From Paenibacillus qinlingensis (GTDB lineage: Bacteria; Bacillota; Bacilli; Paenibacillales; NBRC-103111), in contig NZ_JABMKY010000038.1 of assembly GCF_013204845.1 (NCBI RefSeq), positions 1 to 64,000 on the forward strand: 64,000 nt of DNA, read 5' to 3'. Below, piece after piece: positions 1-64,000 of the stretch; the stretch's first letter is position 1; every line of letters starts with the position of its first letter. Both the position numbers and the translations under genes were made by a program. Under the pieces are notes generated by a model. It saw nothing but the letters and a program-made list of their open reading frames with translations. It was not told the origin of the DNA and made no database searches.

Positions 1-43
1 GTAGAGCGTCCTCCTGGATGATGGAATTAAAGGGCTTTTGACC

Positions 44-119
44 CGTAGCGTACTTCCATCGTACAGAGGCGCTCCTTTTTTTACAAAGCTGAAATTTATC
101 CATCTACAGGAATCTAACG
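44..119. repeat. Dispersed intergenic repeat, copy A
   Basis: About 75 bases that match 3117-3196 at roughly three quarters of positions. Both copies share the core GCGTAC, seven bases, GTAC, a GAGGCGC block, a T-rich run, CAAAGCT and CTACAGGAAT. GTAC pairs with GTAC and AGCG with CGCT, so both copies can fold into the same hairpin. The two copies bracket the stretch holding the IS110, VanY and intron remnants. The family is not recognised; it may be a non-autonomous mobile element or a conserved RNA. Confidence 0.5.
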
Positions 120-171
120 GATAAGATAGCCTGATTTTTTCTAGAATATAGCGCTACTTGGAGGCTAATTA

Positions 172-285
172 ATGTCTGTTAATGTGTTTAGAACGAATCA
201 AGAGGATAATTCATTTGAGCTAGGTTTTGAAATACCAATTTCTTACGAAGAACGTTTTTTCAATACACAGCAATGGAAGGCTTAG
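172..285 (+). CDS. Small hypothetical protein (37 aa)
   Basis: A 37-residue reading frame preceded by a good ribosome binding site (GGAGG, 8 bases before ATG). The product is acidic and soluble, with no signal peptide or known motif. It sits directly in front of a hydrophobic reading frame beginning near 301, so the two may form a small operon or be pieces of a decayed element. Function unknown. Confidence 0.4.
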   Translation: MSVNVFRTNQEDNSFELGFEIPISYEERFFNTQQWKA

Positions 286-300
286 AGTAGGCGTTTAAAC

Positions 301-641
301 TTGAAATTAGCTAAATTATCTCTTTTAAGTTGCCTCATTGTTTCTTTAATTGTTTTTGCTTTGTCATTATTTCTAAACAGTGGTTTTAGTCAACGAATAT
401 CGGGGCAATGTGTTTAGGGGCATTAATTTTAGCCGATATCTCTAAAGCTGTCTGGGCATTAAGTGACGATTACTTGGGGGCTATGAGAATCATGAAGAAG
501 GGAAATCACTTTAGACATAAATTCGATAAAATCTCTGTTATATCAATGCCTTATAAGGACTTGGCTATCCGTTCGCAGGAACTTCACCGCCAATGGGATG
601 AACGGCGTGGAATAAAATACATAGTTAGTGATATTGTCTAA
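301..641 (+). pseudogene. Frameshifted small membrane protein
   Basis: From TTG 301 a frame encodes a hydrophobic helix (about residues 5-25) and stops at 416-418. A second frame from ATG 408 encodes a further 77 residues: a hydrophobic start followed by a basic, soluble tail ending in YIVSDIV. The overlap, the frame change and the lack of a ribosome binding site at 408 suggest one membrane protein gene broken by a single-base indel around 385-410. Two overlapping small genes are possible. The family is not recognised. Confidence 0.35.
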
Positions 642-740
642 GTATCGTTCAACTAGAAAAATCGTTTGTTCAATAAGAAATCAGGACGAGGCGGCCAGCA
701 TGAACGGGAAGCCTAGTTAAAGTAACAGATAACGATAGTT

Positions 741-780
741 AATGACAAAAGGAGCCGCGAAAGCTGCTCCTTTTGTCATT
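741..780. terminator. Bidirectional intrinsic terminator
   Basis: A perfect 15-bp stem (AATGACAAAAGGAGC and its complement) around a 10-base loop, with A- and T-rich arms. It closes the small genes upstream and isolates the gene starting at 863. Confidence 0.7.
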
Positions 781-862
781 AAGCTATTGGCCAGATAGAA
801 TTGCTAATCAACTGTAAAGAAGGGAAAAAAGATCATATTGCTTTGATATAAGGAGAATATGA

Positions 863-1501
863 ATGATTGAATATCGTGGAATAAAAGTTATGTTTGGAAA
901 TGGATGCATTCGGACAAATGGGTTGTTTAAAATGATTGAAAAAGATTTCATGATAAATATTAAAAAAAGGATACAAGATGAGTATATAGAGCTAATCAGA
1001 TACCTAATTGATTACGTAATAGATGCTAAGCCATCAATTACGCCTGACCAGACCATTGCATACCATTCTTTGCTGGTAAAATGTCATGAACTTTCTGAAG
1101 TTTATTATGAGATATGGGAAGTTCAAAGTACTGGTGAAGGTTTTGTAGAGGGTGCCGACTATGCAATTAAAGTAGTTCAAGAACAAAAACAAGAATGTCA
1201 GAAGTTCGGGGCAACGCCCCTATTTCCGATTTTTAATCAAATGATTGTTATTTCTAAATGTGTGTATGAAGGACTAGCGGTCGAAGCAGTGAGATATCCT
1301 TCACCAGAGCTTATGTCGGGATGGTGGCTTACAACTGACCTTTATGACGATAACGTGCAATCTTTGATGACGGTTCCTTTTCACCATTTAGCATTAATGA
1401 GACCAGAGATAATCAAATATTTCGCTTTACCTTTTGGATATAGATTTTACATCTCAGATAAAGAACAAGATATTTGGTTCAATGAGAATGCATTAAAATA
1501 A
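863..1501 (+). CDS. Putative immunity protein, Imm33 (DUF2185)-like C-terminus
   Basis: A 212-residue soluble protein. The start is fixed by AAGGAG 8-10 bases upstream of ATG. The last 65 residues contain SGWWLTTD, a region rich in V, H and L, RPEIIKYFALP and GYRF. This resembles the Imm33/DUF2185 fold of polymorphic-toxin immunity proteins, which often carry a GWW motif and a final GxxF. The N-terminal 140 residues are mostly helical and not recognised. No toxin gene is next to it; it stands alone among mobile-element remnants, as orphan immunity genes often do. The family call is by motif only. Confidence 0.5.
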   Translation: MIEYRGIKVMFGNGCIRTNGLFKMIEKDFMINIKKRIQDEYIELIRYLIDYVIDAKPSITPDQTIAYHSLLVKCHELSEVYYEIWEVQSTGEGFVEGADYAIKVVQEQKQECQKFGATPLFPIFNQMIVISKCVYEGLAVEAVRYPSPELMSGWWLTTDLYDDNVQSLMTVPFHHLALMRPEIIKYFALPFGYRFYISDKEQDIWFNENALK

Positions 1502-1534
1502 CAATGAAAGATAGCGAGATATATTAGGTCGTGC

Positions 1535-1963
1535 CGTTAAAAAGGTATGCGGGAACAGCGGTAGATCTGGTTAACGGCACTGAAAAGTCGTTTAACGACT
1601 GTTTCTCGGTTAGCCATGAGTACTCGCAGCTCCTCGTACTCGGAGGAGTGGAAGCAGGCAGGGGAGTGCCGTTTTTCACCATGTCGGCAATAACTAAAGC
1701 ATCCTTTTTCGCTTTTAGAGCGTGTGTTGTCGCGGTTTTCTTTATTTTTTTTTAACTAGGTGAGGATTTACAAGTACAGCTTCAATTTCTTTATTTTTAA
1801 GCCACCCGGCAAGGCTGAGCCAGTAATGACCAGTCGGTTCCATACCAACGATAATTTGGGATAATTTGTATGAAGCTAGCAAGTCGCGAATCCAACGATC
1901 GAGTGACTTGAAACCATCTTTGTCATTACTGAACACTAAAGGATCAAAACAAACAAAAACCGC
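1535..1963 (-). pseudogene. IS110-family transposase remnant (N-terminal half)
   Basis: Read on the minus strand, the sequence gives VFSNDKDGFKSLDRWI, then VGMEPTGHYWLSLAGWL and VLVNPHLVKK, which are typical of the DEDD N-terminal domain of IS110 transposases. After a run of A residues (1742-1755) a frameshift leads into KKDALVIADMVKNG, and a further shift into YEELRVLMANRETVVKRLFS, also characteristic of IS110. The first residues and the whole C-terminal half are missing. The open plus-strand frame over 1531-1755 is its antisense shadow. Confidence 0.8.
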
Positions 1964-2003
1964 TGCATCCTAATAAGGAGAATATCGGTTTTTGTTTGTT
2001 TTT
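1945..2003. terminator. Large hairpin with T-rich arm at the IS110 remnant edge
   Basis: Perfect inverted repeat with arms of about 18 bp (CAAAACAAACAAAAACCG and its complement) around a 23-base loop. It overlaps the 5' edge of the IS110 coding remnant, so it may be a terminator next to the insertion or the stem by which the remnant was joined to flanking DNA. Confidence 0.45.
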
Positions 2004-2144
2004 ATCTTTGCTAAGTGGCAGTTCCTACTTTGTTTTAGTTTAAATAGATGTACAAGTTTAATGAAAATTTTATTTTTAACCCCATTTCTTTTTAAATAGT
2101 TTTTCTTAACCTAGAGTCAATGAATGATTAGGAGGAAACTAAGG

Positions 2145-2390
2145 ATGAAGAAGTGGGTTTTTGGGCTTGTTTTACTATTACTGCTTGGCTATGTAGTTGT
2201 TCAATATAAACAGGAGGTCATTAGCGAGAATTTGTTACCGAGTGTAGCTAATCAAGCCCAAGTGGTAACTCCTCAAATGACAGAGCTTAAAGTAACCAAA
2301 GATCAAGTTAATAAAGGAAATTTGTTGTTGGTCAATAAGGATAACCCTGTACCCCCTCAGGTAGGAATGTGGGGACAACGCTTCATTTAG
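2145..2390 (+). pseudogene. Truncated VanY-like D-Ala-D-Ala carboxypeptidase (M15), N-terminal part
   Basis: ATG 2145 follows AGGAGG with proper spacing. The product begins MKKWVFGLVLLLLLGY, an uncleaved signal or membrane anchor. It ends with KGNLLLVNKDNPVPPQ, the segment that in M15B (VanY/YodJ) peptidases directly precedes the catalytic domain. After that the frame diverges and stops at 2390, 13 bases before a group II intron maturase frame begins. No zinc ligands remain, so the product cannot be an active peptidase. The gene was probably cut by insertion or deletion. Confidence 0.65.
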
Positions 2391-2402
2391 GAGGGTGCCA
2401 CA

Positions 2403-2963
2403 ATGCAAGCTTTACGATATTGGGAGTATTAAGGCATGACGGAATCTTTTACGGATTTGCACGAAAGATCAGCAAACAAAGAGAACTTCTCACATCTCTA
2501 TGAGATCGTCACATCTAGAGAAAATATCTTGCTGGCTTACCGTACGATGAAGTCCAATAGAGGATCAAAGACACCTTGAACTGATGGACTAACCATTAAA
2601 GACATCGAACAACGACCCGAATACGAATTAGTAAGTGAAATCCAAAACAAACTACAAAACTATCGCCCCAAGAATGTCAGACGAAAGCTCATCGAAAAAG
2701 ATAACTGTAAGATGAGAGTGCTCGGCATCCCATGCTTCCTCGACCGCATCATTCAACAGTGCTTCAAACAAGTCATTGAGCCAATAGCTGGAGCCCAATT
2801 ATACAACCAAAGCTATGGTTTCAGCCCCCTACGATCGGCACATCATGACATGGCAAGAGTACAGTTCCTCATTAATCAGGCGTCGATGCATTATGTAGTC
2901 GACATCGACATTTTAGGGTTTTTCGACAACGTCAACCATACTCTGAACCAACAGAATGACTAG
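2403..2963 (+). pseudogene. ltrA: Degenerate group II intron reverse transcriptase/maturase
   Basis: Reading in the frame of ATG 2403 (ribosome binding site AGGAGGG) gives MQALRYWEY, a TAA at 2430, then GMTESFTDLHERSANKENFSHLYEIV, a TGA at 2577, and a continuous stretch to 2963. The last part contains RDIIQQC-like DRIIQQCFKQVIEPI, YNQSYGFSP and HYVVDIDILGFFDNVNH, the RT0-RT2 blocks of LtrA-type enzymes. The catalytic YADD block, maturase domain X and HNH domain are absent. Two in-frame stops and a missing C-terminus make it inactive. Intron RNA domain I is also missing upstream. Confidence 0.85.
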
Positions 2964-3333
2964 CAAGAGCAATAAGTGCTCGAGCCTTTATTTCGCTAAG
3001 CTGACGTTTCATTAGGGACTTCCACCCACATACCACATCTTGAGGCTCTAATTTCCTCATTCTTCAGATGTTGAGAAAAGCCTTAATGTGGCCAATGAGC
3101 CTTTTTTAGGGGTATGGAGCGTTGCGTACTCACATCGTACCGAGGCGCTTGTTTTGTTGCAAAGCTCAAAATTAACGCTCTACAGGAATGCTATCGCACC
3201 ATAAACTGTGCAAAAAGTATTTGCTATTAATTAACTAATTACCTTCTAATAAAATTATTCTGCTCTTTAGTCTGCAAAATCGGGTTCGCAAACTGCGCAG
3301 AAACCGATCGGTTAATTCACAATACTAATTTCA
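2964..3333. other. Intergenic stretch after the intron remnant
   Basis: No gene is seen. The stretch holds dispersed repeat copy B (3117-3196), possible intron-derived sequence, and a 12-bp perfect palindrome AACCGATCGGTT near 3302-3313, just beyond the 3' end of the Lrp-type gene. Composition becomes AT-rich from 3200. Confidence 0.5.
3117..3196. repeat. Dispersed intergenic repeat, copy B
   Basis: Partner of the repeat at 44-119, with the same order of blocks: GCGTAC, seven bases, GTAC, GAGGCGC, T-rich run, CAAAGCT and CTACAGGAAT. The hairpin-forming bases are kept while the loop and linkers differ. Confidence 0.5.
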
Positions 3334-3744
3334 CTAATTATTAATAACAATTGATAATTTATAGTTTGCATGCTCGTTTAGATCTACTAAGAATTGATCT
3401 AATAATTCATTAGATGGAAATCTACACTCAAGAAGATAACAACCATCACCACTAATTTTATTGTTATTTATTAAGTATTGATCTTGTGTTCTTATAAATG
3501 AGAGATAAGGCTGGTGAGATGGGCTATTTGTATAAATCGTAATAAAAGCGTGAATAAAACACCCTAATTTAGCTTGATTAACTTTTATGGTATAACCCTC
3601 AAGTACTCCGTTATCCTCCAGTTTTGCAACTCTAGATGCAGCTGCTTGTCCGGTCAAATGAACTTTCTCTCCTAATTCTTTCTTCGTAATACGACTATTT
3701 TTAGATAATTCAGCTAATATTCGCATATCGGTTTGATCCAACAT
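3334..3744 (-). CDS. Lrp/AsnC-family transcriptional regulator
   Basis: A 136-residue protein. The start at 3744 (MLDQTDMRIL) is preferred over an upstream in-frame start because AGGGTG lies 8 bases before it and family members begin with this D-x-x-D-x-x-IL pattern. Residues 1-60 form the winged HTH (ITKKELGEKVHLTGQAAASRVAKLEDNGVL). The rest is an AsnC ligand-binding (RAM) domain with the GDGCYLLE segment. It is divergent from the metallo-hydrolase gene at 4001, its most likely target. Confidence 0.85.
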   Translation of the reverse strand: MLDQTDMRILAELSKNSRITKKELGEKVHLTGQAAASRVAKLEDNGVLEGYTIKVNQAKLGCFIHAFITIYTNSPSHQPYLSFIRTQDQYLINNNKISGDGCYLLECRFPSNELLDQFLVDLNEHANYKLSIVINN

Positions 3745-3902
3745 GTAATCACACCCTGTCTGTGGAATGATAAATACATATATATAAGCATAATTTTTCA
3801 ATATTCCTTCTCTTGGTTAAATGTTATTTACGTTGAAATCAATATTTTATCCAATCCGAAGGTATTTAGTCCCATGTTAAGCCCTTTCACAAATCAATTT
3901 CA

Positions 3903-3936
3903 AAAATCAAGTCAAACCTGCAAATGACTTGATTTT
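3903..3936. promoter_or_regulatory. Inverted repeat in the regulator-hydrolase intergenic region
   Basis: Arms of 12 bp (AAAATCAAGTCA and its complement) around a 10-base loop, 65 bases upstream of the hydrolase start. It could be an intrinsic terminator or attenuator reading rightward (followed by TTTTATCT), or an operator. Confidence 0.45.
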
Positions 3937-4000
3937 ATCTATGTAACAGCTAGTCCTTATCATATAAAATTAAAACATAAAAGAAAAGGAGATGAAGTTA

Positions 4001-4759
4001 ATGAAAGTATCACAAATTAGAAATGCTACTTTAATTATAGAATATGCTGGTAAGAAATTTTTGGTTGACCCGTTTTTGGGTAAGAAGGGGGCTTACATAC
4101 CATTTCCAAACTCGTTAAGACAAGATCAATTTAATCCATTAGTAAGTTTGCCGATCTCCATCGAGAATATTATAAATGTCGACGCAGTCATTGTAACCCA
4201 TCTACATTTAGATCACTTTGATGATGCTGCCAAAGAAGTTTTGTCTAAAGACATCAAAATGTTTGTACAAAACGAAGAGGATGCCGCGGAAACTAGAAAC
4301 GCTGGTTTCCAAAATGTTGAGGTTCTACAAGAAGATACGAGTTTCGAGGGGATCCAATTAATTAAAACAAAAGGGCAACACGGAAGAGGAGAAATAATAA
4401 AACTTGCTGGTTTAGTGTGTGGCATTGTTTTCAAACACTACAATGAAAAAACGTTATATGTAGCTGGAGATACGGTCTGGTATGACGCAGTCCAAGAAGT
4501 AATAGAAATACACAAACCTGAGGTCATCGCTGTAAATGGTGGAGATAACCAATTTCTTCAAGGCGGATCTCTTATTATGGGAAAAGACGATATTTATGAA
4601 GTGTATAAGTCTGCCCCTAGTGCAACAATCATTGTGAGCCATATGGAGGCAGTGAATCACTGGACATTATCTCGAAAAGAATTAAAAAGTTATATTCAAG
4701 AAAAGGGTATATTGTCCAATGTATTCGTGCCAGATGACGGCGAATCCTACACTTTCTAA
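4001..4759 (+). CDS. Metallo-beta-lactamase-fold hydrolase (UlaG/L-ascorbate lactonase-like)
   Basis: A 252-residue soluble protein. ATG 4001 is preferred over 3992 because AAGGAG is 9-10 bases upstream of it. HLHLDH at residues 67-72 is the HxHxDH zinc site. Further ligand regions are seen in KTKGQHG, YVAGDTVWYD and IIVSHMEAVNHW. The short N-terminal beta strands and the LVDPFLG segment are typical of the UlaG/UPF0173 branch of the MBL superfamily. The substrate is unknown. It is followed at 4784 by the stub of a SnoaL-like gene, probably once co-transcribed. Confidence 0.85.
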   Translation: MKVSQIRNATLIIEYAGKKFLVDPFLGKKGAYIPFPNSLRQDQFNPLVSLPISIENIINVDAVIVTHLHLDHFDDAAKEVLSKDIKMFVQNEEDAAETRNAGFQNVEVLQEDTSFEGIQLIKTKGQHGRGEIIKLAGLVCGIVFKHYNEKTLYVAGDTVWYDAVQEVIEIHKPEVIAVNGGDNQFLQGGSLIMGKDDIYEVYKSAPSATIIVSHMEAVNHWTLSRKELKSYIQEKGILSNVFVPDDGESYTF

Positions 4760-4783
4760 AGAAAAGGAGGAGGGAAAATAATC

Positions 4784-4846
4784 ATGTCAATTTAAGCTTA
4801 TAAAGAATTGGTTCGTCGTTTCTATGAAACAATTAGAACAAGAGAA
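4784..4846 (+). pseudogene. Stub of a SnoaL-like (ester cyclase/NTF2 fold) gene
   Basis: After AGGAGG at 4766 and ATG 4784 the frame reads MSI, a stop, then AYKELVRRFYETIRTREL, the first helix of SnoaL-like NTF2-fold proteins. Homology stops at about 4846, where the minus-strand IS110 remnant begins. The gene therefore lost all but its first 20 codons and carries a nonsense codon. Confidence 0.5.
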
Positions 4847-5055
4847 TTATGAGGACCGTAGCTAAATATAGATATTTTCGCAAATGCTACATCGCCTCTT
4901 TTAAAGAGAATAATCTGGCCCTTACGTTTCCTGACGTGCTTTCAGCTAAATTTAGGCCAGCTTACGCAATAATTGACGCCCATGTGCGTATGGTCTTAGG
5001 TCACCAGCTCCTGAAAGAATTACCGCAGTACAGATTAAGCCTAGTCCTTTGATAG
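4844..5055 (-). pseudogene. IS110-family transposase remnant (C-terminal part)
   Basis: On the minus strand the sequence reads KGLGLICTAVILSGAGDLRPY and then GRQLLRKLA, followed after a frameshift by GLNLAESTSGN and, after a stop, by HLRKYLYLATVLII. This is the helix-hairpin-helix and C-terminal block of IS110 transposases (Transposase_20). It cannot be the other half of the remnant at 1535-1963: both lie on the minus strand but their order is reversed. A second element is therefore implied. Confidence 0.7.
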
Positions 5056-5265
5056 AGTAAAGCTGATCGGCAATTGGAAGGCTATTATCCTCAATTCTCC
5101 TTGTTTCGTTTAGTTATAATCGGATTCACCATAACTTTGATACCCTTGTCAATATATTGAGCATCGTTCGCCGATAGAGCATAACACGAAACATTGGATC
5201 TTGAAAAAATAGAGTCAAAAGAGCCTGTTACTATTAGGTGATGAGGTTACCCATGTAACCTTGTT

Positions 5266-5590
5266 TTACACTGGCGGCATAAGATTCTTTCGGCTCTGAA
5301 GCAAATCCCAACCGAAGAGTTCCAAGGAATTGTCGAAATGGACGAGACCAATTTCTTGTACTCTAAGAAAGGCAAAAAAAACATCTCTGAACGGAAGTCC
5401 CGTAAACGCGGCGGCAAAGCTAAATTTCGAGACATCAGCAAGGACCAAATATGCGTACTGGTCGCTCGCGACCGTCAGAAGATGACTTTACCACATTAAG
5501 AACGTGAACAGTTACCACAGCCGATTGAAACGCTGGATTAACCGTTTTATCGGAGTTGCAACGAAGTATTTACAACATTATTTAGCTTAG
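5266..5590 (+). pseudogene. IS1595-family (ISXO2-like) transposase remnant
   Basis: The frame from 5266 reads LHWRHKILSALKQI, then EFQGIVEMDETNFLYSKKGKK, SRKRGGKAKFRD and ISKDQICVLVARDR: the first catalytic Asp block of the DDE domain. It ends at a TAA at 5498-5500. A shifted frame then gives [32 protein letters not shown], the conserved C-terminus. The segment between the first and last catalytic residues is deleted, so the element is dead. Minus-strand frames over this stretch are shadows. Confidence 0.85.
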
Positions 5591-5731
5591 TTCCTACTAA
5601 GGAATATGAGAACACTCAACGTCGAATAAGAAAAATATGTTGGTTGCCTCGTGCCTATTTGCTGTAAATGAGATAAACAATAAACTTCGACGGACGGCTT
5701 CTTAATGCTGCACTGACGGGCAGTAAATATT

Positions 5732-6172
5732 TTGAGGAATATATTAAAAATTAATATTTTATTATTATTTGTTGTAGCATTTTTATCAGGTTGTAACGGA
5801 AATGGAATAGAACTTAAAGATGGAGATAGAAACATTACTGAAGAAATGGATGAGATGATTTCTAATTACATCATTCAAAATTACTCATCTTCATCTCGTG
5901 CCACAGGAAAGCAATTTGAGGTCCAAAAAGTATATGGTACGAGTGAGACAAATAGGGTCCTCAGTGTCTACATGTGGTCTTATTACGGTGGATTTAATAA
6001 ATCAACTGGTACGGCAACCTATGCAGGACGTTCTTTGCCTGCTGTAATTCAGTTGAAGAAAGATTTAGCACATTACTCTATTATCAAATATATAGAACCA
6101 CAAGACGGCAGTTTGTATCAATCTTCTTAAAAAAAGATGTTTCCCGAAAAATACTTGAAATTAGCTCGGTGA
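5732..6172 (+). pseudogene. Lipoprotein gene interrupted by an in-frame stop
   Basis: From TTG 5732 the product begins with a basic residue, a hydrophobic core and the lipobox LSGC, so a secreted lipoprotein is expected. It reads through to SLYQSS and a TAA at 6128-6130. The same frame then continues KKMFPEKYLKLAR before a TGA at 6170-6172. Because this continuation matches the style of the protein and stays in frame, the TAA looks like a nonsense change of a Leu codon. There is no clear ribosome binding site, another sign of decay. The family is not named. Confidence 0.55.
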
Positions 6173-6305
6173 GTGGCGTACTGAACATTTATGTTTGTGC
6201 TGGTGTAGTCTAGTTAAATTTCTTTATCAAGCACATGCTAACACATACCACCCTCTCGATGTAGATATTAAATTGAATTGTAGCTTAGCTGTGGAATAGG
6301 TAAAT

Positions 6306-6319
6306 AGGACATATGTCCT
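6306..6319. promoter_or_regulatory. Palindromic operator candidate upstream of the YdcZ genes
   Basis: AGGACATATGTCCT is a perfect 14-bp palindrome 64 bases before the first transporter gene. It may be the site of the Crp/Fnr-type regulator encoded at 6845, though it does not match the TGTGA-TCACA consensus. Confidence 0.35.
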
Positions 6320-6382
6320 TTACCGAACCTTGACTTATCGTTAAATTGAAAAAGCGTGAAGATGAAGGGAGGAATATAGGAG

Positions 6383-6805
6383 ATGAAAGGGGCCATATAT
6401 GCTTGTTTGGGCGGCGCTTTCCTGACTTTACAAGGTGCGGCTAATGCGACCATCGGCGAAAAAATCGGAACATGGCAGGCAGCTGCTCTTACTCAGGGTA
6501 CTGGATTTGTAGCAGCATTAATACTCGTTTGGTTGGTCGGGGATAAGTCATGGAGGAATCTTAAACAAGTGAAGCCAGCATACCTGTTCGGTGGAGCTTT
6601 TGCAGCTTTTATCCTGTTTAGTAACATAACGGCGTTTCACCGAAATGGTGCAGCATTAACTGTATCGGCAGTTCTGATTTCTCAAATCACAGTAACCTTA
6701 GTATTGGAGAAAATCGGTTGGTTCGGCTCAGTCCCACTTCGCTTGAGATCATCACAATGGGTCGGTATCGGGTTAATGGTTATTGGGATCTTATGTTTAA
6801 AATAA
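6383..6805 (+). CDS. YdcZ-type (DUF606) DMT-superfamily transporter, half-size
   Basis: A 140-residue integral membrane protein with about five hydrophobic helices. The first helix carries GAFLTLQGAANATIG, typical of the YdcZ (DUF606) small drug/metabolite transporters. The start follows GGGAGG. A second paralogue lies at 7553, so a heterodimeric exporter is likely. The two bracket a Crp/Fnr regulator and the three genes form an operon. The substrate is unknown. Confidence 0.8.
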   Translation: MKGAIYACLGGAFLTLQGAANATIGEKIGTWQAAALTQGTGFVAALILVWLVGDKSWRNLKQVKPAYLFGGAFAAFILFSNITAFHRNGAALTVSAVLISQITVTLVLEKIGWFGSVPLRLRSSQWVGIGLMVIGILCLK

Positions 6806-6844
6806 TAATGTATAGAATACCTGATAAAGGAGGAGGCGATTGCT

Positions 6845-7556
6845 ATGAAAGAGATCGTGGACACGAATCGAATCAATCAATATCTCAGTCAATTTGGCTT
6901 GGAAAATGCTTTGCCTGAGGGATTACGACAACATCTAACCCTATTTCGTTTTGAATCGGAAGAAGCACTTTGCCTCCAAGGCGAAGAACCCCCAGTATAT
7001 ACATTTTCTTGTGCAAGGAAAGGTAAAAGTGTATACAACCTCAACGGATGGAAAAACATTACTAATTAATTTTACTATCCCGTTGGGGGTAATTGGGGAA
7101 ATAGAATGTTTGAGAGGGAAGGAAAATCTCAATACAGTAACAACTGTGTCCTCTGTAGAGACGATCAGCGTTCATAAACGTTGGTTAAGCCAATATGAAG
7201 ATGATGTATCGTTTCTACGATTTTTGCTTGACATGGTGACCCACAAATTCTACCTAAAATCGATATCGCTTAGTTATAATCTTCTATATCCAGTAGAAGT
7301 CAGGCTCGCCAGTTATCTACTGTCTATTTCAACGGAGGACGTGAAGGGGGCATATTCAGGCGTAAGCATGGCGAATTTGAAAGATACAGCGAACCTAATC
7401 GGGACGAGTTACCGACAATTGAACCGGGTTCTTCAGGAATTCAGTCAATCAGGAATGGTTGAGCGGAGCAAAGGAACACTTATCGTGAAAAATCGAAAGG
7501 GGCTAACCGATGTAGCTGGCCAAAATATTTACGAGAATGGGGATAGGAAGTCATGA
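6845..7556 (+). pseudogene. Crp/Fnr-family regulator (YeiL-like) with a frameshift
   Basis: AAAGGAGG precedes ATG 6845. The N-terminal frame runs through LCLQGEEPP and then goes off frame at the C5 run 6989-6993. The other frame picks up exactly there with YIHFLVQGKVKVY, the cyclic-nucleotide-binding beta roll, and continues to 7556. The C-terminal HTH_Crp domain lies around 7365-7480 (ANLIGTSYRQLNRVLQEFSQSG). Removing or adding one C would restore a protein of about 236 residues. It could be a true frameshift, a reversible slip or a sequencing error. Its end overlaps the next gene by 4 bases (ATGA), which indicates translational coupling. Confidence 0.8.
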
Positions 7557-8020
7557 TATGGGGCATTTTGATGGCTTTGGCGGCAGGCTCCTTAATAAGT
7601 GTTCAAACGATGTTCAACAATAAAGTTAATGAAGCTGCGGGATCTCATTCTACGACGGCTCTTGTGCTCGGTATGGGATTCTTTGCTTCTACTAGTATGG
7701 GATTAATGATTGACGGAGTCGCGCTTTTTTCGTTAAAACCTATGCAACCATGGTTTTGGTTTAGTGGTTTACTGGGGATTGGCGTCGTAACTTGGATAGT
7801 AAAAGGAGTGAAACTGTTGGGACCAAGCTACGCGATTTCGATCGTCATGGCATCTCAGCTATTATGTGCATTATGGTGGGATTCCGCAGGCTGGTTCGGA
7901 CTGGATAGGGTCCCTTTTACGATTCAAAAAACAATAGGGGTTACTTTATTAATCTGTGGCTTGATTTTATTCAGAGCAAAGCCCAGAACTCTTATTTCAA
8001 AACAGAGGGAGAGTAATTAG
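7553..8020 (+). CDS. YdcZ-type (DUF606) DMT-superfamily transporter, second subunit
   Basis: A 155-residue membrane protein with about five helices, carrying ISVQTMFNNKVNEAAG in the first helix as in other YdcZ proteins. It starts inside the stop region of the Crp/Fnr gene (4-base overlap). With the gene at 6383 it makes a two-subunit exporter. If the regulator frameshift is real, ribosomes would reach this start less efficiently. Confidence 0.8.
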   Translation: MIWGILMALAAGSLISVQTMFNNKVNEAAGSHSTTALVLGMGFFASTSMGLMIDGVALFSLKPMQPWFWFSGLLGIGVVTWIVKGVKLLGPSYAISIVMASQLLCALWWDSAGWFGLDRVPFTIQKTIGVTLLICGLILFRAKPRTLISKQRESN

Positions 8021-8172
8021 AAGCAATTATTATAAGCCCTAGAATTTGAAGGCTCAACTAACGGTGTAACGTTTGTTGAATACACAACAACGAAAGGCTG
8101 CCGATCGTGATATAAATTCAATACACGTGCTTGACCTTTGCGTTATTTCGAATTGACACCACCTTCGATATA

Positions 8173-8190
8173 TGTATAAAATACGGATTT
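8173..8190. repeat. 18-bp direct repeat, copy 1
   Basis: TGTATAAAATACGGATTT occurs here and again, exactly, at 8830-8847, in the same orientation. The two bracket the decayed coding stretch. Confidence 0.6.
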
Positions 8191-8829
8191 CAATTTACTG
8201 AAAATTTGATGGAACATTTTCCATGAGAATCATAATATAACCATTCTTCGAAATTGAAAAGAGGGAGGACACTCCTATTTTTTTTCGGAGACAAAAAAAG
8301 CTTCCTTTTTTAGGGCGCTTTTGTCTATTTGCATAGGGTATTTTTTTCCCTAAAATGAGGCCGTTTTGGTTTTTGCACCCCCCCTGTTAGTAAGGTCGGG
8401 GGGAGCGGCGGTAGGAGGGAGGGTAATTGGTATCGAAGAGAAACTAAAAAGGTAGGTTCGCGAACCTCAGCTGACGCTGAGATATCCCGAAGCTTCGAGA
8501 TACGCAGATTAGGGAATTTCACGATCGTAAGCTCAACTTGACTATCGAACTCAGCACGAAGTCGTTCAACTTGTCGACGATATGCAGGAAGCAAGAGATC
8601 TTCACAGCAAGAGATCTTCACGGCTATAAAGCTTTCTGGCCAACACACCGATATTCGTAAATTGCGCTGCCATGACATGAGATCTCAGCTGTCGAAGCTG
8701 CTTGACAAACGGAACTGGATGCAGTGTAAATTCCTTGTAACTCGGAACCACGATAACAGTTTAAGGCAAAAGTTTACATAGTCCAGGATATGGCATCGTT
8801 AATGCCGATAAGTAGTCCGGATCAACTTG

Positions 8830-8847
8830 TGTATAAAATACGGATTT
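8830..8847. repeat. 18-bp direct repeat, copy 2
   Basis: Exact second copy of TGTATAAAATACGGATTT, 657 bases from the first. It lies at the far edge of the degenerate minus-strand reading frame. Confidence 0.6.
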
Positions 8848-9006
8848 TGTGAAGTAGTCATTGCTTCTTCTGTTGTTCCGGGGGTTTATTATAATTTATT
8901 GGCACAGCATCTAGGCACTGTCAAGGGCTAAATTCTGACTCATTTGCCCCCTGTTTTCTTAAAGAGGGTTTGATATCATCTATTTTGCATGCGTTCTTCG
9001 ACAGAC

Positions 9007-9205
9007 TCAGTCCTTAGGATTAAATGGTGACATCTCTGCATCTTCCCAACATAATTCAGTAGCATTATTTAATTGAACTACTTCCTTAATTTCAAATTCT
9101 ATTACTCGTTCCGCTCCAGAAAATGTTGCAGTCGCCACCTTATCCCAAATGATTTCCCCCGAACCCGTCAGGTGCAACGAATGACAGGAAGTCTGGAAGT
9201 CTTTT
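9007..9205 (-). pseudogene. Remnant of an unrecognised gene (C-terminal part)
   Basis: The minus strand is open for about 65 codons, reading HLTGSGEIIWDKVATATFSG, then a stretch rich in E, V and I, then LCWEDAEMSPFNPKD and a stop at 9007-9009. Composition is protein-like, but the frame is closed upstream by a TAA and has no start codon or ribosome binding site. It is probably the 3' end of a deleted gene. The family is not recognised. Confidence 0.35.
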
Positions 9206-9558
9206 TACTGAACGATCATTGAAAGAGAGTTACTATATCTGCGAGGGATAAAACAGAAGAATTTAGAATAAGAATTGAAGAAAATAATCAATTATGTATT
9301 AGAGGAAGGTTGACAAATTATTAGACATTGAAGAGAAATAGTAAGTGCGGGAGAAACCCAAAACCCCTCAGAGCCTAAGAAAAATGCTGCTTAATATATT
9401 TTACATTTCAATATATTCCGGTTGATTCTCCGTTCATAAACATCGACTATAATGAAGCTATCAAAGGCTCCAGGAGGTATCCATATCACATGTATTACGA
9501 AGAAGATCGCGAACCGTATGATAACGATAGGGATGAAAAGTAAACGACATCGGCAAAG
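9206..9558. other. Intergenic, with coding-like scraps
   Basis: Two short plus-strand scraps have protein-like composition but no start. One at 9240-9330 reads KTEEFRIRIEENNQLCIRG. One ending at the TAA 9541-9543 reads YPYHMYYEEDREPYDNDRDE. No intact gene is seen, so this continues the decayed stretch from 8021. Confidence 0.35.
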
Positions 9559-9602
9559 ATCAGTTCTTATCCGCATTCCACAATGCGTGTAAAGAACTGA
9601 TC
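9559..9602. terminator. Terminator-like hairpin
   Basis: An 11-bp stem (GATCAGTTCTT paired with AAGAACTGATC) around a loop of about 22 bases, just after the small acidic coding scrap ending at 9543. There is only a short T run. Confidence 0.5.
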
Positions 9603-9675
9603 TTAATCCATATAGGAATATACATGTCGCAAACACAACAGTTGTTGCAAAATTTTAATCGTGTACATTGTGCGC

Positions 9676-9706
9676 AAAAAGCCAGCAAAAGAGATTGCTG
9701 GCTTTT
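9676..9706 (-). terminator. Intrinsic terminator of the TerB-like gene
   Basis: Stem AAAAGCCAGCA paired with TGCTGGCTTTT around an 8-base loop. It ends in five T residues when read on the minus strand, 28 bases past the stop of the gene at 9734. Confidence 0.8.
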
Positions 9707-9733
9707 CTGGTGTTCTCTATTTTGGTTTTGTTC

Positions 9734-10183
9734 TTATAAACTGAATTCACTAGGATTTAAGCCAAGCGAATTACATATGTCACGCACCGCGGCTTTTTCT
9801 TTATCATCGAAATCTCCATCTGCAGCTCCGATTGCACTGCATACACCAACGATGACTCGTCCAATCTCAGGCTTACCTTTGAACTTGGCAATAGATTTTA
9901 GTGCTTCTTGTTTGCCAATCATGGCATCAAACTCAAGGTTTCCAACATAGTGATTGAATCGAGCAATAACATCGCTCATATCAAACACTTTTAGTTCTTC
10001 ACTGCGGCTCATGTATCCAGCCATTTTTTGTTTTTCATTGGAATCTATGGTTCCATCCGCTGCGGCTACAATAGCACATCCGGCAACTACGGCATCCATA
10101 AAGTCCTTGTTCTTGAATTTTTTCACCTGTTCGGTTAAGCCTTGTTTTGAATTTTGCAACCATGATTTGAATCCAATACTCAT
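9734..10183 (-). CDS. terB: TerB-family tellurite-resistance-like protein
   Basis: A 149-residue cytoplasmic protein. The start at 10183 is chosen because GGAGG lies 8-9 bases upstream. It shows the TerB fold pattern: an AxxAAADG helix turn (CAIVAAADGTID, about residues 37-48), a second acidic loop AIGAADGDFDDKEKAAV near the end, and a C-terminal LGLNPSEF. The paired acidic loops are the presumed metal sites of TerB. No terC, terD or terZ genes are nearby and it has its own terminator, so it is a stand-alone copy whose role may be general stress. Confidence 0.85.
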   Translation of the reverse strand: MSIGFKSWLQNSKQGLTEQVKKFKNKDFMDAVVAGCAIVAAADGTIDSNEKQKMAGYMSRSEELKVFDMSDVIARFNHYVGNLEFDAMIGKQEALKSIAKFKGKPEIGRVIVGVCSAIGAADGDFDDKEKAAVRDICNSLGLNPSEFSL

Positions 10184-10384
10184 ATAGGAAGCCTCCATTA
10201 TTTAATTTACACGCTTCCTTTATTGTAGATACAATTTTTAAAATTAGCAAATTATGTAGAAATCAATCGATATTTCTTAGATATATTGGACCCTTGTAAC
10301 CAATTTACTCTAGTGAATTGAAGTCCTTTTCACTTTACTCGCTTTTTGTAATAAGGTTACCGGACTTACGCCGATGAACTATGA

Positions 10385-11302
10385 TTACATAATCTCGAAC
10401 GCTTCCGGCACGGGTTTTCTATGAAACGCTTTAATATCTTGCAGTGGAGGAAGCCCAAAGAGTCGGCGGTACTCACGGCTGAATTGAGCCGGGCTCTCGT
10501 ATCCGACTTCCAGGGCGGCGGATGTCACGTTCACGGATCCGTTCAGCATGAGGCGCCTCGCTTCCTGAAGGCGGAGCTGTTTCTGATATTGCAGAGGAGC
10601 AATCGTCGTGACTGCTTTGAATTTATGGTGAAGTCCTGAGACACTCATTTTAGAGGATTTCGCTACCTCTTCGATTGAAAATGTCCTGTTGTAATTCTCC
10701 TTTATCCATTCAATGGCTCTACTCACCCCCTCGTTCTGCTGGTCCATGAAGGCCCTTTGAACAAACAAGTGTCCATAATCTCCTGTTAGTAAACGGAAAA
10801 TCATCTCGCGCTTGATTAATGAAGACAGAAAGCGAATTTCCACCTCTGACTTGCTCCGCAGCTCCAATAGCCGGATGAATAAAAGCTGCAAGTGCTCATC
10901 AGATTTACCTACGTAGGCTCCCGGACCCAGCTTTCCGTCGAGCGGCTTCACATGGATACCGGTATCCATCATGACAGAAGCAATTTCTTCCGTCGTGATA
11001 TCAATTCGCAAGCCGATATACGGTGATTGCCGCGTAGCGCCGACAACTTGACCGGAAGCCGGGATATCAATTAACGAAACCAAATAGTCACCCTCGCTAT
11101 AATACACCGTATCTTCACCGAGATGAAGCTTCTTGGACCCTTGTAGAATTAGGCAAAATGATGGTGTTAGAACACCGGGGATGATCGCCGTCGGTCGGTT
11201 ACGCCGAATCAGTGAAAAAAACGGTATAGACGTCTCCGTACGACCCTCTGTAAGCTGAAGAGAATCAACAATATGCAATAATTGTTCCAATTTTGTCTGC
11301 AT
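10385..11302 (-). CDS. AraC-family transcriptional regulator (AraC_N type)
   Basis: A 305-residue protein. The N-terminal 190 residues match the AraC_N cupin-like arm (ILQGSKKLHLGEDTVYYSEGDYLVS and the SPYIGLRIDI strand). Two HTH motifs of the AraC domain follow at about 200-295 (FSIEEVAKSSKMSVSGLHHKFK, then VTSAALEVGYESPAQFSREYRRLFG). It is divergent from the DHA2 exporter gene at 11488 with 185 bases between them, the usual layout for a local regulator. The ligand is probably an exported small molecule. Confidence 0.88.
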   Translation of the reverse strand: MQTKLEQLLHIVDSLQLTEGRTETSIPFFSLIRRNRPTAIIPGVLTPSFCLILQGSKKLHLGEDTVYYSEGDYLVSLIDIPASGQVVGATRQSPYIGLRIDITTEEIASVMMDTGIHVKPLDGKLGPGAYVGKSDEHLQLLFIRLLELRSKSEVEIRFLSSLIKREMIFRLLTGDYGHLFVQRAFMDQQNEGVSRAIEWIKENYNRTFSIEEVAKSSKMSVSGLHHKFKAVTTIAPLQYQKQLRLQEARRLMLNGSVNVTSAALEVGYESPAQFSREYRRLFGLPPLQDIKAFHRKPVPEAFEIM

Positions 11303-11487
11303 AGGAACATCCCTCCATTCCTTTTCCCACTCCTATTATACCCCCTTCCTCCAAGGACGCCAACTTGTTTATCGAAATTAAAAATATTATTTTTGCAGGA
11401 TTGTGCAATTTATTAGCAGAAACGAGCTACTTCCCAATCTGGAATCGCGTCATAATAACGCTATAACATGAAAGGGAGGTCTTCCTC

Positions 11488-12903
11488 TTGAATGAACATT
11501 CGAAACGAATTATTTTGGCGATGATCGTCGCCTGTCAGCTAATGATGGTACTCGACGCTTCCGTTTTAGTTACTGCGTTACCTGAAATCGGCCGCACACT
11601 CCATCTATCGACAGCGGCTTTGACTTGGGTGCAGAATGCTTATATTTTAGCGTTCGGAGGCTTCCTCCTGATAGGAGCCCGGGCGGGAGACATACTAGGA
11701 AGAAGAAAAACATTTAGCGCTGGTATCGCTTTGTTCTCCCTGGCCTCAGTGCTGGCCGGATTGGCGCCGACTGCGTCACTGCTGCTAGTGGCTCGCGCTA
11801 TGCAAGGATTGGCTGCAGCGCTTGCAACGCCGTCTGCTCTCGCCTTATTGTCTGTTAGCTTCTCGGCAGCTCGGGAACGCTCGAAAGCGATCGCTGTTTA
11901 CAGCGCTGTATCCGGAGCCGGCGGCAGCGTAGGTCTAATCGTCGGCGGACTACTGACAGATCTGATCTCCTGGCGCGCCGGGATGTTTCTCAATGTGCCT
12001 ATCGGCATCGTTCTACTACTTATGGTACCTCGTTATATGCAGGAGACAGAGTCTAAAACAGGCCGATTGGATATTATGGGAGCTATGACGTCGGTGATCG
12101 GTATGACGGCGCTAGCATTCGGCTTTGTTCAAGCCGCGTCTGGCGGATGGGAAACGCCACAGGTATGGGTCTCGCTTGCTCTCGGAGGTATCTCCTTAGC
12201 GGCCTTTGTGCGGATCGAAGCACTGGCCAAAGAGCCGATTACACCACTGCGCCTATTCGCAAGCCGCACGCGATCCGGGGCCTATTTAGGTAGGTTGTTT
12301 CTCTTGTGTGGAAATTATCCGATCTTTTTCTTCGTTCCGCAATTTCTGCAAAACGTCCTTCATTTCAATTCTTTGGAAGCTGGACTCGCGATTATGCCGT
12401 TCACGGTCGTTCAATTTGGGATGATGTATGCCATGCCTTCGCTTGTTGCCCGATTTGGAAACACGAAAGTATTGATCGCCGGATTGATAATCGCGATCAC
12501 TGGAACAAGCTGGCTGAGCTTCCTTTCAGCTGATTCTAGCTATCTTTCACATGTGTTTTTCCCTTTAATCGTTATGGGGGGCGGTGCCGGGATGATCTTC
12601 CAACCCTTTACGACACTTGGATTGTCCGGTGTGGACGCCAAGGATGCAGGAGCGGCGTCAGGGCTCGTCAACGTTGCTCATCAGACCGGTGCGTCCCTTG
12701 GACTCGCGGTTCTGATCGCCGTCTTCGAGGCCGTAAACCGACAGGCAGTTCCTTCTGTTACGTCTTTTACCCATGCGATCTCCGTCTCGCTTGTAGGTTC
12801 AGCCGTTTTCCTGACGGCTTCTCTATTAGCGGTCTTGATCTTGCTCTTGCCGGCAGATAGAGCACAGCGTGCCGTCGCGGCCAGCATGCAGAACGCGTCC
12901 TAA
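11488..12903 (+). CDS. MFS transporter, DHA2 family (14 TM drug exporter)
   Basis: A 471-residue integral membrane protein. The start is TTG 11488, 8 bases after AGGGAGG; the nearby ATG is in another frame. It has the DHA2 opening VLDASVLVTALPEIG, motif A GDILGRRKTF (about 70-80), motif C in helix 5 (SGAGGSVGLIVGG) and 14 predicted helices. It likely acts as a proton-driven efflux pump. Local GC is higher than in the neighbours, as in the AraC gene beside it, so the pair may have been acquired together. Confidence 0.9.
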   Translation: MNEHSKRIILAMIVACQLMMVLDASVLVTALPEIGRTLHLSTAALTWVQNAYILAFGGFLLIGARAGDILGRRKTFSAGIALFSLASVLAGLAPTASLLLVARAMQGLAAALATPSALALLSVSFSAARERSKAIAVYSAVSGAGGSVGLIVGGLLTDLISWRAGMFLNVPIGIVLLLMVPRYMQETESKTGRLDIMGAMTSVIGMTALAFGFVQAASGGWETPQVWVSLALGGISLAAFVRIEALAKEPITPLRLFASRTRSGAYLGRLFLLCGNYPIFFFVPQFLQNVLHFNSLEAGLAIMPFTVVQFGMMYAMPSLVARFGNTKVLIAGLIIAITGTSWLSFLSADSSYLSHVFFPLIVMGGGAGMIFQPFTTLGLSGVDAKDAGAASGLVNVAHQTGASLGLAVLIAVFEAVNRQAVPSVTSFTHAISVSLVGSAVFLTASLLAVLILLLPADRAQRAVAASMQNAS

Positions 12904-12918
12904 AGCTTAACCACAACG

Positions 12919-12959
12919 CATCAGGGAGCAAATGCCATGTGGCAATCTGCTCCCTGATG
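12919..12959. terminator. Bidirectional terminator-like stem
   Basis: A perfect 12-bp stem (CATCAGGGAGCA and its complement) enclosing a smaller TTGCCA-type hairpin. It lies between the convergent exporter gene and the lipoprotein gene at 12966. Confidence 0.7.
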
Positions 12960-12965
12960 TATTCA

Positions 12966-13634
12966 TTATCGTTCAGACTTACCAGCATATCCTAATACCT
13001 TTCCCTTACTAGCAGTGATTGGCAAAGGTCCATAGATCTGACTGTCAACGCTTCGCCACCACGTATCCCCCATAACAAAGAGATGGCCTTCGGGCACTTT
13101 AACCTTTCCCATGTCCATATTAAAGTATTCTTTCATGGTATTCTGGCATGATTCATTACATTGAGCTGAACCAGGTTTATTCAAAGTTTTAAAATATTCA
13201 TCTTCTTCGAGTCCCCAACTAAGAGCCTCACCATAGAAGGTGTCTAATCTTTTATCATTTATATACACTTTGCCTTTTTTAATTTCAATTTCTTCGCCTG
13301 AAAGTGCTATTACCCTTGCAATATTATACTCAGATGGATTTAGATGTGGGTACTTGCTCTGATCGATTTTTGGGGTTTGATAGTAAATCACATCGCCCCG
13401 ACTATAATCGTTATGATCGAAGTAGTTCGGATCAACAGCGATCTTCCCTTTGTCTTTCGAGATGTATTCTAAGTTCCTCCGCGCCATTCCATCATTATTA
13501 TGTTCAATCGCGATATAGTCTTGAGACATGACAACTGTCTGTGGTGTCTCTTGCGTATTTACATCTGTAATCGTTTGCTTTTCGCAACCTACAACGACCA
13601 GAACAAAGAATACAATTGCAATGGACTTCTTCAT
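12966..13634 (-). CDS. Signal peptidase I-like lipoprotein, catalytic residues missing
   Basis: A 222-residue protein with lipobox VVVGC (Cys17), so it should be lipid-anchored outside the membrane. It keeps S26 signal peptidase blocks: RGDVIYYQTP (79-88), NIARVIALSGEE (104-115) with GKVYINDK after it, and MGDTWWRSVDSQIYGPL near the end (box E). The Lys of box D (KRVIALPGD in active enzymes) is Ala106 here, and the Ser before Met in box B is Gly49. I infer it is not a protease. A run of 12 C residues (13640-13651; G on the coding strand) fills the ribosome-binding position. Confidence 0.75.
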   Translation of the reverse strand: MKKSIAIVFFVLVVVGCEKQTITDVNTQETPQTVVMSQDYIAIEHNNDGMARRNLEYISKDKGKIAVDPNYFDHNDYSRGDVIYYQTPKIDQSKYPHLNPSEYNIARVIALSGEEIEIKKGKVYINDKRLDTFYGEALSWGLEEDEYFKTLNKPGSAQCNESCQNTMKEYFNMDMGKVKVPEGHLFVMGDTWWRSVDSQIYGPLPITASKGKVLGYAGKSER

Positions 13635-13639
13635 TTAAT

Positions 13640-13651
13640 CCCCCCCCCCCC
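13640..13651 (-). promoter_or_regulatory. Poly-G tract at the ribosome binding site
   Basis: Twelve consecutive G residues on the coding strand end 5 bases before the ATG at 13634, exactly where a Shine-Dalgarno sequence would sit. Tracts of this length can slip during replication, which would change spacing and translation. Confidence 0.5.
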
Positions 13652-13695
13652 ATTTCATCATACAGACCTCACGACGGCCTGCTTATTAATCAATC

Positions 13696-13908
13696 CTATT
13701 TCCGATGAGAAAGATAACTTAGTAATTTTACCGTTAAAATAAGAGAACTAATTGCAAGGCAAAATAAAGCAAGCAGTTCTAATAAACTTTGGATTGGCAT
13801 TCGAGCATTTAGATTATCTAATACAACAAATCGTGTAATCTTTAAGGAAATGTAATAGATGGATACAAATACTAAGACAGCGGTGATAATTTTAACGAAT
13901 CTATACAT
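13696..13908 (-). CDS. Small membrane protein, two TM helices
   Basis: A 70-residue protein with helices at about 5-25 and 42-63 and a basic C-terminus (SYLSHRK). GGGG lies 8-9 bases before the ATG. It is upstream of the signal peptidase-like lipoprotein gene on the same strand (about 60 bases between them), so the two are probably co-transcribed. No family recognised. Confidence 0.65.
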   Translation of the reverse strand: MYRFVKIITAVLVFVSIYYISLKITRFVVLDNLNARMPIQSLLELLALFCLAISSLILTVKLLSYLSHRK

Positions 13909-14036
13909 AACGTGGCCCCTACCGTTTTAATCAGATAATTCCAATATCTGTATAAATATTAGACGATCATATTTCGTAATAGTTGCATAATCCTTCCAGT
14001 TCGTAGCCAGGACGATCGTACGGATCAAATTGATAA

Positions 14037-14069
14037 TAAAAACACGATACCAAGGGGTACCGTGTTTTA
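14037..14069 (-). terminator. Intrinsic terminator of the membrane-protein gene at 14075
   Basis: Stem AAACACGGTACC with one mismatch and a short loop, with a T-rich end on the minus strand, overlapping the region just past the stop codon. Confidence 0.7.
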
Positions 14070-14074
14070 TGACT

Positions 14075-15004
14075 TTAGCTGCGCTCGGATAGGCGTTGTA
14101 TTGCTTGTTTATTTCTTAATTGACGGTAGCCTGCCGACACACACATCAATACGCCTGTGGTGACAAAAACACCTACTGGGAAACCCCAACTCCCCCATGC
14201 TGGAACGATCAGAGGCATTAACGAGACACCGAAAGCAACAGGTACAGGTGTTTTAAACAACATGCAGAGAATGAGTGTTATCAGTATATTGATTACGCCA
14301 ACCCAAACGATTGAACCGGGCAATAAATGATAAACGCTAACCGCAAAAAGAGCAGTCAGTGTCAGCACCGCTAACCGAGATGGAACCAATTTCCAATTAA
14401 ATTTCTCTGTATGAAAAATCTCGAATATGAGGGCAAACACAGGTGGAACCACGATAACCTCTACATTTGTTGCGAAGGCTAGTCCGATCCAAGCACATAA
14501 AATGATGCTAATGATAACCGTATCCGTTATTTTCCGAAAATGCTGCGGAGGACCAGCTGTCGTTAACTGTTCTGGTTTCCTTACTTTAAAAGCGGCTATC
14601 ATAATCACAAAAGTAAACACAGCCGTTGTAATCGCAAAAACATAATCATGCAAACCTAAAAAGATCGGCAGCAAGGCAGCTGGAATTGTTGGTCCAAAAT
14701 TAACGCGAAATAGGTGCATGAGAATGACGATAATGACAAAACCTAGCCAAAGTTTGGACAGAGGCGTTAAAGACAGCCCATTTAAGGAAGTTCCCAAGAA
14801 TGCAGCTATAGTTGGGGAAAGCCACAGATGAAGGGGTTTCTTTATCCAATGTGGAACAGGAAACACCATCACCCCCATGGCCATACCAGCAATTTCTGGG
14901 AAGAGAATTTCCTTTTCTTGTAGACTTACTGAACCGACTAGCATGAGAATAACTAACATGTATCCTGATAAAAAACCTCTCGATTTTAACGTATTCCAAA
15001 TCAT
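14075..15004 (-). CDS. Integral membrane protein, HPP-like
   Basis: About 309 residues with roughly ten hydrophobic helices. The start at 15004 (MIWNTLKS) is chosen because AAGGAGG lies 9 bases upstream; an earlier in-frame ATG at 15034 overlaps the previous stop. Repeated segments such as LSPTIAAFLGTSLNG, FGPTIPAALLPIFLG and TPVPVAFGVSLMP suggest a two-fold repeat like that in HPP-family membrane proteins (nitrite or other small-molecule transport), but this is a weak match. It is directly downstream of the DUF7002-like gene, so the two are likely co-transcribed. Confidence 0.6.
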   Translation of the reverse strand: MIWNTLKSRGFLSGYMLVILMLVGSVSLQEKEILFPEIAGMAMGVMVFPVPHWIKKPLHLWLSPTIAAFLGTSLNGLSLTPLSKLWLGFVIIVILMHLFRVNFGPTIPAALLPIFLGLHDYVFAITTAVFTFVIMIAAFKVRKPEQLTTAGPPQHFRKITDTVIISIILCAWIGLAFATNVEVIVVPPVFALIFEIFHTEKFNWKLVPSRLAVLTLTALFAVSVYHLLPGSIVWVGVINILITLILCMLFKTPVPVAFGVSLMPLIVPAWGSWGFPVGVFVTTGVLMCVSAGYRQLRNKQAIQRLSERS

Positions 15005-15034
15005 TTCTTTCGCCCTCCTTTTCGTACCTTCCAT

Positions 15035-15712
15035 TTAAAATCCCTGTAAAGATTGTGCATGCTCCTTCCAATTGTCATTCATCTCACTACGATGATCGCA
15101 ATACACGGTTTGTAAATAGCGACTCAGATTCGTTACTTTTCCTTCTACAAGAACTTCACGTATCTCCGATGGTTTTGAAGGCACATCATTTCGCTGCACA
15201 ACCTCAAATTGGTCTATTGGTAAAAACATTTGCAAGCTTTTTTTATATGAAGTCCGAGTTGGATAGCGTGGTGAACTTCCAGAATCATACTTTGTTAACT
15301 TTATCCTGTCATAAAAGTCAGTCATCAAAGAATACGCATCGAACTGAAGAATAGCGAAAGCCTCATTGGGTTCTCTTTTTGAGTAAATCGCTAGCATCTT
15401 CTTACAATCTCGTTGGGTCGGCCAGAAAAATACGTGCTTATCCACATACTGGTGAAATGCTAGATGAGTGGTATTTGCATCCATTACTTGATCGGCAATC
15501 TTTAAATGCGCATTTGCTACAAACAGATGTCCATGAAATTGAATTTCTCTCCTCGCTTCTCTCCTTGCATCAGATAACTGAGGATTTACCTGATTACAAG
15601 AATACAAAGCATCCAGATGTAAAATAGATGGTAAATTTCGTGCCCTTGTAAAGTGAAATAATGACTTCCTCATTGAACTATTCGTTATTTTTTTTACAAT
15701 GAAATCGTTCAT
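15035..15712 (-). CDS. DUF7002-like protein (ADP-ribosyltransferase-fold candidate)
   Basis: A 225-residue soluble protein. It begins with SLFHFTRARNLPSILHLDALYS (residues 17-38), the H-x-T and NLxSIL pattern seen in DarT, PARP-like and DUF7002 proteins. It has KHVFFWPTQRDCKKML (93-108), close to the VFFW block of DUF7002, and an FLPIDQFEV segment near 160. By analogy with the ART fold, the first His and a later acidic residue would bind NAD, but activity is inference. There is no macrodomain antitoxin nearby; the only partner is a membrane protein 30 bases downstream. Confidence 0.6.
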   Translation of the reverse strand: MNDFIVKKITNSSMRKSLFHFTRARNLPSILHLDALYSCNQVNPQLSDARREARREIQFHGHLFVANAHLKIADQVMDANTTHLAFHQYVDKHVFFWPTQRDCKKMLAIYSKREPNEAFAILQFDAYSLMTDFYDRIKLTKYDSGSSPRYPTRTSYKKSLQMFLPIDQFEVVQRNDVPSKPSEIREVLVEGKVTNLSRYLQTVYCDHRSEMNDNWKEHAQSLQGF

Positions 15713-15843
15713 AGCTGGATACCTCTTCGCCTTCGTTTTGTGCGCAATTTAATTATAGTAAATCAATATGTATACGATCAATATCGGGTTTTCTATTATC
15801 ATAATGCTTCTTTTCTATGACAAGAGCCGTTCTTATAATAAAG

Positions 15844-15885
15844 AACAGTCCAAAGATTAATTGAACATCATTGGACTGTTTTTTG
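15844..15885. terminator. Intrinsic terminator between convergent-side genes
   Basis: Stem AACAGTCCAA paired with TTGGACTGTT around a 17-base loop. Six T residues follow on the plus strand. It lies 30 bases past the end of the oxidoreductase gene on the minus strand, which it may also serve. Confidence 0.6.
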
Positions 15886-15914
15886 ATTTTCCAGTGTTTA
15901 TATGACTACATTAT

Positions 15915-16457
15915 TCATGAATGAACAACGGCTGATTTGACAGTTTTAATATGATGAAGGTAGTCCTTGCTACTCTTAGCTATACGCTCATCTGTCACGT
16001 TCGTCGAATCGTTTAATGAGAAATGCGGCAAATAAGTAGCACTTATGAAGTTAGCAAGTGCTTCAATAGGTCTCAGCAATTCTTGCAGTGTAAACTGATT
16101 AGAGCCGCTTGATTGATACGACGCTTCCGTACCGTAGGTTGAAATGGCAACCCCTATTTCTTTGCCTTTTGTTTTCGAACCATCTGGTCCATAAGCCCAT
16201 CCATATTGTAAGACTTGATCAAACCATTTTTTGAGTAGCGGTGGCGTGCTGTACCAGTAAAACGGGTATTGGAAAATGATTCGATCATGCGACTCCAGCA
16301 ACTGCTGCTCCTTAGCCACATCGATCTTTTCATCAGGATACGTTTGATATAACTGGTGTATGGTGAACTCATTATGCTTTTGTAATTCCTCTACCCATGC
16401 TTTATTCCATGTGGATCCTTCAATGTTCGGGTGAGTAACGATGACTAAAGTTTTCAT
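15915..16457 (-). CDS. NAD(P)H-dependent quinone oxidoreductase, flavodoxin-like (MdaB/YwrO/KefF type)
   Basis: A 180-residue flavodoxin-fold protein. TLVIVTHPNIEGSTWNK at the N-terminus is the FMN phosphate loop. IIFQYPFYWYSTPPLLKKWFDQVL (60-83) is the hallmark of the MdaB/YwrO quinone reductase family. STYGTEASYQSSGSN supplies further FMN contacts. GGAG precedes the ATG. It reduces quinones or electrophiles by two electrons, probably in a stress response. It runs alone between two terminator-like regions. Confidence 0.88.
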   Translation of the reverse strand: MKTLVIVTHPNIEGSTWNKAWVEELQKHNEFTIHQLYQTYPDEKIDVAKEQQLLESHDRIIFQYPFYWYSTPPLLKKWFDQVLQYGWAYGPDGSKTKGKEIGVAISTYGTEASYQSSGSNQFTLQELLRPIEALANFISATYLPHFSLNDSTNVTDERIAKSSKDYLHHIKTVKSAVVHS

Positions 16458-16550
16458 TGTGATTGCTCCATTTCGTATTTAATATTTGTGTTTATTAAAG
16501 TAAGGGCACCAGAATTACACTAGTAGTATCTGAAGAATAGCTCTCTATTA

Positions 16551-17534
16551 TCACCCTTTAAGCAGATTGCCATTAAATAACGCCTTTATTGTTCGAACAA
16601 AGAGAACGACCAATACGATGTTCATCAAAACAAGAATGATCGCAGCAATGGTAATTAGCGGCCACGAATTTACAAACATCGCATATTGCAAAGCAGCGTT
16701 GCTGAGTGCAGCCAATGGAAAGCTTACACCCCACCAGGAAGCACCGAACGGGATTGATTTTTTAAATACTTTGAAGAACAACACAATAAACAAGAACAGA
16801 CCAAAGTAAAACAAGATCGAAGCAAACTGATCAATTCGATGCTCAAAATTAATATAGCCAAGAAATCCAACCTCAAACGGCCCAATCATGATAAGCATAG
16901 ATGGCGTTAACCCTGCATGCATGGGAGCATGATGTATCAATCTGGATAGGATCATAGTAAGGAATACTAAAGCTACAATTCCGCCAATCGCTAGAGAAAG
17001 CAGATTAACTTCATGTGCCCAGGCAAACGGCATACTCCCACCTGCAACCGCAATATCTAGTGTTCCTACCCCAGGAATGAGCCAAGCTGGTACCGCATGA
17101 CCATGCTCATGATTCCCGTCTAACAAACGTGTAACGATGATAAAACTAAGCACTAATGTCGTTACAGTTCCGATGATCCAGAGCACTTGACCAGTCAATT
17201 CACTGTAATTCCCAACCACGGATGACAGCAATAAAATGGCAATCGTGATCGTACCAAAGAAATTTCCTATGATGGGATGCTTAAATTCATCTTTGACTTT
17301 TTGCGGGTAGAGAATCCACTTAGACATATATCCTAAGCTTAATATGATAAAAATGAGCACCGCGGCAATTCCAATGATATCTGCGATTACAAGTGAAGTA
17401 CCGAATAACTTACTTGCTTGTCTCCAAGCCAATGACAGACCGGAAATTCCCATAACCGACGCAAATAGATTAACGGGTAAAAATTGTACAGAACCGATGC
17501 TTTTTTGTTTAGGTACGGCAGTTATGGTTTGCAT
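16551..17534 (-). CDS. SLAC1/TehA-type anion channel (TDT family)
   Basis: A 327-residue membrane protein with about ten helices. It opens with LPVNLFASVMGISGLSLAWRQA, the TDT/TehA signature of a first helix with a G-x-x-G-L pattern. It has PFEVGFLGYINF and SWWGVSFPLAALSNAAL, both typical of SLAC1-family channels. It is expected to conduct small anions or monocarboxylates across the membrane. The ribosome binding site is weak. TerB at 9734 is not linked to it, despite the historical tellurite names of both families. Confidence 0.85.
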   Translation of the reverse strand: MQTITAVPKQKSIGSVQFLPVNLFASVMGISGLSLAWRQASKLFGTSLVIADIIGIAAVLIFIILSLGYMSKWILYPQKVKDEFKHPIIGNFFGTITIAILLLSSVVGNYSELTGQVLWIIGTVTTLVLSFIIVTRLLDGNHEHGHAVPAWLIPGVGTLDIAVAGGSMPFAWAHEVNLLSLAIGGIVALVFLTMILSRLIHHAPMHAGLTPSMLIMIGPFEVGFLGYINFEHRIDQFASILFYFGLFLFIVLFFKVFKKSIPFGASWWGVSFPLAALSNAALQYAMFVNSWPLITIAAIILVLMNIVLVVLFVRTIKALFNGNLLKG

Positions 17535-17630
17535 AGTTGATTGTCACTACTTTCTATCATTTTTATAGTCGTCTTACCCTTTTATACGATTGCTTTGACA
17601 AAAGCCGTCTGGCTTTGCTTTCTTCCAGTA

Positions 17631-18497
17631 TTAATTCTTGCTTTTCAATGTTCTAAAAATGAAAGATGAAAAATCATTTGGCTTTCGACCCAATATCCAC
17701 GTTAAAACATTCGAATTACCGATAGATCCATGTTCATTATAATGTTGAAACATCTTTACTCGTGTGTTTACTTGATAGTCTCCTAATTCAAGCTTTTTTA
17801 ATCGTGCCGAGAACGTTTCGTCTTGAGGCGTTTCAACTTTGATCTCATGGCCTAAACGCTGTTCCATAGCTGCTATCATATCTGACAAAGATAAATTTTC
17901 AGGTCCGCAAAATTCATATGTAGCCCCTGTAAATCCTGAACCAGTAAGAATGATTGAAGCTGCCTCGGCTACGTCTTCTAAGTCAACCATACTTATGCGT
18001 GTTTCTTGCGTAGTAAAATACTTTTGTTGAAAGATACCTCTTTCACTAAGCAGCTTCCAAGACTCGAGTAGATTCTGCATCAATACTCCAGGCTGAATAA
18101 TCGTATAGGGAATACCTGAGTTCACTAGAAGCTCCTCAACCATGAGTTTCTTCTGATGATGAGGCATTTCCTGAATAACGGGATGTAATACGGAATGGAA
18201 TACGAAATGTTCTACTTCGGCTAAGCGAGCTGCATTTAACATCACTTGTCCTATTTGAACTTCATTGGGATTCATAGCTGAACAAATGTGGTATACAGCC
18301 CTAATTCCAACTAAAGCTTCATTTACAGCGTTTTGATCCATCATGTCTCCTAGAACTACTTCCATCTCACCTAAGGATTCAATTTCCTGAATGTGTTCGG
18401 TTTTATGAACAAAAGCCCTTATCCGCTCCCCTTTAGATAGTAAAGCCTTAATAATTGCACGACCCGTTTTAACGTTTGCTCCAGTTATAAGAATCAT
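17631..18497 (-). CDS. NmrA-type NAD(P)-binding protein
   Basis: A 288-residue Rossmann-fold protein. ILITGANVKTGRAIIKALL (2-20) is the glycine-rich nucleotide loop. VVLGDMMDQNAV and YHICSAMNPNE follow the atypical SDR (NmrA/HSCARG) pattern, with no YxxxK active site visible. The start is supported by GAGGAG. It may act as a redox sensor or as a reductase. Its promoter region holds a 52-bp element (18591-18642) that also occurs before the NIPSNAP operon. It is divergent from the LysR gene at 18789. Confidence 0.82.
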   Translation of the reverse strand: MILITGANVKTGRAIIKALLSKGERIRAFVHKTEHIQEIESLGEMEVVLGDMMDQNAVNEALVGIRAVYHICSAMNPNEVQIGQVMLNAARLAEVEHFVFHSVLHPVIQEMPHHQKKLMVEELLVNSGIPYTIIQPGVLMQNLLESWKLLSERGIFQQKYFTTQETRISMVDLEDVAEAASIILTGSGFTGATYEFCGPENLSLSDMIAAMEQRLGHEIKVETPQDETFSARLKKLELGDYQVNTRVKMFQHYNEHGSIGNSNVLTWILGRKPNDFSSFIFRTLKSKN

Positions 18498-18590
18498 AAT
18501 AATTTCTCCTCTTTTCCTTATAAACTCTTAGCGCTCCCCTATTTTACCTATTAAAAGGTAGTTGTTTTATCAACATAAGTATCATTATCA

Positions 18591-18642
18591 AATAATTGAT
18601 GAAAAGTATCAATACTTGATGTTCTATCGTTATCATTAATAA
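18591..18642. promoter_or_regulatory. Duplicated LysR-type operator, copy 1
   Basis: 52 bases matching 20416-20467 at 48 positions. It includes the interrupted palindrome ATTGAT, seven bases, ATCAAT, which fits the T-N11-A rule for LysR sites, and the identical block CTATCGTTATCATTAATAA. It lies 94 bases before the NmrA-type start and about 150 before the divergent LysR start. Confidence 0.7.
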
Positions 18643-18788
18643 TATGGATGATTGACTCCACTTCGTTTTTACATAAATAGAAGGCGTTTATGATAAAGTA
18701 TAAGTTTAAAGGATTGTTGCCACGCATTTACTTTTCACGAAATACATACTACTATTTGTCAATAACCATACAAAAGTGAGGTATACCC

Positions 18789-19700
18789 ATGGAGTTTCGA
18801 CAACTTGAATACTTTATTGCCATCTGTGAAGAGTTGCATTTTACAAGGGCTTCAGAGAAACTGGGCATGAGTCAGCCGACGCTGAGTCATCAAATTAAAT
18901 CGCTAGAGGATGAGTTAGGTGTTCCATTATTTGATCGAATCGGTAAAAAGATTGCAATTACCGAAGCCGGTAAAATATTATTACATGAGTGCAAAGTGAT
19001 TTTTACTTCCTTAAATAATGTCAAAGTACAGATTTTGGAGCTTCAGAAGGTTAACCGCGGAACGTTATCCATTGGTGCACTTCCTGGTGAGTTAACGCAG
19101 CTTGTTTCATCTTTATTGCTCGATTTCCATCACATTTATCCCGAAGTACAAATTAAAATTCTAAATCTTGACGATATTGTGGAGCGAGTCATACAGAATC
19201 AAATTGATTTGGCCATAACGATTTTCCCTGTCGAAGATGAACGTATTCGCAAAATTCCATTGTACAAAGAAGATATCTATTTGGCTGTTTCTAGAGACCA
19301 CGCTTTGGCCGACCGTGTAAGCATTAACTTTGACGAAATCAGCAGGTACCCGCTTATCCTCTTCCCCCAATCGCATAAATGCCGTCAAATTATCGATTTA
19401 AACAGCACAGTCTGTGGCATACATATGGAGCCGATTATCGAGACAACCGCGATTGAAACGATTATTGGGCTTGTAAAACAAGGTGCCGGCGTGACCGCGC
19501 TATCCAAAACTTACTTGAATATGTACAACGATAAACAATTAACAGCTATTAAAATCGTAAATCCAACGCTGCAAAGGGAAATTGGTATTATCCATCATAA
19601 AGATAAGTATTTAAGCCAGGCTGCCCGGTTATTTATCGACTTATTATCAAATCATATTGTTAAATTGAAGTTAGCTGAAGAAAGTGCGATACTAGCTTAG
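18789..19700 (+). CDS. LysR-family transcriptional regulator (CynR-like)
   Basis: A 303-residue protein. The N-terminal winged HTH runs from MEFRQLEYFIAI to GKILLHE (1-65), with FTRASEKLGMSQPTLSHQIKSLE as the recognition region. The effector domain (90-295) has two lobes, with TTAIETIIGLVKQGAGVTALS as the hinge-side motif. It starts after GAGG, divergent from the NmrA-type gene. I infer that it binds the repeated 52-bp element and controls both the NmrA-type gene and the NIPSNAP operon. No cyanase gene is nearby. Confidence 0.9.
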   Translation: MEFRQLEYFIAICEELHFTRASEKLGMSQPTLSHQIKSLEDELGVPLFDRIGKKIAITEAGKILLHECKVIFTSLNNVKVQILELQKVNRGTLSIGALPGELTQLVSSLLLDFHHIYPEVQIKILNLDDIVERVIQNQIDLAITIFPVEDERIRKIPLYKEDIYLAVSRDHALADRVSINFDEISRYPLILFPQSHKCRQIIDLNSTVCGIHMEPIIETTAIETIIGLVKQGAGVTALSKTYLNMYNDKQLTAIKIVNPTLQREIGIIHHKDKYLSQAARLFIDLLSNHIVKLKLAEESAILA

Positions 19701-19715
19701 ATTTCGTTCAAAATT

Positions 19716-19748
19716 AAAAAAAAAAAGAAGCCGCTTCGATGCGGCTCC
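19716..19748 (-). terminator. Intrinsic terminator of the NIPSNAP operon
   Basis: On the minus strand GAGCCGC, six bases, GCGGCTTC is followed by a long T run. It lies 9 bases beyond the stop of the gene at 19757 and also limits the convergent LysR transcript. Confidence 0.8.
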
Positions 19749-19756
19749 TAACATAA

Positions 19757-19963
19757 TTAGTAATAAATAGCGGTTTGAGGCGCAGGTGACACAATAAAAG
19801 TACATGTTTTACGTAAATACCATTTGTCACCCACTTTGACTTCATTTTCATTCCATGTGTCAATCATACCGCCTCCAACAATTCTTCCTTCCTTCATGAC
19901 CATGATAAATTGCCCGAATAAAATAGCATTATCTAATTCAATGTCGTACTGAACTGTTTCCAT
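19757..19963 (-). CDS. Small hypothetical protein (68 aa)
   Basis: A 68-residue, beta-strand-rich soluble protein (FIMVMKEGRIVGGGMIDTW, then VKVGDKWYLRKTC). AAAGGTGG lies 8 bases before the ATG. It is 24 bases downstream of the NIPSNAP gene, so the two form a two-gene operon. The family is not recognised; the size and strand pattern would suit a small barrel or accessory subunit. Confidence 0.65.
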   Translation of the reverse strand: METVQYDIELDNAILFGQFIMVMKEGRIVGGGMIDTWNENEVKVGDKWYLRKTCTFIVSPAPQTAIYY

Positions 19964-19987
19964 GGTTTTTCCACCTTTCTCGATGAA

Positions 19988-20314
19988 TTATGAGCTCTTT
20001 ACGTCATGTATCACATCGTTCATAAAGATACTCTCTATTTTCTCGTACAGAGGCCCATCTAATTCGGTTCTATACTGAAGATCCAGCCATTCTGGATCAT
20101 GCAGAAAAGCATCAAAGTTTCGTTCGCGTGAATCTGCGTTCTCATGTTCAAGTACGTAATAGAGACGATTTTTTGATACGTCCGCGTCTACCCAAAAATT
20201 CGTTGTCTTCATATTATGTTTAGCTAGAATGGCTATTGTGTTATCCCGAAACCGAGCTAGGATCGCTTCCATGCGACCAGGTACAATATCATATATCCGC
20301 AACTCGTATAGCAT
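19988..20314 (-). CDS. NIPSNAP-family protein
   Basis: A 108-residue dimeric alpha/beta-barrel type protein. The start at 20314 (MLYELRIYDI) follows GGAGG with 9-base spacing and matches the family's usual opening. It shows the NIPSNAP pattern: ELRIYDIVPGRMEAILARF, WVDADVSKNRLYYVLEHEN, and a C-terminal DPEWLDLQ. Its role in bacteria is often linked to small-molecule modification pathways. Its promoter shares the 52-bp element with the NmrA-type gene, so the two answer to the same regulator. Confidence 0.85.
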   Translation of the reverse strand: MLYELRIYDIVPGRMEAILARFRDNTIAILAKHNMKTTNFWVDADVSKNRLYYVLEHENADSRERNFDAFLHDPEWLDLQYRTELDGPLYEKIESIFMNDVIHDVKSS

Positions 20315-20415
20315 AAGATCATCCTCCATTTCATATCTTAGTTTACCTATTAATAGATAAGTCGATCGAAACACTCTTTCTTAATCCTCACTCGCTTCTT
20401 ACAGCTTGATTATTG

Positions 20416-20467
20416 AATAATTGATGAAAATTATCAATATTCGATATTCTATCGTTATCATTAATAA
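20416..20467. promoter_or_regulatory. Duplicated LysR-type operator, copy 2
   Basis: Second copy of the element at 18591, with only four differences in 52 bases. It lies 102 bases before the NIPSNAP start, almost the same distance and orientation as copy 1 relative to the NmrA-type gene. Below both copies, a TTACCTATTAA block is also repeated (18544-18554 and 20342-20352). Confidence 0.7.
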
Positions 20468-20570
20468 CTTGAATCAAAAATATACGTATAAGCCAATGAA
20501 AATGACAATAAGGATCGCCAACTGTCGAACAGTCAGACGATCCCTATTACGTTTCTGTTGTGGTTTATAT

Positions 20571-21056
20571 TCACGAAATGAAATCAAGCCGATGAAATAA
20601 AGAATTTCGATCAGGGTAATCATAACGAATCGGTAAATCATGTTTGGTTATCGCGATCAACCCATTTTTCTCAAAAAAATGTAAGGACTTTTTTGCAATG
20701 GAAGGCGTGTCTAAGTAAATGGTTGTAGCTCCTTGCTGCCATGCATACTCAAGAATTACATCAAATACTTCTTGTTTAAAAGAGAGTTCAATCCCTTGAT
20801 TTTCAATATATATAAATAACTTTTTTACATGAAAGATATCGTGCGTATTTAGCTGCTCTACCGTATTTCCCCGTTTTTTCACTTTCAAAGTAACCCAAAG
20901 ATTTCTTCCATCATAGACATTTCGCGTTTGATAATCTAAGTTGTCAGGCACTTCATCATTCATTCGATTTACGGTGAACTCATTATGTTGAAATGATAGG
21001 ATGAGCTCAACAACTTCCTCAGAATAATGATCTTGTAATAGCCTTAAACTACTCAT
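20571..21056 (-). CDS. GNAT-family N-acetyltransferase-like protein
   Basis: About 161 residues. The start at 21056 (MSSLRLLQ) is chosen because GAGGG lies 8 bases upstream; an alternative ATG at 21071 overlaps the previous stop but has no ribosome binding site. The last 50 residues, with the TIYLDTPSIAKKSLHFFEKNG helix-turn and a final IRYDYPDRNSLFHRLDF strand, are GNAT-like. The acetyl-CoA loop (Q/RxxGxG/A) is not clear. It is translationally adjacent to the GGDEF-EAL gene. Confidence 0.6.
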   Translation of the reverse strand: MSSLRLLQDHYSEEVVELILSFQHNEFTVNRMNDEVPDNLDYQTRNVYDGRNLWVTLKVKKRGNTVEQLNTHDIFHVKKLFIYIENQGIELSFKQEVFDVILEYAWQQGATTIYLDTPSIAKKSLHFFEKNGLIAITKHDLPIRYDYPDRNSLFHRLDFIS

Positions 21057-21067
21057 GTAACTTTCCC

Positions 21068-22633
21068 TCATTCGTTCAATATGTATTCGATATCCGACGC
21101 TCCAAGTGGCTTACTGTATAGATAGCCTTGAGCTTGATGACAGCCACTATGCAATAACCAAGTATGCTGTTCATGTGTTTCTACGCCCTCAGCAATAACT
21201 TTCAACTTTAATTTTCGTGCCAATGAGATAATCATCTTCGTTAATGCTTTATCCTGAGGCAAATCTTTGATGAAACTTCGATCTATTTTTAAAGCATCCA
21301 ATTTAAAAGTTTTGAGATACTGCAAAGAAGAATATCCTGTTCCAAAGTCATCAATGGATAGAAAAATGCCCATTTCCTTAATCTCTTTCAAAGCATTGAC
21401 GATAGGTTGTTCATCTTTCATAAGTGCACTTTCTGTAATCTCAATTTCAATAAATTTAGGTTTAATCTCGTTCTCACTAAGGATTTCCTTAATTCTATTC
21501 ACGAATGAAGCTTGAAGAAACTGCTTTGCAGACACGTTTATAGCAACTCTAACTGGAGGTAAACCTTTTTGTTGCCATTCTTTAATTTGCCTGCAAGCTT
21601 CCCGAAAGACCCATTCACCTAATGGCACAATAAACCCAGTTTCTTCTGCAAGCGAAATAAATTCCATTGGTCCAACAATCCCATGATCAGGATGGTTCCA
21701 ACGTACCAATGCTTCGAGACTCTTAATTTCACCGCCATCCAGTTCAACTCGTGGTTGATACTCCAAGAAGAACTGACGACCCGCAAGTGCTTTTACAAAC
21801 TGTGATTTAAACACAAATCGTTTATATTCACCCTCATCGAAGGAAGATTGATAAATAACGAATTGATTTCTGCCTTCCTGCTTCGCATGATACATTGCTT
21901 TATCCGCTCTTTTCATAAGCATGCTCGCAGTCATACCATGATCTGGGAATACACTTATACCAGCGCTCATCGTTACTCTTATTTCATGCTTGTCTAGCCA
22001 TACCGGCTCTTTAAACGCTTCAATAATTCGTTCAGCCACACCGACCATTTGACCACTCGAATGAATCTCTTCTAAAATGACTGTGAATTCGTCGCCTCCT
22101 AAGCGAGCGACAGTGCCATATTGGCCTACGCTTGTATTAATTCGTTGGGCTATCTGAACGAGCAAGCGATCTCCAGCTTCATGGCCAAGTGAATCATTAA
22201 TCCATTTGAAATGGTCTAAATCAATAAACATCAATCCTAGTTTGATATCTTGTTTTTGATGTTTTTGGATCATAGCGGTTAATTTTTCTTTAAAATATCT
22301 TCTGTTTCGTAAGCCCGTTAAGGAATCATGATAAACTAAAGCTAATAATTTCTTTTTCTCTTCGTTTCGTTGGATCGCATAAGCTTTCAGTTCTCTTAAC
22401 GTCTCATTAATCTCTAGTTGTTCATGCTGATTTATCTTGACTTGCATGGAGGACTTTAAGGAATGACTGCGTTTGTTGGGTATAGATATGGCTCGTTTCG
22501 TCTTATCGATGGCTCTTAATATCGTAGATAAAGACTCCCCGGATGCAAATAATGACAAAATGTCGTTTTTTATTTGAAGGATCCTATTCCTTGAATTTAC
22601 TTCAATCATAGTTCGTGAATTCATAGTTCTCAT
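21068..22633 (-). CDS. GGDEF-EAL cyclic-di-GMP enzyme (cytoplasmic)
   Basis: A 521-residue protein with no transmembrane segment. GAGGAG is 8 bases before the ATG. Residues 1-95 are a charged, partly coiled region. GGDEF is intact at 179-183 (RLGGDEFTVIL), so diguanylate cyclase activity is possible. The EAL domain starts near 285, with SLEALVRWNHP (EAL at 307-309), then EITESALM and DDFGTGYSSLQYLK, which hold the metal-binding residues for c-di-GMP hydrolysis. Both halves look competent, so it may switch between making and breaking c-di-GMP. Confidence 0.92.
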   Translation of the reverse strand: MRTMNSRTMIEVNSRNRILQIKNDILSLFASGESLSTILRAIDKTKRAISIPNKRSHSLKSSMQVKINQHEQLEINETLRELKAYAIQRNEEKKKLLALVYHDSLTGLRNRRYFKEKLTAMIQKHQKQDIKLGLMFIDLDHFKWINDSLGHEAGDRLLVQIAQRINTSVGQYGTVARLGGDEFTVILEEIHSSGQMVGVAERIIEAFKEPVWLDKHEIRVTMSAGISVFPDHGMTASMLMKRADKAMYHAKQEGRNQFVIYQSSFDEGEYKRFVFKSQFVKALAGRQFFLEYQPRVELDGGEIKSLEALVRWNHPDHGIVGPMEFISLAEETGFIVPLGEWVFREACRQIKEWQQKGLPPVRVAINVSAKQFLQASFVNRIKEILSENEIKPKFIEIEITESALMKDEQPIVNALKEIKEMGIFLSIDDFGTGYSSLQYLKTFKLDALKIDRSFIKDLPQDKALTKMIISLARKLKLKVIAEGVETHEQHTWLLHSGCHQAQGYLYSKPLGASDIEYILNE

Positions 22634-23018
22634 CTGTGAAACTCCTCATGGCATGCAAGATTATACGATAAAATGACATAGGCACACATTCCTCATAATA
22701 ACTACAATTGATCTCGATGTAACCATCCACTCAACAAGAAAACAAACCATCCAACTTCACCACAGAAATCTAATCTATTCTTCACTTCGTTTTAATAACT
22801 TAATAATAAAATTTTACTTAATAAGCATACACAAGCGAATAACATATATGATATGATACTTAAAAATTACAAAGAATAGTTGCCAAGTGTGTGAAAAATA
22901 GTAAAAAACGACAACCCAACTATAGAACGCTGGGTGTTTTTTTTTGTATTTTATCGTTGCACATTTAACGTAACTTTGGATAGTTATGACAAAAATTTGA
23001 TAAAAGTTGGTATATTTT
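22634..23018. other. Divergent intergenic region with hairpin
   Basis: 385 AT-rich bases with no gene, serving as the promoter region of the GGDEF-EAL and MocR genes. An imperfect stem (ACAACCCAAC paired with GCTGGGTGT, 22911-22934) followed by nine T residues looks like a rightward terminator or attenuator in front of the MocR gene, although no gene ends here. The MocR gene has no evident ribosome binding site; TATATT sits just before its ATG. Confidence 0.45.
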
Positions 23019-24452
23019 ATGTGGAAGCCGGATCGATCAAGCAAAACGCCTATCTATCAACAAATTGCAGATTACATGGAACACCGCATAGCATTTGGAG
23101 AGTTCCCACCTGGGAGTACACTTCCTTCCGAACGAAAATTGGCCGCCGTACTGCGAGTTAACCGAAGTACTGTTGTTGCTGCATACGAAGAACTTCGTGC
23201 TACTGGCATACTGGTAAGTAGTAAAGGCAACGGTACAATTGTTTCCAATCTCAATGAGGAGAACGCGACTAACCAAACTCCTAACTGGAAAGAGTACGTA
23301 GAAGGTGGGAATTTTCTCCCCAATCAACCATTCGTACGCCGTATTCGCGAGGAATTACTTCACAAAAAGGGGCTTATCGACTTTGCAAGCGGTCAGTTGT
23401 CACCGGATCTATATCCGCAAGATATCGTCCGTGAACTGTTACAAAAGCGTCCTTTCTATGAACAACTCGGTTACGATAACCCTCAGGGGTGCGCACAGCT
23501 TAGAGAAACGCTTGTTTCATTTCTTGCTCAGCATCTTGGCATTCATACGACATACTCATCTATATTAATTTCATCTGGTTCCCAACAGTCTATATATTTA
23601 ATTTTACAGTGTTTACTAAATCCGGGAGACGCAGTTGCGATTGAAGACCCTTCTTACTGTTATTCGCTGCCCATGTTTCAATCAGCTGGTCTTCGATTAT
23701 TCCGATTACCCATGGATGAACACGGGATAAACCCCGAAGAAGTGATAGCGTTATATCGCAAGCACAAAATCCGCATGTTATTTGTTAACCCTAATTTCCA
23801 AAATCCAACGGGTAGTGTAATGCCAACCGATCGAAAAATTCGATTGCTTGAAATTGCATCGGAGCTCGGCATACCTATAGTTGAAGATGATACCTTTTCA
23901 TTAACAGCCTTCGATGGACACCCACCTCCTACTTTGAAATCATTAGATAAGAATAACAATGTCTTATATATCGGATCCCTATCCAAAACAGCCACATCTG
24001 GCTTACGAATTGGTTGGTTAATTGCGCCACAATCCGTCATTAGTCGCTTATCCGATGCTAGACAACAGATGGATTTCGGCTTGAGCAGCATTCCGCAGTG
24101 GCTTGCCAATCATTTTATTAAGGAAGGTCATCTTGATAATCACATTCCTATCTTACGTACAGAATTAGCAAAGAAAAGAAATGAACTCATTCGAGGACTA
24201 ACTGAAATCATGGGAGATACGATTTCATATTCCATACCTCAAGGCGGGCTTACGCTTTGGTGTAGAATCAATCGTGAAGTTGATGAATTTAAATGGCTCG
24301 AAGACTCCACCAAGAGAGGCGTTATCTTTGTACCGGGCACTGTGTATGGGTCCAGTAAAGGGTGGATCCGCTTAAGCTTTGCAAGGCCTTATTTCCATGA
24401 AATTTTCCCTGGCATTCAACAACTCCATGCTGCATTAGAAAATGTGCAATAA
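23019..24452 (+). CDS. MocR/PdxR-type regulator (GntR HTH fused to class I aminotransferase)
   Basis: A 477-residue protein starting MWKPDRSSK, the usual MocR opening; TTG 23007 is a weaker alternative. The GntR winged HTH covers 10-75 (PSERKLAAVLRVNRSTVVAAYEELRATG). The aminotransferase-like domain covers 115-470, with NPNFQNPTG (258-266) and the PLP lysine Lys323 in SLSKTATSGLR. These proteins sense PLP or amino compounds and usually control vitamin B6 or GABA-type genes. No target lies directly next to it, and a terminator follows it. Confidence 0.9.
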   Translation: MWKPDRSSKTPIYQQIADYMEHRIAFGEFPPGSTLPSERKLAAVLRVNRSTVVAAYEELRATGILVSSKGNGTIVSNLNEENATNQTPNWKEYVEGGNFLPNQPFVRRIREELLHKKGLIDFASGQLSPDLYPQDIVRELLQKRPFYEQLGYDNPQGCAQLRETLVSFLAQHLGIHTTYSSILISSGSQQSIYLILQCLLNPGDAVAIEDPSYCYSLPMFQSAGLRLFRLPMDEHGINPEEVIALYRKHKIRMLFVNPNFQNPTGSVMPTDRKIRLLEIASELGIPIVEDDTFSLTAFDGHPPPTLKSLDKNNNVLYIGSLSKTATSGLRIGWLIAPQSVISRLSDARQQMDFGLSSIPQWLANHFIKEGHLDNHIPILRTELAKKRNELIRGLTEIMGDTISYSIPQGGLTLWCRINREVDEFKWLEDSTKRGVIFVPGTVYGSSKGWIRLSFARPYFHEIFPGIQQLHAALENVQ

Positions 24453-24463
24453 GTAATGACCCC

Positions 24464-24490
24464 AAAGGCTGCTAATTTGCGGCCTTTTTC
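24464..24490 (+). terminator. Intrinsic terminator of the MocR gene
   Basis: A 9-bp stem (AAAGGCTGC paired with GCGGCCTTT) with a 6-base loop and five T residues. Confidence 0.8.
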
Positions 24491-24619
24491 TATTCATTTT
24501 ATTATTCTCTCAACCAACCTTTTAAAAGATAGTAACTTATTTAAGTGTAGATGCAACCTTTTTATCAACAGTGCCGTTTATGTTTCTGAAACACAAAAAA
24601 ACATATGAGGTGAAACAAA

Positions 24620-25654
24620 ATGAAAAAAACAATCAAAACCTTTACGCTAACTGCAGCAACTGCATTGCTATCCCTATCTTTGGTCGGCCAAAGCTTTGCA
24701 GCTACTAGCTCATTCACTGACCTAAACAATCTTGCGTCAAAAGATAAAATTATTGCCCTACAACAAAGTGGTATTGTTGGCGGAATTACTTCAACATTAT
24801 TTGCTCCACAAGAAAAACTTACGGCAGCCCAATCCGTACAACTACTAGTGAATGCACTAGGACTTAATTTAGATTTAGTCAACTTCGTGAAAGAGCCGAA
24901 AGCAACTGATTATTTTGCGAATGCTTCCAATGACGCTTGGTACGCTCAGGCACTTATCGTTGCAGCTGTCAACAATGTTGAACTTCCCAAAGATCTCAAT
25001 CCTGCCAAAAAAATAACACGCGAAGAGTTCACACATCAGCTCGTTCGTGCAATGGAATTGAGTAAGAAACTCCCTTTGATTAACCCAGTTGTCGTCGATA
25101 TTAAAGATGGTGATCAAATAACCGTTGATTATTCGGGATCGATCCAACGTGGACTTAAATACGGGATCATCAAATTGAATACCGATGGTACATTCAATCC
25201 TAAAGATGAAATTACACGTGCTGAGGCTGCCGAGGAAGTATTTCAAGCCCTTGATTATTTGAAAACTCATCAAACCCCGGTCACAAACAATGACCCTATC
25301 TCAGCAACACAAGGTGTTCAACTTATCACGGATGCACTTGGTAAATTGGGTACGGATATCCAAATCAAGATTGATCCAGATGCCAAAGTGACACGCGAAT
25401 CGTTCACCTATCTTCTCGTTCACACGTTCCAAACCAGTGAGAAATTACCGATGATTAAACTAAATCCTGTCGATATCAAAGATAATGACAAAATTGACTT
25501 ATCCAATGTTGGCGCAATTCAAACCGCGCTTGCATTAGATATCGTCGAGCTGCAAGCAGATGGTACTTTCCATCCGCAGGATGGCATTACCCTTGCAGAA
25601 GCAACAGAAATCACAAATCAAGCGGTTAAAGCTGCCGAGAGGTTAAAGAAGTAA
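24620..25654 (+). CDS. Secreted S-layer-homology domain protein
   Basis: A 344-residue protein with signal peptide MKKTIKTFTLTAATALLSLSLVGQSFAA (cleavage after about residue 27). SLH-type repeats are seen around 30-100 (FTDLNNLASKDKIIALQQSG to LTAAQSVQLLVNALG), 100-215 (AWYAQALIVAAVNNVELP and ITREEFTHQLVRAMELS) and a degenerate duplicate at 230-340 (VTRESFTYLLVHTF). The middle and C-terminal parts are alike (PVVVDIKDGDQI and NPVDIKDNDKI), so an internal duplication occurred. It probably binds cell-wall polymer. It is flanked by terminators, so it is monocistronic. Confidence 0.88.
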   Translation: MKKTIKTFTLTAATALLSLSLVGQSFAATSSFTDLNNLASKDKIIALQQSGIVGGITSTLFAPQEKLTAAQSVQLLVNALGLNLDLVNFVKEPKATDYFANASNDAWYAQALIVAAVNNVELPKDLNPAKKITREEFTHQLVRAMELSKKLPLINPVVVDIKDGDQITVDYSGSIQRGLKYGIIKLNTDGTFNPKDEITRAEAAEEVFQALDYLKTHQTPVTNNDPISATQGVQLITDALGKLGTDIQIKIDPDAKVTRESFTYLLVHTFQTSEKLPMIKLNPVDIKDNDKIDLSNVGAIQTALALDIVELQADGTFHPQDGITLAEATEITNQAVKAAERLKK

Positions 25655-25658
25655 AATT

Positions 25659-25697
25659 CAAAAAAGCAGACCCATTCTTGAATGGGCCTGCTTTTCC
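25659..25697. terminator. Bidirectional terminator between the SLH gene and aroC
   Basis: Stem GCAGACCCATTC paired with GAATGGGCCTGC (one mismatch), flanked by A and T runs, between convergent genes. Confidence 0.85.
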
Positions 25698-25703
25698 TTT
25701 TAT

Positions 25704-26759
25704 TTATCCAAGATTAGCTGCTTGTCGTTTATACAAATCTTCTAATACTAAGCACGCCATCGCTTCAACCACGGGTACAATTCGTGGGCAAATACATGGA
25801 TCATGTCGACCTATTGTTCGAATTTCTTGTTCCTCCCCATTCACATTTAGCGTCTTCTGAGCAACAGAGATGGAAGAAGTCGGCTTAACGCTAATTCGGA
25901 ATATAATTTCTTGTCCCGTACTAATCCCGCCTAGAATTCCTCCGGAATGATTACTGAGAAATCCGTCATTGTTCATTTCATCATTATGCTCACTGCCTAA
26001 CATGGAGGCAGCTGAGAACCCCGCACCAAATTCAATCCCCTTAACAGCACCTATAGAGAGCATCGCTTTCGCCAATTCAGCATCCAATTTATCGAATACA
26101 GGCTCACCAAGACCAGGCATAACACCACGAATACGGCATTCTACGATGCCTCCACAACTATCACCAATCGCAGCTAATTCCTCAATTTTTTCTATCATTT
26201 TAGCTCCAGCAATCGGATCACATGCACGTACCGCATTGCGTTCAATCGCATCTTCATCGAAGGTCTGACATGGAATTCCACCGATTTCAAGGGTGTACGC
26301 CAACACTTGTACACCTCTATGTTCAAGCAGCTTACGCGCAATTGCACCACCTGCTACCCTGCCCGCTGTTTCTCTGCCCGAAGCACGCCCACTTCCGCGA
26401 TAATCACGGATTCCATATTTCTGCAGATACGTGAAGTCCGCATGGCCAGGTCGAAAAGAGTTCTGGATATCATTATAAGCTTCCGGCTTCATATCTTGAT
26501 TATAGAGATTGACGAAAAGCGGCGTACCCGTCGTTTTCCCTTCAAAAACACCTGACAAGATATGAATGATATCGTATTCTTTGCGTGGGGAGGTCACCGA
26601 GGATTGACCGGGCTTTCTTCGATCCATCTGTTTCTGAATATAGGCTTCATCGATCTCGATGCCTGGCGTTACACCATCCACAATGACGCCTACCGCGGCT
26701 CCATGTGATTCTCCGAAAGTTGTAATTTTGAAAATTTCACCGAAAGTATTCCCTGCCAT
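25704..26759 (-). CDS. aroC: Chorismate synthase
   Basis: A 351-residue enzyme converting EPSP to chorismate, using reduced FMN. It has the family signatures GESHGAAVG (17-25), FRPGHADFTYLQKYGIRDYRGSGRASGRET (103-132) and a C-terminal HDPCICPRIVPVVEAM. All FMN- and substrate-contacting blocks look present. AGGAGG precedes the ATG. It is the second gene of a two-gene operon, 19 bases after aroA, with a divergent LysR gene. The length is shorter than the 380-390 residues of some Bacillus AroF forms but matches the proteobacterial type. Confidence 0.95.
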   Translation of the reverse strand: MAGNTFGEIFKITTFGESHGAAVGVIVDGVTPGIEIDEAYIQKQMDRRKPGQSSVTSPRKEYDIIHILSGVFEGKTTGTPLFVNLYNQDMKPEAYNDIQNSFRPGHADFTYLQKYGIRDYRGSGRASGRETAGRVAGGAIARKLLEHRGVQVLAYTLEIGGIPCQTFDEDAIERNAVRACDPIAGAKMIEKIEELAAIGDSCGGIVECRIRGVMPGLGEPVFDKLDAELAKAMLSIGAVKGIEFGAGFSAASMLGSEHNDEMNNDGFLSNHSGGILGGISTGQEIIFRISVKPTSSISVAQKTLNVNGEEQEIRTIGRHDPCICPRIVPVVEAMACLVLEDLYKRQAANLG

Positions 26760-26778
26760 ATGATTGTAAACCTCCTAT

Positions 26779-28125
26779 TTAGTAAGTAACTTCTACACCT
26801 AACGTAGATAATTGTTCAAAATAACCTGGACATGTCTTGGATACACACCCTGGATCTGCAATACGGATATTCTCCGCTCTTAGCCCGATTAGAGACAAAG
26901 CCATAGCCATCCGATGATCGTCATGCGAATCTACCAAAGCAGCCAAAGGTTGCCCAGGATAGATCGTTAAACCATCTTCATGTTCCTCCACACGGATGCC
27001 AAGCTTGCCGAGTTCACTACACATAGCAGCAATACGATCGCATTCATGATGTCGAATATGAGCCGCATCGATGAGCCTAATAGGTCCATCCGCAAAAGGA
27101 GCCATAGCAGCGATCGTCAATGTTTGATCGGACCATTTCTTCATACTTCGTGTAAAACCACCTTTGAGCTGTTGTGTACCCTGTACTTCAACAAAATTCT
27201 CGCCGCGTTGAACGGAACACCCCATACGCTCTAATACATCTAGCATCTCTATATCAGGTTGACTCGTGCTTCGTGCGTCAATACCTTCGATCCGTACACA
27301 GCCTGATGTTAAGGCAGCTAAGGCCCAGAAATAACAACAGGTAGAGACATCTGGTTCAAGTTGCAACGTCTGTGCTTGATACGTCCCTGAAGGAACACTA
27401 ATCGATTGTCCGTCATCTGAAACCATCGGTGTGATACCAAATTCAGCCATCATGTCCATGGTCAATTGTACATAATCCCTTTGTACAATTTCACCCTCCA
27501 CCTGGATGGTTAATGGTGCTTCCGAATAGGGAGCGGCAAGTAGAACTCCACTTATAAATTGACTGGACGTTGATCCAGGCAATTTTACGTTGCCACCTTT
27601 GAGACCAGTAGCATCCAGTTCGCAAGGCAATCGATGTTCAGCCTCCAAATAATTGAACGAAGCTCCTAGCGCTGAAAGCGCCAAAAGTAAGGGGGCAAGT
27701 GGGCGTTCACTTAATCGTTTACTCCCTTTGATCGTCCATTTCCCTCGTCCGATAGCCAAAGCTGCTGGCAAGAACCGTGCAACCGTACCTGCTGCCCCCA
27801 TATATAGCTCACCAGACGAATTGGGCCAATTCCCCCCACAACCATCCACATAAGCAGTTTCTCCCTCGATGATGACAGACACTCCTAGTTTGGTTAATGC
27901 TTCTATACACCAATACGAATCATCGCTTTTCAAAATACCACCTAACTGTGATCTCCCCTCAGCTAGCGCGGCAATCAATAACGCTCGGTTCGTCAGACTT
28001 TTACTACCAGGTACTCGGATGGTTCCTGTTACGTGCGATTTAGGTGGACTAATTCGCACTTCCGATATCCCCTTATTCGTCGACCAGGGAGAACGCGCTT
28101 CCCAATCCCATTGATGCATTGCCAT
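26779..28125 (-). CDS. aroA: 3-phosphoshikimate 1-carboxyvinyltransferase (EPSP synthase)
   Basis: About 448 residues. The start at 28125 (MAMHQWDWEAR) follows GAGGTGG. It makes EPSP from shikimate 3-phosphate and PEP. Visible motifs are VPGSKSLTNRALLIAALAEG, GAAGTVARFLPAAL in place of the common GNAGTAMRPL, and SERPLAPLLLALSALGA in place of the RPM motif. Near the C-terminus are DHRMAMALSLIGL and the final SKTCPGYFEQL. It keeps the main substrate residues but belongs to a less common branch. Co-transcribed with aroC. Confidence 0.93.
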   Translation of the reverse strand: MAMHQWDWEARSPWSTNKGISEVRISPPKSHVTGTIRVPGSKSLTNRALLIAALAEGRSQLGGILKSDDSYWCIEALTKLGVSVIIEGETAYVDGCGGNWPNSSGELYMGAAGTVARFLPAALAIGRGKWTIKGSKRLSERPLAPLLLALSALGASFNYLEAEHRLPCELDATGLKGGNVKLPGSTSSQFISGVLLAAPYSEAPLTIQVEGEIVQRDYVQLTMDMMAEFGITPMVSDDGQSISVPSGTYQAQTLQLEPDVSTCCYFWALAALTSGCVRIEGIDARSTSQPDIEMLDVLERMGCSVQRGENFVEVQGTQQLKGGFTRSMKKWSDQTLTIAAMAPFADGPIRLIDAAHIRHHECDRIAAMCSELGKLGIRVEEHEDGLTIYPGQPLAALVDSHDDHRMAMALSLIGLRAENIRIADPGCVSKTCPGYFEQLSTLGVEVTY

Positions 28126-28231
28126 TTTCGCCACCTCTTTTGTGTTTTTGCTATATGCCAATTATAATCAGTACTATGAAATAAATGAAATTGGAATATA
28201 CATATCTTGTCATAGAGGTGATCTATATCAG

Positions 28232-29110
28232 ATGATCAATTTAGAATGGTATCGGATTTTTTTACACACGGCCAAATGCCGTAATTTAACGAAAGCAGCG
28301 CAAGAACTTCATATAACGCAACCATCCGTAAGTTACGCCATTAAGCAAATGGAAGAGGCGGTCGGGCTTAAATTGTTTCATCGTCTATCGAAAGGCGTTG
28401 AGCTCACAGAAGAAGGACGTACGCTCTTTGACTATGTGGAACAATCCTTTGCTATGTTGGATTCGGGACAGAAGCATCTTCACAATCTTAAACAATTACA
28501 TCAAGGTGAGATTCGGATCGGGGCAAGTGATTCATTGATTAAGCACCTCCTCTTGCCTCAGTTGAATGCGTATCATCAACAATATCCAGGTATACGGATT
28601 CGGTTATCTCATGGAAAAACGGGTGAGATTACGAAGCGTTTGAAGGAAGGTGAGATAGACTGTGCCATCGTTCATCTGCCGATTGAAGATTCTGAGTTGA
28701 CGATTCACACACTAGCAGTGTTGGAGGATTGTTTTGTGGTTGGGGAAGATTTCCGAGAATGGACGAACCATCCTCTCTCAACGAAGGAACTCGCGGAGCT
28801 ACCTTTAATCTTTTTATCTCCAGGGAGCAGTACTAGAGTGTCTATTGAAAAATGGTTTGCAGCGCAAGGGTTCGCGGTGAATCCAGATATTGAATTAGGC
28901 AATATTGATCTCTTAGCGGAGTTCGCGAGGTTAGGTTACGGGGTTGCCTTCATAAGTCGATCATTCGTGCAGGATGAGCTTCAATCAGGAACTCTTTATG
29001 AACTCACACTGGAAGAACCACTTCCACCGCGCAGCATTGGGTTAGCCCTTCGTCGAGATATGAAATTATCCGTAGCCGCTGAAGGTTTTGTCCAAATTTT
29101 GCATAGATAG
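28232..29110 (+). CDS. LysR-family regulator divergent from aroA-aroC
   Basis: About 292 residues. The start at 28232 (MINLEWYRIF) fits AGAGGTG upstream and the usual LysR opening; a longer frame reaches back over the aroA promoter. The HTH covers 1-60 (NLTKAAQELHITQPSVSYAIKQME). The effector domain begins near 85 with GEIRIGASDSLIKHLLLPQL. The layout suggests control of aroA-aroC, which is unusual for shikimate genes in Firmicutes. Confidence 0.9.
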   Translation: MINLEWYRIFLHTAKCRNLTKAAQELHITQPSVSYAIKQMEEAVGLKLFHRLSKGVELTEEGRTLFDYVEQSFAMLDSGQKHLHNLKQLHQGEIRIGASDSLIKHLLLPQLNAYHQQYPGIRIRLSHGKTGEITKRLKEGEIDCAIVHLPIEDSELTIHTLAVLEDCFVVGEDFREWTNHPLSTKELAELPLIFLSPGSSTRVSIEKWFAAQGFAVNPDIELGNIDLLAEFARLGYGVAFISRSFVQDELQSGTLYELTLEEPLPPRSIGLALRRDMKLSVAAEGFVQILHR

Positions 29111-29187
29111 TTGGGCGTAAATGAACGATATACCTTATTCCAACGTCTTAATTAAGAAAGAAATTTAACTGTTTAAGGAGTACATGA

Positions 29188-29667
29188 ATGAAAAATTTTC
29201 TCACATCACGATTAAACTGGACTAGAATTAGCGAACAACTGGAGTCATATTGGGAAGCCAATGTACTAAAATGGAAGAAACGGTTAAACCCTTTGACGAA
29301 TAAAATTGGATTTGGCATCTACTTTTATAAAAACATGACCTTAAACCTCAATCGTTTGAACAAAGAAATCTTACAAATTGCTGAGGATCATATCAACCCT
29401 TCACTGCTGAAGAAACCCGAGTTCCCCAGTTTTATCTCCGTTGTTGATGGTATTACTGCGTCCACGATGGTTATGAAACTACCCAATCATATCACGAAGC
29501 AAATCACGTCAATGGTCAGAGCGCTCCCTGGGTTTAAATCCCTACAAGCCATCGCTTGCGAGTATGGGTACAAATGTGAGCTGCATTACAATCAAGGGAA
29601 AGCATTTTTCGGATCCTTGCAGATTCACTTTATTAAAATCAACACGTTTCCATCGCTGCCTGCTTGA
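29188..29667 (+). CDS. Hypothetical protein (159 aa)
   Basis: A basic, soluble protein without signal peptide or membrane helix. AAGGAG precedes the ATG by about 8 bases. There is a cysteine near 132 and a second in CELHYNQGKAFFGSLQIHF. It is the last gene of the rightward unit after the LysR gene and is closed by a strong terminator. No family recognised. Confidence 0.6.
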   Translation: MKNFLTSRLNWTRISEQLESYWEANVLKWKKRLNPLTNKIGFGIYFYKNMTLNLNRLNKEILQIAEDHINPSLLKKPEFPSFISVVDGITASTMVMKLPNHITKQITSMVRALPGFKSLQAIACEYGYKCELHYNQGKAFFGSLQIHFIKINTFPSLPA

Positions 29668-29698
29668 ATCCTAACTTACCCCCACTACCGTATCAAAA

Positions 29699-29731
29699 TA
29701 AAAAAAATCTCCTTAGTTGGAGATTTTTTTA
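29699..29731. terminator. Bidirectional intrinsic terminator
   Basis: Stem AAAAAAATCTCC paired with GGAGATTTTTTT around a 6-base loop, between convergent genes. Confidence 0.85.
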
Positions 29732-29741
29732 CTATTTACGT

Positions 29742-29960
29742 CTATTCAATTGTGTATCGAATAAAGGCTAGCAAGGCTAATAAACCTGCTGCGATCGAGA
29801 TGACGTAGAAAGAAGTAAGCCTAACCCACTTTGTGCCTGTTTTCTGAAAATAGGACTGATCCCCTTCACGATTTTTACGAGAAAAACCGATGATAAATGT
29901 CGATAATAAACCAAATAGTAAAATAACAGAAAAAATCACAAAATATATGGATGTATTCAT
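29742..29960 (-). CDS. Small membrane protein
   Basis: About 72 residues. The start at 29960 (MNTSIYFVIF) follows AAGGGTGG. Two hydrophobic helices flank a charged loop (FSRKNREGDQSYFQKTGTK). Monocistronic, of unknown function. Confidence 0.6.
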   Translation of the reverse strand: MNTSIYFVIFSVILLFGLLSTFIIGFSRKNREGDQSYFQKTGTKWVRLTSFYVISIAAGLLALLAFIRYTIE

Positions 29961-30267
29961 AAGAAAAGCGACCACCCTTCTTTTATCTAATTTAAATGTT
30001 TTCAACTAAATTATATAGGAGCTTGTATGATAAATCATATACATCCTCTTCCATGTTCATACAAATTTCAAAAAGTATTTCTGAGTATGACGCGAAAATG
30101 TCATTTTTCATGAATTGAGTTACCTTAACATATATTATGTAAACTTTTTACGTTTCTTATTGATCCCCTTACGGGAAACATTTATTATAATTGTATTTTC
30201 AATTGCAGACAGTTTCCTTCGACCGTTATGCTACTCCTATACACTTTATTTATTGGAGGCCAAAACG

Positions 30268-30825
30268 ATGTTAAAAATCGGAATTATTCTCGGCAGCACT
30301 CGACCTGGACGTAGAGGCGAAGTCGTCGCTCAGTGGGTACACGAAGTTGCAAGTAAACGCACTGATGCCTTATTTGAGATCGTCGATCTGGCAGATTTTA
30401 ATTTACCACTTTATGATGAACCTCATCCACCTATGATGATGAAATATACAAAAGAACATACCATTGCTTGGTCAAACGCAATTCAAGGTTACGACGGATA
30501 CATTTTCGTGACGCCAGAGTATAACCATGCCGTTCCAGCGGCGCTGAAGAATGCGCTCGATTTCCTATTCAATGAATGGAAAGATAAAGCTGCTGGGATC
30601 GTCAGCTATGGTGGTGGTACTGGTGGAGCGCGTGCAGCTGAGAACCTAAGGCTCATCTTAGCCGAATTGCATATTGCCGGCGTACGTGCTCAAGTAACGC
30701 TGTCCCTCTTTACTGATTTTGAGAACTTCACCGTGCTCAAGCCCAATCCGCGTCAAGAGACTGCTGCGAACACCATGTTTGATCAAGTCCTCGCTTGGAG
30801 TGGGGCTTTGAAAACATTGCGTTAA
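30268..30825 (+). CDS. NADPH-dependent FMN reductase (flavodoxin-fold)
   Basis: A 185-residue enzyme. ATG 30268 follows TTGGAGG; the longer open frame upstream is not coding-like. LKIGIILGSTRPGRRGEVVAQWV is the FMN-binding loop, and GYIFVTPEYNHAVPAALKNALDFL (around 80-103) is the signature of NADPH-dependent FMN reductases such as YieF and AzoR-like proteins. It reduces FMN, quinones or azo and chromate compounds. Terminator downstream at 30880. Confidence 0.9.
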   Translation: MLKIGIILGSTRPGRRGEVVAQWVHEVASKRTDALFEIVDLADFNLPLYDEPHPPMMMKYTKEHTIAWSNAIQGYDGYIFVTPEYNHAVPAALKNALDFLFNEWKDKAAGIVSYGGGTGGARAAENLRLILAELHIAGVRAQVTLSLFTDFENFTVLKPNPRQETAANTMFDQVLAWSGALKTLR

Positions 30826-30879
30826 GATCTTCTTTTATCTAGGTTAGGTTAAATCCTGATATTGATTTGTACGATAAGA

Positions 30880-30908
30880 AAACCGCCCCCTTGAAGAGGC
30901 GGTTTATT
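30880..30908 (+). terminator. Intrinsic terminator of the FMN reductase gene
   Basis: Stem AAACCGCC paired with GGCGGTTT around a 10-base loop, 55 bases after the stop. Confidence 0.75.
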
Positions 30909-31003
30909 GTGCTACTATGTGTTGAAGAATCACTATGTCCACTTGGTTCTAGTTCTAAATAGTAACCTGCTCAGTTATTTAAAACTGATTCGTTGATTCT
31001 ATC

Positions 31004-32596
31004 CTATACAAGCGGTAAAGTAACCTCGAACCTTGTTCCAAATCCTTTTCGAGAGGTAGCTGTCATATATCCTTTGTGATTTTCAATAATACGATAACAA
31101 ATTGATAATCCTAGGCCTACACCATTTTCTTTTGTTGAAAAAAATGGATTCAATATCTGATCAAGTTCTACTTTCGTCATTCCCACTCCGTTATCTTCAA
31201 TGATGATTTTAAATTCTTGATTGTCAGTATCTAACTCAGTACATAGTTGAATAAATCCATTCTTTTCAATGGATTCAATTGCGTTCTGAAGTAGGTTAAC
31301 TAATACTTGTTTAATCTGAGAAGGGTCAATCATCGCTACTGTTAATTCATCATCGTAACTGGCTGTAATTGATGTGTTTTTCAAAATGGCTTGACTATTC
31401 ATAAAGCGAATGGTGTCTGTCAATAATTCTTTCATATCAATTGCTCTTCTCTCTGGCGTACTAGGCTTCGCCATGACTACAAAATCTGAGACCAATTGTT
31501 TCATACTTTGAAGCTCGATATCAATTAAACCAACGTATTTCTGAAATTTTTGTTGATCATTAGATCGCTGTAAGAGCTGGAAAAAGCCAATAATTGAGGT
31601 TAATGGATTCCGAATCTCATGAGCTAATCCAGCTGCCATTTTCCCAATTGCTGAGAATTTTTCAGAGTTAATGATTTGCTTCTCCAAGATTACTCGTTCT
31701 GTAATGTCACGAAACTGAGCGAATGCACCAAGCAATTCACCTCGTTCATTTAAGATTGGCAGCACATCAAAAAGACACACATTTTCTTGATTTAACGAAT
31801 AACGAAAAGTGAGCTCGATATTTTCACACTGCTTACGATATTTGAGTGCTTGATAGAAATAGCTGCCAAAATGTTCAAATGGAAAAACCGGGGTGCCTGT
31901 AACGCTCCGTCGATTTCTTCCTGTTATCTTTTCAGCGAAAGCATTAAATTCTGTAATGATTCCTCTCTCATCTGTCATAATGATACCATTTCGCATATTA
32001 TCCACTACAAGCTGCTGTATGAGGTTTTGATTATGATTTGTAAGGCGTAGTGACAATTCTCGTTCAATAGAGTCCACCATATTTGCAAGCAGAGCTAAAT
32101 AAGTATGATTATGATGCTCGACAGAAGTCATGATTGAAATTGAACCTGAGAGGCTGTGGTAATTTGTGAAATGAAATGGGACGCAGTAACAAGCAGCATT
32201 CTCCAACATTGTATGGTAGTGTTCCGCGCCTATAATTTGAATAGGCTTTTGTTCTTGAAGTGCAAGAGCAACTACATTTGTCCCCATATATTCTTCATCA
32301 AACTTAATGCCGACTTTGATGCCTAATTGATTTATCATCGACTTCATAGTTTTGTCACCATATGTATCTAAAAGGTAGCCATTGTCATTGCTTACAACTA
32401 TTAGATGAGGCGTCCCTGACAATAACGCTAATATTTTTTTCGAAAAATATTTGGTGACAACAAGGATCTCCCTATATTTGTCCTTCTCTTCATGCAGTTG
32501 TATTTCTGATAACTTAAACCCCGGAGCTGGTATTTCCGAAGGGTCCATCCCCCGTTCCAAACACCTTTGGCGGGAATTTACGATCCATTTATTCAT
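31004..32596 (-). CDS. Soluble GAF-PAS sensor histidine kinase
   Basis: A 530-residue protein with no membrane helix. Residues 30-185 resemble the GAF sensor of AcoR/DhaR-type activators (EEYMGTNVVALALQEQKPIQIIGAEHY). A PAS domain with PAC tail covers 195-300 (NMRNGIIMTDERGIITEFN). HisKA carries the phospho-acceptor His326 in AAGLAHEIRNPL. HATPase_c has NLLQNAIESI, EDNGVGM and GVGLGLSI. No response regulator is next to it, so it may feed a phosphorelay such as Spo0F. Confidence 0.92.
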   Translation of the reverse strand: MNKWIVNSRQRCLERGMDPSEIPAPGFKLSEIQLHEEKDKYREILVVTKYFSKKILALLSGTPHLIVVSNDNGYLLDTYGDKTMKSMINQLGIKVGIKFDEEYMGTNVVALALQEQKPIQIIGAEHYHTMLENAACYCVPFHFTNYHSLSGSISIMTSVEHHNHTYLALLANMVDSIERELSLRLTNHNQNLIQQLVVDNMRNGIIMTDERGIITEFNAFAEKITGRNRRSVTGTPVFPFEHFGSYFYQALKYRKQCENIELTFRYSLNQENVCLFDVLPILNERGELLGAFAQFRDITERVILEKQIINSEKFSAIGKMAAGLAHEIRNPLTSIIGFFQLLQRSNDQQKFQKYVGLIDIELQSMKQLVSDFVVMAKPSTPERRAIDMKELLTDTIRFMNSQAILKNTSITASYDDELTVAMIDPSQIKQVLVNLLQNAIESIEKNGFIQLCTELDTDNQEFKIIIEDNGVGMTKVELDQILNPFFSTKENGVGLGLSICYRIIENHKGYMTATSRKGFGTRFEVTLPLV

Positions 32597-33020
32597 ATGA
32601 CTCTCCTCAATTTAATAGCAGCTTCAAATAGTATTATAATTTTAAATTAACAATTCTTACTGCTCCAGATCGTAGTGGCAACGAGTGAATTTAGCAGAAT
32701 TGCATGCTAAAGACCCCCTCGATTACCGAAGGGATTCGTCTACATGTGTTACTAATCCTAATCCTTACTGGGAACGGTAATAATAATCATATTTATGAGG
32801 ACAAACAAACAAAATCTCGAAGTAATTGACTTATCCCTCTCTGAAGGGTCTTTCAGAGCTTGTATGCGTCTTTCTTGACTATTATAGCATTTACTTCTAA
32901 ATCAAAAAGCTACTCGTTCTACTATTTTCTGACTATTATAGCATAACTGGAGCATTTGCCTAGAAAAGATGGGGAAAACGCATGCATTGAGTTTTCCGCG
33001 ACACGCTGGCATATGCTCTC
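32597..33020. other. Intergenic region with short direct repeats
   Basis: 424 bases without a gene. TGACTATTATAGCAT occurs exactly at 32876-32890 and 32931-32945; each contains a promoter-like TATTATA core. CCCTCG and CGAAGGG near 32715 could form a weak hairpin. Nothing else recognisable is seen. Confidence 0.5.
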
Positions 33021-33665
33021 TCAGGTCACATTATTCAGGATAATGTCCTTTAGTTCAATCAGAGTCTTGATTCGATAGCTAGCCAGTGAGAAGTCATGTG
33101 TTTTTGTGAAGTCATTATGGACAATAGCACAGTCGATACCAGCCGCCACGGCTGAGTTCAACCCTCTGTTTGAATCCTCTACGACCAGGGTCTCTTCTTT
33201 GGTAGCTCCGAAGCGCTTCAGGCCTGTCAAGTATGGTTCCGGGTGCGGCTTGGTGCGCTCGTAGTCCTCGCGAACAAGGACGAATTCCATCAATTGTCTA
33301 ATCTGGCGCTTTTCATGAATAAGTTGAAAATCCGCACGTTTAGAAGTCGTCACGATGGCCATACGGACGTACTTTGATAGTTGGGTTAGAGTTTCAACTA
33401 CACCTTCAATCTCTATGGCTTCTGTTCTTAGATATTCCTGATAATAAACGTTGCGGACCTCACGCTGCTTGCTGATGGTTTGTTCATCAATACCTGCCGC
33501 CAAAGCTTGGGACCAAGTACCCAATGACTGAGTCATGTCGCGGAGGTATTGATCTTTATCCAAGGTAAATCCAATGTCAGCCAGAGCGCGTTCTCCCGCT
33601 TTGTAATACCAGAATTCAGTATCAACCAGAACACCATCATGATCGAAGAGTATGAACTTTTTCAT
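33021..33665 (-). CDS. HAD-superfamily phosphatase (beta-phosphoglucomutase-like subfamily)
   Basis: About 214 residues. The start at 33665 (MKKFILFDHDGVLVDTE) follows AAAGGAG. Asp8 and Asp10 of DHDGV are the nucleophile and general acid. MAIVTTSKRADF gives motif II Thr/Ser, RTKPHPEPYLTGLKRFG the Lys of motif III, and VVEDSNRGLNSAVAAG motif IV. A helical cap lies between the first Asp motif and motif II. It is a small-molecule phosphatase or phosphomutase; the substrate is not shown by context. Confidence 0.9.
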   Translation of the reverse strand: MKKFILFDHDGVLVDTEFWYYKAGERALADIGFTLDKDQYLRDMTQSLGTWSQALAAGIDEQTISKQREVRNVYYQEYLRTEAIEIEGVVETLTQLSKYVRMAIVTTSKRADFQLIHEKRQIRQLMEFVLVREDYERTKPHPEPYLTGLKRFGATKEETLVVEDSNRGLNSAVAAGIDCAIVHNDFTKTHDFSLASYRIKTLIELKDIILNNVT

Positions 33666-33740
33666 TGTTTCGTTCTCCTTTGTCAGCTGCGCAAACATAG
33701 GTGCCATCACGCGCCTTTGATAAGATTCGATGGGTCTCCT

Positions 33741-33794
33741 GTTACTTCAATAGACAAAGACAGCCAACCGGCTGCCTTTGTCTATTGAAGTAAC
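33741..33794. terminator. 54-bp near-perfect inverted repeat
   Basis: Arms of 25 bases with one mismatch and a 4-base loop (AACC). It lies 15 bases beyond the stop of the small peptide gene at 33809 and 76 bases before the HAD gene start. It most likely ends the peptide transcript, although there is no long T run. Confidence 0.65.
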
Positions 33795-33808
33795 TGTTTA
33801 TTCGGACC

Positions 33809-33916
33809 TCAACCCACAATATTTTGAATAGAACGAAGGCACTCATCAATAACATTATCGCTATCATATAATCTTTCTTTCTGAGGCTGGGTATCGTGGA
33901 TTTTAATTGTGCTCAT
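33809..33916 (-). CDS. Small peptide (35 aa)
   Basis: A 35-residue frame (MSTIKIHDTQPQKERLYDSD, then NVIDECLRSIQNIVG) with a strong ribosome binding site (GAGGGGGG, 8 bases before ATG) and a stable hairpin right after it. It is hydrophilic, with one Cys at residue 27 and no signal peptide. It stands as its own transcription unit between the HAD gene and the SIS gene. Function unknown. Confidence 0.5.
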   Translation of the reverse strand: MSTIKIHDTQPQKERLYDSDNVIDECLRSIQNIVG

Positions 33917-34008
33917 TCCATATCCCCCCTCAAATTAATGCTTAATATATGGAATATAGTACCATAATTAGCGTGTCAATCACCACCTAATCTCCTGTAA
34001 ATGTGATG

Positions 34009-34036
34009 AAGGCTGCCGGTCATACCGGCAGCCTCT
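34009..34036 (-). terminator. Terminator-like stem after the SIS gene
   Basis: Stem AGGCTGCCGGT paired with ACCGGCAGCCT around a 3-4 base loop, 22 bases past the stop codon. The T run is weak. Confidence 0.6.
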
Positions 34037-34057
34037 TTCACAGTGTTATTTATACAA

Positions 34058-34816
34058 TTAAAGTTTTTTAATACGCCCTTTAAATCGCTCAATAAAACGA
34101 GCATTCGATTCATCACCGCCAGCCGCGTTTCCGCTCATCCAGATCGGCGGGTTCATTCCCTCCGCAACAAGTATGCTAATAGTTTCCGCAACCAAGGCAT
34201 TTAATAAATAGGCATTGGCAAAGGTAGACATCGCTGCCACGCGCTGTTCTAATCCTTCAATTTCCAGAACAGCATCTCCCACTTGAATCTTGCAATCCAA
34301 AACAACATCTACAAGATCATGCAGGTTTTGTTTGGATGGGTGTCGCGCCGCATGATTAAGAGGGGTTTGTTGAGCATGTTTCCTCGAAGTAACGCCTATT
34401 GTTTTTACACCTCTCTTTTTTGCCTCCAAAGCTGTGTCGATGACGGCCGAATTAATCCCATATGCATTAATAAGGATGAGTAGATCCCCTTCTTGCAGTC
34501 CATAATCATCCATCACGATGTTTCCGTATCCGGGTGTACGTTCGATTGCCATGGAACGCAGTGCTCCACCGCTCAATAAAGTGCCTTCGTCAAGAATTGC
34601 ACTAATGTGCATTAAACCTCCCGCACGAAAAAAGATTTCTTGAGAACCTAAATTCGAATGTCCTCCAGGTCCATAGGCATATACAATGTTATCCGCTTTG
34701 ATATGATCGGCCATCATCCGAGCCGCTTGTAGAACCGATTCTCTTTCTTCGTCATGCAGCTTATTTAAATGTTCTGTAATTTGAGCTAAATATTTCGTCA
34801 TTGGAGATGTATACAT
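34058..34816 (-). CDS. SIS-domain sugar isomerase-like protein
   Basis: About 252 residues; GTG 34837 is an alternative start. The SIS fold is seen in YAYGPGGHSNLGSQEIFFRAGG (around 47-68), then LLILINAYGINSAVIDTALEAKKRGVKTIGVTS. This is the UPF0309-type branch, which binds phosphorylated (amino) sugars. It is the last gene of the ceramidase-like/GH3/SDR/SIS operon. With the GH3 enzyme it could handle a phosphorylated amino sugar such as an N-acetylmuramic or glucosamine derivative. Confidence 0.85.
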   Translation of the reverse strand: MYTSPMTKYLAQITEHLNKLHDEERESVLQAARMMADHIKADNIVYAYGPGGHSNLGSQEIFFRAGGLMHISAILDEGTLLSGGALRSMAIERTPGYGNIVMDDYGLQEGDLLILINAYGINSAVIDTALEAKKRGVKTIGVTSRKHAQQTPLNHAARHPSKQNLHDLVDVVLDCKIQVGDAVLEIEGLEQRVAAMSTFANAYLLNALVAETISILVAEGMNPPIWMSGNAAGGDESNARFIERFKGRIKKL

Positions 34817-34867
34817 GAATGATTGACCTACTTTCACATTTTTAAATTCATCCAGACACGTAGTTGG

Positions 34868-35620
34868 CTAATAAGCGAGTTGGCCGCCGTCTACTACAAT
34901 TGATTCTCCTGTTATAAAGGCCGCGTCCTCACTGGCTAGAAAAGCAAACACGCCGGCGACTTCCTGAGCTTTTCCCACTCTCCCCAGAGGGATCTTGTTA
35001 CGAATATATTGCTCTACAAATTCCGAATCATCGATGGATTCTGTCAGTGGTGTCTGAATATACCCCGGACAAACGGCATTTACACGGATGTTATAACGCC
35101 CGAGTTCCAAAGCCATTGTCTTGGTTAGCAGGACAACCCCACCTTTGGATGCATTATAATGGGCATATTTTTCCTCACCCACCAATCCATTGGTCGAAGC
35201 CATGTTGAGAATACAGCCGCTCTGTTGCTTAACCATGTGACGTGAAACCCTTTGAGATACATAGAACATCCCATTCAAATTAACATTCAAAATTTGCTGC
35301 CAATGCCGATCGGTAATATCGAGAAACGATTCTTCCCAGGCTATTCCTGCATTATTGATAAGGATATCAATTCGCCCAAAGACGTTTATTGCCTGATGAA
35401 TGGCATCATCAACTTGTACCGGATCGGAAATATCAACGCATAGCGGGAGAACGTTATATCCTTTATCTGTAAAATCTTTTGCCGTTTGCTCAAGTTCCAA
35501 GCCATCATTGGAAAGAAGCGCCAAATGTGCGCCTTCCGTAGCAAACCGTTCAGCAATTGCCTTCCCAATTCCGCGACCTGCGCCGGTTACCATCACGATT
35601 TGTCCGCTAAATCTGCGCAT
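34868..35620 (-). CDS. SDR-family oxidoreductase (FabG-like)
   Basis: A 250-residue classical short-chain dehydrogenase. VTGAGRGIGKAIAERF (13-28) is the nucleotide loop, NNAGIAW is the conserved NNAG block, Ser-Tyr-Lys is present as Ser in ILNMASTNG and YNASK, and PGYIQTPLT follows. GAGGAG lies 8 bases before the ATG. It is likely a sugar or polyol dehydrogenase rather than fatty-acid FabG, given its place in the glycan operon. Confidence 0.9.
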   Translation of the reverse strand: MRRFSGQIVMVTGAGRGIGKAIAERFATEGAHLALLSNDGLELEQTAKDFTDKGYNVLPLCVDISDPVQVDDAIHQAINVFGRIDILINNAGIAWEESFLDITDRHWQQILNVNLNGMFYVSQRVSRHMVKQQSGCILNMASTNGLVGEEKYAHYNASKGGVVLLTKTMALELGRYNIRVNAVCPGYIQTPLTESIDDSEFVEQYIRNKIPLGRVGKAQEVAGVFAFLASEDAAFITGESIVVDGGQLAY

Positions 35621-35642
35621 GAATGCATCTCCTCAGACTTCT

Positions 35643-37307
35643 TTATAAGCCATACCCATACTGATATTTTTCGTTTACGGTAACGGGCAATTTGCCGCTT
35701 GCTTGTAGAGTTCCATACAAAACTTTCAACACAGCATTAATGGCATATACACAATCGCCATACGCACAGATGCAGTTGGGAAATGGTTTCATTTTACGCA
35801 TGATATAGGGGCTGCCGAAAATAAGAAGGGCTGCATCCGTATGCTGTTCCTTGATGAAATTCATCAACGTCAACTGAGACTCAGGAACCGTTCCGCTTCC
35901 TTCTTTGTATGATAAAACCCTAACAAACGTCGCATAGATGACATGAGCATAACGCTTAGCTGCCAGAGCCTGAGAGATGGCTGCCACATCTTCACTCGTC
36001 GGATGCTCCCCTACAATGATCATTTCCAAGTCATTAACATAATTGCTAAGTTGTTCACGCAGATAAGCCGATTTTCCTTTGACGACATAACCTAAATCCT
36101 CAGCTTCTCTTCCCTCTTCATCACCTCTAGTGGCGATTAGAAGTGTTTTTTGGTTAGTGAATGGCATGGTGGTTGCTTCCAGAACCGTCACCGATTTGTC
36201 AGCGATCTTCTCAGCTATTGCCCTATGCTCAGGGGCACTAACGATTCTCTGTGCTTCTTCCAAATCGATTGGACTGTTAGCGAGCAAGCCGTAATCACTT
36301 TTCACTCCCAGTATTCGTCTAACAGAACGATCGATTAGCTCGAGCTCAATTTCTCCAGTTTTCACAGCATTAAGTATGGCTTTAAATGTAATCGCAGGAT
36401 CAGATTCATAATCCTGAAGAATAATGTCATGACCTGCTTTAATTGCCAGTACAGCTGCTTGCTCGATGCCATATTGTGTTTTAATCCCACGCATAGTCAG
36501 ACTGTCGGAAATTAACAAACCTTGGAAACCCAATTCATCTCGCACTAAGTCCGTCATGATTGTCTTTGACAAAGTCGCAGGCACTTTCTCTTCATCGGGA
36601 GCAAGCAGTGCAGGATACAAGATATGCGCCGTCATAATGCCCATCAAGCCTTTGGGAATCAATTCTTGATAGGGCTTAAGATCCACATTCATCAAGTACT
36701 CTTTATCGCGCTCTACAATCGGCATAGCAACATGAGAGTCCTCTTGCGTATCCCCGTGTCCTGGGAAATGCTTGGCTGTTGGAATCACGCCAACCCCCTG
36801 CATGCCGCTAATAAGTTCAGAGGCTAACTCCACAATGAGATCGACTCGGTCACTGATGGCTCTTGTGTTGATGATCGGATTATCTGGGTTGGAATTGACA
36901 TCAACTGTAGGGTTACTAACAACGCCAAAACCAATTGCGCGGGCTTCCTTTGCAATCGTGCATCCCATTTGGTAGGCAAGCTCCTTAGAACGAGTTGCAC
37001 CTAGCGCCATCAGCGTAGGAAACGATGTGCCAAAGTTAAACGTATCCGCGAGTCCATTCTCCGCATCCAAATAAAATAAAAAAGGAGCGGAGGCTGCGGA
37101 TTGAAATTCATTTACCCAGGCTACAATATCCTCTAAATTGCGCGACCCTTTTGTTGTAAACATTACAGCGCCGACTGCGCCCAGCATGCCATCCGAATTC
37201 ATTTGCCTAGCTTTCTGAGCATAATCATGGCCTCTTACCACGATCATTTGTCCGATCTTTTGCTCCAGCGTTAATTGTTCCATCCACTGCTCTACCGTTT
37301 GTATCAT
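35643..37307 (-). CDS. Glycoside hydrolase family 3, NagZ-like beta-N-acetylhexosaminidase
   Basis: About 554 residues without a signal peptide, so cytoplasmic. The start at 37307 overlaps the previous stop by 4 bases (ATGA) and has GAGGA 9 bases upstream. KHFPGHGDTQEDSH (179-192) is the NagZ-specific His-Asp loop; the nucleophile Asp268 is in LLISDSLTMRGI. A C-terminal Rossmann-like domain (330-550) follows, as in Bacillus NagZ/YbbD. It would remove N-acetylhexosamine from imported disaccharides or muropeptides. Confidence 0.9.
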   Translation of the reverse strand: MIQTVEQWMEQLTLEQKIGQMIVVRGHDYAQKARQMNSDGMLGAVGAVMFTTKGSRNLEDIVAWVNEFQSAASAPFLFYLDAENGLADTFNFGTSFPTLMALGATRSKELAYQMGCTIAKEARAIGFGVVSNPTVDVNSNPDNPIINTRAISDRVDLIVELASELISGMQGVGVIPTAKHFPGHGDTQEDSHVAMPIVERDKEYLMNVDLKPYQELIPKGLMGIMTAHILYPALLAPDEEKVPATLSKTIMTDLVRDELGFQGLLISDSLTMRGIKTQYGIEQAAVLAIKAGHDIILQDYESDPAITFKAILNAVKTGEIELELIDRSVRRILGVKSDYGLLANSPIDLEEAQRIVSAPEHRAIAEKIADKSVTVLEATTMPFTNQKTLLIATRGDEEGREAEDLGYVVKGKSAYLREQLSNYVNDLEMIIVGEHPTSEDVAAISQALAAKRYAHVIYATFVRVLSYKEGSGTVPESQLTLMNFIKEQHTDAALLIFGSPYIMRKMKPFPNCICAYGDCVYAINAVLKVLYGTLQASGKLPVTVNEKYQYGYGL

Positions 37308-38659
37308 TTGGACCATTCCTCATCATGTGTTATGGGTTGACTTTGCGTTCGAAGCAATAGATCCGCTTTGGTAATTTGCCCTATGATAATATCTTCAATT
37401 TCCGGCACGAACGATCCTCTGAAGCCGCCAAAGCAGTAATTGCAATCGACTTCGTACCCCCCCTCAGCGATCATTTTACGTGTAGGTACATAATAATAAA
37501 CCCCGTTGGTATAACCGAGAACGATGGTTTTTCCACCAGGAAACATGCTCTTGAGCAATAAAGAATATTCTGTTGAGATTTCACCCTCCATCGCGATCAA
37601 GCGAGTTTCCTCATCCAGATGCCAGATGGATAGATAGATTGGCGTTCGATCCTTGACCGAGCCATCTTGGATTTGTTCAATCGTTCGATGTGCCCCCCTT
37701 TTTCGGAAATCGCCTACTTTGGAGTCGTTGATGATATTCTCGTAAAAAGGGATACCCGTTTGTTCCATATAGAGAAGTGGGTCCACAAGGATTGTCCGAA
37801 AGCTGCAGCGTATCGGGGTAAATGGTTGCTCCTCCAGGATGCTAATGATGTCTTTGGCCAAGTCTCTACCAGCCTCTTCCATTTCCGTCAAGCTGCAGCT
37901 CTTGAAAATATCACCATCCGCGCTTTTTATTGGCTTTAGCTCTCCTGCACAACCCTGAAGGAATAAGGCAGTAACCCCTGGATACGTTTCCTCTAAATAA
38001 CGGCTCGTTGTTCCGGGAAAATCATTGGAAATCATATAGTTATCCGAACTCATCGAAGTTGGATGGCAGCCATAGTTATATAAAATGCCTCTTACCTCGT
38101 TCTCTTGATCAACCAGCTTTAGTACGATTAGATCCTTATCAATCTCTGCTTCGGGGTAAGGTGCCCATTTAACGCCATCTGCCGTAAGCTTCCTCCGGCT
38201 GATAGCAAAATCAGAAGTACCACGTCCAAGAAGCAACGTACCTTCTTCTAGTTGAGAAAAACACTCGTCTACTATTGAAACCAAGGTATCGCGAATATAT
38301 CCGTAGAAGGACACATCCTCTGAGAAGTCTTTGCCGATACTGAAAAGCCCCACTCGCAATCTTTCATCCGCACCTGTTAGAGCGACGGAATGGTGGGTGT
38401 GCGAAAAGTTAATAAGCACTTCTTCATGCTTCAGACCAAACTTTTCTTCCAGTATGTTTTTAATCCCGACAATAAAGCTGCGATCGGATCCGACTACGTC
38501 AAGCGTAATAATCAGTAGCGTTGTATTCGCTTGAATAAGTGCTGCCTTGGCAAATAGGGGTTCGTGTACCCCCTCGCTTTTATGTGTTCGATCCCCGAAC
38601 CCAGCCAGAAATATAGGTCCCTGCGGAGTAATTTCAGCTGTGGTAAGACTGAATTTCAT
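37304..38659 (-). CDS. Neutral/alkaline ceramidase-like amidohydrolase (paralogue 1)
   Basis: A 451-residue protein of the neutral ceramidase N-terminal family, without a signal peptide. Seen are LINFSHTHHSVALTG (near 97-111, metal ligand His), GCHPTSMSSDNYMISNDFPG (with the nucleophile-type Ser region) and LFLQGCAGELKP. The C-terminal Ig-like domain of true ceramidases is absent. It is probably a small-molecule amidase acting on an N-acyl sugar or amino acid. It is the first gene of a four-gene operon and overlaps GH3 by 4 bases. A paralogue lies at 48609. Confidence 0.85.
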   Translation of the reverse strand: MKFSLTTAEITPQGPIFLAGFGDRTHKSEGVHEPLFAKAALIQANTTLLIITLDVVGSDRSFIVGIKNILEEKFGLKHEEVLINFSHTHHSVALTGADERLRVGLFSIGKDFSEDVSFYGYIRDTLVSIVDECFSQLEEGTLLLGRGTSDFAISRRKLTADGVKWAPYPEAEIDKDLIVLKLVDQENEVRGILYNYGCHPTSMSSDNYMISNDFPGTTSRYLEETYPGVTALFLQGCAGELKPIKSADGDIFKSCSLTEMEEAGRDLAKDIISILEEQPFTPIRCSFRTILVDPLLYMEQTGIPFYENIINDSKVGDFRKRGAHRTIEQIQDGSVKDRTPIYLSIWHLDEETRLIAMEGEISTEYSLLLKSMFPGGKTIVLGYTNGVYYYVPTRKMIAEGGYEVDCNYCFGGFRGSFVPEIEDIIIGQITKADLLLRTQSQPITHDEEWSK

Positions 38660-38690
38660 ATCCTTACACTCCCTTTGTATAGATGTTATC

Positions 38691-38730
38691 TAAGAGCCAA
38701 ACAATGTGAAATACCATCATTTGGCTCTTA
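38691..38730 (-). terminator. Terminator between the beta-helix gene and the ceramidase-like operon
   Basis: Stem TAAGAGCCAAA paired with TTTGGCTCTTA around an 18-base loop. Only about 30 bases separate it from the ceramidase-like start, which leaves little room for a separate promoter, so partial read-through is likely. Confidence 0.6.
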
Positions 38731-38747
38731 CATGTTGACGCTAGGTA

Positions 38748-40868
38748 CTAATAGGTAAACGTTTGGGTTATGCTTCCATTATTATCGCTTACCGTTGGTG
38801 TTAAAGTAGGGTAACTTATCTTATAAGAGGCCGTACCTCCATGTGGCGATGCCGTATCATAGCTGCCTGAGAAACTATCGTTGACTTTTGCATAATTCCA
38901 TCCCGTCGATGTTTCAAAGTTCGGATTCGTTAGGGTAACGCCACTAATAGCCACATCATCCCAATTGACATTAACCGAATAGCTGCTTATTCCCTGTTTG
39001 CTGATAAGTCTGAACTGTATCGTAGACGAAGGATTCGTTGCCGTTATACTGACAGAGGATACTTGGTACCATGTATTGGCTGATTCACTGTTATCTGCAA
39101 TATCTTTTTCCCATACAACCACTCCGTTCACTAGAACCTGTTTAAACCACCAACCTTTCGGACTACTGCTAGGCCGATCATCCTTATTCCAAAATGATAA
39201 CGTCTTAGTTGTCGCCGTCGTCACCGTTTGCGTGAGTGTGCTACTAGCATTCAAAGTGGACTGTTTATCACCGGGATAAGATAATCTGTAGGAATACGAG
39301 CCGCCATGATGAACGGTGTTGTCAAAGCCGTCTGTAAAATTGGTACTGTTTATTACGGACCAACCCGTTGTTCCTGTCGTTGTTTCAAAGCCAGGGTTTG
39401 TCAGGGTCAAACCGTTTATGGCCACATCATCGAATCTCACATCTGCTGGGTAGTTGTAAACAATCTGTTTACAGATCAATCTAAACTGCAAAGTAAAGCT
39501 TGGGCTGGTCGTAGTAATATCAATGCTAGGTGGGGTTGCTAGGTCAGGGGAAGCTAAATCTTGTTCCCACACAACGACACCATTCACAAGAGCCTGTTTA
39601 AACCAATAACCAGTTGGACCACTTGCCACAGTGTCGCTATGCCAGAATGTGAGCGTCCTTCTGAATTCATAGGCGCCGATATCAATACCTGAACCTGTTG
39701 GACGTGATTTACCATCCAGATCCGTCGCAGGCGCGTATGTTGTGGAGCCTTTGTCAATCGCTGGTGACGCAGCTGCGAGACTGTAATCTCCCCCTCCAGT
39801 CGCTACATAATTTACGAATTGGGGATCAGCAGCTATGGTCCCTGTATGGGTAAGGCCATTTAAAAGCTTTAAATTATAGTCGGTTGTTTTGTAAACTAAA
39901 TTGTTCGTGTATGTGTTATTGACACCGGTATTCCCCTGTTCGGAGATCCCGTATTTCGTGTCATAAACGATATTATTCGATACATGAACGTTATCAGCTG
40001 GCCCAGCGAACGTAGTTGGGTGGTAATGTCCGTTGGTACCCGTGTCTGCGCCTACTACGATGCCGGTATTGGAGGAAAAGACTGTATTGTTGGCAATCGT
40101 GACTTGGCGTGCATCATGCCAGAGATGGATGGCTACCGCACCAATCTGATAGACAAGATTGTTCTTTACAATGCCCGTCGTGCTGAAGTAGATACCTTGA
40201 ATGAATGTGCAATTCGTTGAGCCAATGTCATGGACTACATTCCCAATAACTTGAGTATCTACGCCATATTCCCAAAAATCCGTATTGATCCCGGAGCCGC
40301 CTTTATTCGTGCAGACATCAGTCGTCGTAGCAATATGGTGGACATGATTGTTTTTGATAACGGTCGAGGTACCCGTATTGTAAATACCGTTTAATGCTTT
40401 GGTAGCGACACCATTAGCATCTAATCTACCGTCAACTTCAAACCCATCGATGTCGACATAGTCACCACGGTTATCCCAAATTAACTCTATTGGCGTATAA
40501 CTCGGTGCCAGGAGAGGCGGAGGAACAATCTTGGCTCCCCACTTTGTGTCAGAGACATAGACGATGCGATCAGACGAATTGCCACTCGCGGTTGTCTGGA
40601 AGCCGCCTGTATAAGTACCTGGGGCAACATGCACGATGGCTCCTGGAGAAGCGGCTTGTGATGCTCTAAGGATGGTCTTATAGGGACTCCCCGACGTGCC
40701 ATCGTTCGTAATGTCATTTCCTGAATTGGAGACATAAATATGAGTGACGGTTGCATGTGCTTTCGTTTGAAAAGCGTTTACAAAGCCTAACAAGCTTAAC
40801 AGGCAAATGGAAAATGTAAGTAAACTAAACGTCCATGATTTTCCTGCTAGCAAACGTTTAATCGGCAT
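38748..40868 (-). CDS. Secreted right-handed beta-helix protein with two C-terminal carbohydrate-binding-like modules
   Basis: About 706 residues. The start at 40868 follows AAGGGGAG. A signal peptide covers about 1-37 (LLSLLGFVNAFQTKAHA). Residues 40-400 form a parallel beta-helix, with IYVSNSGNDITNDGTSGSPY at the start and repeated NN-V-like turns. Two similar modules follow, each with a VNGVVVWE block, a RLISKQ-type strand and a WDDVAISG block (410-550 and 550-706). These look like carbohydrate-binding beta-sandwiches. Likely a polysaccharide lyase or hydrolase; the catalytic residues are not identified. Confidence 0.8.
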   Translation of the reverse strand: MPIKRLLAGKSWTFSLLTFSICLLSLLGFVNAFQTKAHATVTHIYVSNSGNDITNDGTSGSPYKTILRASQAASPGAIVHVAPGTYTGGFQTTASGNSSDRIVYVSDTKWGAKIVPPPLLAPSYTPIELIWDNRGDYVDIDGFEVDGRLDANGVATKALNGIYNTGTSTVIKNNHVHHIATTTDVCTNKGGSGINTDFWEYGVDTQVIGNVVHDIGSTNCTFIQGIYFSTTGIVKNNLVYQIGAVAIHLWHDARQVTIANNTVFSSNTGIVVGADTGTNGHYHPTTFAGPADNVHVSNNIVYDTKYGISEQGNTGVNNTYTNNLVYKTTDYNLKLLNGLTHTGTIAADPQFVNYVATGGGDYSLAAASPAIDKGSTTYAPATDLDGKSRPTGSGIDIGAYEFRRTLTFWHSDTVASGPTGYWFKQALVNGVVVWEQDLASPDLATPPSIDITTTSPSFTLQFRLICKQIVYNYPADVRFDDVAINGLTLTNPGFETTTGTTGWSVINSTNFTDGFDNTVHHGGSYSYRLSYPGDKQSTLNASSTLTQTVTTATTKTLSFWNKDDRPSSSPKGWWFKQVLVNGVVVWEKDIADNSESANTWYQVSSVSITATNPSSTIQFRLISKQGISSYSVNVNWDDVAISGVTLTNPNFETSTGWNYAKVNDSFSGSYDTASPHGGTASYKISYPTLTPTVSDNNGSITQTFTY

Positions 40869-40898
40869 ACTGATCACTCCCCTTCTAATGAATACGTA

Positions 40899-43823
40899 CT
40901 AATGACCAGAATGATCATGTGGCACTGTAACGGTTGCAGACGTATTCTTTTGGTTGCCCGCTTGGTCCGTAATCGTATAAGTAACCGTATATATTCGTCC
41001 TGATCCACTGCCTAATCTTTCAGCACGTAGCTTAAAAGAAGTGTCTGTTGTTCCGATATTGGCTTCAATGTCATCTCCATTGTTTGGTTCATTGCTCGAA
41101 ATAGAGCTCAAAATGATGGATGCAACACCGGATCCAGCGTCACTCGAACTCAGCGTTGCAGAAATCGACACCATTTTATGATTCGCCGGCCACAGTGTTG
41201 TTTTGTTCAATTGCACACTAAGTAACGGAGCTGTTTTATCGATATGGATAGGAAGTGAGTGAGGCACCTCCACATTTCCCGCCCCATCAGTTGAACGATA
41301 ATAAAGCGTGTGGAGTCCTTCTGTCGCCACCTGGATAGGCCCCGCATAAGTCTGCCATACAGAACTCTGATCCAATCGATACTCTATCTTGCTTACGCCA
41401 GTATCAACATCAGCGGCACTTAAGTTCACTTGAACATCCGAATGGTACCATCCGTTCTTCACTTCCCCATACACATTGGATGTCGTTGTCGGAGCTGTCG
41501 TATCTTGGTATGCTAGCAGCTCGAGATCGATAACACCCATTTTATAATTAGATGATTCCGGGTTTTTACCTATATTCTCAAAGGTCAGTTGATGGACGCC
41601 GCTCGTTAATTGAATGGCGCCAATCGGTTCGAAGGCTGTACCTCTCCCTGTGGACCCATAAAACTGATATTGCGCAAATGGCTGTCCATCGATCTTGATA
41701 GCATAATTCCCATAGCTGGTCGCTTTAAAAGTTTTCAGGCTGAGTTGGTACAGGTGCGTTTCCGATACATTCAAACTGAATGTAATGGAAGGACCTTCCG
41801 TTACCGCTTCAAACTGCAGTGTAGGCGCATAGATGATCGTACCTGCTGTTTTAGAGACGATTGGTAAACTGGTGAATGGGTATACAATGGATATACCAGG
41901 TAGAATGGTAAAACCGCGAGTAGCCGAATAAATGTGCCCATTAAAAGTAACATCCACTGTAATATCAGCCGTACCAGATACAAACGCCGTTACCAATCCG
42001 CTAGTATTTACACTAGCGATACTTGGATTACTGCTACGATAGGCAATCGTGGCATTCTTCATCGCAGAGACCTTACCGTTGTTGGAGATTCCTGAAACAG
42101 TCAATTGGCCCGTCTGGCCCTTGACCAACGTATCTTTAGGAACAGATAAAGAAACGAAAGCAAGCGTAGATGGATCAACTGTTACGACTGTACTCGTCCT
42201 TTTGGTTACACCATCTAGCGTCACATCCACATTCAACATGTCAGTGCCGCTGCTTTTTCCAGTCAACATACCCGACGAGCTGACGGATGCAACCGTATTA
42301 CCGTTCATATAGTAGCGAATGATTGCATTACTCAATGCTGCTGCACTTCCATCACTCATCATGCCTGATACCGTATACTGCTGAGTTTGCCCTATTTCCG
42401 GCCTCAACTCATTGGTCTGAAGGGTTACCGATTGCAGACGCTCTGCAACGATAAATGAAATGGTGCTGGATAGGGATGTTCCGCTTGATAACGTCGCTGT
42501 TATATTCGCTGCGCCATTCGCAAGAGCCGTCACAACGCCATTCTGGTCAACCGTTGCCACACTCGGATTGTCGCTTACATACTGAGCTCCACTTAAGTTA
42601 GAGGAAGAAATAAGCTGTGTGGAGTCACCAATTCGAAGTGATCTTGAAACTGCATTTAAGGTGAACGTTGTTGGGGAATATTCATATGCCCCAATATCAT
42701 AACTAACACCTGAAGGACGAGAAATGCCATCTAGATCTGTAAGCGGCGCATACGTAGATAATCCCATGTCAATTGCAGGTGATGCGTAACTGAGGTGATA
42801 GTCCCCTCCACCTGAAGCATTGTAGTACACAAACTGTGGATCAGCTGTAATGGTTCCCGTATGGGTAAGACCATTATGGAGACTCCAGTTGTAAGTGCTG
42901 TTCTGGTACACGAGATTGTTCGTATAAGTATTGTTGATACCGGTATCTCCCTGTTCCGAGATCCCGTACCCATTATCATAAATAATGTTATTCGAGACGT
43001 TAATGTAATCAGCCGGCCCTGTTGTGTGCCAATAGTCGCCTCCGCCTACAACGATGCCGAACCAGGACGAGAAGACCGTATTGTTCGCAATCGTGACGTT
43101 ATTTGCATCATGCCAGAGGTGAATGCCAGCTCCGCCGGTATTATAGACAAGGTTGTTTTTCACCGTGCCCGATGTACTGATATAGATAGCTTGAATGAAG
43201 CTGCAGCCCGCATACCCGATGTCGTGGACGACGTTGCCGCTGACTTCCGTCATGATGCCGTAATGATAATAATCCGTGTTAATGGCAGCTCCGCCACTTC
43301 CTGTACAAGCGATATTCGTCGCAATATCGTGGACATGATTGTTCTTTATCGCGACATAGGAGCCTTCGTTGTAAAGGCCGTTGCGTGTATCACTGCCATT
43401 ACCGTCAACTTCGAATCCATCGATGTCGACATAGCTGCCCTGATTATCCCATATCATCCCGTTGGCATTGACAACAGGTGGAACGAGCCTGGCTCCCCAC
43501 TTCGTGTCCGAGACATACCGAATTCGGGCAGTTGCTGTTCCACTGGTGTTGGTCCGGAAGCTGCCTACGTAAGTACCTGGAGCAACATGAACGGTAGTGC
43601 CAGGTGTGGCAACTTGAGATGCTTTGAGAATCGTTAGAAATGGCAGAGCTTGTGTGCCAGGGTTGGAATCACTTCCAGAAGTAGCTACGTAATAGTCCGT
43701 GGCGGCAAAGGCTCTCTGTGGGATCAGATTCATCAAGCCCATAATCAAGGTGAGGCACAGGAGCAGGGTCAGGAATCTTCTGCCCCTTGTCTTACTGGCT
43801 AGCAAGCTGTAGTAGTTGAACAT
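40899..43823 (-). CDS. Secreted beta-helix protein with Ig-like and OmpL47-type repeats
   Basis: About 974 residues. The start at 43823 follows AAGGAG. A signal peptide covers about 1-40. The N-terminal beta-helix (40-390) is clearly homologous to that of the gene downstream: TDYYVATSGSDSNPGTQALP, and SDTKWGARLVPP matching SDTKWGAKIVPP. Three bacterial Ig-like (BIG2) segments follow (400-650; VTALANGAANITATL, ISNNGKVSAMKNATIAY), then a DUF-like strand domain, an OmpL47-type repeat (GVSKIEYRLDQSSVWQTYAGP) and a C-terminal Ig-like piece. Same fold as its neighbour, but different tail modules. Confidence 0.8.
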   Translation of the reverse strand: MFNYYSLLASKTRGRRFLTLLLCLTLIMGLMNLIPQRAFAATDYYVATSGSDSNPGTQALPFLTILKASQVATPGTTVHVAPGTYVGSFRTNTSGTATARIRYVSDTKWGARLVPPVVNANGMIWDNQGSYVDIDGFEVDGNGSDTRNGLYNEGSYVAIKNNHVHDIATNIACTGSGGAAINTDYYHYGIMTEVSGNVVHDIGYAGCSFIQAIYISTSGTVKNNLVYNTGGAGIHLWHDANNVTIANNTVFSSWFGIVVGGGDYWHTTGPADYINVSNNIIYDNGYGISEQGDTGINNTYTNNLVYQNSTYNWSLHNGLTHTGTITADPQFVYYNASGGGDYHLSYASPAIDMGLSTYAPLTDLDGISRPSGVSYDIGAYEYSPTTFTLNAVSRSLRIGDSTQLISSSNLSGAQYVSDNPSVATVDQNGVVTALANGAANITATLSSGTSLSSTISFIVAERLQSVTLQTNELRPEIGQTQQYTVSGMMSDGSAAALSNAIIRYYMNGNTVASVSSSGMLTGKSSGTDMLNVDVTLDGVTKRTSTVVTVDPSTLAFVSLSVPKDTLVKGQTGQLTVSGISNNGKVSAMKNATIAYRSSNPSIASVNTSGLVTAFVSGTADITVDVTFNGHIYSATRGFTILPGISIVYPFTSLPIVSKTAGTIIYAPTLQFEAVTEGPSITFSLNVSETHLYQLSLKTFKATSYGNYAIKIDGQPFAQYQFYGSTGRGTAFEPIGAIQLTSGVHQLTFENIGKNPESSNYKMGVIDLELLAYQDTTAPTTTSNVYGEVKNGWYHSDVQVNLSAADVDTGVSKIEYRLDQSSVWQTYAGPIQVATEGLHTLYYRSTDGAGNVEVPHSLPIHIDKTAPLLSVQLNKTTLWPANHKMVSISATLSSSDAGSGVASIILSSISSNEPNNGDDIEANIGTTDTSFKLRAERLGSGSGRIYTVTYTITDQAGNQKNTSATVTVPHDHSGH

Positions 43824-43861
43824 GTTTACACTCCTTCTACTTTTGGAATTAACGATCACTC

Positions 43862-43909
43862 CTATACTGTAGAAATCATTCTAGCTGTGTAAATAATGGG
43901 GCTGTTCAT
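43862..43909 (-). CDS. Possible 15-residue upstream peptide
   Basis: Between the aldolase and beta-helix genes, GAAGGAGGTGAG precedes an ATG followed by 15 codons and TAG. The ribosome binding site is the strongest in this stretch. It could be a leader peptide coupling translation to the beta-helix gene, or chance. Confidence 0.3.
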   Translation of the reverse strand: MNSPIIYTARMISTV

Positions 43910-43954
43910 CTCACCTCCTTCAGCTACTAAGCAAGGGGCCGCTGCTTTTCTTTA

Positions 43955-44836
43955 TCATTTCAATTGTTTCAATCCAGCTTCATAGCCTAACATAACTTCC
44001 TGAATTCTTCGTTCATTGGCATTGATGAGTGGAAGCCTTGTTTCTGGGGAAGAGAAAATCCCCAAGTGGTACAGCAATGCTTTCGATGTGGGAATCTCGT
44101 CACCGGGACCAAACATGGAGATGAATGGTAGGATAACTTCCGTATAGAGCTTAAAGCTTTCACTCCGATTCCCGCTACAATACAGATCCCAACAATCACG
44201 AAACTCCTTCGGATAAATAATGGGTGCGATGATCATATTTCCGTCTACACCCGCTTCAAAGGCTCTAAAACAGATAATGTCATCTCCGCCGAAAACAATG
44301 AGATTCGATTGCTCTTTTAATTTGCGAATTTTTGCAAAAGCATGGTCGGTCATTTTGATTGCTTTGACAGATGGGATGGTTTGCGCAAGATGCAAAAGCT
44401 CATCCGCTGTAAATCGAGTACCTGTCGTCGTTGGATTATCGTAGAATACAATATCTAAACCTGTAAGATTCGCGAGCTTCCCCACATACTCCTCAACCAT
44501 GTCTAGCGAATTCGGAAAATAGTAAGGACTTGGAACCAACGCAGCTTTAACACCAGCATGAGCTGCTGCTTTGCCGATTTCTACGGCTTCTGCTATATTC
44601 GTGTGGCCGAGGCCAACCACAATCTCTTTCCCTGATGGAACTTTCTTCACTATATAATCCACGATCTGAATGCGTTCATCTTTGGATAAAGCCGGAGCTT
44701 CGCCTGTACTTCCGCAAACTACGTATCCGTCCAATGAATTTGCAGTATGTTCTATTAATCTATCAAAATCTTTAAAAAATACGTTGCCGTCAACAAACGG
44801 CGTTGGTATAACCGGTATATTTCCCCGTAAGCTCAT
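43955..44836 (-). CDS. DapA/NanA-type lyase (DHDPS/N-acetylneuraminate lyase superfamily)
   Basis: A 293-residue TIM-barrel enzyme. CGSTGEAPALSKDER (41-55) is the carboxylate-binding GST-E block. Tyr132 (VFYDNP) and the Schiff-base Lys161 (KAIKMTD) are present. The superfamily cleaves or makes a pyruvate C-C bond. In this place, behind a sugar-type importer, it is more likely an aldolase for a 2-keto-3-deoxy sugar acid than DapA. It follows the second permease gene by 44 bases. Confidence 0.85.
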   Translation of the reverse strand: MSLRGNIPVIPTPFVDGNVFFKDFDRLIEHTANSLDGYVVCGSTGEAPALSKDERIQIVDYIVKKVPSGKEIVVGLGHTNIAEAVEIGKAAAHAGVKAALVPSPYYFPNSLDMVEEYVGKLANLTGLDIVFYDNPTTTGTRFTADELLHLAQTIPSVKAIKMTDHAFAKIRKLKEQSNLIVFGGDDIICFRAFEAGVDGNMIIAPIIYPKEFRDCWDLYCSGNRSESFKLYTEVILPFISMFGPGDEIPTSKALLYHLGIFSSPETRLPLINANERRIQEVMLGYEAGLKQLK

Positions 44837-44880
44837 CGTGTAAACGTCCCTTCCATTTTTCGAATTTTGGGGTGGATTCT

Positions 44881-45756
44881 TTACTCTTTAATCGCGCCAA
44901 TCATAACGCCTTTAACAAAAAACTTCTGCAAGTAGGGGTATAAGATCAAAATTGGCCCTGTAGCGACGATAATCGTTGCATACTTAATAGTCATGGCCAC
45001 CTCCAACTTATTCCCTCCCGAATTAGCTGTCATATTGTCTGTACTGTTACTTATTAGAATTTCTCTGAGGATCAGTTGCAACGGATAATGCTCGCGATCT
45101 CTCATATAAATGAGTGCGTTAAACCAAGAATTCCAATGCGCAACACCATAAAATAAAAACATTACCGCTACAACAGGCAGCGAAAGCGGAATCATGACCC
45201 GCCATAAAATGACAAAATCATTCGCGCCTTCTAAACGAGCCGATTCCTCTAAGCTTACGGGCACAGCCTGAAAGGCCGTTCTCATAATGATCAGGTTGAA
45301 TGCGCTCATGGCTACAGGAAAAATCAGCGACCACAAACTATCCAACATGCCAAGTCCATTCACAAGCATATAGGTCGGAATCAATCCCCCATTGAAGAAC
45401 ATCGTGAAAACGATCATAAACATGATCGGATTTTTCAACATGACGTTATTTCTGGATAAGGCGTAAGCGCCAAAGGAAGTCATAATCAGATTCAGCAACG
45501 TGCCAACGATCACAACGAACAATGTGTTGAGATAACCGGAAATAATAATGGGATTATGGAATACAGCCTTATACGATTCCAGATTGATACCATGAGGCCA
45601 CCAAATCATACCTCTGGTCTGGGCGATCCAGCCTGGATCACTAAATGAAGCGACTAATACGTACCAAAACGGATAAAACGTAGCAAACATAAGCAATAAC
45701 ATAAAGAAGATATTGCTGCTATCAAAAATACGCTCCCCTGCTGACCGTTTATTCAT
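44881..45756 (-). CDS. ABC transporter permease, carbohydrate type (LplC/YtcP-like)
   Basis: About 291 residues. The start at 45756 gives GGAGG the proper spacing; the in-frame ATG at 45765 is too close. Six TM helices are seen, with the EAA loop EESARLEGANDFVILWRVMIP, which contacts the ATPase. It is the second permease of the importer. No ATPase gene is in the locus; such systems borrow a shared MsmX-type ATPase. It is followed by the aldolase gene. Confidence 0.9.
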   Translation of the reverse strand: MNKRSAGERIFDSSNIFFMLLLMFATFYPFWYVLVASFSDPGWIAQTRGMIWWPHGINLESYKAVFHNPIIISGYLNTLFVVIVGTLLNLIMTSFGAYALSRNNVMLKNPIMFMIVFTMFFNGGLIPTYMLVNGLGMLDSLWSLIFPVAMSAFNLIIMRTAFQAVPVSLEESARLEGANDFVILWRVMIPLSLPVVAVMFLFYGVAHWNSWFNALIYMRDREHYPLQLILREILISNSTDNMTANSGGNKLEVAMTIKYATIIVATGPILILYPYLQKFFVKGVMIGAIKE

Positions 45757-45774
45757 GTGACGCATACCTCCTGC

Positions 45775-46734
45775 TTACCACAGCTTTGTTTCCGTTATCC
45801 TCTTGCTTAAGGAGTTCGCTAGCACTAATAAAATAAAATTAATCACTGAATTAAATAAACCTATCGCAGCGCTGTAGCTGAAACTCGCCTCCAGTATTCC
45901 TTTACGGTATACATAGGTTCCGATAACATCCGCTGTGTTATAAGTAGCTGTATTGTACATGAGCAATATTTTATCGCTGTTAATCGACATGAGATTGCCA
46001 ATTTGTAAAATCAATAAAATAAGAATGGTTGGCATGATACCAGGCAACGTAATATGAACGACTTGCTTGAAACGATTCGCTCCGTCCACTTTTGCTGCTT
46101 CATAGAGTGCAGGATCAATGTTGGCCATCGCTGCCAAATAGATAATCGTGCCCCATCCTATGTTTTGCCAAATGCCTGAAGAAATGAATAACGTACGAAA
46201 CCACCCGGATTCACTTAAATAGGCTAACTTTTCTAAGCCAAACAAAGCCATGACGTTGTTGATCAGTCCATCTCTTGCCAAGAAATCAACCATGAGACCT
46301 ACTACAACGACAAGTGATATAAAATAGGGCAAATAGGTAATGCTTTGAACAATACGTTTAAATAGAGCACTGCGAAGTTCATTAAGAAGCAAAGCCAATA
46401 CAATTGGCGCACTAAATCCGAAGGTGAGATCATAAAGACTAAGGAGCAGTGTATTGCGGATCAATCTGCCAAAATAAAAGCTATGAAAAAATTCGTTGAA
46501 ATATTTAAAGCCAACCCACGGACTATGCCACATTCCAGTTCCAGGCGAATAGTTTTTAAAGGCAATTTGGATGCCATACATCGGGCCATAGTGGAATATG
46601 AGATAATAGAGCAGCACAGGTAAGATCATGATATAGATATAGCGATTTACTTTTAAATCCCGCTTCAACCTATAGCTAAATGTCATTCTATCCGCCTTTG
46701 TCAGGGCAGGAATTGGTTTGGAGATAAGCGGCAT
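45775..46734 (-). CDS. ABC transporter permease, carbohydrate type (LplB/YteP-like)
   Basis: A 319-residue membrane protein. GGAGG lies 8 bases before the ATG. The N-terminus is cytoplasmic, then six TM helices, with the EAA loop YEAAKVDGANRFKQVVHITLP. It opens with an LplB-like block (YIYIMILPVLLYYLIFHYGPMYGIQIAF) seen in oligosaccharide and lipo-oligosaccharide importers. Nine bases separate it from the next permease. Confidence 0.92.
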   Translation of the reverse strand: MPLISKPIPALTKADRMTFSYRLKRDLKVNRYIYIMILPVLLYYLIFHYGPMYGIQIAFKNYSPGTGMWHSPWVGFKYFNEFFHSFYFGRLIRNTLLLSLYDLTFGFSAPIVLALLLNELRSALFKRIVQSITYLPYFISLVVVVGLMVDFLARDGLINNVMALFGLEKLAYLSESGWFRTLFISSGIWQNIGWGTIIYLAAMANIDPALYEAAKVDGANRFKQVVHITLPGIMPTILILLILQIGNLMSINSDKILLMYNTATYNTADVIGTYVYRKGILEASFSYSAAIGLFNSVINFILLVLANSLSKRITETKLW

Positions 46735-46773
46735 CTAGTATTCCTCCTTGTATACAAAGCAGCTTGAAATTCA

Positions 46774-46812
46774 ATGGTCCGTGTCAAAACGCATCGTATC
46801 AACACGGACCAT
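46774..46812 (-). terminator. Intra-operon stem between binding protein and permeases
   Basis: Arms of 11 bases (ATGGTCCGTGT and complement) around a 17-base loop, 9 bases beyond the stop of the binding-protein gene. Such stems lower permease expression relative to the binding protein or protect the mRNA 3' end. Confidence 0.65.
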
Positions 46813-46821
46813 CTCACTTGA

Positions 46822-48459
46822 TTATTTTTTCAAAAAGCGATCGTAAGCGTCTTGATTAAGTTTTATCGCTTCTTGAATCTTTAATTTGTTCAACGTTTGA
46901 ATGTATTCATCGAATTTGCTTAATGGCTCTGACCCCATAATGAACTTATTGTTCATTTCATTTTTATACGTATTTAAATCGGTCATAATGGTAGTAAACT
47001 TCGCTTGTTCATCTGCATTTAATAAGGAACCAGGCAATTGCTTCGAGTGATCGGCGTCAATCCATGTGGCCATGGCATCTGCTTGCTCCTTGTCGTTATG
47101 CCATTGTTTGTCAGCTTCTGGGTCGGTGATGAAAGGCCCCCCTGAAGTTTCTAACGAATAGATGGACAAGGCTTGAGAAACAGATAATTTATTCGGATTT
47201 TTTAGAATGGTATCGGTATATTGCGGTTTTCCGCTAACAAGGGAATAACTTTGACCCTCTACACCGAAATTGTACATGAGCGCTCCTTCTTTGCTGTATC
47301 CGTAATCCAGCCATGCGGCTATTTGTTCTGGATTTTTGGCTGTTGCAGATATCGCAGCGCCTCTGCCGTCAATTGCCACACCAACCGTGGATACAGGTTT
47401 ACCACCCCCAGCAATAGTTGGGAAAGGCACTCCGATGAGTTTGAAATTGGGTTCTTTATCTCGTTTTAATTGCATGAAGGCGCCAAGACTGCTTCCTACC
47501 CAACCTGCCATTGAGCCAAGTTGATTATCTAACATCTTGCCATCTCTTATTTTGGCATCTGATGTTAAATAATCTTTGTCAATCAGTCCTGCTTTGTACC
47601 AGTTGTTCATTAAAGTTAGGAAATCCTTGTACTTCGGCTGTGCAGGACCGTACTTCACAACCCCGCCCTCTTGATAGAATCCTGTTGTAAGGCCATAAGC
47701 TCCAAGAAACGGATAACTACTTTCCATATCCGTTTGTCTGTAGAAGAATGGAATCTCATCCTTTTTGCCATTCCCGTTGGGATCCCCGTCTCGGAAGGCG
47801 ATCAATACTTTCTCCCATTCTTCGATCGTTTTAGGAGGCTGTAAATTCAATTTGTCTAACCAATCCTTACGAATCATTAAGCCATGATACACAAATACCT
47901 GAGGATCACTTCCAATAGAAGGAAATGCATAAATATTCCCATCGTCACTTGTTATTGATTTCCTGATATTTGGATTGTCCTTCAAATACTTGGATAAATT
48001 CGGGGCGTTCTTCTCAATGAGTTCGTTCAAACGGAGAATTCTGCCATCCTTGATGGCTTTGTCTGGAAAATTCACCGACCACTGGTTATAGATCACATCT
48101 GGCAGTTTCCCCGTGGCCATCATCAAATTAAATTGGTCTTTTACTTGCGCTTCACCGGCAGGGGGATGTTGAAATTCCACTTTGGTACCGGTGACCTTTT
48201 CCAATTGTTTGTACAATCCCATTTCACTGTAATTCTTGATCGAAACTGCCGCATCCGTATTCATTACCGTCCAATAAGTCAATGAGGCAGGGTATTTGGG
48301 TCCTGTGCTTGGGGCCACTGATGCTGATGGTATTGCGCTTACTTTAGCGGGGCTAGTCTCGTTAGTACCCGTGCTGTCGGTGTTACTGCAGGCGATGGTT
48401 AAGCTGCCCAGCATGGATACCGACAGCAGTGTCACCCCTAGTTTCTTCCTAATTTTCAT
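46822..48459 (-). CDS. Extracellular solute-binding lipoprotein (LplA/YtcQ-like), paralogue 1
   Basis: A 545-residue protein with lipobox LTIAC (Cys24) and a low-complexity linker after it. A family-1 solute-binding fold (residues 60-545) shows LNELIEKNAPNLSKYL, GDPNGNGKKDEIPF (a calcium-like loop seen in large oligosaccharide binders) and GSMAGWVGSSLG. GGAGG lies 9 bases before the ATG. The promoter 62 bases upstream carries the shared AAGTAA/ATGGATTATAT element. It delivers an oligosaccharide or acylated sugar to the permeases that follow. Confidence 0.92.
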   Translation of the reverse strand: MKIRKKLGVTLLSVSMLGSLTIACSNTDSTGTNETSPAKVSAIPSASVAPSTGPKYPASLTYWTVMNTDAAVSIKNYSEMGLYKQLEKVTGTKVEFQHPPAGEAQVKDQFNLMMATGKLPDVIYNQWSVNFPDKAIKDGRILRLNELIEKNAPNLSKYLKDNPNIRKSITSDDGNIYAFPSIGSDPQVFVYHGLMIRKDWLDKLNLQPPKTIEEWEKVLIAFRDGDPNGNGKKDEIPFFYRQTDMESSYPFLGAYGLTTGFYQEGGVVKYGPAQPKYKDFLTLMNNWYKAGLIDKDYLTSDAKIRDGKMLDNQLGSMAGWVGSSLGAFMQLKRDKEPNFKLIGVPFPTIAGGGKPVSTVGVAIDGRGAAISATAKNPEQIAAWLDYGYSKEGALMYNFGVEGQSYSLVSGKPQYTDTILKNPNKLSVSQALSIYSLETSGGPFITDPEADKQWHNDKEQADAMATWIDADHSKQLPGSLLNADEQAKFTTIMTDLNTYKNEMNNKFIMGSEPLSKFDEYIQTLNKLKIQEAIKLNQDAYDRFLKK

Positions 48460-48520
48460 CGTGCATAACCTCCCTTTTCATACGCTTTTCGTTATGAATC
48501 CGCCTATCGGCTTACCATAA

Positions 48521-48584
48521 CTATATAAAGGGTGCTTGCCAATCGGATATAATCCATAATATATATTCGCTATCTGGTTTACTT
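48521..48584 (-). promoter_or_regulatory. Conserved regulon promoter element, copy 1
   Basis: On the minus strand: AAGTAAACCAGAT, then 14 bases, ATGGATTATAT, a CG, then CACCC and TTTATATA. It aligns with 50017-50079 and 60324-60387. The upstream part probably binds the AraC-type sensor encoded at 51787; the TTTATATA box may be the -10 region. It serves the binding protein/importer operon. Confidence 0.7.
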
Positions 48585-48608
48585 CATCAGCGTTATCCGT
48601 TTTAATCG

Positions 48609-49961
48609 TTACTGTTCTTTTTTACCTATTGGGGCAGTTTGGAGCAACTGAACACCTGCATCCCGAATTAAACTTTCTATTTCAGGTACAAATGGGCTCG
48701 GTAAACCAAAATAATAGATAGAATCCCTCGATTCGTAACCCCCCTCTTCAATTTGCTTAGCCGTAGGGACGTAACCAACCATCCCATTACTGTAGGCTAG
48801 AGGAAGTACTCCTCGACTAGGATCACATTTCTTGAAGAACAATCCATACTCGACTACGATTTCTCCATTCATCGCTAGAAACGTAAGACCCTCTGCAATC
48901 GTTAAGAGGTTCATCTTTAATGGAATATGAACAGCGTTTCGTTTCGCATTCTCAAGCAGCATGCGATGCCATGCCCCCATCATCCCCTGCTCGAAGCTCC
49001 CCGTTTGCAGTTGATCGATGGTTGGATTGTACTGGAATGGCAGGTTAACTTCCGTAGTACTTGCATGGATCCAGCTAGGGGATAGCTCTTCCATCGGACG
49101 CTTCAATACGTGCAGGACAACATCGGATAATTGCTTCCCGAATCGCTGGACATCACGGTCATCTCCTCTAAAGAACACATCCTCCTGGATCAATGCAGGA
49201 CGAATATCACCGCAACACCCCTGTAAATACGAAGCAATAGCCCCGCCGCCAATCGCTTCTTCCACACAACCCATCGCGATGCCTGGAAATTCGGAAGATA
49301 TGAAATTATAGTCTGTTGTTGTAGGGTGACACGTGTAGTGAAACATAACTCCCATCGTTTCATTCGTAAGCTTGCTGCAAAAACGGATTACGCTGACCTC
49401 TGGATCGATAGGTCCTTCTAAATTTGGAGCCATGGACATCTCGCCATTTACGATTTTGCGACGGTTAATACCCATACGGCATTCACCAACCCCCTTTTCG
49501 ATGGTAACTGGAATCAGCTTGCAATAAGCTTCTTCAACCCCTGCAAACAAACGTTCCTCCAACATGTCTACATAGTCGGGATTTAATGCATCCAGCAAGT
49601 CCGCGGTTCTGGGTCCACAATGGGTGTGACTGGCGTTCAGAATGATCGAAGAGGCGGTCAGTCCATAGTACGCTTCAAGTCGCTTATAGATGGCCCCCAT
49701 CCTTTCCGTACTCCAGGCAAGAATATCCGCTTGTACAACTAAAGCTTTTCTTTGCATGTCAGAGACATCCATTTGTTGAAAAAACCAAACTCTCAGTTGC
49801 AGTGGATGAAGAATCCCATCAAAATCACCATGTCTATGACCAAATCCAGATAATGCCATGGGTTGTTGAGGTGTAATATTGAGCTTGGCTATTCCTAGTG
49901 AGATATCCGAACCGACAGCCGCGGCTGCTTCCACAAGTAATGTATCCGCTTTCCATTTCAT
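48609..49961 (-). CDS. Neutral/alkaline ceramidase-like amidohydrolase (paralogue 2)
   Basis: A 450-residue cytoplasmic protein, paralogous to the one at 37304. Key blocks are LNASHTHCGPRT (metal His), HYTCHPTTTDYNFISSEFPG and ASYLQGCCGDIRPA. The ATG follows GGAGG by 10 bases. It is transcribed alone, under the second copy of the shared promoter element, and followed by the importer operon. Having two such enzymes in one locus suggests two related amide substrates or two steps. Confidence 0.85.
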   Translation of the reverse strand: MKWKADTLLVEAAAAVGSDISLGIAKLNITPQQPMALSGFGHRHGDFDGILHPLQLRVWFFQQMDVSDMQRKALVVQADILAWSTERMGAIYKRLEAYYGLTASSIILNASHTHCGPRTADLLDALNPDYVDMLEERLFAGVEEAYCKLIPVTIEKGVGECRMGINRRKIVNGEMSMAPNLEGPIDPEVSVIRFCSKLTNETMGVMFHYTCHPTTTDYNFISSEFPGIAMGCVEEAIGGGAIASYLQGCCGDIRPALIQEDVFFRGDDRDVQRFGKQLSDVVLHVLKRPMEELSPSWIHASTTEVNLPFQYNPTIDQLQTGSFEQGMMGAWHRMLLENAKRNAVHIPLKMNLLTIAEGLTFLAMNGEIVVEYGLFFKKCDPSRGVLPLAYSNGMVGYVPTAKQIEEGGYESRDSIYYFGLPSPFVPEIESLIRDAGVQLLQTAPIGKKEQ

Positions 49962-50016
49962 ACTTATTAAACCTCCAATTATTCCTATGATTTAACTAAA
50001 CCTTAGCTTCTATTTA

Positions 50017-50079
50017 GTATATAAAGGGGATTCACTCTCGCATATAATCCATATTTCATGTGGATGATCTGGATTACTT
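50017..50079 (-). promoter_or_regulatory. Conserved regulon promoter element, copy 2
   Basis: On the minus strand: AAGTAATCCAGAT, 14 bases, ATGGATTATAT, CG, then CCCC and TTTATATA. It keeps the same order as copy 1, with one base less between CG and the TTTATATA box. It is 55 bases before the second ceramidase-like start. Confidence 0.7.
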
Positions 50080-50099
50080 ATTACGTGAGAAAACAAAAA

Positions 50100-50121
50100 T
50101 AGACCTTCGGAAGAAGGTCTA
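50100..50121 (-). terminator. Intrinsic terminator of the regulator/binding-protein operon
   Basis: Stem TAGACCTTC paired with GAAGGTCTA and a short loop. It is followed by a T-rich run on the minus strand, 38 bases beyond the binding-protein stop. Confidence 0.75.
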
Positions 50122-50158
50122 GGTTACAACATTTTCAAATCTCCGAACATCGAAGTCA

Positions 50159-51763
50159 TCACTTCTTCAAATATCGGTCATAAGCAGCTTGATTAAGCTT
50201 TATTGCATCTTCCATCTTTAATTTGGTCAATGTATGCAAATACTGTTCAAACTGGACTAAGGGCTCCACACCCATAATAAACTTATCGACCATGTCATTT
50301 TTATAGGTCGTTAAATCGGACATGATCGAGGCATATTTCTGTTGTTCTTCCGCATTCATCCATATGTTCGGCAGCTCTTTGGAGTGGTCTGCTTGAATCC
50401 ATTTGTTCATAGCCTCTGCTTGTTCAGCATCAGCATGCCATTGTTTGTCGGCAACTGGGTCAGACGCGAATGGGCCACTTGACGTTTGGAGCGAATACAT
50501 GGAGAGAGCTTGAGAAACAGACAGATTTTTTGGGTTTTTCAAAATAAGATCCGTATATTGTGGTTTACCATTTATCAAAGTATAGCTTTCGCCTTCTACG
50601 CCAAAATTGTACAAGATTGAACCTTCTTTGCTGTAACCGAAATCCAGCCATGCCGCAATTTGTTTCGGATTTTTGGCAGCTGTGGAAATCGCTGCACCAT
50701 GGCCAGTAATTAATGGAACATCCTTCGATAACGCTTTACCGCCGACTTTAAGCGTCGGAAAAGACACGCCAACCAGCTTGAATTGGGGCTCTTTGTCTTT
50801 CATAATCTGCATGTAGGTGCCAAGATTGCTTCCCACCCAACCTGCCATAGATCCAAGCTGATTATCCAACATCTTGCCATCTCTAATTTTGTTATCCGAA
50901 GTTAAATAATCGCGATCAATCAAGCCTGCCTTGTACCATTTGTTCATGAGTGTCAGGAAATCCTTAAATTGCGGTTCTGCGGGGCCATACTTGACAACAC
51001 CGCCATCTTGAAAGAAACCAGGTGTAATTCCAAATGCACCAATAAATGGGTAACTGTTTTCCATATCGGTCTTTCTATAATAGAACGGAATTTCATCCTT
51101 CTTGCCGTTCTTGTTTGGATCCCCGTCTCGAAAAGCTGTCAGTACCTTCTCCCACTCGTCAATCGTGGAAGGCAGCTGCAAATGTAATACATCCAACCAA
51201 TCCTTGCGCAGCATTAGACCATGATAGGCAAATATTGGTGGATCGTCTGCGATATAAGGAAAAGCATAAATATTTCCTTCGTCTGTCGTAATTTCTTTTT
51301 TCAGATACGGTTTGTCATGAAGTAATTTGGAAAGGTTGGGGGCATATTGATCGATAATTTCATTTAAGCGAAGAATCTTACCGTCTTTGATCGCTTTATC
51401 CGGGGAATTTGACAACCAATTGGTAGAGATAACATCTGGAAGTTTACCTGCAGCCATCATCATATTGAATTGATCTTGTGTTTGGGTTTCCCCAGCTGGT
51501 GGATGATAAAATTCGACTTTGGTTCCTGTCATCTTCTCTAACTGTTTGTATAGTCCCATTTCGCCATTACTTTTAATTGTAACAGCCGCATCCGTATCCA
51601 TAGCTACCCAATACGTTAATGAGGGAGGGTACACACTTTCCTTTGCATTAACGGTCTCACTCACAGCCAATTTGTCGGTACTTTCACGACAGGCTGTGTT
51701 AAGGCTAACCAGCATGGAAACCGCTAGAAGAACAGCTAACCTTTTCCGCTTACCAAGTATCAT
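50159..51763 (-). CDS. Extracellular solute-binding lipoprotein, paralogue 2
   Basis: A 534-residue lipoprotein (lipobox LNTAC, Cys25), very similar to the protein at 46822 over its whole length (for example GDPNKNGKKDEIPF and GSMAGWVGSNLG). It has no permeases of its own, so it either shares those at 44881-46734 or acts as a partner of the sensor encoded just upstream. It is 23 bases downstream of the sensor gene, within one operon. Confidence 0.9.
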   Translation of the reverse strand: MILGKRKRLAVLLAVSMLVSLNTACRESTDKLAVSETVNAKESVYPPSLTYWVAMDTDAAVTIKSNGEMGLYKQLEKMTGTKVEFYHPPAGETQTQDQFNMMMAAGKLPDVISTNWLSNSPDKAIKDGKILRLNEIIDQYAPNLSKLLHDKPYLKKEITTDEGNIYAFPYIADDPPIFAYHGLMLRKDWLDVLHLQLPSTIDEWEKVLTAFRDGDPNKNGKKDEIPFYYRKTDMENSYPFIGAFGITPGFFQDGGVVKYGPAEPQFKDFLTLMNKWYKAGLIDRDYLTSDNKIRDGKMLDNQLGSMAGWVGSNLGTYMQIMKDKEPQFKLVGVSFPTLKVGGKALSKDVPLITGHGAAISTAAKNPKQIAAWLDFGYSKEGSILYNFGVEGESYTLINGKPQYTDLILKNPKNLSVSQALSMYSLQTSSGPFASDPVADKQWHADAEQAEAMNKWIQADHSKELPNIWMNAEEQQKYASIMSDLTTYKNDMVDKFIMGVEPLVQFEQYLHTLTKLKMEDAIKLNQAAYDRYLKK

Positions 51764-51786
51764 AGCACGTCCCCCCTCATTAATAG

Positions 51787-54099
51787 TTAACGATCCAGCA
51801 TTTCGCGGTACTTTCCTGGTGGAACTCCTTCGACTTTTTTGAAAAAACGAATAAAGCTGACGGCGTTTGCATAGCCGATTTTTATAGCAATATCACCCAT
51901 AGTCGCTTTTGGATCGGCTAATAATTTTTTAGCTTCCCGAATGCGGACAATCGCAATGTAGTCTGTTATATTTTCACCGCTATGTTTTTTAAAGAAGGTC
52001 GAGAGGTACTGTAAGCTGATTTGGAAATGATCCGCCATAGCGGCTAAACTCATGTTGTTATCATTATAATGATCGTCGATATACTGTCGTATCCGGACAT
52101 ATAGCCGATCCCCGTGATCGGTCTTTTCTGCCTTGGTGAATTTACATATAATCCGGTACATGTCCTTCGTCTTCTCAATCATTTCTTCCGCCGTGGAACA
52201 TTCGGCAATGACCTTAGCTGGATCGACAGAGCTTTCAAATTGCTTCTTGTCCGTGATTTGCAAGCCATTCATCACTTTCACAATCGTACTGAGCAGATCG
52301 ATGAACAAGAACTTACCCATTTCCGGTGATATGCCGTTTGATATAAAGTTCGCTTGGTAAATTTGATCCAGCAGTCTTTCGGCATTCGCATAATCGCCGC
52401 TTTTGGCATAATTCATCAGTTGTACTTCATCTTCGAGAGGGTAATGATAATAATGGGATTCAAGGTCAGTAATGTCTTCATGATAAATCACCGCGTGGGA
52501 TCCTTTAATCAAACGGTAGTCAAGTGCAATTAAGGCCTCTCGGTAGCATCGACCAATATCTTCCAAACCCTGATGAAACTGGCTAATTGCAATCGAAATT
52601 TTCAATTTAAATCGTTGACTCGCCACTCTTTGCAAGTTTTCAATGAATGCTGCTCTCTCCAAATACGTATGCTCTTCAGGCTTGCTGTTATTTTGTAAAA
52701 TGGCCAGCCGGGTGCGGTCCATCTCTACGATATATCCTTCCATACCCAACAAATCACTGCTTAAATTGGTCAAGACAAACCTCACATGAGCCCATTCCTG
52801 CTCTGTATCTTCCTTAATGAACTCACGGCAATCCTCAATTTCGAGAATCATCACGCCAAAATAGTCATGCTCGAAATGAATACCCATAAAATGAAAGGAA
52901 TCATTACTTAAAGCTGTTGCTTCAACGTGTCCTTTAATGAGTCTGGACAGGAAATTGGCCTGAATAACTGGAGCATGCTGTGTCAATGTTTGCTTCAAAT
53001 TGTTATTTTCACCCAAGGAGTGAATAATCGACTGTTTAATGTAATCAAACTCGTTATCGATATCCTCCCGTTTATGTATATTTCCTTGCATAATCGTTCT
53101 TACCACATCACGAATCGGCGTATAATTTCGGTAGGCCATAATATAGGAAGCGACAATGCCTGCAACCAAAATTAAAAAAAGCAGTGCTAAAGCTACATTC
53201 TTCACAGTGAGGACCTGCTCCAACACGATTTGCTTTGGTAGCACAGAGACGTACTTCCAGCCATTCTGTCCAGTTGTGTAAGAAAGCATCATCTCTTGTC
53301 CATTTTGCGTGAACGTATGATCAAACCCGTTATCATCCCCGAGCATAGCCATCAAATCTGTGTTTAAGAGTTGATGCTTAGCGGTAGACATAATAATTTG
53401 TTGATGGTCGTCTATGATATAAATAGAACTATTGTTCACTTTCTCGACTTGTTTGATTAAACGGTCAAATTCCTGTTCGTTAATTAAAATGACCAAATAG
53501 CCCTTCACATTCACCTCTTCACCAAGCGGCAATGATTGGACGTAAGTTATCACATTGCTAATTCTTTCCCCTTCTTTAATGGTCGTAACAGGTAAATACG
53601 TTTTGAAATGATTGCCTGTAAACATTTTGTTCAAAGCCCAGTCACTGCTTTGTTCATTGTAGACAAGTATTTTATTAAAATAGAAGGATGAATCTGACTT
53701 GCCAGATGGCGTTAATACCGTATCCGTATTTTTGAAGTATACCAAAAAATCACTTACAAAGCTGCTTGCTTTGTTAACGTTTCTAAAGTCCTTCATGATG
53801 TCGGCTAGATCAAACTGATTTCTAGTATAGTCACTTTCAAAGTTACTTAACGCCCACTGAAGCTTCGGATTAAATGCAATCTGGACGGTCATCGTATCGA
53901 TTTCATTAAATCGATTCTCCGCAACCAACTTGATTTGCTCCAGAAGCCCCATGTTCGTGCGGTTTGCATTATCTACCATAATCGTCTCGACCCGTTGGTA
54001 TAAATAGCCTCCAATGGCCACGGGAAATAAAAGAATGGCAATATATGAAATAAGGTTTGTAATAAATATACTCTTTCTACGGTTAGCCCTTCGCAACAT
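51787..54099 (-). CDS. Membrane-bound AraC-family sensor-regulator (YesN/Cache type)
   Basis: About 770 residues (TTG 54105 is another possible start). TM1 at 10-32, an extracellular Cache-like sensor at 35-295, TM2 at about 297-320, a cytoplasmic linker with a coiled region and a GGDEF-like or YesN core (400-650), and a C-terminal AraC HTH pair (MSLAAMADHFQISLQYLSTFFKKHSGENITDYI, then MGDIAIKIGYANAVSFIRFFKKVEG). Such one-component proteins sense an extracellular sugar or a loaded binding protein and activate import genes. It is the best candidate to bind the three promoter elements. Confidence 0.9.
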   Translation of the reverse strand: MLRRANRRKSIFITNLISYIAILLFPVAIGGYLYQRVETIMVDNANRTNMGLLEQIKLVAENRFNEIDTMTVQIAFNPKLQWALSNFESDYTRNQFDLADIMKDFRNVNKASSFVSDFLVYFKNTDTVLTPSGKSDSSFYFNKILVYNEQSSDWALNKMFTGNHFKTYLPVTTIKEGERISNVITYVQSLPLGEEVNVKGYLVILINEQEFDRLIKQVEKVNNSSIYIIDDHQQIIMSTAKHQLLNTDLMAMLGDDNGFDHTFTQNGQEMMLSYTTGQNGWKYVSVLPKQIVLEQVLTVKNVALALLFLILVAGIVASYIMAYRNYTPIRDVVRTIMQGNIHKREDIDNEFDYIKQSIIHSLGENNNLKQTLTQHAPVIQANFLSRLIKGHVEATALSNDSFHFMGIHFEHDYFGVMILEIEDCREFIKEDTEQEWAHVRFVLTNLSSDLLGMEGYIVEMDRTRLAILQNNSKPEEHTYLERAAFIENLQRVASQRFKLKISIAISQFHQGLEDIGRCYREALIALDYRLIKGSHAVIYHEDITDLESHYYHYPLEDEVQLMNYAKSGDYANAERLLDQIYQANFISNGISPEMGKFLFIDLLSTIVKVMNGLQITDKKQFESSVDPAKVIAECSTAEEMIEKTKDMYRIICKFTKAEKTDHGDRLYVRIRQYIDDHYNDNNMSLAAMADHFQISLQYLSTFFKKHSGENITDYIAIVRIREAKKLLADPKATMGDIAIKIGYANAVSFIRFFKKVEGVPPGKYREMLDR

Positions 54100-54262
54100 G
54101 TTCAAATCTCATCCCACCCTTTACTGAGATTACATGCTAATCGACCTATTCGACCTATTCGACGACGAACGAAGTTAACCCTTCTAGATAATCAAATAAA
54201 ATGGAATCTATTAGGCGATCATCTCTCTAATTTAGTGATTTAGGAAGTCCATTTTCTCCCTG

Positions 54263-55597
54263 TCACTTTTTTTTATACAAACTCCAATCACCTAAGTCCA
54301 AGGCATTTCCTTGATCTTCTGCTAACAGCTCCCGATAATTACCAGCAGCCTTTCGAAAAGCATTGGCATAGGCTTCTATGACTTCTGGTCTGAAATGCTT
54401 AAACCATGGAATGCTGAATACTTTTTCCGCGATTCTTTCACTAACTGGCAGTAGGTTATCGAGCGGCCTAACGTCTCTAGCTGCATTTGCAATTCGAGTC
54501 GGCATGCCGTGTCCATACACGTCGGCGTCTTGTAACAAAAGATGCAGATGCAGCGGGCGGTTGCAACCGGGATTGCATTCTCCCACACCTTCCGCGCGCA
54601 CAGCTTCACAAAAACGGGAAATTGACAATCCCCCAAGCTCTTCTGCCTTATAATGACCATGTGCAGCATACCAGCCTCCCATATATATGTCAGAGCCTTT
54701 CTCTGGTCGATGCGCACGAATACCGGGAACATCCTCGAGAAGATCCCAGAAATAATTCATGGATCGGCTAATTTCGGCATGTCTTTCATCGTAATGCTTA
54801 AGCTGCACGCGCCCTACTGCTGAGCTGATCTGATGCATCCGGTACTTGTAGCCACCCATAGGAAGGCCCTTATACGGCTGTAAATCAGGACTCTCTATGT
54901 CTTTATTGAATCGCTCATAATGCCCGAGAACAAGTGCCCGTTCATAGATGGATCTATCATTCGTGACCAACATACCGCCTTCGCCAACAGCCAAAGCCTT
55001 GCCTGCCATTAGCGACATTGCCCCTACATGACCGATGGTTCCCAGCTTACGTCCTTTATATAATCCACCATGGGCATGCGAAACATCTTCAATCACCTTA
55101 AGATTATGTTTGTGAGCTATTCCCATAATGGCATCCATGTCAGCGGGATGACCGAGGTAGTGGACGACCATAATGGCTTTTGTTCGCTCGCTGATTCGGT
55201 GCTCAATATCGTTCGGATCCAGACAAAGCGTGACCGGATCGATATCAGCAAAAACAACCGTCGCACTTAATGAAAAAGCCTGTAAGGCAGATCCCCAATA
55301 TGTGATGCTCGGACCTATAATCTCATCCCCAACACCAAGTCCACAACCATACATGGCAGCCTGCAGCGAGGCAGTACCATTGTTGAACGCAAGTGCATAT
55401 GTTACATCCAGCCAATTCGTGAAATCATCTTCAAATTGTCGAGTAATCTCTGTTCCTGACATTGCACCTCTTCTTAGTACCCCAAGTGCAGCCTCTTCAT
55501 CTTCCTCTGTTATGATGGGCCATGTAAACATATTTCCCGGATTTTCAGTGACAGCTTTATTTCCTCCCAGTAGTGCAAGCTTCTCCTTGTTACTCAT
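54263..55597 (-). CDS. DegT/DnrJ/EryC1/StrS-family PLP aminotransferase
   Basis: About 444 residues. The start at 55597 (MSNKEKLALLGG) follows GGGGGAG. FNNGTASLQAAMYGCGLGVGDEI (71-93) is the PLP phosphate site, VIEDVSHAHGG (168-178) has the PLP ring Asp171, and Lys200 in MAGKALAVGEGG is the Schiff-base lysine. The branch resembles AHBA synthase and scyllo-inosose aminotransferases. It is the last gene of the six-gene operon and is followed by the sensor gene 160 bases away. Confidence 0.88.
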   Translation of the reverse strand: MSNKEKLALLGGNKAVTENPGNMFTWPIITEEDEEAALGVLRRGAMSGTEITRQFEDDFTNWLDVTYALAFNNGTASLQAAMYGCGLGVGDEIIGPSITYWGSALQAFSLSATVVFADIDPVTLCLDPNDIEHRISERTKAIMVVHYLGHPADMDAIMGIAHKHNLKVIEDVSHAHGGLYKGRKLGTIGHVGAMSLMAGKALAVGEGGMLVTNDRSIYERALVLGHYERFNKDIESPDLQPYKGLPMGGYKYRMHQISSAVGRVQLKHYDERHAEISRSMNYFWDLLEDVPGIRAHRPEKGSDIYMGGWYAAHGHYKAEELGGLSISRFCEAVRAEGVGECNPGCNRPLHLHLLLQDADVYGHGMPTRIANAARDVRPLDNLLPVSERIAEKVFSIPWFKHFRPEVIEAYANAFRKAAGNYRELLAEDQGNALDLGDWSLYKKK

Positions 55598-55670
55598 CGC
55601 ACCCGTTCTCCCCCTCTTCCATTTATAAGACACGTACAATTTGAAAAGAATGATCACTTTTCTAACATTT

Positions 55671-56045
55671 CTAAGGAAGCTTAGCAATGACATCAATCTC
55701 AACCAAAATATCGCCTAAGCCTCCGGAAAAACAAGTTCTTGCAGGATAAGGTTTGTCAAAGAAACTTTTATAAGTCGTATTAAATCGCTCGAAATCCCTC
55801 ATATCAGATAAAATAACCGTCACTTTAACTACATGATCTGTCGTGCAATGCGCAGCATGCAAAATTTGGAGTATGTTCTTCAAAGTAAAATGGGTTTGCT
55901 CTTCAATATCCGTACCTAGTATCTCCCCTGTTAGCGGATCCAAAGGACCTTGACCGGAAATAAAGAGAAAACCTCCTGATGTTACAGCCTGCGAATAAGG
56001 ACCATCACCTTTTGATGCGTTTGCAGTCTCCACAACTTTTCTCAT
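55671..56045 (-). CDS. RidA family enamine/imine deaminase (YjgF/Rid)
   Basis: About 124 residues. The start at 56045 follows GGGAGAG. GPYSQAV (around 14-20), FISGQGPLDPLTGEI and a C-terminal PARTCFSGGL with the substrate-binding Arg match active Rid proteins. It hydrolyses reactive imine or enamine intermediates from PLP enzymes, in line with its place beside DegT and the aldolase-like gene. Confidence 0.9.
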   Translation of the reverse strand: MRKVVETANASKGDGPYSQAVTSGGFLFISGQGPLDPLTGEILGTDIEEQTHFTLKNILQILHAAHCTTDHVVKVTVILSDMRDFERFNTTYKSFFDKPYPARTCFSGGLGDILVEIDVIAKLP

Positions 56046-56073
56046 TCGAACTCTCCCTTCTTCCCTCTTCAAT

Positions 56074-57099
56074 TTATGGATACAACAGGACTTTAGCCAC
56101 TTTGCCCGGGTTTCCTAATAACTTATCAAACCATTTACCGCCTTCTTCAAGCGGTGCTTCGACAATCCAATTCTCATTCAAATGAAAATACCCCGCAGCA
56201 AGCCACTTCTGAGCTGTCTGAAAATTGATAGCCGAATAGGCAAAGGATCCTACACAAGTAATTTCGCTGCGAATTAACGAATTGACCTGTAACAGCGATT
56301 CTGCTTCGTGAAGCCCGGTACATATAACCTTGCCACCAGGTGCAGTACTTTCGATGCATTGACGGCGTGTTTGAACTGATCCTACGGCGTCGATGGCCAC
56401 CTGAACACCCCATCCATTTGTAAGGGTTGGGATCTCCCTTGCAATATCAACCTCTGTTGCATGCAGTGCTGTTGCTCCTAGTGCTTCGGCCATTTGCAGC
56501 CTTTCCCGATGCAAATCAACCGCAATAATATCTTTGATACCATAAACCCGCAGTGCTTGCAGTACAAATAAACCGATTGGGCCCATCCCCACAATTAAGA
56601 CATGATCTCCTGGCTTAGCAGCTGCTAATTCTGCTACACGCACACTGCAAGCAATCGGCTCGGTCAGCGCCCCTTGCTGAAAAGTGAGATGATCCTGGAG
56701 CGGGTATACGCAAGAAGCAGGCACTTTCACATAGGTAGCATTACTTCCTGGCAGCGCTGCACTTAATAATTGGCGACTTGCACATAATTGTTGTTGACCC
56801 TTTAAGCAATACATACAGTTTCCGCAGGTTACGAGTGGATTTGCCGTTACCCGTTGTCCGGATTGTAGTGCGAATCTTTCCTTCACCCGTTCGCTTAACT
56901 GTACAATTTTGCCCGAAAATTCATGTCCGAAGATCTGCGGAGGTTTACGGAGTGCATTATGACCCAAATATCCACTAAGTTCTGAACCGCAAATGCCAGA
57001 GAATGCAACCTCAATCAATACTTCTTCATCGTTAGGTACCGGTAATTCAACTTCTCTTATTTGCATATCACGAGGACCTTCATAAACCAATGCTTTCAC
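56074..57099 (-). CDS. Zinc-dependent medium-chain dehydrogenase (sorbitol/threonine dehydrogenase type)
   Basis: A 341-residue enzyme; GTG start after AGGA. Catalytic zinc ligands are in CGICGSELSGY (Cys) and FGHEFSGK (His-Glu). The structural zinc site is CGNCMYCLKGQQQLC, and the GMGPIGLFVLQALR loop binds NAD(P). It oxidises a secondary alcohol, for example a sugar or a beta-hydroxy amino acid. It sits 28 bases upstream of the RidA gene. Confidence 0.9.
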   Translation of the reverse strand: MKALVYEGPRDMQIREVELPVPNDEEVLIEVAFSGICGSELSGYLGHNALRKPPQIFGHEFSGKIVQLSERVKERFALQSGQRVTANPLVTCGNCMYCLKGQQQLCASRQLLSAALPGSNATYVKVPASCVYPLQDHLTFQQGALTEPIACSVRVAELAAAKPGDHVLIVGMGPIGLFVLQALRVYGIKDIIAVDLHRERLQMAEALGATALHATEVDIAREIPTLTNGWGVQVAIDAVGSVQTRRQCIESTAPGGKVICTGLHEAESLLQVNSLIRSEITCVGSFAYSAINFQTAQKWLAAGYFHLNENWIVEAPLEEGGKWFDKLLGNPGKVAKVLLYP

Positions 57100-57118
57100 G
57101 GATTACCATTCCTACCTT

Positions 57119-57781
57119 CTATGAATTAGTAATGACCTCATCTAAAAATACAGCTCTACATGGTGTTCCACAAACGTCTGAAATAGGAAGCGGTAGTGCA
57201 ATCAAAGTCCCGGGTCCTTTACCAGTCTTCCTTAAACCAACTAGCGGTGCAAGCAGCAGACGATCCTTGGCAAAAAACAACCGGTTCAGTGCATTGTCAT
57301 CCATCCTTGGATCTTGCACGCTGGGTATATCCAAGCCCAGTAATCCGACATCCTTCTCGATCACCCATTCCATCACTTCCGGCAAAAAGAACGGGCATCC
57401 TCGCACAAAATCTTCGTGCCCCCATAATTGATCCCATCCTGTTGCGATCAGCAGCGCATCACCAGGTTTAAAATCAGCACTAACTGCTCGATTCAACTCA
57501 TCGGCTGTTATCTTTCCCCATTTTTCTTTCTCCGTAAGTTGAGCGACCCATGCTTTCTTAATGAAGCGGTCTACGGATACTTCAGCAATCGTTTCGCGTC
57601 CTGGAAACAAATGATCTGCCGTTTCCAGATAGGTGCCTGTAAGTGTATGCAGATGAAGAAGATGACCACTCCAACCTACCGTTTCCAGACTAGCCAACGG
57701 CTCTACACGTACGTCAGGTAATGGAGATCCATAGCTCCACATGCCATTGTAGATGGGACCGCTTAAATCAAGGACTCGCAC
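57119..57781 (-). CDS. Cyclase-family metal-dependent hydrolase (kynurenine formamidase-like)
   Basis: About 220 residues. GTG 57781 is chosen because AAAGGAGG lies 9 bases upstream. The segment HTLTGTYLETADHLFPG corresponds to HxGTHxDxPxH of the cyclase family; the central His is Tyr and the Asp is Glu, which defines a separate subfamily. GDALLIATGWDQLWG and LLGLDIPSVQDPR follow the usual order. It probably hydrolyses a lactone, cyclic imide or N-formyl group. The deviating metal site makes the reaction uncertain. Confidence 0.8.
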   Translation of the reverse strand: MRVLDLSGPIYNGMWSYGSPLPDVRVEPLASLETVGWSGHLLHLHTLTGTYLETADHLFPGRETIAEVSVDRFIKKAWVAQLTEKEKWGKITADELNRAVSADFKPGDALLIATGWDQLWGHEDFVRGCPFFLPEVMEWVIEKDVGLLGLDIPSVQDPRMDDNALNRLFFAKDRLLLAPLVGLRKTGKGPGTLIALPLPISDVCGTPCRAVFLDEVITNS

Positions 57782-57851
57782 GAGACATTTCCTCCTTTGC
57801 CCAGTAAAGATCATCATGAAATGGCGAATTCAGCAACTCCATTTATGAATA

Positions 57852-58955
57852 TCACCTTACTTTTCCCCTACCCTGAATGTTCCAAATGGCTTCCACTTCT
57901 TCGTGACGTATTGCTGCTGCTTCATCAAACATATTAATAACACCGCAGCAATGTACGGGAATGATCTCCAGGGTTTGCCCCACTGCAAGATCCCTTGCTT
58001 CTTCTGGCAGGTACAATATCCCGTGCTCCTCCGTAAACCAGGAAACGATAATGCCCGGATGTCCCACTACGTATCCTCTGCCCGTCCCTATTGGCGAATC
58101 TTCACCATCCATTGTGAATACCTTCGTACCTGCATCAATAACCGCCCGATCTGCTGCGGGTCTGGAGACGATTGTAGTTTTCACGGTCAATGCGCAATCT
58201 GCCAGACGATGTGACCCCAAGCTCACTTGCATTAAATCACCAAATAGATACGTACCTGGACGAATTTCTGTGATTCCATTCATATGATTGGCGAAGCGCG
58301 CGGTAGGTGTAGATCCGCCGCTTACCACATCTGCTCGTAAGCCGTTGTTGATGAGCAATTTCGCGGTTCTACGCGCTGCATTTCCTTCGGAAATCGCAAT
58401 CTGCTCTATTTCAAATACATCCTTGGCATCGTAGGAGTGCCCTGCAAAGGTGATTATGCCACGAAAGACAAGACCAGGGAGTGCGGCAATCTGTTTCGCC
58501 AGATCCAAGACGGGCTGACCTTCCGGAACGCCAACACGTCCAAAGCCGCAATCCATTTCCACAAGTACATCCACAGAAATACCTGGTTCTTGCAGGAAAG
58601 CGAGCGAAACTTCGCGTGCTACAACCAGACTATCGACCGCAATCGTTAGATCAACTGTTTGGGCTAAGCAACGCAATCGGTTCAGCTTTTGTTCCCCTAC
58701 GATGGGATAAGCTATAAAAATATTTTGTATCCCAGCTGCAGCCATAACCTCCGCTTCTCCAATTTTAGCCACGGTTATGCCAATAGCTCCTGCTGCGATC
58801 TGTTTAATCGCCAGTTCAGGAATTTTATGAGTCTTAGCATGAGGCCGCAATACAATTCCGGCACGATTAGCAATTTGCTGCATATCCGCTATATTTTTTT
58901 CAACCTTTTCCAAATCGATCAGAATATAGGGTGTATCCAGATCCTGTTTATTCAT
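57852..58955 (-). CDS. D-threonine aldolase/D-serine dehydratase-like PLP enzyme (DSD1 family)
   Basis: About 367 residues. The start at 58955 follows GAGGGGGG and overlaps the previous stop by 8 bases. The alanine racemase-type barrel carries Lys41 in RPHAKTHK, the PLP lysine. The C-terminal IPVHCCGVINMF gives the metal-binding His and Cys. These enzymes act on D-beta-hydroxy amino acids, either cleaving them to glycine and an aldehyde or dehydrating them. Confidence 0.88.
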   Translation of the reverse strand: MNKQDLDTPYILIDLEKVEKNIADMQQIANRAGIVLRPHAKTHKIPELAIKQIAAGAIGITVAKIGEAEVMAAAGIQNIFIAYPIVGEQKLNRLRCLAQTVDLTIAVDSLVVAREVSLAFLQEPGISVDVLVEMDCGFGRVGVPEGQPVLDLAKQIAALPGLVFRGIITFAGHSYDAKDVFEIEQIAISEGNAARRTAKLLINNGLRADVVSGGSTPTARFANHMNGITEIRPGTYLFGDLMQVSLGSHRLADCALTVKTTIVSRPAADRAVIDAGTKVFTMDGEDSPIGTGRGYVVGHPGIIVSWFTEEHGILYLPEEARDLAVGQTLEIIPVHCCGVINMFDEAAAIRHEEVEAIWNIQGRGKVR

Positions 58956-60252
58956 CTTGTCCCCCCTCTTCTGCAATTCCGCACCAATTCAGAATTGTAA
59001 GCACGTAGATTTCAATCAATTGAAAGAATTGTGGAATGTCGATATACTCATCGGGTGCATGCGCGTTCCCCCCGGATGGTCCCATTACGATAGCGGGAGT
59101 TGTACTATGCAGATTGAACATAAACGCATCGCAGGCAAAAGGTGCTCCTGCCTTAATCGCTGCCGTCCCTGTTACTTCTTCCATGTGATATGCCAACATA
59201 TCGATGAGGGGAAAACCAGCGTCTACCTCACATCCCGGCAGGAATCGTATCATTTTGGTAAATTCCGGCTCTTGCCATTCGCTATATGAATTAGCGTACA
59301 TCTGACTGAAACCCGTCAACAGATCTTGTTGCAACTGCTTCTCCGTCATGTGCGGATGACACTCTACCCATATATCAACATGACAAGTTGTCGGACCACT
59401 GTCACATAACGGTGCAGATAGATCACCTGCCTCAAGTCGAGTAACGATCACGCTAAGAGAGCGATCCTCTTCGAACCAAGGCTGCGGACCTGCTTTGTCT
59501 CTGGCTGCGATTTCATAGGCTTCAAGAAAGACAATGAACTTAGCTGCCATCAATGCAGGATTCATGATTTTCTCTCCACTAAAGGACATGCCTGTGTTTC
59601 CTTTAAATGTAACTCGCCACAAGGCTCCGCCTCTTGTACCTGGGCATACGGCCATATTGGTCGGTTCAGGTATGATCGCCGCGTCCGGATTATAACCCTT
59701 GAGCCGGCTGGCCAACGTTCCGTTCGCGCCGCCAAATTCTTCATCCACAACAGATTCCACCCATAAATCACCTTGTAGTTGAATCCCAAGTTCACGAATA
59801 CAACGAACTGCCATGACAGATGCAGATAGACCACCCTTCATATCAAAGGTGCCCAGTCCATATAGCTTCCCCTCGCTTACCTCTGGCGTCCAGGGGTCAC
59901 GATTCCAACCAGGAGCAGCTACGGTTGTATCGATGTGACTTGAAAATAGAAGCGATTTCCCTTCGCCCTTTCCATTCATTACCGCTACAACATTCGGTCT
60001 GTCCGTGTAGTCTTTCCCAGGGAAAAAGGCTTCATGTTCGCGAAACCGTGGTACATCTTCTGGAGAAAATACATCGACATTCATTTCCATATCGCGTAAA
60101 TACTGAGCAAGAAATAGTTGGCACTCTTTTTCCGAACCGTGTGTTACTTCATTAACTGTGTTAAATCTCACTAAATCTTGTACAAAATCAAGTATAATTC
60201 CCTTGTTTTTATCCAACCAAATTCGGATGCTTTCACTCCATGTATGCCTCAT
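58948..60252 (-). CDS. M20-family amidohydrolase (ArgE/DapE-like deacylase)
   Basis: About 434 residues. The start at 60252 is favoured because the longer frame (ATG 60360) lies within the conserved promoter element; GGGGGA precedes it. SSHIDTTVAAPG gives the first metal His-Asp, GTFDMKGG the bridging Asp, DEEFGGANG the catalytic Glu pair and EPTNMAVCPG the next ligand region. It removes an N-acyl group from an amino acid or peptide. First gene of a six-gene operon. Confidence 0.9.
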   Translation of the reverse strand: MRHTWSESIRIWLDKNKGIILDFVQDLVRFNTVNEVTHGSEKECQLFLAQYLRDMEMNVDVFSPEDVPRFREHEAFFPGKDYTDRPNVVAVMNGKGEGKSLLFSSHIDTTVAAPGWNRDPWTPEVSEGKLYGLGTFDMKGGLSASVMAVRCIRELGIQLQGDLWVESVVDEEFGGANGTLASRLKGYNPDAAIIPEPTNMAVCPGTRGGALWRVTFKGNTGMSFSGEKIMNPALMAAKFIVFLEAYEIAARDKAGPQPWFEEDRSLSVIVTRLEAGDLSAPLCDSGPTTCHVDIWVECHPHMTEKQLQQDLLTGFSQMYANSYSEWQEPEFTKMIRFLPGCEVDAGFPLIDMLAYHMEEVTGTAAIKAGAPFACDAFMFNLHSTTPAIVMGPSGGNAHAPDEYIDIPQFFQLIEIYVLTILNWCGIAEEGGQDE

Positions 60253-60323
60253 TTTCATGTCCCCCGACAATATTCTTTTCATCTTAAACCGTAATGAATC
60301 TTGGAAGAATTTACTTAGGCTTA

Positions 60324-60387
60324 ATATATAAGAGCGTTCATCAAACCGTACATAGTCCATTTTATAGATGGATCAACCTATTTACTT
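60324..60387 (-). promoter_or_regulatory. Conserved regulon promoter element, copy 3
   Basis: On the minus strand: AAGTAAATAGGTT, 14 bases, ATGGACTATGT, CG, and TTATATA with the same spacing as copy 1 over 64 bases. The match to copies 1 and 2 is weaker in the CAGAT half but keeps ATGGA, TAT, CG and TTATATA in register. It lies 71 bases before the M20 start. Confidence 0.6.
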
Positions 60388-60407
60388 ATTGTTACAGAAA
60401 AACAATA

Positions 60408-60461
60408 AAAAAAAGCTAATTGGCATATTAATCGCGATTAATATGCCAATTAGCTTTTTTT
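60408..60461. terminator. 54-bp perfect palindrome, bidirectional terminator
   Basis: Arms of 27 bases with no mismatch (core GCTAATTGGCATATTAAT then CGCG), flanked by A and T runs. It separates the VOC gene at 60628 from the six-gene operon. The length and perfect symmetry are unusual for a simple terminator. Confidence 0.8.
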
Positions 60462-60627
60462 ATTCATATTCTATGTTAAATACTATTTCTCGATTGCTAC
60501 CTGAACTAGATAACAATTAGTAATAAACGTACTTTGATTCTATAATCCAATAAACTACAGGAGCCGAAAAAAACACTAACTTGTTCTAGTTGTGTCCCGG
60601 CAATTACTTCTTTGTTCCTTAAGTCAC

Positions 60628-61080
60628 TTATTTTTTACCGAGCTGTTCTGCCAAACCGATTAGAAGTCCTTCATTTCCGCGAATGTAGCAAAGCCGATAC
60701 GAGTCCCCGTACTGGACCACTTCGCCAACGAGCTGAGCACCACGCTTAGTGAGTCTGGATACCATTTCGTCAATGTTTTCAACGGTGAACATGACGCGTA
60801 GATAACCGAGAGCATTTACAGGAGCAGTTCGGTGATCTGATACAGTAGGTGGGGTGAGAAATCGCGAAAGTTCAATACGGCTGTGGCCATCTGGGGTAAC
60901 CATCATAGCAATCTCTACACACTGTGAACCCAGCCCGGTTACGCGACCAGCCCATTTTCCTTCGACAGTAGCTCGCCCTTCGAGCTTCAAGCCAATCTCC
61001 TCGAAGAAAGAGATTGCGTCTTCAAGAGATTCTACAACGATACCGACATTATCCATTCTTAGTAATTTATTGTTTTCCAT
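60628..61080 (-). CDS. VOC-family protein (glyoxalase/bleomycin resistance-like)
   Basis: A 150-residue protein with two beta-alpha-beta-beta-beta units: NVGIVVESLEDAISFFEEIGLKLEG (10-34) and VMFTVENIDEMVSRLTKRGAQLVG (95-118). AAGGAG precedes the ATG. Metal ligands typical of glyoxalase I are not obvious; it may bind or modify a toxic compound. A 20-bp palindrome 105 bases upstream suggests its own regulator. Confidence 0.85.
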   Translation of the reverse strand: MENNKLLRMDNVGIVVESLEDAISFFEEIGLKLEGRATVEGKWAGRVTGLGSQCVEIAMMVTPDGHSRIELSRFLTPPTVSDHRTAPVNALGYLRVMFTVENIDEMVSRLTKRGAQLVGEVVQYGDSYRLCYIRGNEGLLIGLAEQLGKK

Positions 61081-61184
61081 AGTTTTCTCCTTATGTGTAC
61101 AAATAGACTATCTGATCATCTTCATATGTATTCTATAAAAAATGACTACTTCCTTCCAAACGATTAACTGGATATATATTAGTT

Positions 61185-61204
61185 TACATAACTTAAGTTA
61201 TGTA
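61185..61204. promoter_or_regulatory. 20-bp perfect palindrome, operator candidate for the VOC gene
   Basis: TACATAACTTAAGTTATGTA. The symmetric TAACTTAAGTTA core is of the kind bound by MarR or HxlR dimers. It lies in the promoter region of the VOC gene; no such regulator gene is in the window. Confidence 0.55.
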
Positions 61205-61293
61205 GCTTCTCTTCTCTGAAATTGGAAAAAGCAAAATCAAATTTACCAAATTGTGCTCGCATATCACCTTGGTACTTGCTCGTATTTTCATAA

Positions 61294-62244
61294 TTATTCA
61301 AATTTGAAACTTCTTCTAATCGTACTAATTTGATTCGTCATTAAACGAAATTCGGCAGTAAGTTTCTCGTCATGGGGATTATACTCTACATCTCCTGGGG
61401 GGAATAAGAGGTATACATGGTCCGCGTCTTCTCCTAATTTGTATATTTGAACAATTCCCTTCGTGGTAGCACCATTTGCAAGCCAATCCTCCTTAGTCCA
61501 TACAGAAATGCTGTACAGGACACCACCGAACGCTTTATTTGCCTTATTGATAAAAAGGTAGTTCACTCGCTCAGATGCTTCATCACTCCGCTCTTCCACC
61601 TCATATTTCCCTTCCCAGCTAGACGGGAGATCAAGTGTGAAACGATATTGTGAATTATGATAAAGCATAGGAGGAACCTCACGAATAATCCGATGATTAA
61701 CGGCACCAATATGAAGATACACCGCATCGTAATTCTTGAAATCTCCCTCTCCCTCGGTTACAAACGTTTGGGGTTCTACGCCGAAATTAGTTCCCGAAAT
61801 GACGGCTGCACCTATTTCCTGATTATCCTCATTGTAAAAAGACAATCCCGCTCCGACCATGTTAAGACTGTTTCCTACGCCTTCAAATTTCAATTGGCCA
61901 GTCACTTTGGTTTTATTCCCTGCTTTCGTAACAATTAAATTTCCTACCGCGATACTCTCATAATCAGGATCTTTGATGTCTAAAGGTTTATTTTTAACAA
62001 CAATTTTTTGAGCTTCTGAATCATAATCAATCGTTGCTCCCAAATTTTCAGCTACAAAACGAACGGGTACATAAGCATGTCCATCCACATTCAGAATCTG
62101 ATAGTCAGTGTTCATCTTAATTTGATTGCCATTGATCTCAAAACTTGCTGGGAATAATAACGCTTGAATCGTATTAGAAGCGATAGCTACAGATGACCCT
62201 GCAAGCAGCAGGCCACAACTCAGACCAAACATAAATTTCTTCAT
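61294..62244 (-). CDS. Secreted copper-amine-oxidase-N (stalk) domain protein
   Basis: A 316-residue protein with signal peptide MKKFMFGLSCGLLLAGSSVAIA (cleavage near 22). The stalk domain (30-90) includes YVPVRFVAENLGATIDYDSEAQKIVV, the Cu_amine_oxidN1 repeat, here not attached to an oxidase. A beta-rich domain of unknown function follows (95-316). GGGGAGGAG precedes the ATG. Likely a cell-envelope protein, common in Paenibacillus. Confidence 0.85.
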   Translation of the reverse strand: MKKFMFGLSCGLLLAGSSVAIASNTIQALLFPASFEINGNQIKMNTDYQILNVDGHAYVPVRFVAENLGATIDYDSEAQKIVVKNKPLDIKDPDYESIAVGNLIVTKAGNKTKVTGQLKFEGVGNSLNMVGAGLSFYNEDNQEIGAAVISGTNFGVEPQTFVTEGEGDFKNYDAVYLHIGAVNHRIIREVPPMLYHNSQYRFTLDLPSSWEGKYEVEERSDEASERVNYLFINKANKAFGGVLYSISVWTKEDWLANGATTKGIVQIYKLGEDADHVYLLFPPGDVEYNPHDEKLTAEFRLMTNQISTIRRSFKFE

Positions 62245-62329
62245 GGTTGACTCCTCCCCATCATATCCATCCCATATTTTAACAATTCTATTGGTTTAGA
62301 CGCATCTTCTTCGAAATTGTTTCACAATA

Positions 62330-62359
62330 AAAAAAGCCGAGCAACTTGCGCTCGACTTC
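62330..62359 (-). terminator. Intrinsic terminator of the CAP-domain gene
   Basis: On the minus strand AAGTCGAGC, seven bases, GCTCGGCTT, then seven T residues, just after the stop codon. Confidence 0.85.
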
Positions 62360-62366
62360 ATATCGC

Positions 62367-63611
62367 TTATTCAGATTGATTGATGACAGCCGTCCACTTA
62401 TCACTTTCCCATGCCACATGTGCACCAAGCGCTTCGCTAGCAAATCGTAGGGGGACATATGTGGATCCCTCAGTGGAAATAAAAGGCGCATTCGAGAGTG
62501 CCTGCCATATTCCGTTAACTAGCGCTTGTTTCTTCCCAATGGGCAAAACAATCGTTTTGGAACCTTTCACAATCGTAACCTCTTGACGGGTTGCCTCCCA
62601 CGTGACTTTGGCTCCCATCGCTTCAAATACGCCACGAAGCGGGATGAACGTACTTTCACCAATAATTTTGGCCTTAGGAGAAACGTCGATGTAAGTCCCG
62701 TTGATACGAATACCAACATCGTTAGACGTAAATTTCTTGGGTGGGTCTGTTTTGACTGGATTCCCTTTCTGTTCCATAGACGGCGCAGCCGGGTTGTCTA
62801 CAGTTGTGAAAGACCATGATGTCTGCTCAACAGTTACCGTATACGTTTCTCCATAAGCAAGCTCATATTTCGGAATGATATGCCAAGCGTTCGTATCGCC
62901 AAGCTCTTGCTTTAATTTGTAAATCTCAACAGGTGCATCTTGACTGTTCTTCAGTGAGGCTGTCACATCCGTCTTGTCTTGAGCTACCCCTGCGTAAGTA
63001 ATAAAATAACCCGACTTCTCTAAATTGAATTGTTCCAATGGATTCGGTATCTCAAACCCATAAAATCCAATCGGTACACCCATCTGTCCATCGTAAGGAT
63101 AAACACCTGTTCCTGTATGGGTGAACCATTTCTTAGCAGGGTTTAGGACAAGTGCATGTTTATTATACCCAACGCCTAGTAGTGACATGTCGGGAAGAAT
63201 TAAACTTGATCTATGAAGCGGAGCATCCAGCAAAGACTGAACGCCATCCTCTGGCGAATCGGTCGTAAACGAAACATCCTCAAACACACCGAATTTATCC
63301 GTATCCAAACCTGCAGCGGCTGCCCGATCCCAGGGAAGCTTGCCAGAGAACCCTTGCTTACTTGGTGTTTCTGTATGTCCGTTCTCCTGATTCATGAGGA
63401 GATAATTCGCATGCTTGCCAGCTGCAGTTGTTAGAGAAGGATCTAATTCCATCAATGGAATGCCCATATGTGCTCTGACGTCATTCAAATAATCTAGTGC
63501 GGCGCTCTGATCGTTGTTGCCTGCTGCAGTTGCACTGAGGTTCCCGAATACCATGGATACCCCAGTAAGTACTGTTGCTAGCGTAACACTCTTTTTCAAC
63601 CAATTATTCAT
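62367..63611 (-). CDS. Secreted CAP-domain protein with C-terminal stalk domain
   Basis: About 414 residues. The start at 63611 (MNNWLKKS) follows GGAGG. Signal peptide 1-30. The CAP (SCP/PR-1) domain at 35-150 has YLNDVRAHMGIPLMELDPSL and NQENGHTETPS with the conserved His. The C-terminal 120 residues form a double copper-amine-oxidase-N stalk (STFIPLRGVFEAMGAKVTWE and STYVPLRFASEALGAHVAWE). Likely a wall-associated protein; CAP domains in bacilli act in sporulation or envelope maintenance. Confidence 0.88.
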   Translation of the reverse strand: MNNWLKKSVTLATVLTGVSMVFGNLSATAAGNNDQSAALDYLNDVRAHMGIPLMELDPSLTTAAGKHANYLLMNQENGHTETPSKQGFSGKLPWDRAAAAGLDTDKFGVFEDVSFTTDSPEDGVQSLLDAPLHRSSLILPDMSLLGVGYNKHALVLNPAKKWFTHTGTGVYPYDGQMGVPIGFYGFEIPNPLEQFNLEKSGYFITYAGVAQDKTDVTASLKNSQDAPVEIYKLKQELGDTNAWHIIPKYELAYGETYTVTVEQTSWSFTTVDNPAAPSMEQKGNPVKTDPPKKFTSNDVGIRINGTYIDVSPKAKIIGESTFIPLRGVFEAMGAKVTWEATRQEVTIVKGSKTIVLPIGKKQALVNGIWQALSNAPFISTEGSTYVPLRFASEALGAHVAWESDKWTAVINQSE

Positions 63612-63688
63612 TGTACCTCCGTAACACACGGTTTAATTTCCACGAATCATTCCTTTTCGACAAATTCCCTCCTAATTCCTGCAAAAGA

Positions 63689-63727
63689 AGATGAAAAAGA
63701 CAGATCACACGTGCGAATCTGTCTTTT
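63689..63727. terminator. Terminator-like hairpin upstream of the CAP gene
   Basis: Stem AAAGACAGAT paired with ATCTGTCTTT with a 14-base loop, followed by T residues on the plus strand. It probably belongs to a gene beyond the window or marks the CAP gene's 5' border. Confidence 0.55.
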
Positions 63728-63831
63728 CACAAAGCTTACGTTGACTATCTTACCTCTAAAGATGCCGGGGGGCCTTGGGCTAAGCTTCGCTTACCCCAAA
63801 ACCCAAAACATATAATATCTGGCGCTTATAA

Positions 63832-63893
63832 AAAGGCCACCGAGATTAGACTGGGCCACTGAAAAACTTACGCATTTTTCGTTGATGGCCTTT
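63832..63893. repeat. Possible mini inverted-repeat element
   Basis: The outer repeat AAAGGCCA (63832) pairs with TGGCCTTT (ending 63893); an inner GAAAAA/TTTTTC pair lies between. About 62 bases that could be the end of an insertion sequence. It is not assigned to a family. Confidence 0.3.
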
Positions 63894-63900
63894 ACGTATC

Positions 63901-63948
63901 AAAAAAGAAGACATCCGTTCCCTCTTTGGGGTCGGATGTCTTCTTTTT
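63901..63948. terminator. Strong bidirectional terminator near the window end
   Basis: Stem AAAAAGAAGACATCCG paired with CGGATGTCTTCTTTTT around a 14-base loop. The gene it serves lies outside the window, or it is the end of a leftward unit. Confidence 0.8.
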
Positions 63949-64000
63949 ACTCCTAAGACCGCTGTTTCATTCGGTATTTTTAATCCGCTAACTTTAAGAT

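Follow-up and report, generated by a model that had tools for sequence, protein, structure and literature searches.

The minus strand of this sugar import and catabolism locus carries three similar stretches upstream of separate transcription units, which raises two questions: whether they are copies of one regulatory site, and which regulator reads them. The first-pass annotation had described a shared promoter element and had assigned its upstream part to the membrane-bound AraC sensor encoded at 51787. The window (the whole stretch of DNA analysed, 64,000 nucleotides) makes up nearly the entire contig C31 (64006 bases); any long-range regulon member lying on an adjacent contig would look unlinked, and none was found genome-wide.

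Three copies of one promoter element

Reading the window sequence confirmed the three stretches at 48521-48584, 50017-50079 and 60324-60387 of the minus strand (copies 1, 2 and 3, respectively; Table 1). The element is about 64 bp long; copy 1 precedes the importer operon, copy 2 the second ceramidase-like gene and copy 3 the M20-led operon, a layout that joins transport and catabolic operons as proposed. Read 5' to 3', the copies are as follows: AAGTAAACCAGAT...ATGGATTATATCCG...TATAGT (copy 1, before the binding-protein gene), AAGTAATCCAGAT...ATGGATTATATGCG...TATACT (copy 2) and AAGTAAATAGGTT...ATGGACTATGTACG...TATATT (copy 3). The start of the M20 gene was taken as the ATG at 60252, behind GGGGG; the start of the longest M20 open reading frame, an ATG inside the element (60360), was judged unlikely.

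Aligned in register, all copies have AAGTAA, ATGGAYTATRT, CG and TTATATA-T in common, and they lie about 61, 55 and 72 bases before their start codons (copies 1, 2 and 3), near the 55-71 bases given earlier. The best ungapped triple alignment contained 23 invariant columns out of 45, and 60 dinucleotide shuffles of the same upstream regions gave a mean of 14.5 (sd 0.87, maximum 17; Z about 10). The pattern ATGGAYTATRTNCG-N6-16-TTATATA was scanned against the 8.9-Mb genome of the strain and matched exactly three times; since the pattern had been derived from these copies, the count shows rarity and no more. All matches were in this locus, with none at unrelated sites, and the reversed control pattern gave 0 matches.

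Table 1. Positions of the promoter element copies, the neighbouring genes and the terminator-like hairpins in the window
Feature	Position	Strand	Basis or remark
Copy 1 distal half-site GTAAACCAGATAG, importer operon	48570..48582	-	
Copy 1 proximal half-site ATATTATGGATTA	48550..48562	-	20 bp from distal
Copy 1 -10 hexamer TATAGT	48520..48525	-	
Copy 1 possible third half-site CGGATAACG (tentative)	48591..48599	-	offset 23 enriched in related promoters
Copy 2 distal half-site GTAATCCAGATCA, second ceramidase-like gene	50065..50077	-	
Copy 2 proximal half-site GAAATATGGATTA	50045..50057	-	
Copy 2 -10 hexamer TATACT	50016..50021	-	
Copy 3 distal half-site GTAAATAGGTTGA, M20-led operon	60373..60385	-	
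Copy 3 proximal half-site ATAAAATGGACTA	60353..60365	-	
Copy 3 -10 hexamer TATATT	60323..60328	-	
SBP1, solute-binding lipoprotein	46822..48459	-	first gene behind copy 1
Two ABC permease genes	44881..46734	-	
Likely rest of copy 1 unit: DHDPS/NanA-like, two beta-helix/DUF1565, ceramidase-like 1, GH3, SDR, SIS, HAD	33021..44836	-	co-transcription inferred
Ceramidase_alk-like protein 2	48609..49961	-	behind copy 2
Copy 3 unit: M20, D-threonine-aldolase-like, cyclase, Zn-dehydrogenase, RidA-like, DegT	54263..60252	-	
Membrane-bound AraC-type sensor/regulator, 772 aa, proposed element reader	51787..54105	-	Pfam, hydropathy, orthologs 74/57/56/54%
SBP2, second solute-binding lipoprotein, without own permease genes	50159..51763	-	directly after araC
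Intrinsic-terminator-like hairpin behind araC-SBP2	50100..50121	-	just before copy 2
Terminator-like hairpin, 20-bp AT-rich stem, T runs on either strand; probable bidirectional terminator	60411..60458	.	just before copy 3

Half-sites and promoter geometry

Each element contains two bipartite half-sites of 13 bases ([N]TAAW-n3-GGAYnA) in the same direction, 20 bp apart. Offset 20 was the single identity peak (mean 0.55, at most 0.37 elsewhere; permutation p 0.0016) in a test window that was widened after the alignment had been viewed, so that support for the repeat is good, not overwhelming; an earlier test on 12 columns from ATGGA was not significant (p 0.16), the half-site beginning five bases earlier. 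The CCAGAT motif noted in copies 1 and 2 is present there, but belongs to the distal half-site, which diverges in copy 3 (ATAGGTT). In copy 1, the conserved box ATGGATTATAT extends from the proximal half-site across the -35 region, and the possible third half-site lies 23 bp upstream of CAGATAGCG.

In every one of the eight copies collected from three genomes (see below) the -10 hexamer is TATAGT, TATACT, TATATT or TATAAT. The TTATATA box of the first-pass annotation, found in all copies, is therefore better read as this TATANT hexamer, which begins two bases further downstream. The boxes can be aligned as claimed, but the spacing from the proximal box to the -10 differs by one base, the ATG of the box lying 31-32 bases ahead of the hexamer in 8/8 copies (from the alignments). 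With the -10 set at -12 to -7, the box ATGGAYTATAT falls at about -43 to -33 and the proximal half-site at about -48 to -36. By inspection no recognisable -35 hexamer was seen at 17-base spacing (about 2/6 consensus bases), an absence suggesting that an activator is needed.

Promoters of the AraC tandem type have two half-sites in one orientation, separated by about two turns of the helix, the proximal one lying at the -35 region, where the hexamer is poor. In the araI arrangement the half-sites are likewise in tandem, the proximal one being at -35. The window promoters thus resemble AraC/XylS activator promoters (araI1-I2, XylS Pm) in having bipartite tandem half-sites at this distance and in the position of the proximal site over a poor -35, but differ in the half-site letters (TAAW-n3-GGAYnA), in the spacing (20, not 21) and in a regulator that spans the membrane and has an outside domain. 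PMC9722767 gives the XylS repeat as TGCA-N6-GGNTA. A promoter for an ECF or other alternative sigma factor was also considered and rejected: all copies have the TATANT -10, and the pattern matched only three times genome-wide.

Conservation in relatives and the proposed regulator

Orthologs of the AraC sensor were found in Paenibacillus flagellatus DXL2 (G037, 7.2-Mb genome; 74%), in G046 (two, 57% and 56%) and in further genomes (56, 54 and 52%). The cleanest test of conservation was a scan of the whole P. flagellatus genome with profile R2, which was built from the three window copies alone (sequence only), because no sequence of that genome entered the profile. Its two best matches were 70-base stretches, the first upstream of the importer gene ortholog (E 3.3e-6) and the second upstream of the araC ortholog (E 0.043). 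The boxes are kept there in a locus of 55% GC, versus 42% in the window. The element is thus conserved before the importer gene in P. flagellatus, which favours the first-pass proposal, and more weakly in G046, where R2 returned one site only, before the operon ending in araC (E 0.5).

Elements in G046 were located before the SBP1 gene, before another binding-protein gene and before this araC-ending operon. On contig 11 of that genome (L061, 2718-13428), the operon behind the element encodes a heparinase II/III-like protein, a DegT-type aminotransferase and a heparinase II/III-like protein with SLH domains, with araC last; this DegT-lyase-araC layout matches the M20...DegT-araC layout behind copy 3.

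Profile R1, built from the relatives' sites, ranked the window copies 1, 2 and 4 in their own genome, a recovery that is only partly independent since the relatives' sites had been chosen by likeness to the window core. The competitors were inside reading frames, and the extra R1 matches in C44, C57 and C33 were rejected as a fourth genomic copy for the same reason. Profile R3 was built from eight copies (three training genomes) and used to scan 104 family genomes with strict filters: the eight training sites scored 41-55 bits, matches elsewhere in the 104 genomes reached at most 20 bits, and no fourth copy appeared in the strain's own genome. Only the training genomes gave matches above 40 bits; they encode either this AraC or its orthologs (74%; 56-57%). 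For the AraC orthologs at 52-56% (G051, G089, G088) no strong element match was obtained, and the promoters in these genomes look diverged. A link of the element to the target gene families rather than to the regulator was discarded: homologs of ceramidase-like protein 2 and M20 elsewhere have no match. The araC transcription unit is headed by the element in the window, in P. flagellatus and in G046. One site is therefore found before several units and is conserved in orthologous loci, as in a regulon.

The sensor was assigned to the AraC/XylS family by HTH_18 at residues 690-768 (E 8e-20, above the Pfam cut-off), and the solved AraC, MarA and YesN domains match its DNA-binding region. Its order is TM 13-31, outside domain about 32-303, TM 304-322, GGDEF_2 and HTH_18; the two hydropathy peaks, from which alone the topology is taken, make it a membrane one-component sensor. 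Structure prediction from two sequences gave a mean pLDDT of 36, too low to be of use. The same domain order is found in B. subtilis YesS/YtdP and in the membrane AraC regulators of Paenibacillaceae. The window sensor resembles the latter in this order and in adjoining an importer operon, but in this locus a single regulator seems to act on three promoters, one of them heading its own unit. Among the papers searched, none gave a site for such a membrane AraC sensor.

Assignment of the element to this sensor is based on position, on the co-occurrence of strong matches with close orthologs only, on elements that head the araC unit in three species and on the geometry shared by related AraC promoters. 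The proposal that the sensor is the reader is supported by this evidence, but not its restriction to the upstream part: binding by the regulator probably extends to both halves, with contacts in the proximal box that adjoins and overlaps the -35 region. Taken together, the sequence comparisons make it likely that the membrane sensor encoded by araC activates transport, catabolism and its own gene, the element being its activator-dependent promoter.

A genuine regulatory site could instead be read by another regulator encoded elsewhere, for example a response regulator (a PAS-HisKA kinase gene is present at 31004) or another membrane AraC paralog, of which the genome has at least ten (at least 11 own-genome matches to this AraC have E 1e-60 or better). 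This is rather improbable: strong matches adjoin the gene of a close AraC ortholog and are confined to genomes that have one, the araC unit is headed by the element in three species, and the importer gene belonging to the closest paralog in the genome (43%) is preceded by a different box. The copies could also be remnants of duplicated promoters, for example from a duplication of the importer region, without present regulatory meaning. Duplication did happen in the locus (SBP1 and SBP2 are 69% identical), and the closest likeness is between copies 1 and 2; we nevertheless consider this explanation very unlikely, because identity among the three copies sits in the boxes (0.71, 0.76 and 0.85) and falls in the spacers (0.47 and 0.44) and flanks (0.25-0.37 for 60 bp upstream and 50 bp downstream, the chance level), so the copies are not a recent duplicate of a longer stretch, and because the boxes are kept in another species in a locus of 55% GC. 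Chance likeness of promoters sharing a common -10 motif in an AT-rich window (42% GC) is already refuted by the Z value, the three genome-wide matches and the blind recovery in a relative.

The geometry of the sensor-dependent promoters proposed here recurs in the wider AraC group. In a set of 18 of its promoters, which are not fully independent, direct repeats were enriched at offsets 20 (5 versus 0.56 expected) and 23 (4 versus 0.64), and also at 42/43, the sums of 20/23. The AraC clade at 42-45%, own-genome paralog included, has a different box (ACGGATTGTAGGC or ACGTATTGTAGGC), whose distance to the downstream -10 is again 31 bases in almost every promoter read; another box at an equal distance indicates that geometry is kept and that the letters change with the regulator. 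In G051 (L046), the region from araC to the importer gene that goes with the 54% ortholog holds three CGGATAA repeats with spacings of 20 and 22 bp, upstream of the importer gene. The corresponding regions of G033 (L053) and G040 (L047) contain arrays of CGGTT-type repeats, spaced by about 20-23 bp and likewise upstream of the importer gene, which look like additional half-sites of the related AraC group.

A wider reading, which we put forward tentatively and regard as doubtful, is that the promoters read by the many Paenibacillaceae membrane AraC sensors are built alike, with 20 or 23 bp separating the half-sites and TATANT following the proximal box at 31-32 bases, and that the half-site letters alone distinguish one sensor from the next, giving private, insulated regulons, with SBP2 presenting the ligand in this locus. 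If true, a DNA-recognition code could be read by matching helix-turn-helix residues against boxes. Membrane-spanning AraC sensors encoded next to sugar importers are numerous in Paenibacillaceae genomes, and a predicted site of fixed geometry offers a route to predicting the sites of others. The system itself appears fairly ordinary, with AraC-type tandem-site activation by a membrane sensor, a known mode in a previously undescribed regulon; the consistent geometry across related sensors lifts the case above routine. MsmR1 of Paenibacillus polymyxa, from the same bacterial family, is also an AraC/XylS-type regulator of carbohydrate genes but, according to PMC9722767, has an N-terminal domain of only about 140 aa and motifs without palindromic or inverted repeats.

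Transcription units and likely ligand

Hairpins resembling terminators precede copies 2 and 3 (Table 1), and a terminator-hairpin search found none between DegT and araC, so copy 3 can drive M20...DegT-araC-SBP2, which would constitute positive autoregulation. The element directly before araC in P. flagellatus and in the araC operon of G046 points to the same. A relic of the element before the window araC (AAAATGGAC near 54254) was too short to claim.

We infer the following mechanism, in which the three copies would act as activator-dependent promoters of one small local regulon. Both helix-turn-helices of the AraC domain would bind the half-sites, and RNA polymerase would be recruited once the outside domain senses its ligand. 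Copy 1 would switch on the importer, probably together with the ten-gene unit that follows; copy 2 would do so for the ceramidase-like hydrolase and copy 3 for the catabolic operon, probably with read-through into araC and SBP2. With a predicted site, a paired regulator and three target operons, the regulon is directly testable and offers a handle on the ligand.

The nearest solved relatives of SBP1 place it in a group with 5gub/5gx8 and AlgQ1/AlgQ2 (E 1e-73 to 1e-63). We take 5gub/5gx8 to be Smon0123, a protein of a glycosaminoglycan importer. Such an importer with Smon0123 has been described (PMC5430744). SBP1 is clearly related in sequence to the binding proteins of these importers, but the enzymes of the window locus differ from those of the alginate and heparin systems. 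For the GH3 protein the nearest NCBIfam model is beta-N-acetylhexosaminidase, below the cut-off. The locus also holds NanA/DapA-like and beta-helix proteins, and the regulon of G046 heparinase II/III-like proteins. These relationships suggest that the inducer is probably an acidic oligosaccharide, which may contain amino sugars. SBP2 may present the ligand to the sensor or may be a spare part of the importer. On contig 38 of G046, araC is likewise followed by a binding-protein gene without permease genes, as in the window.
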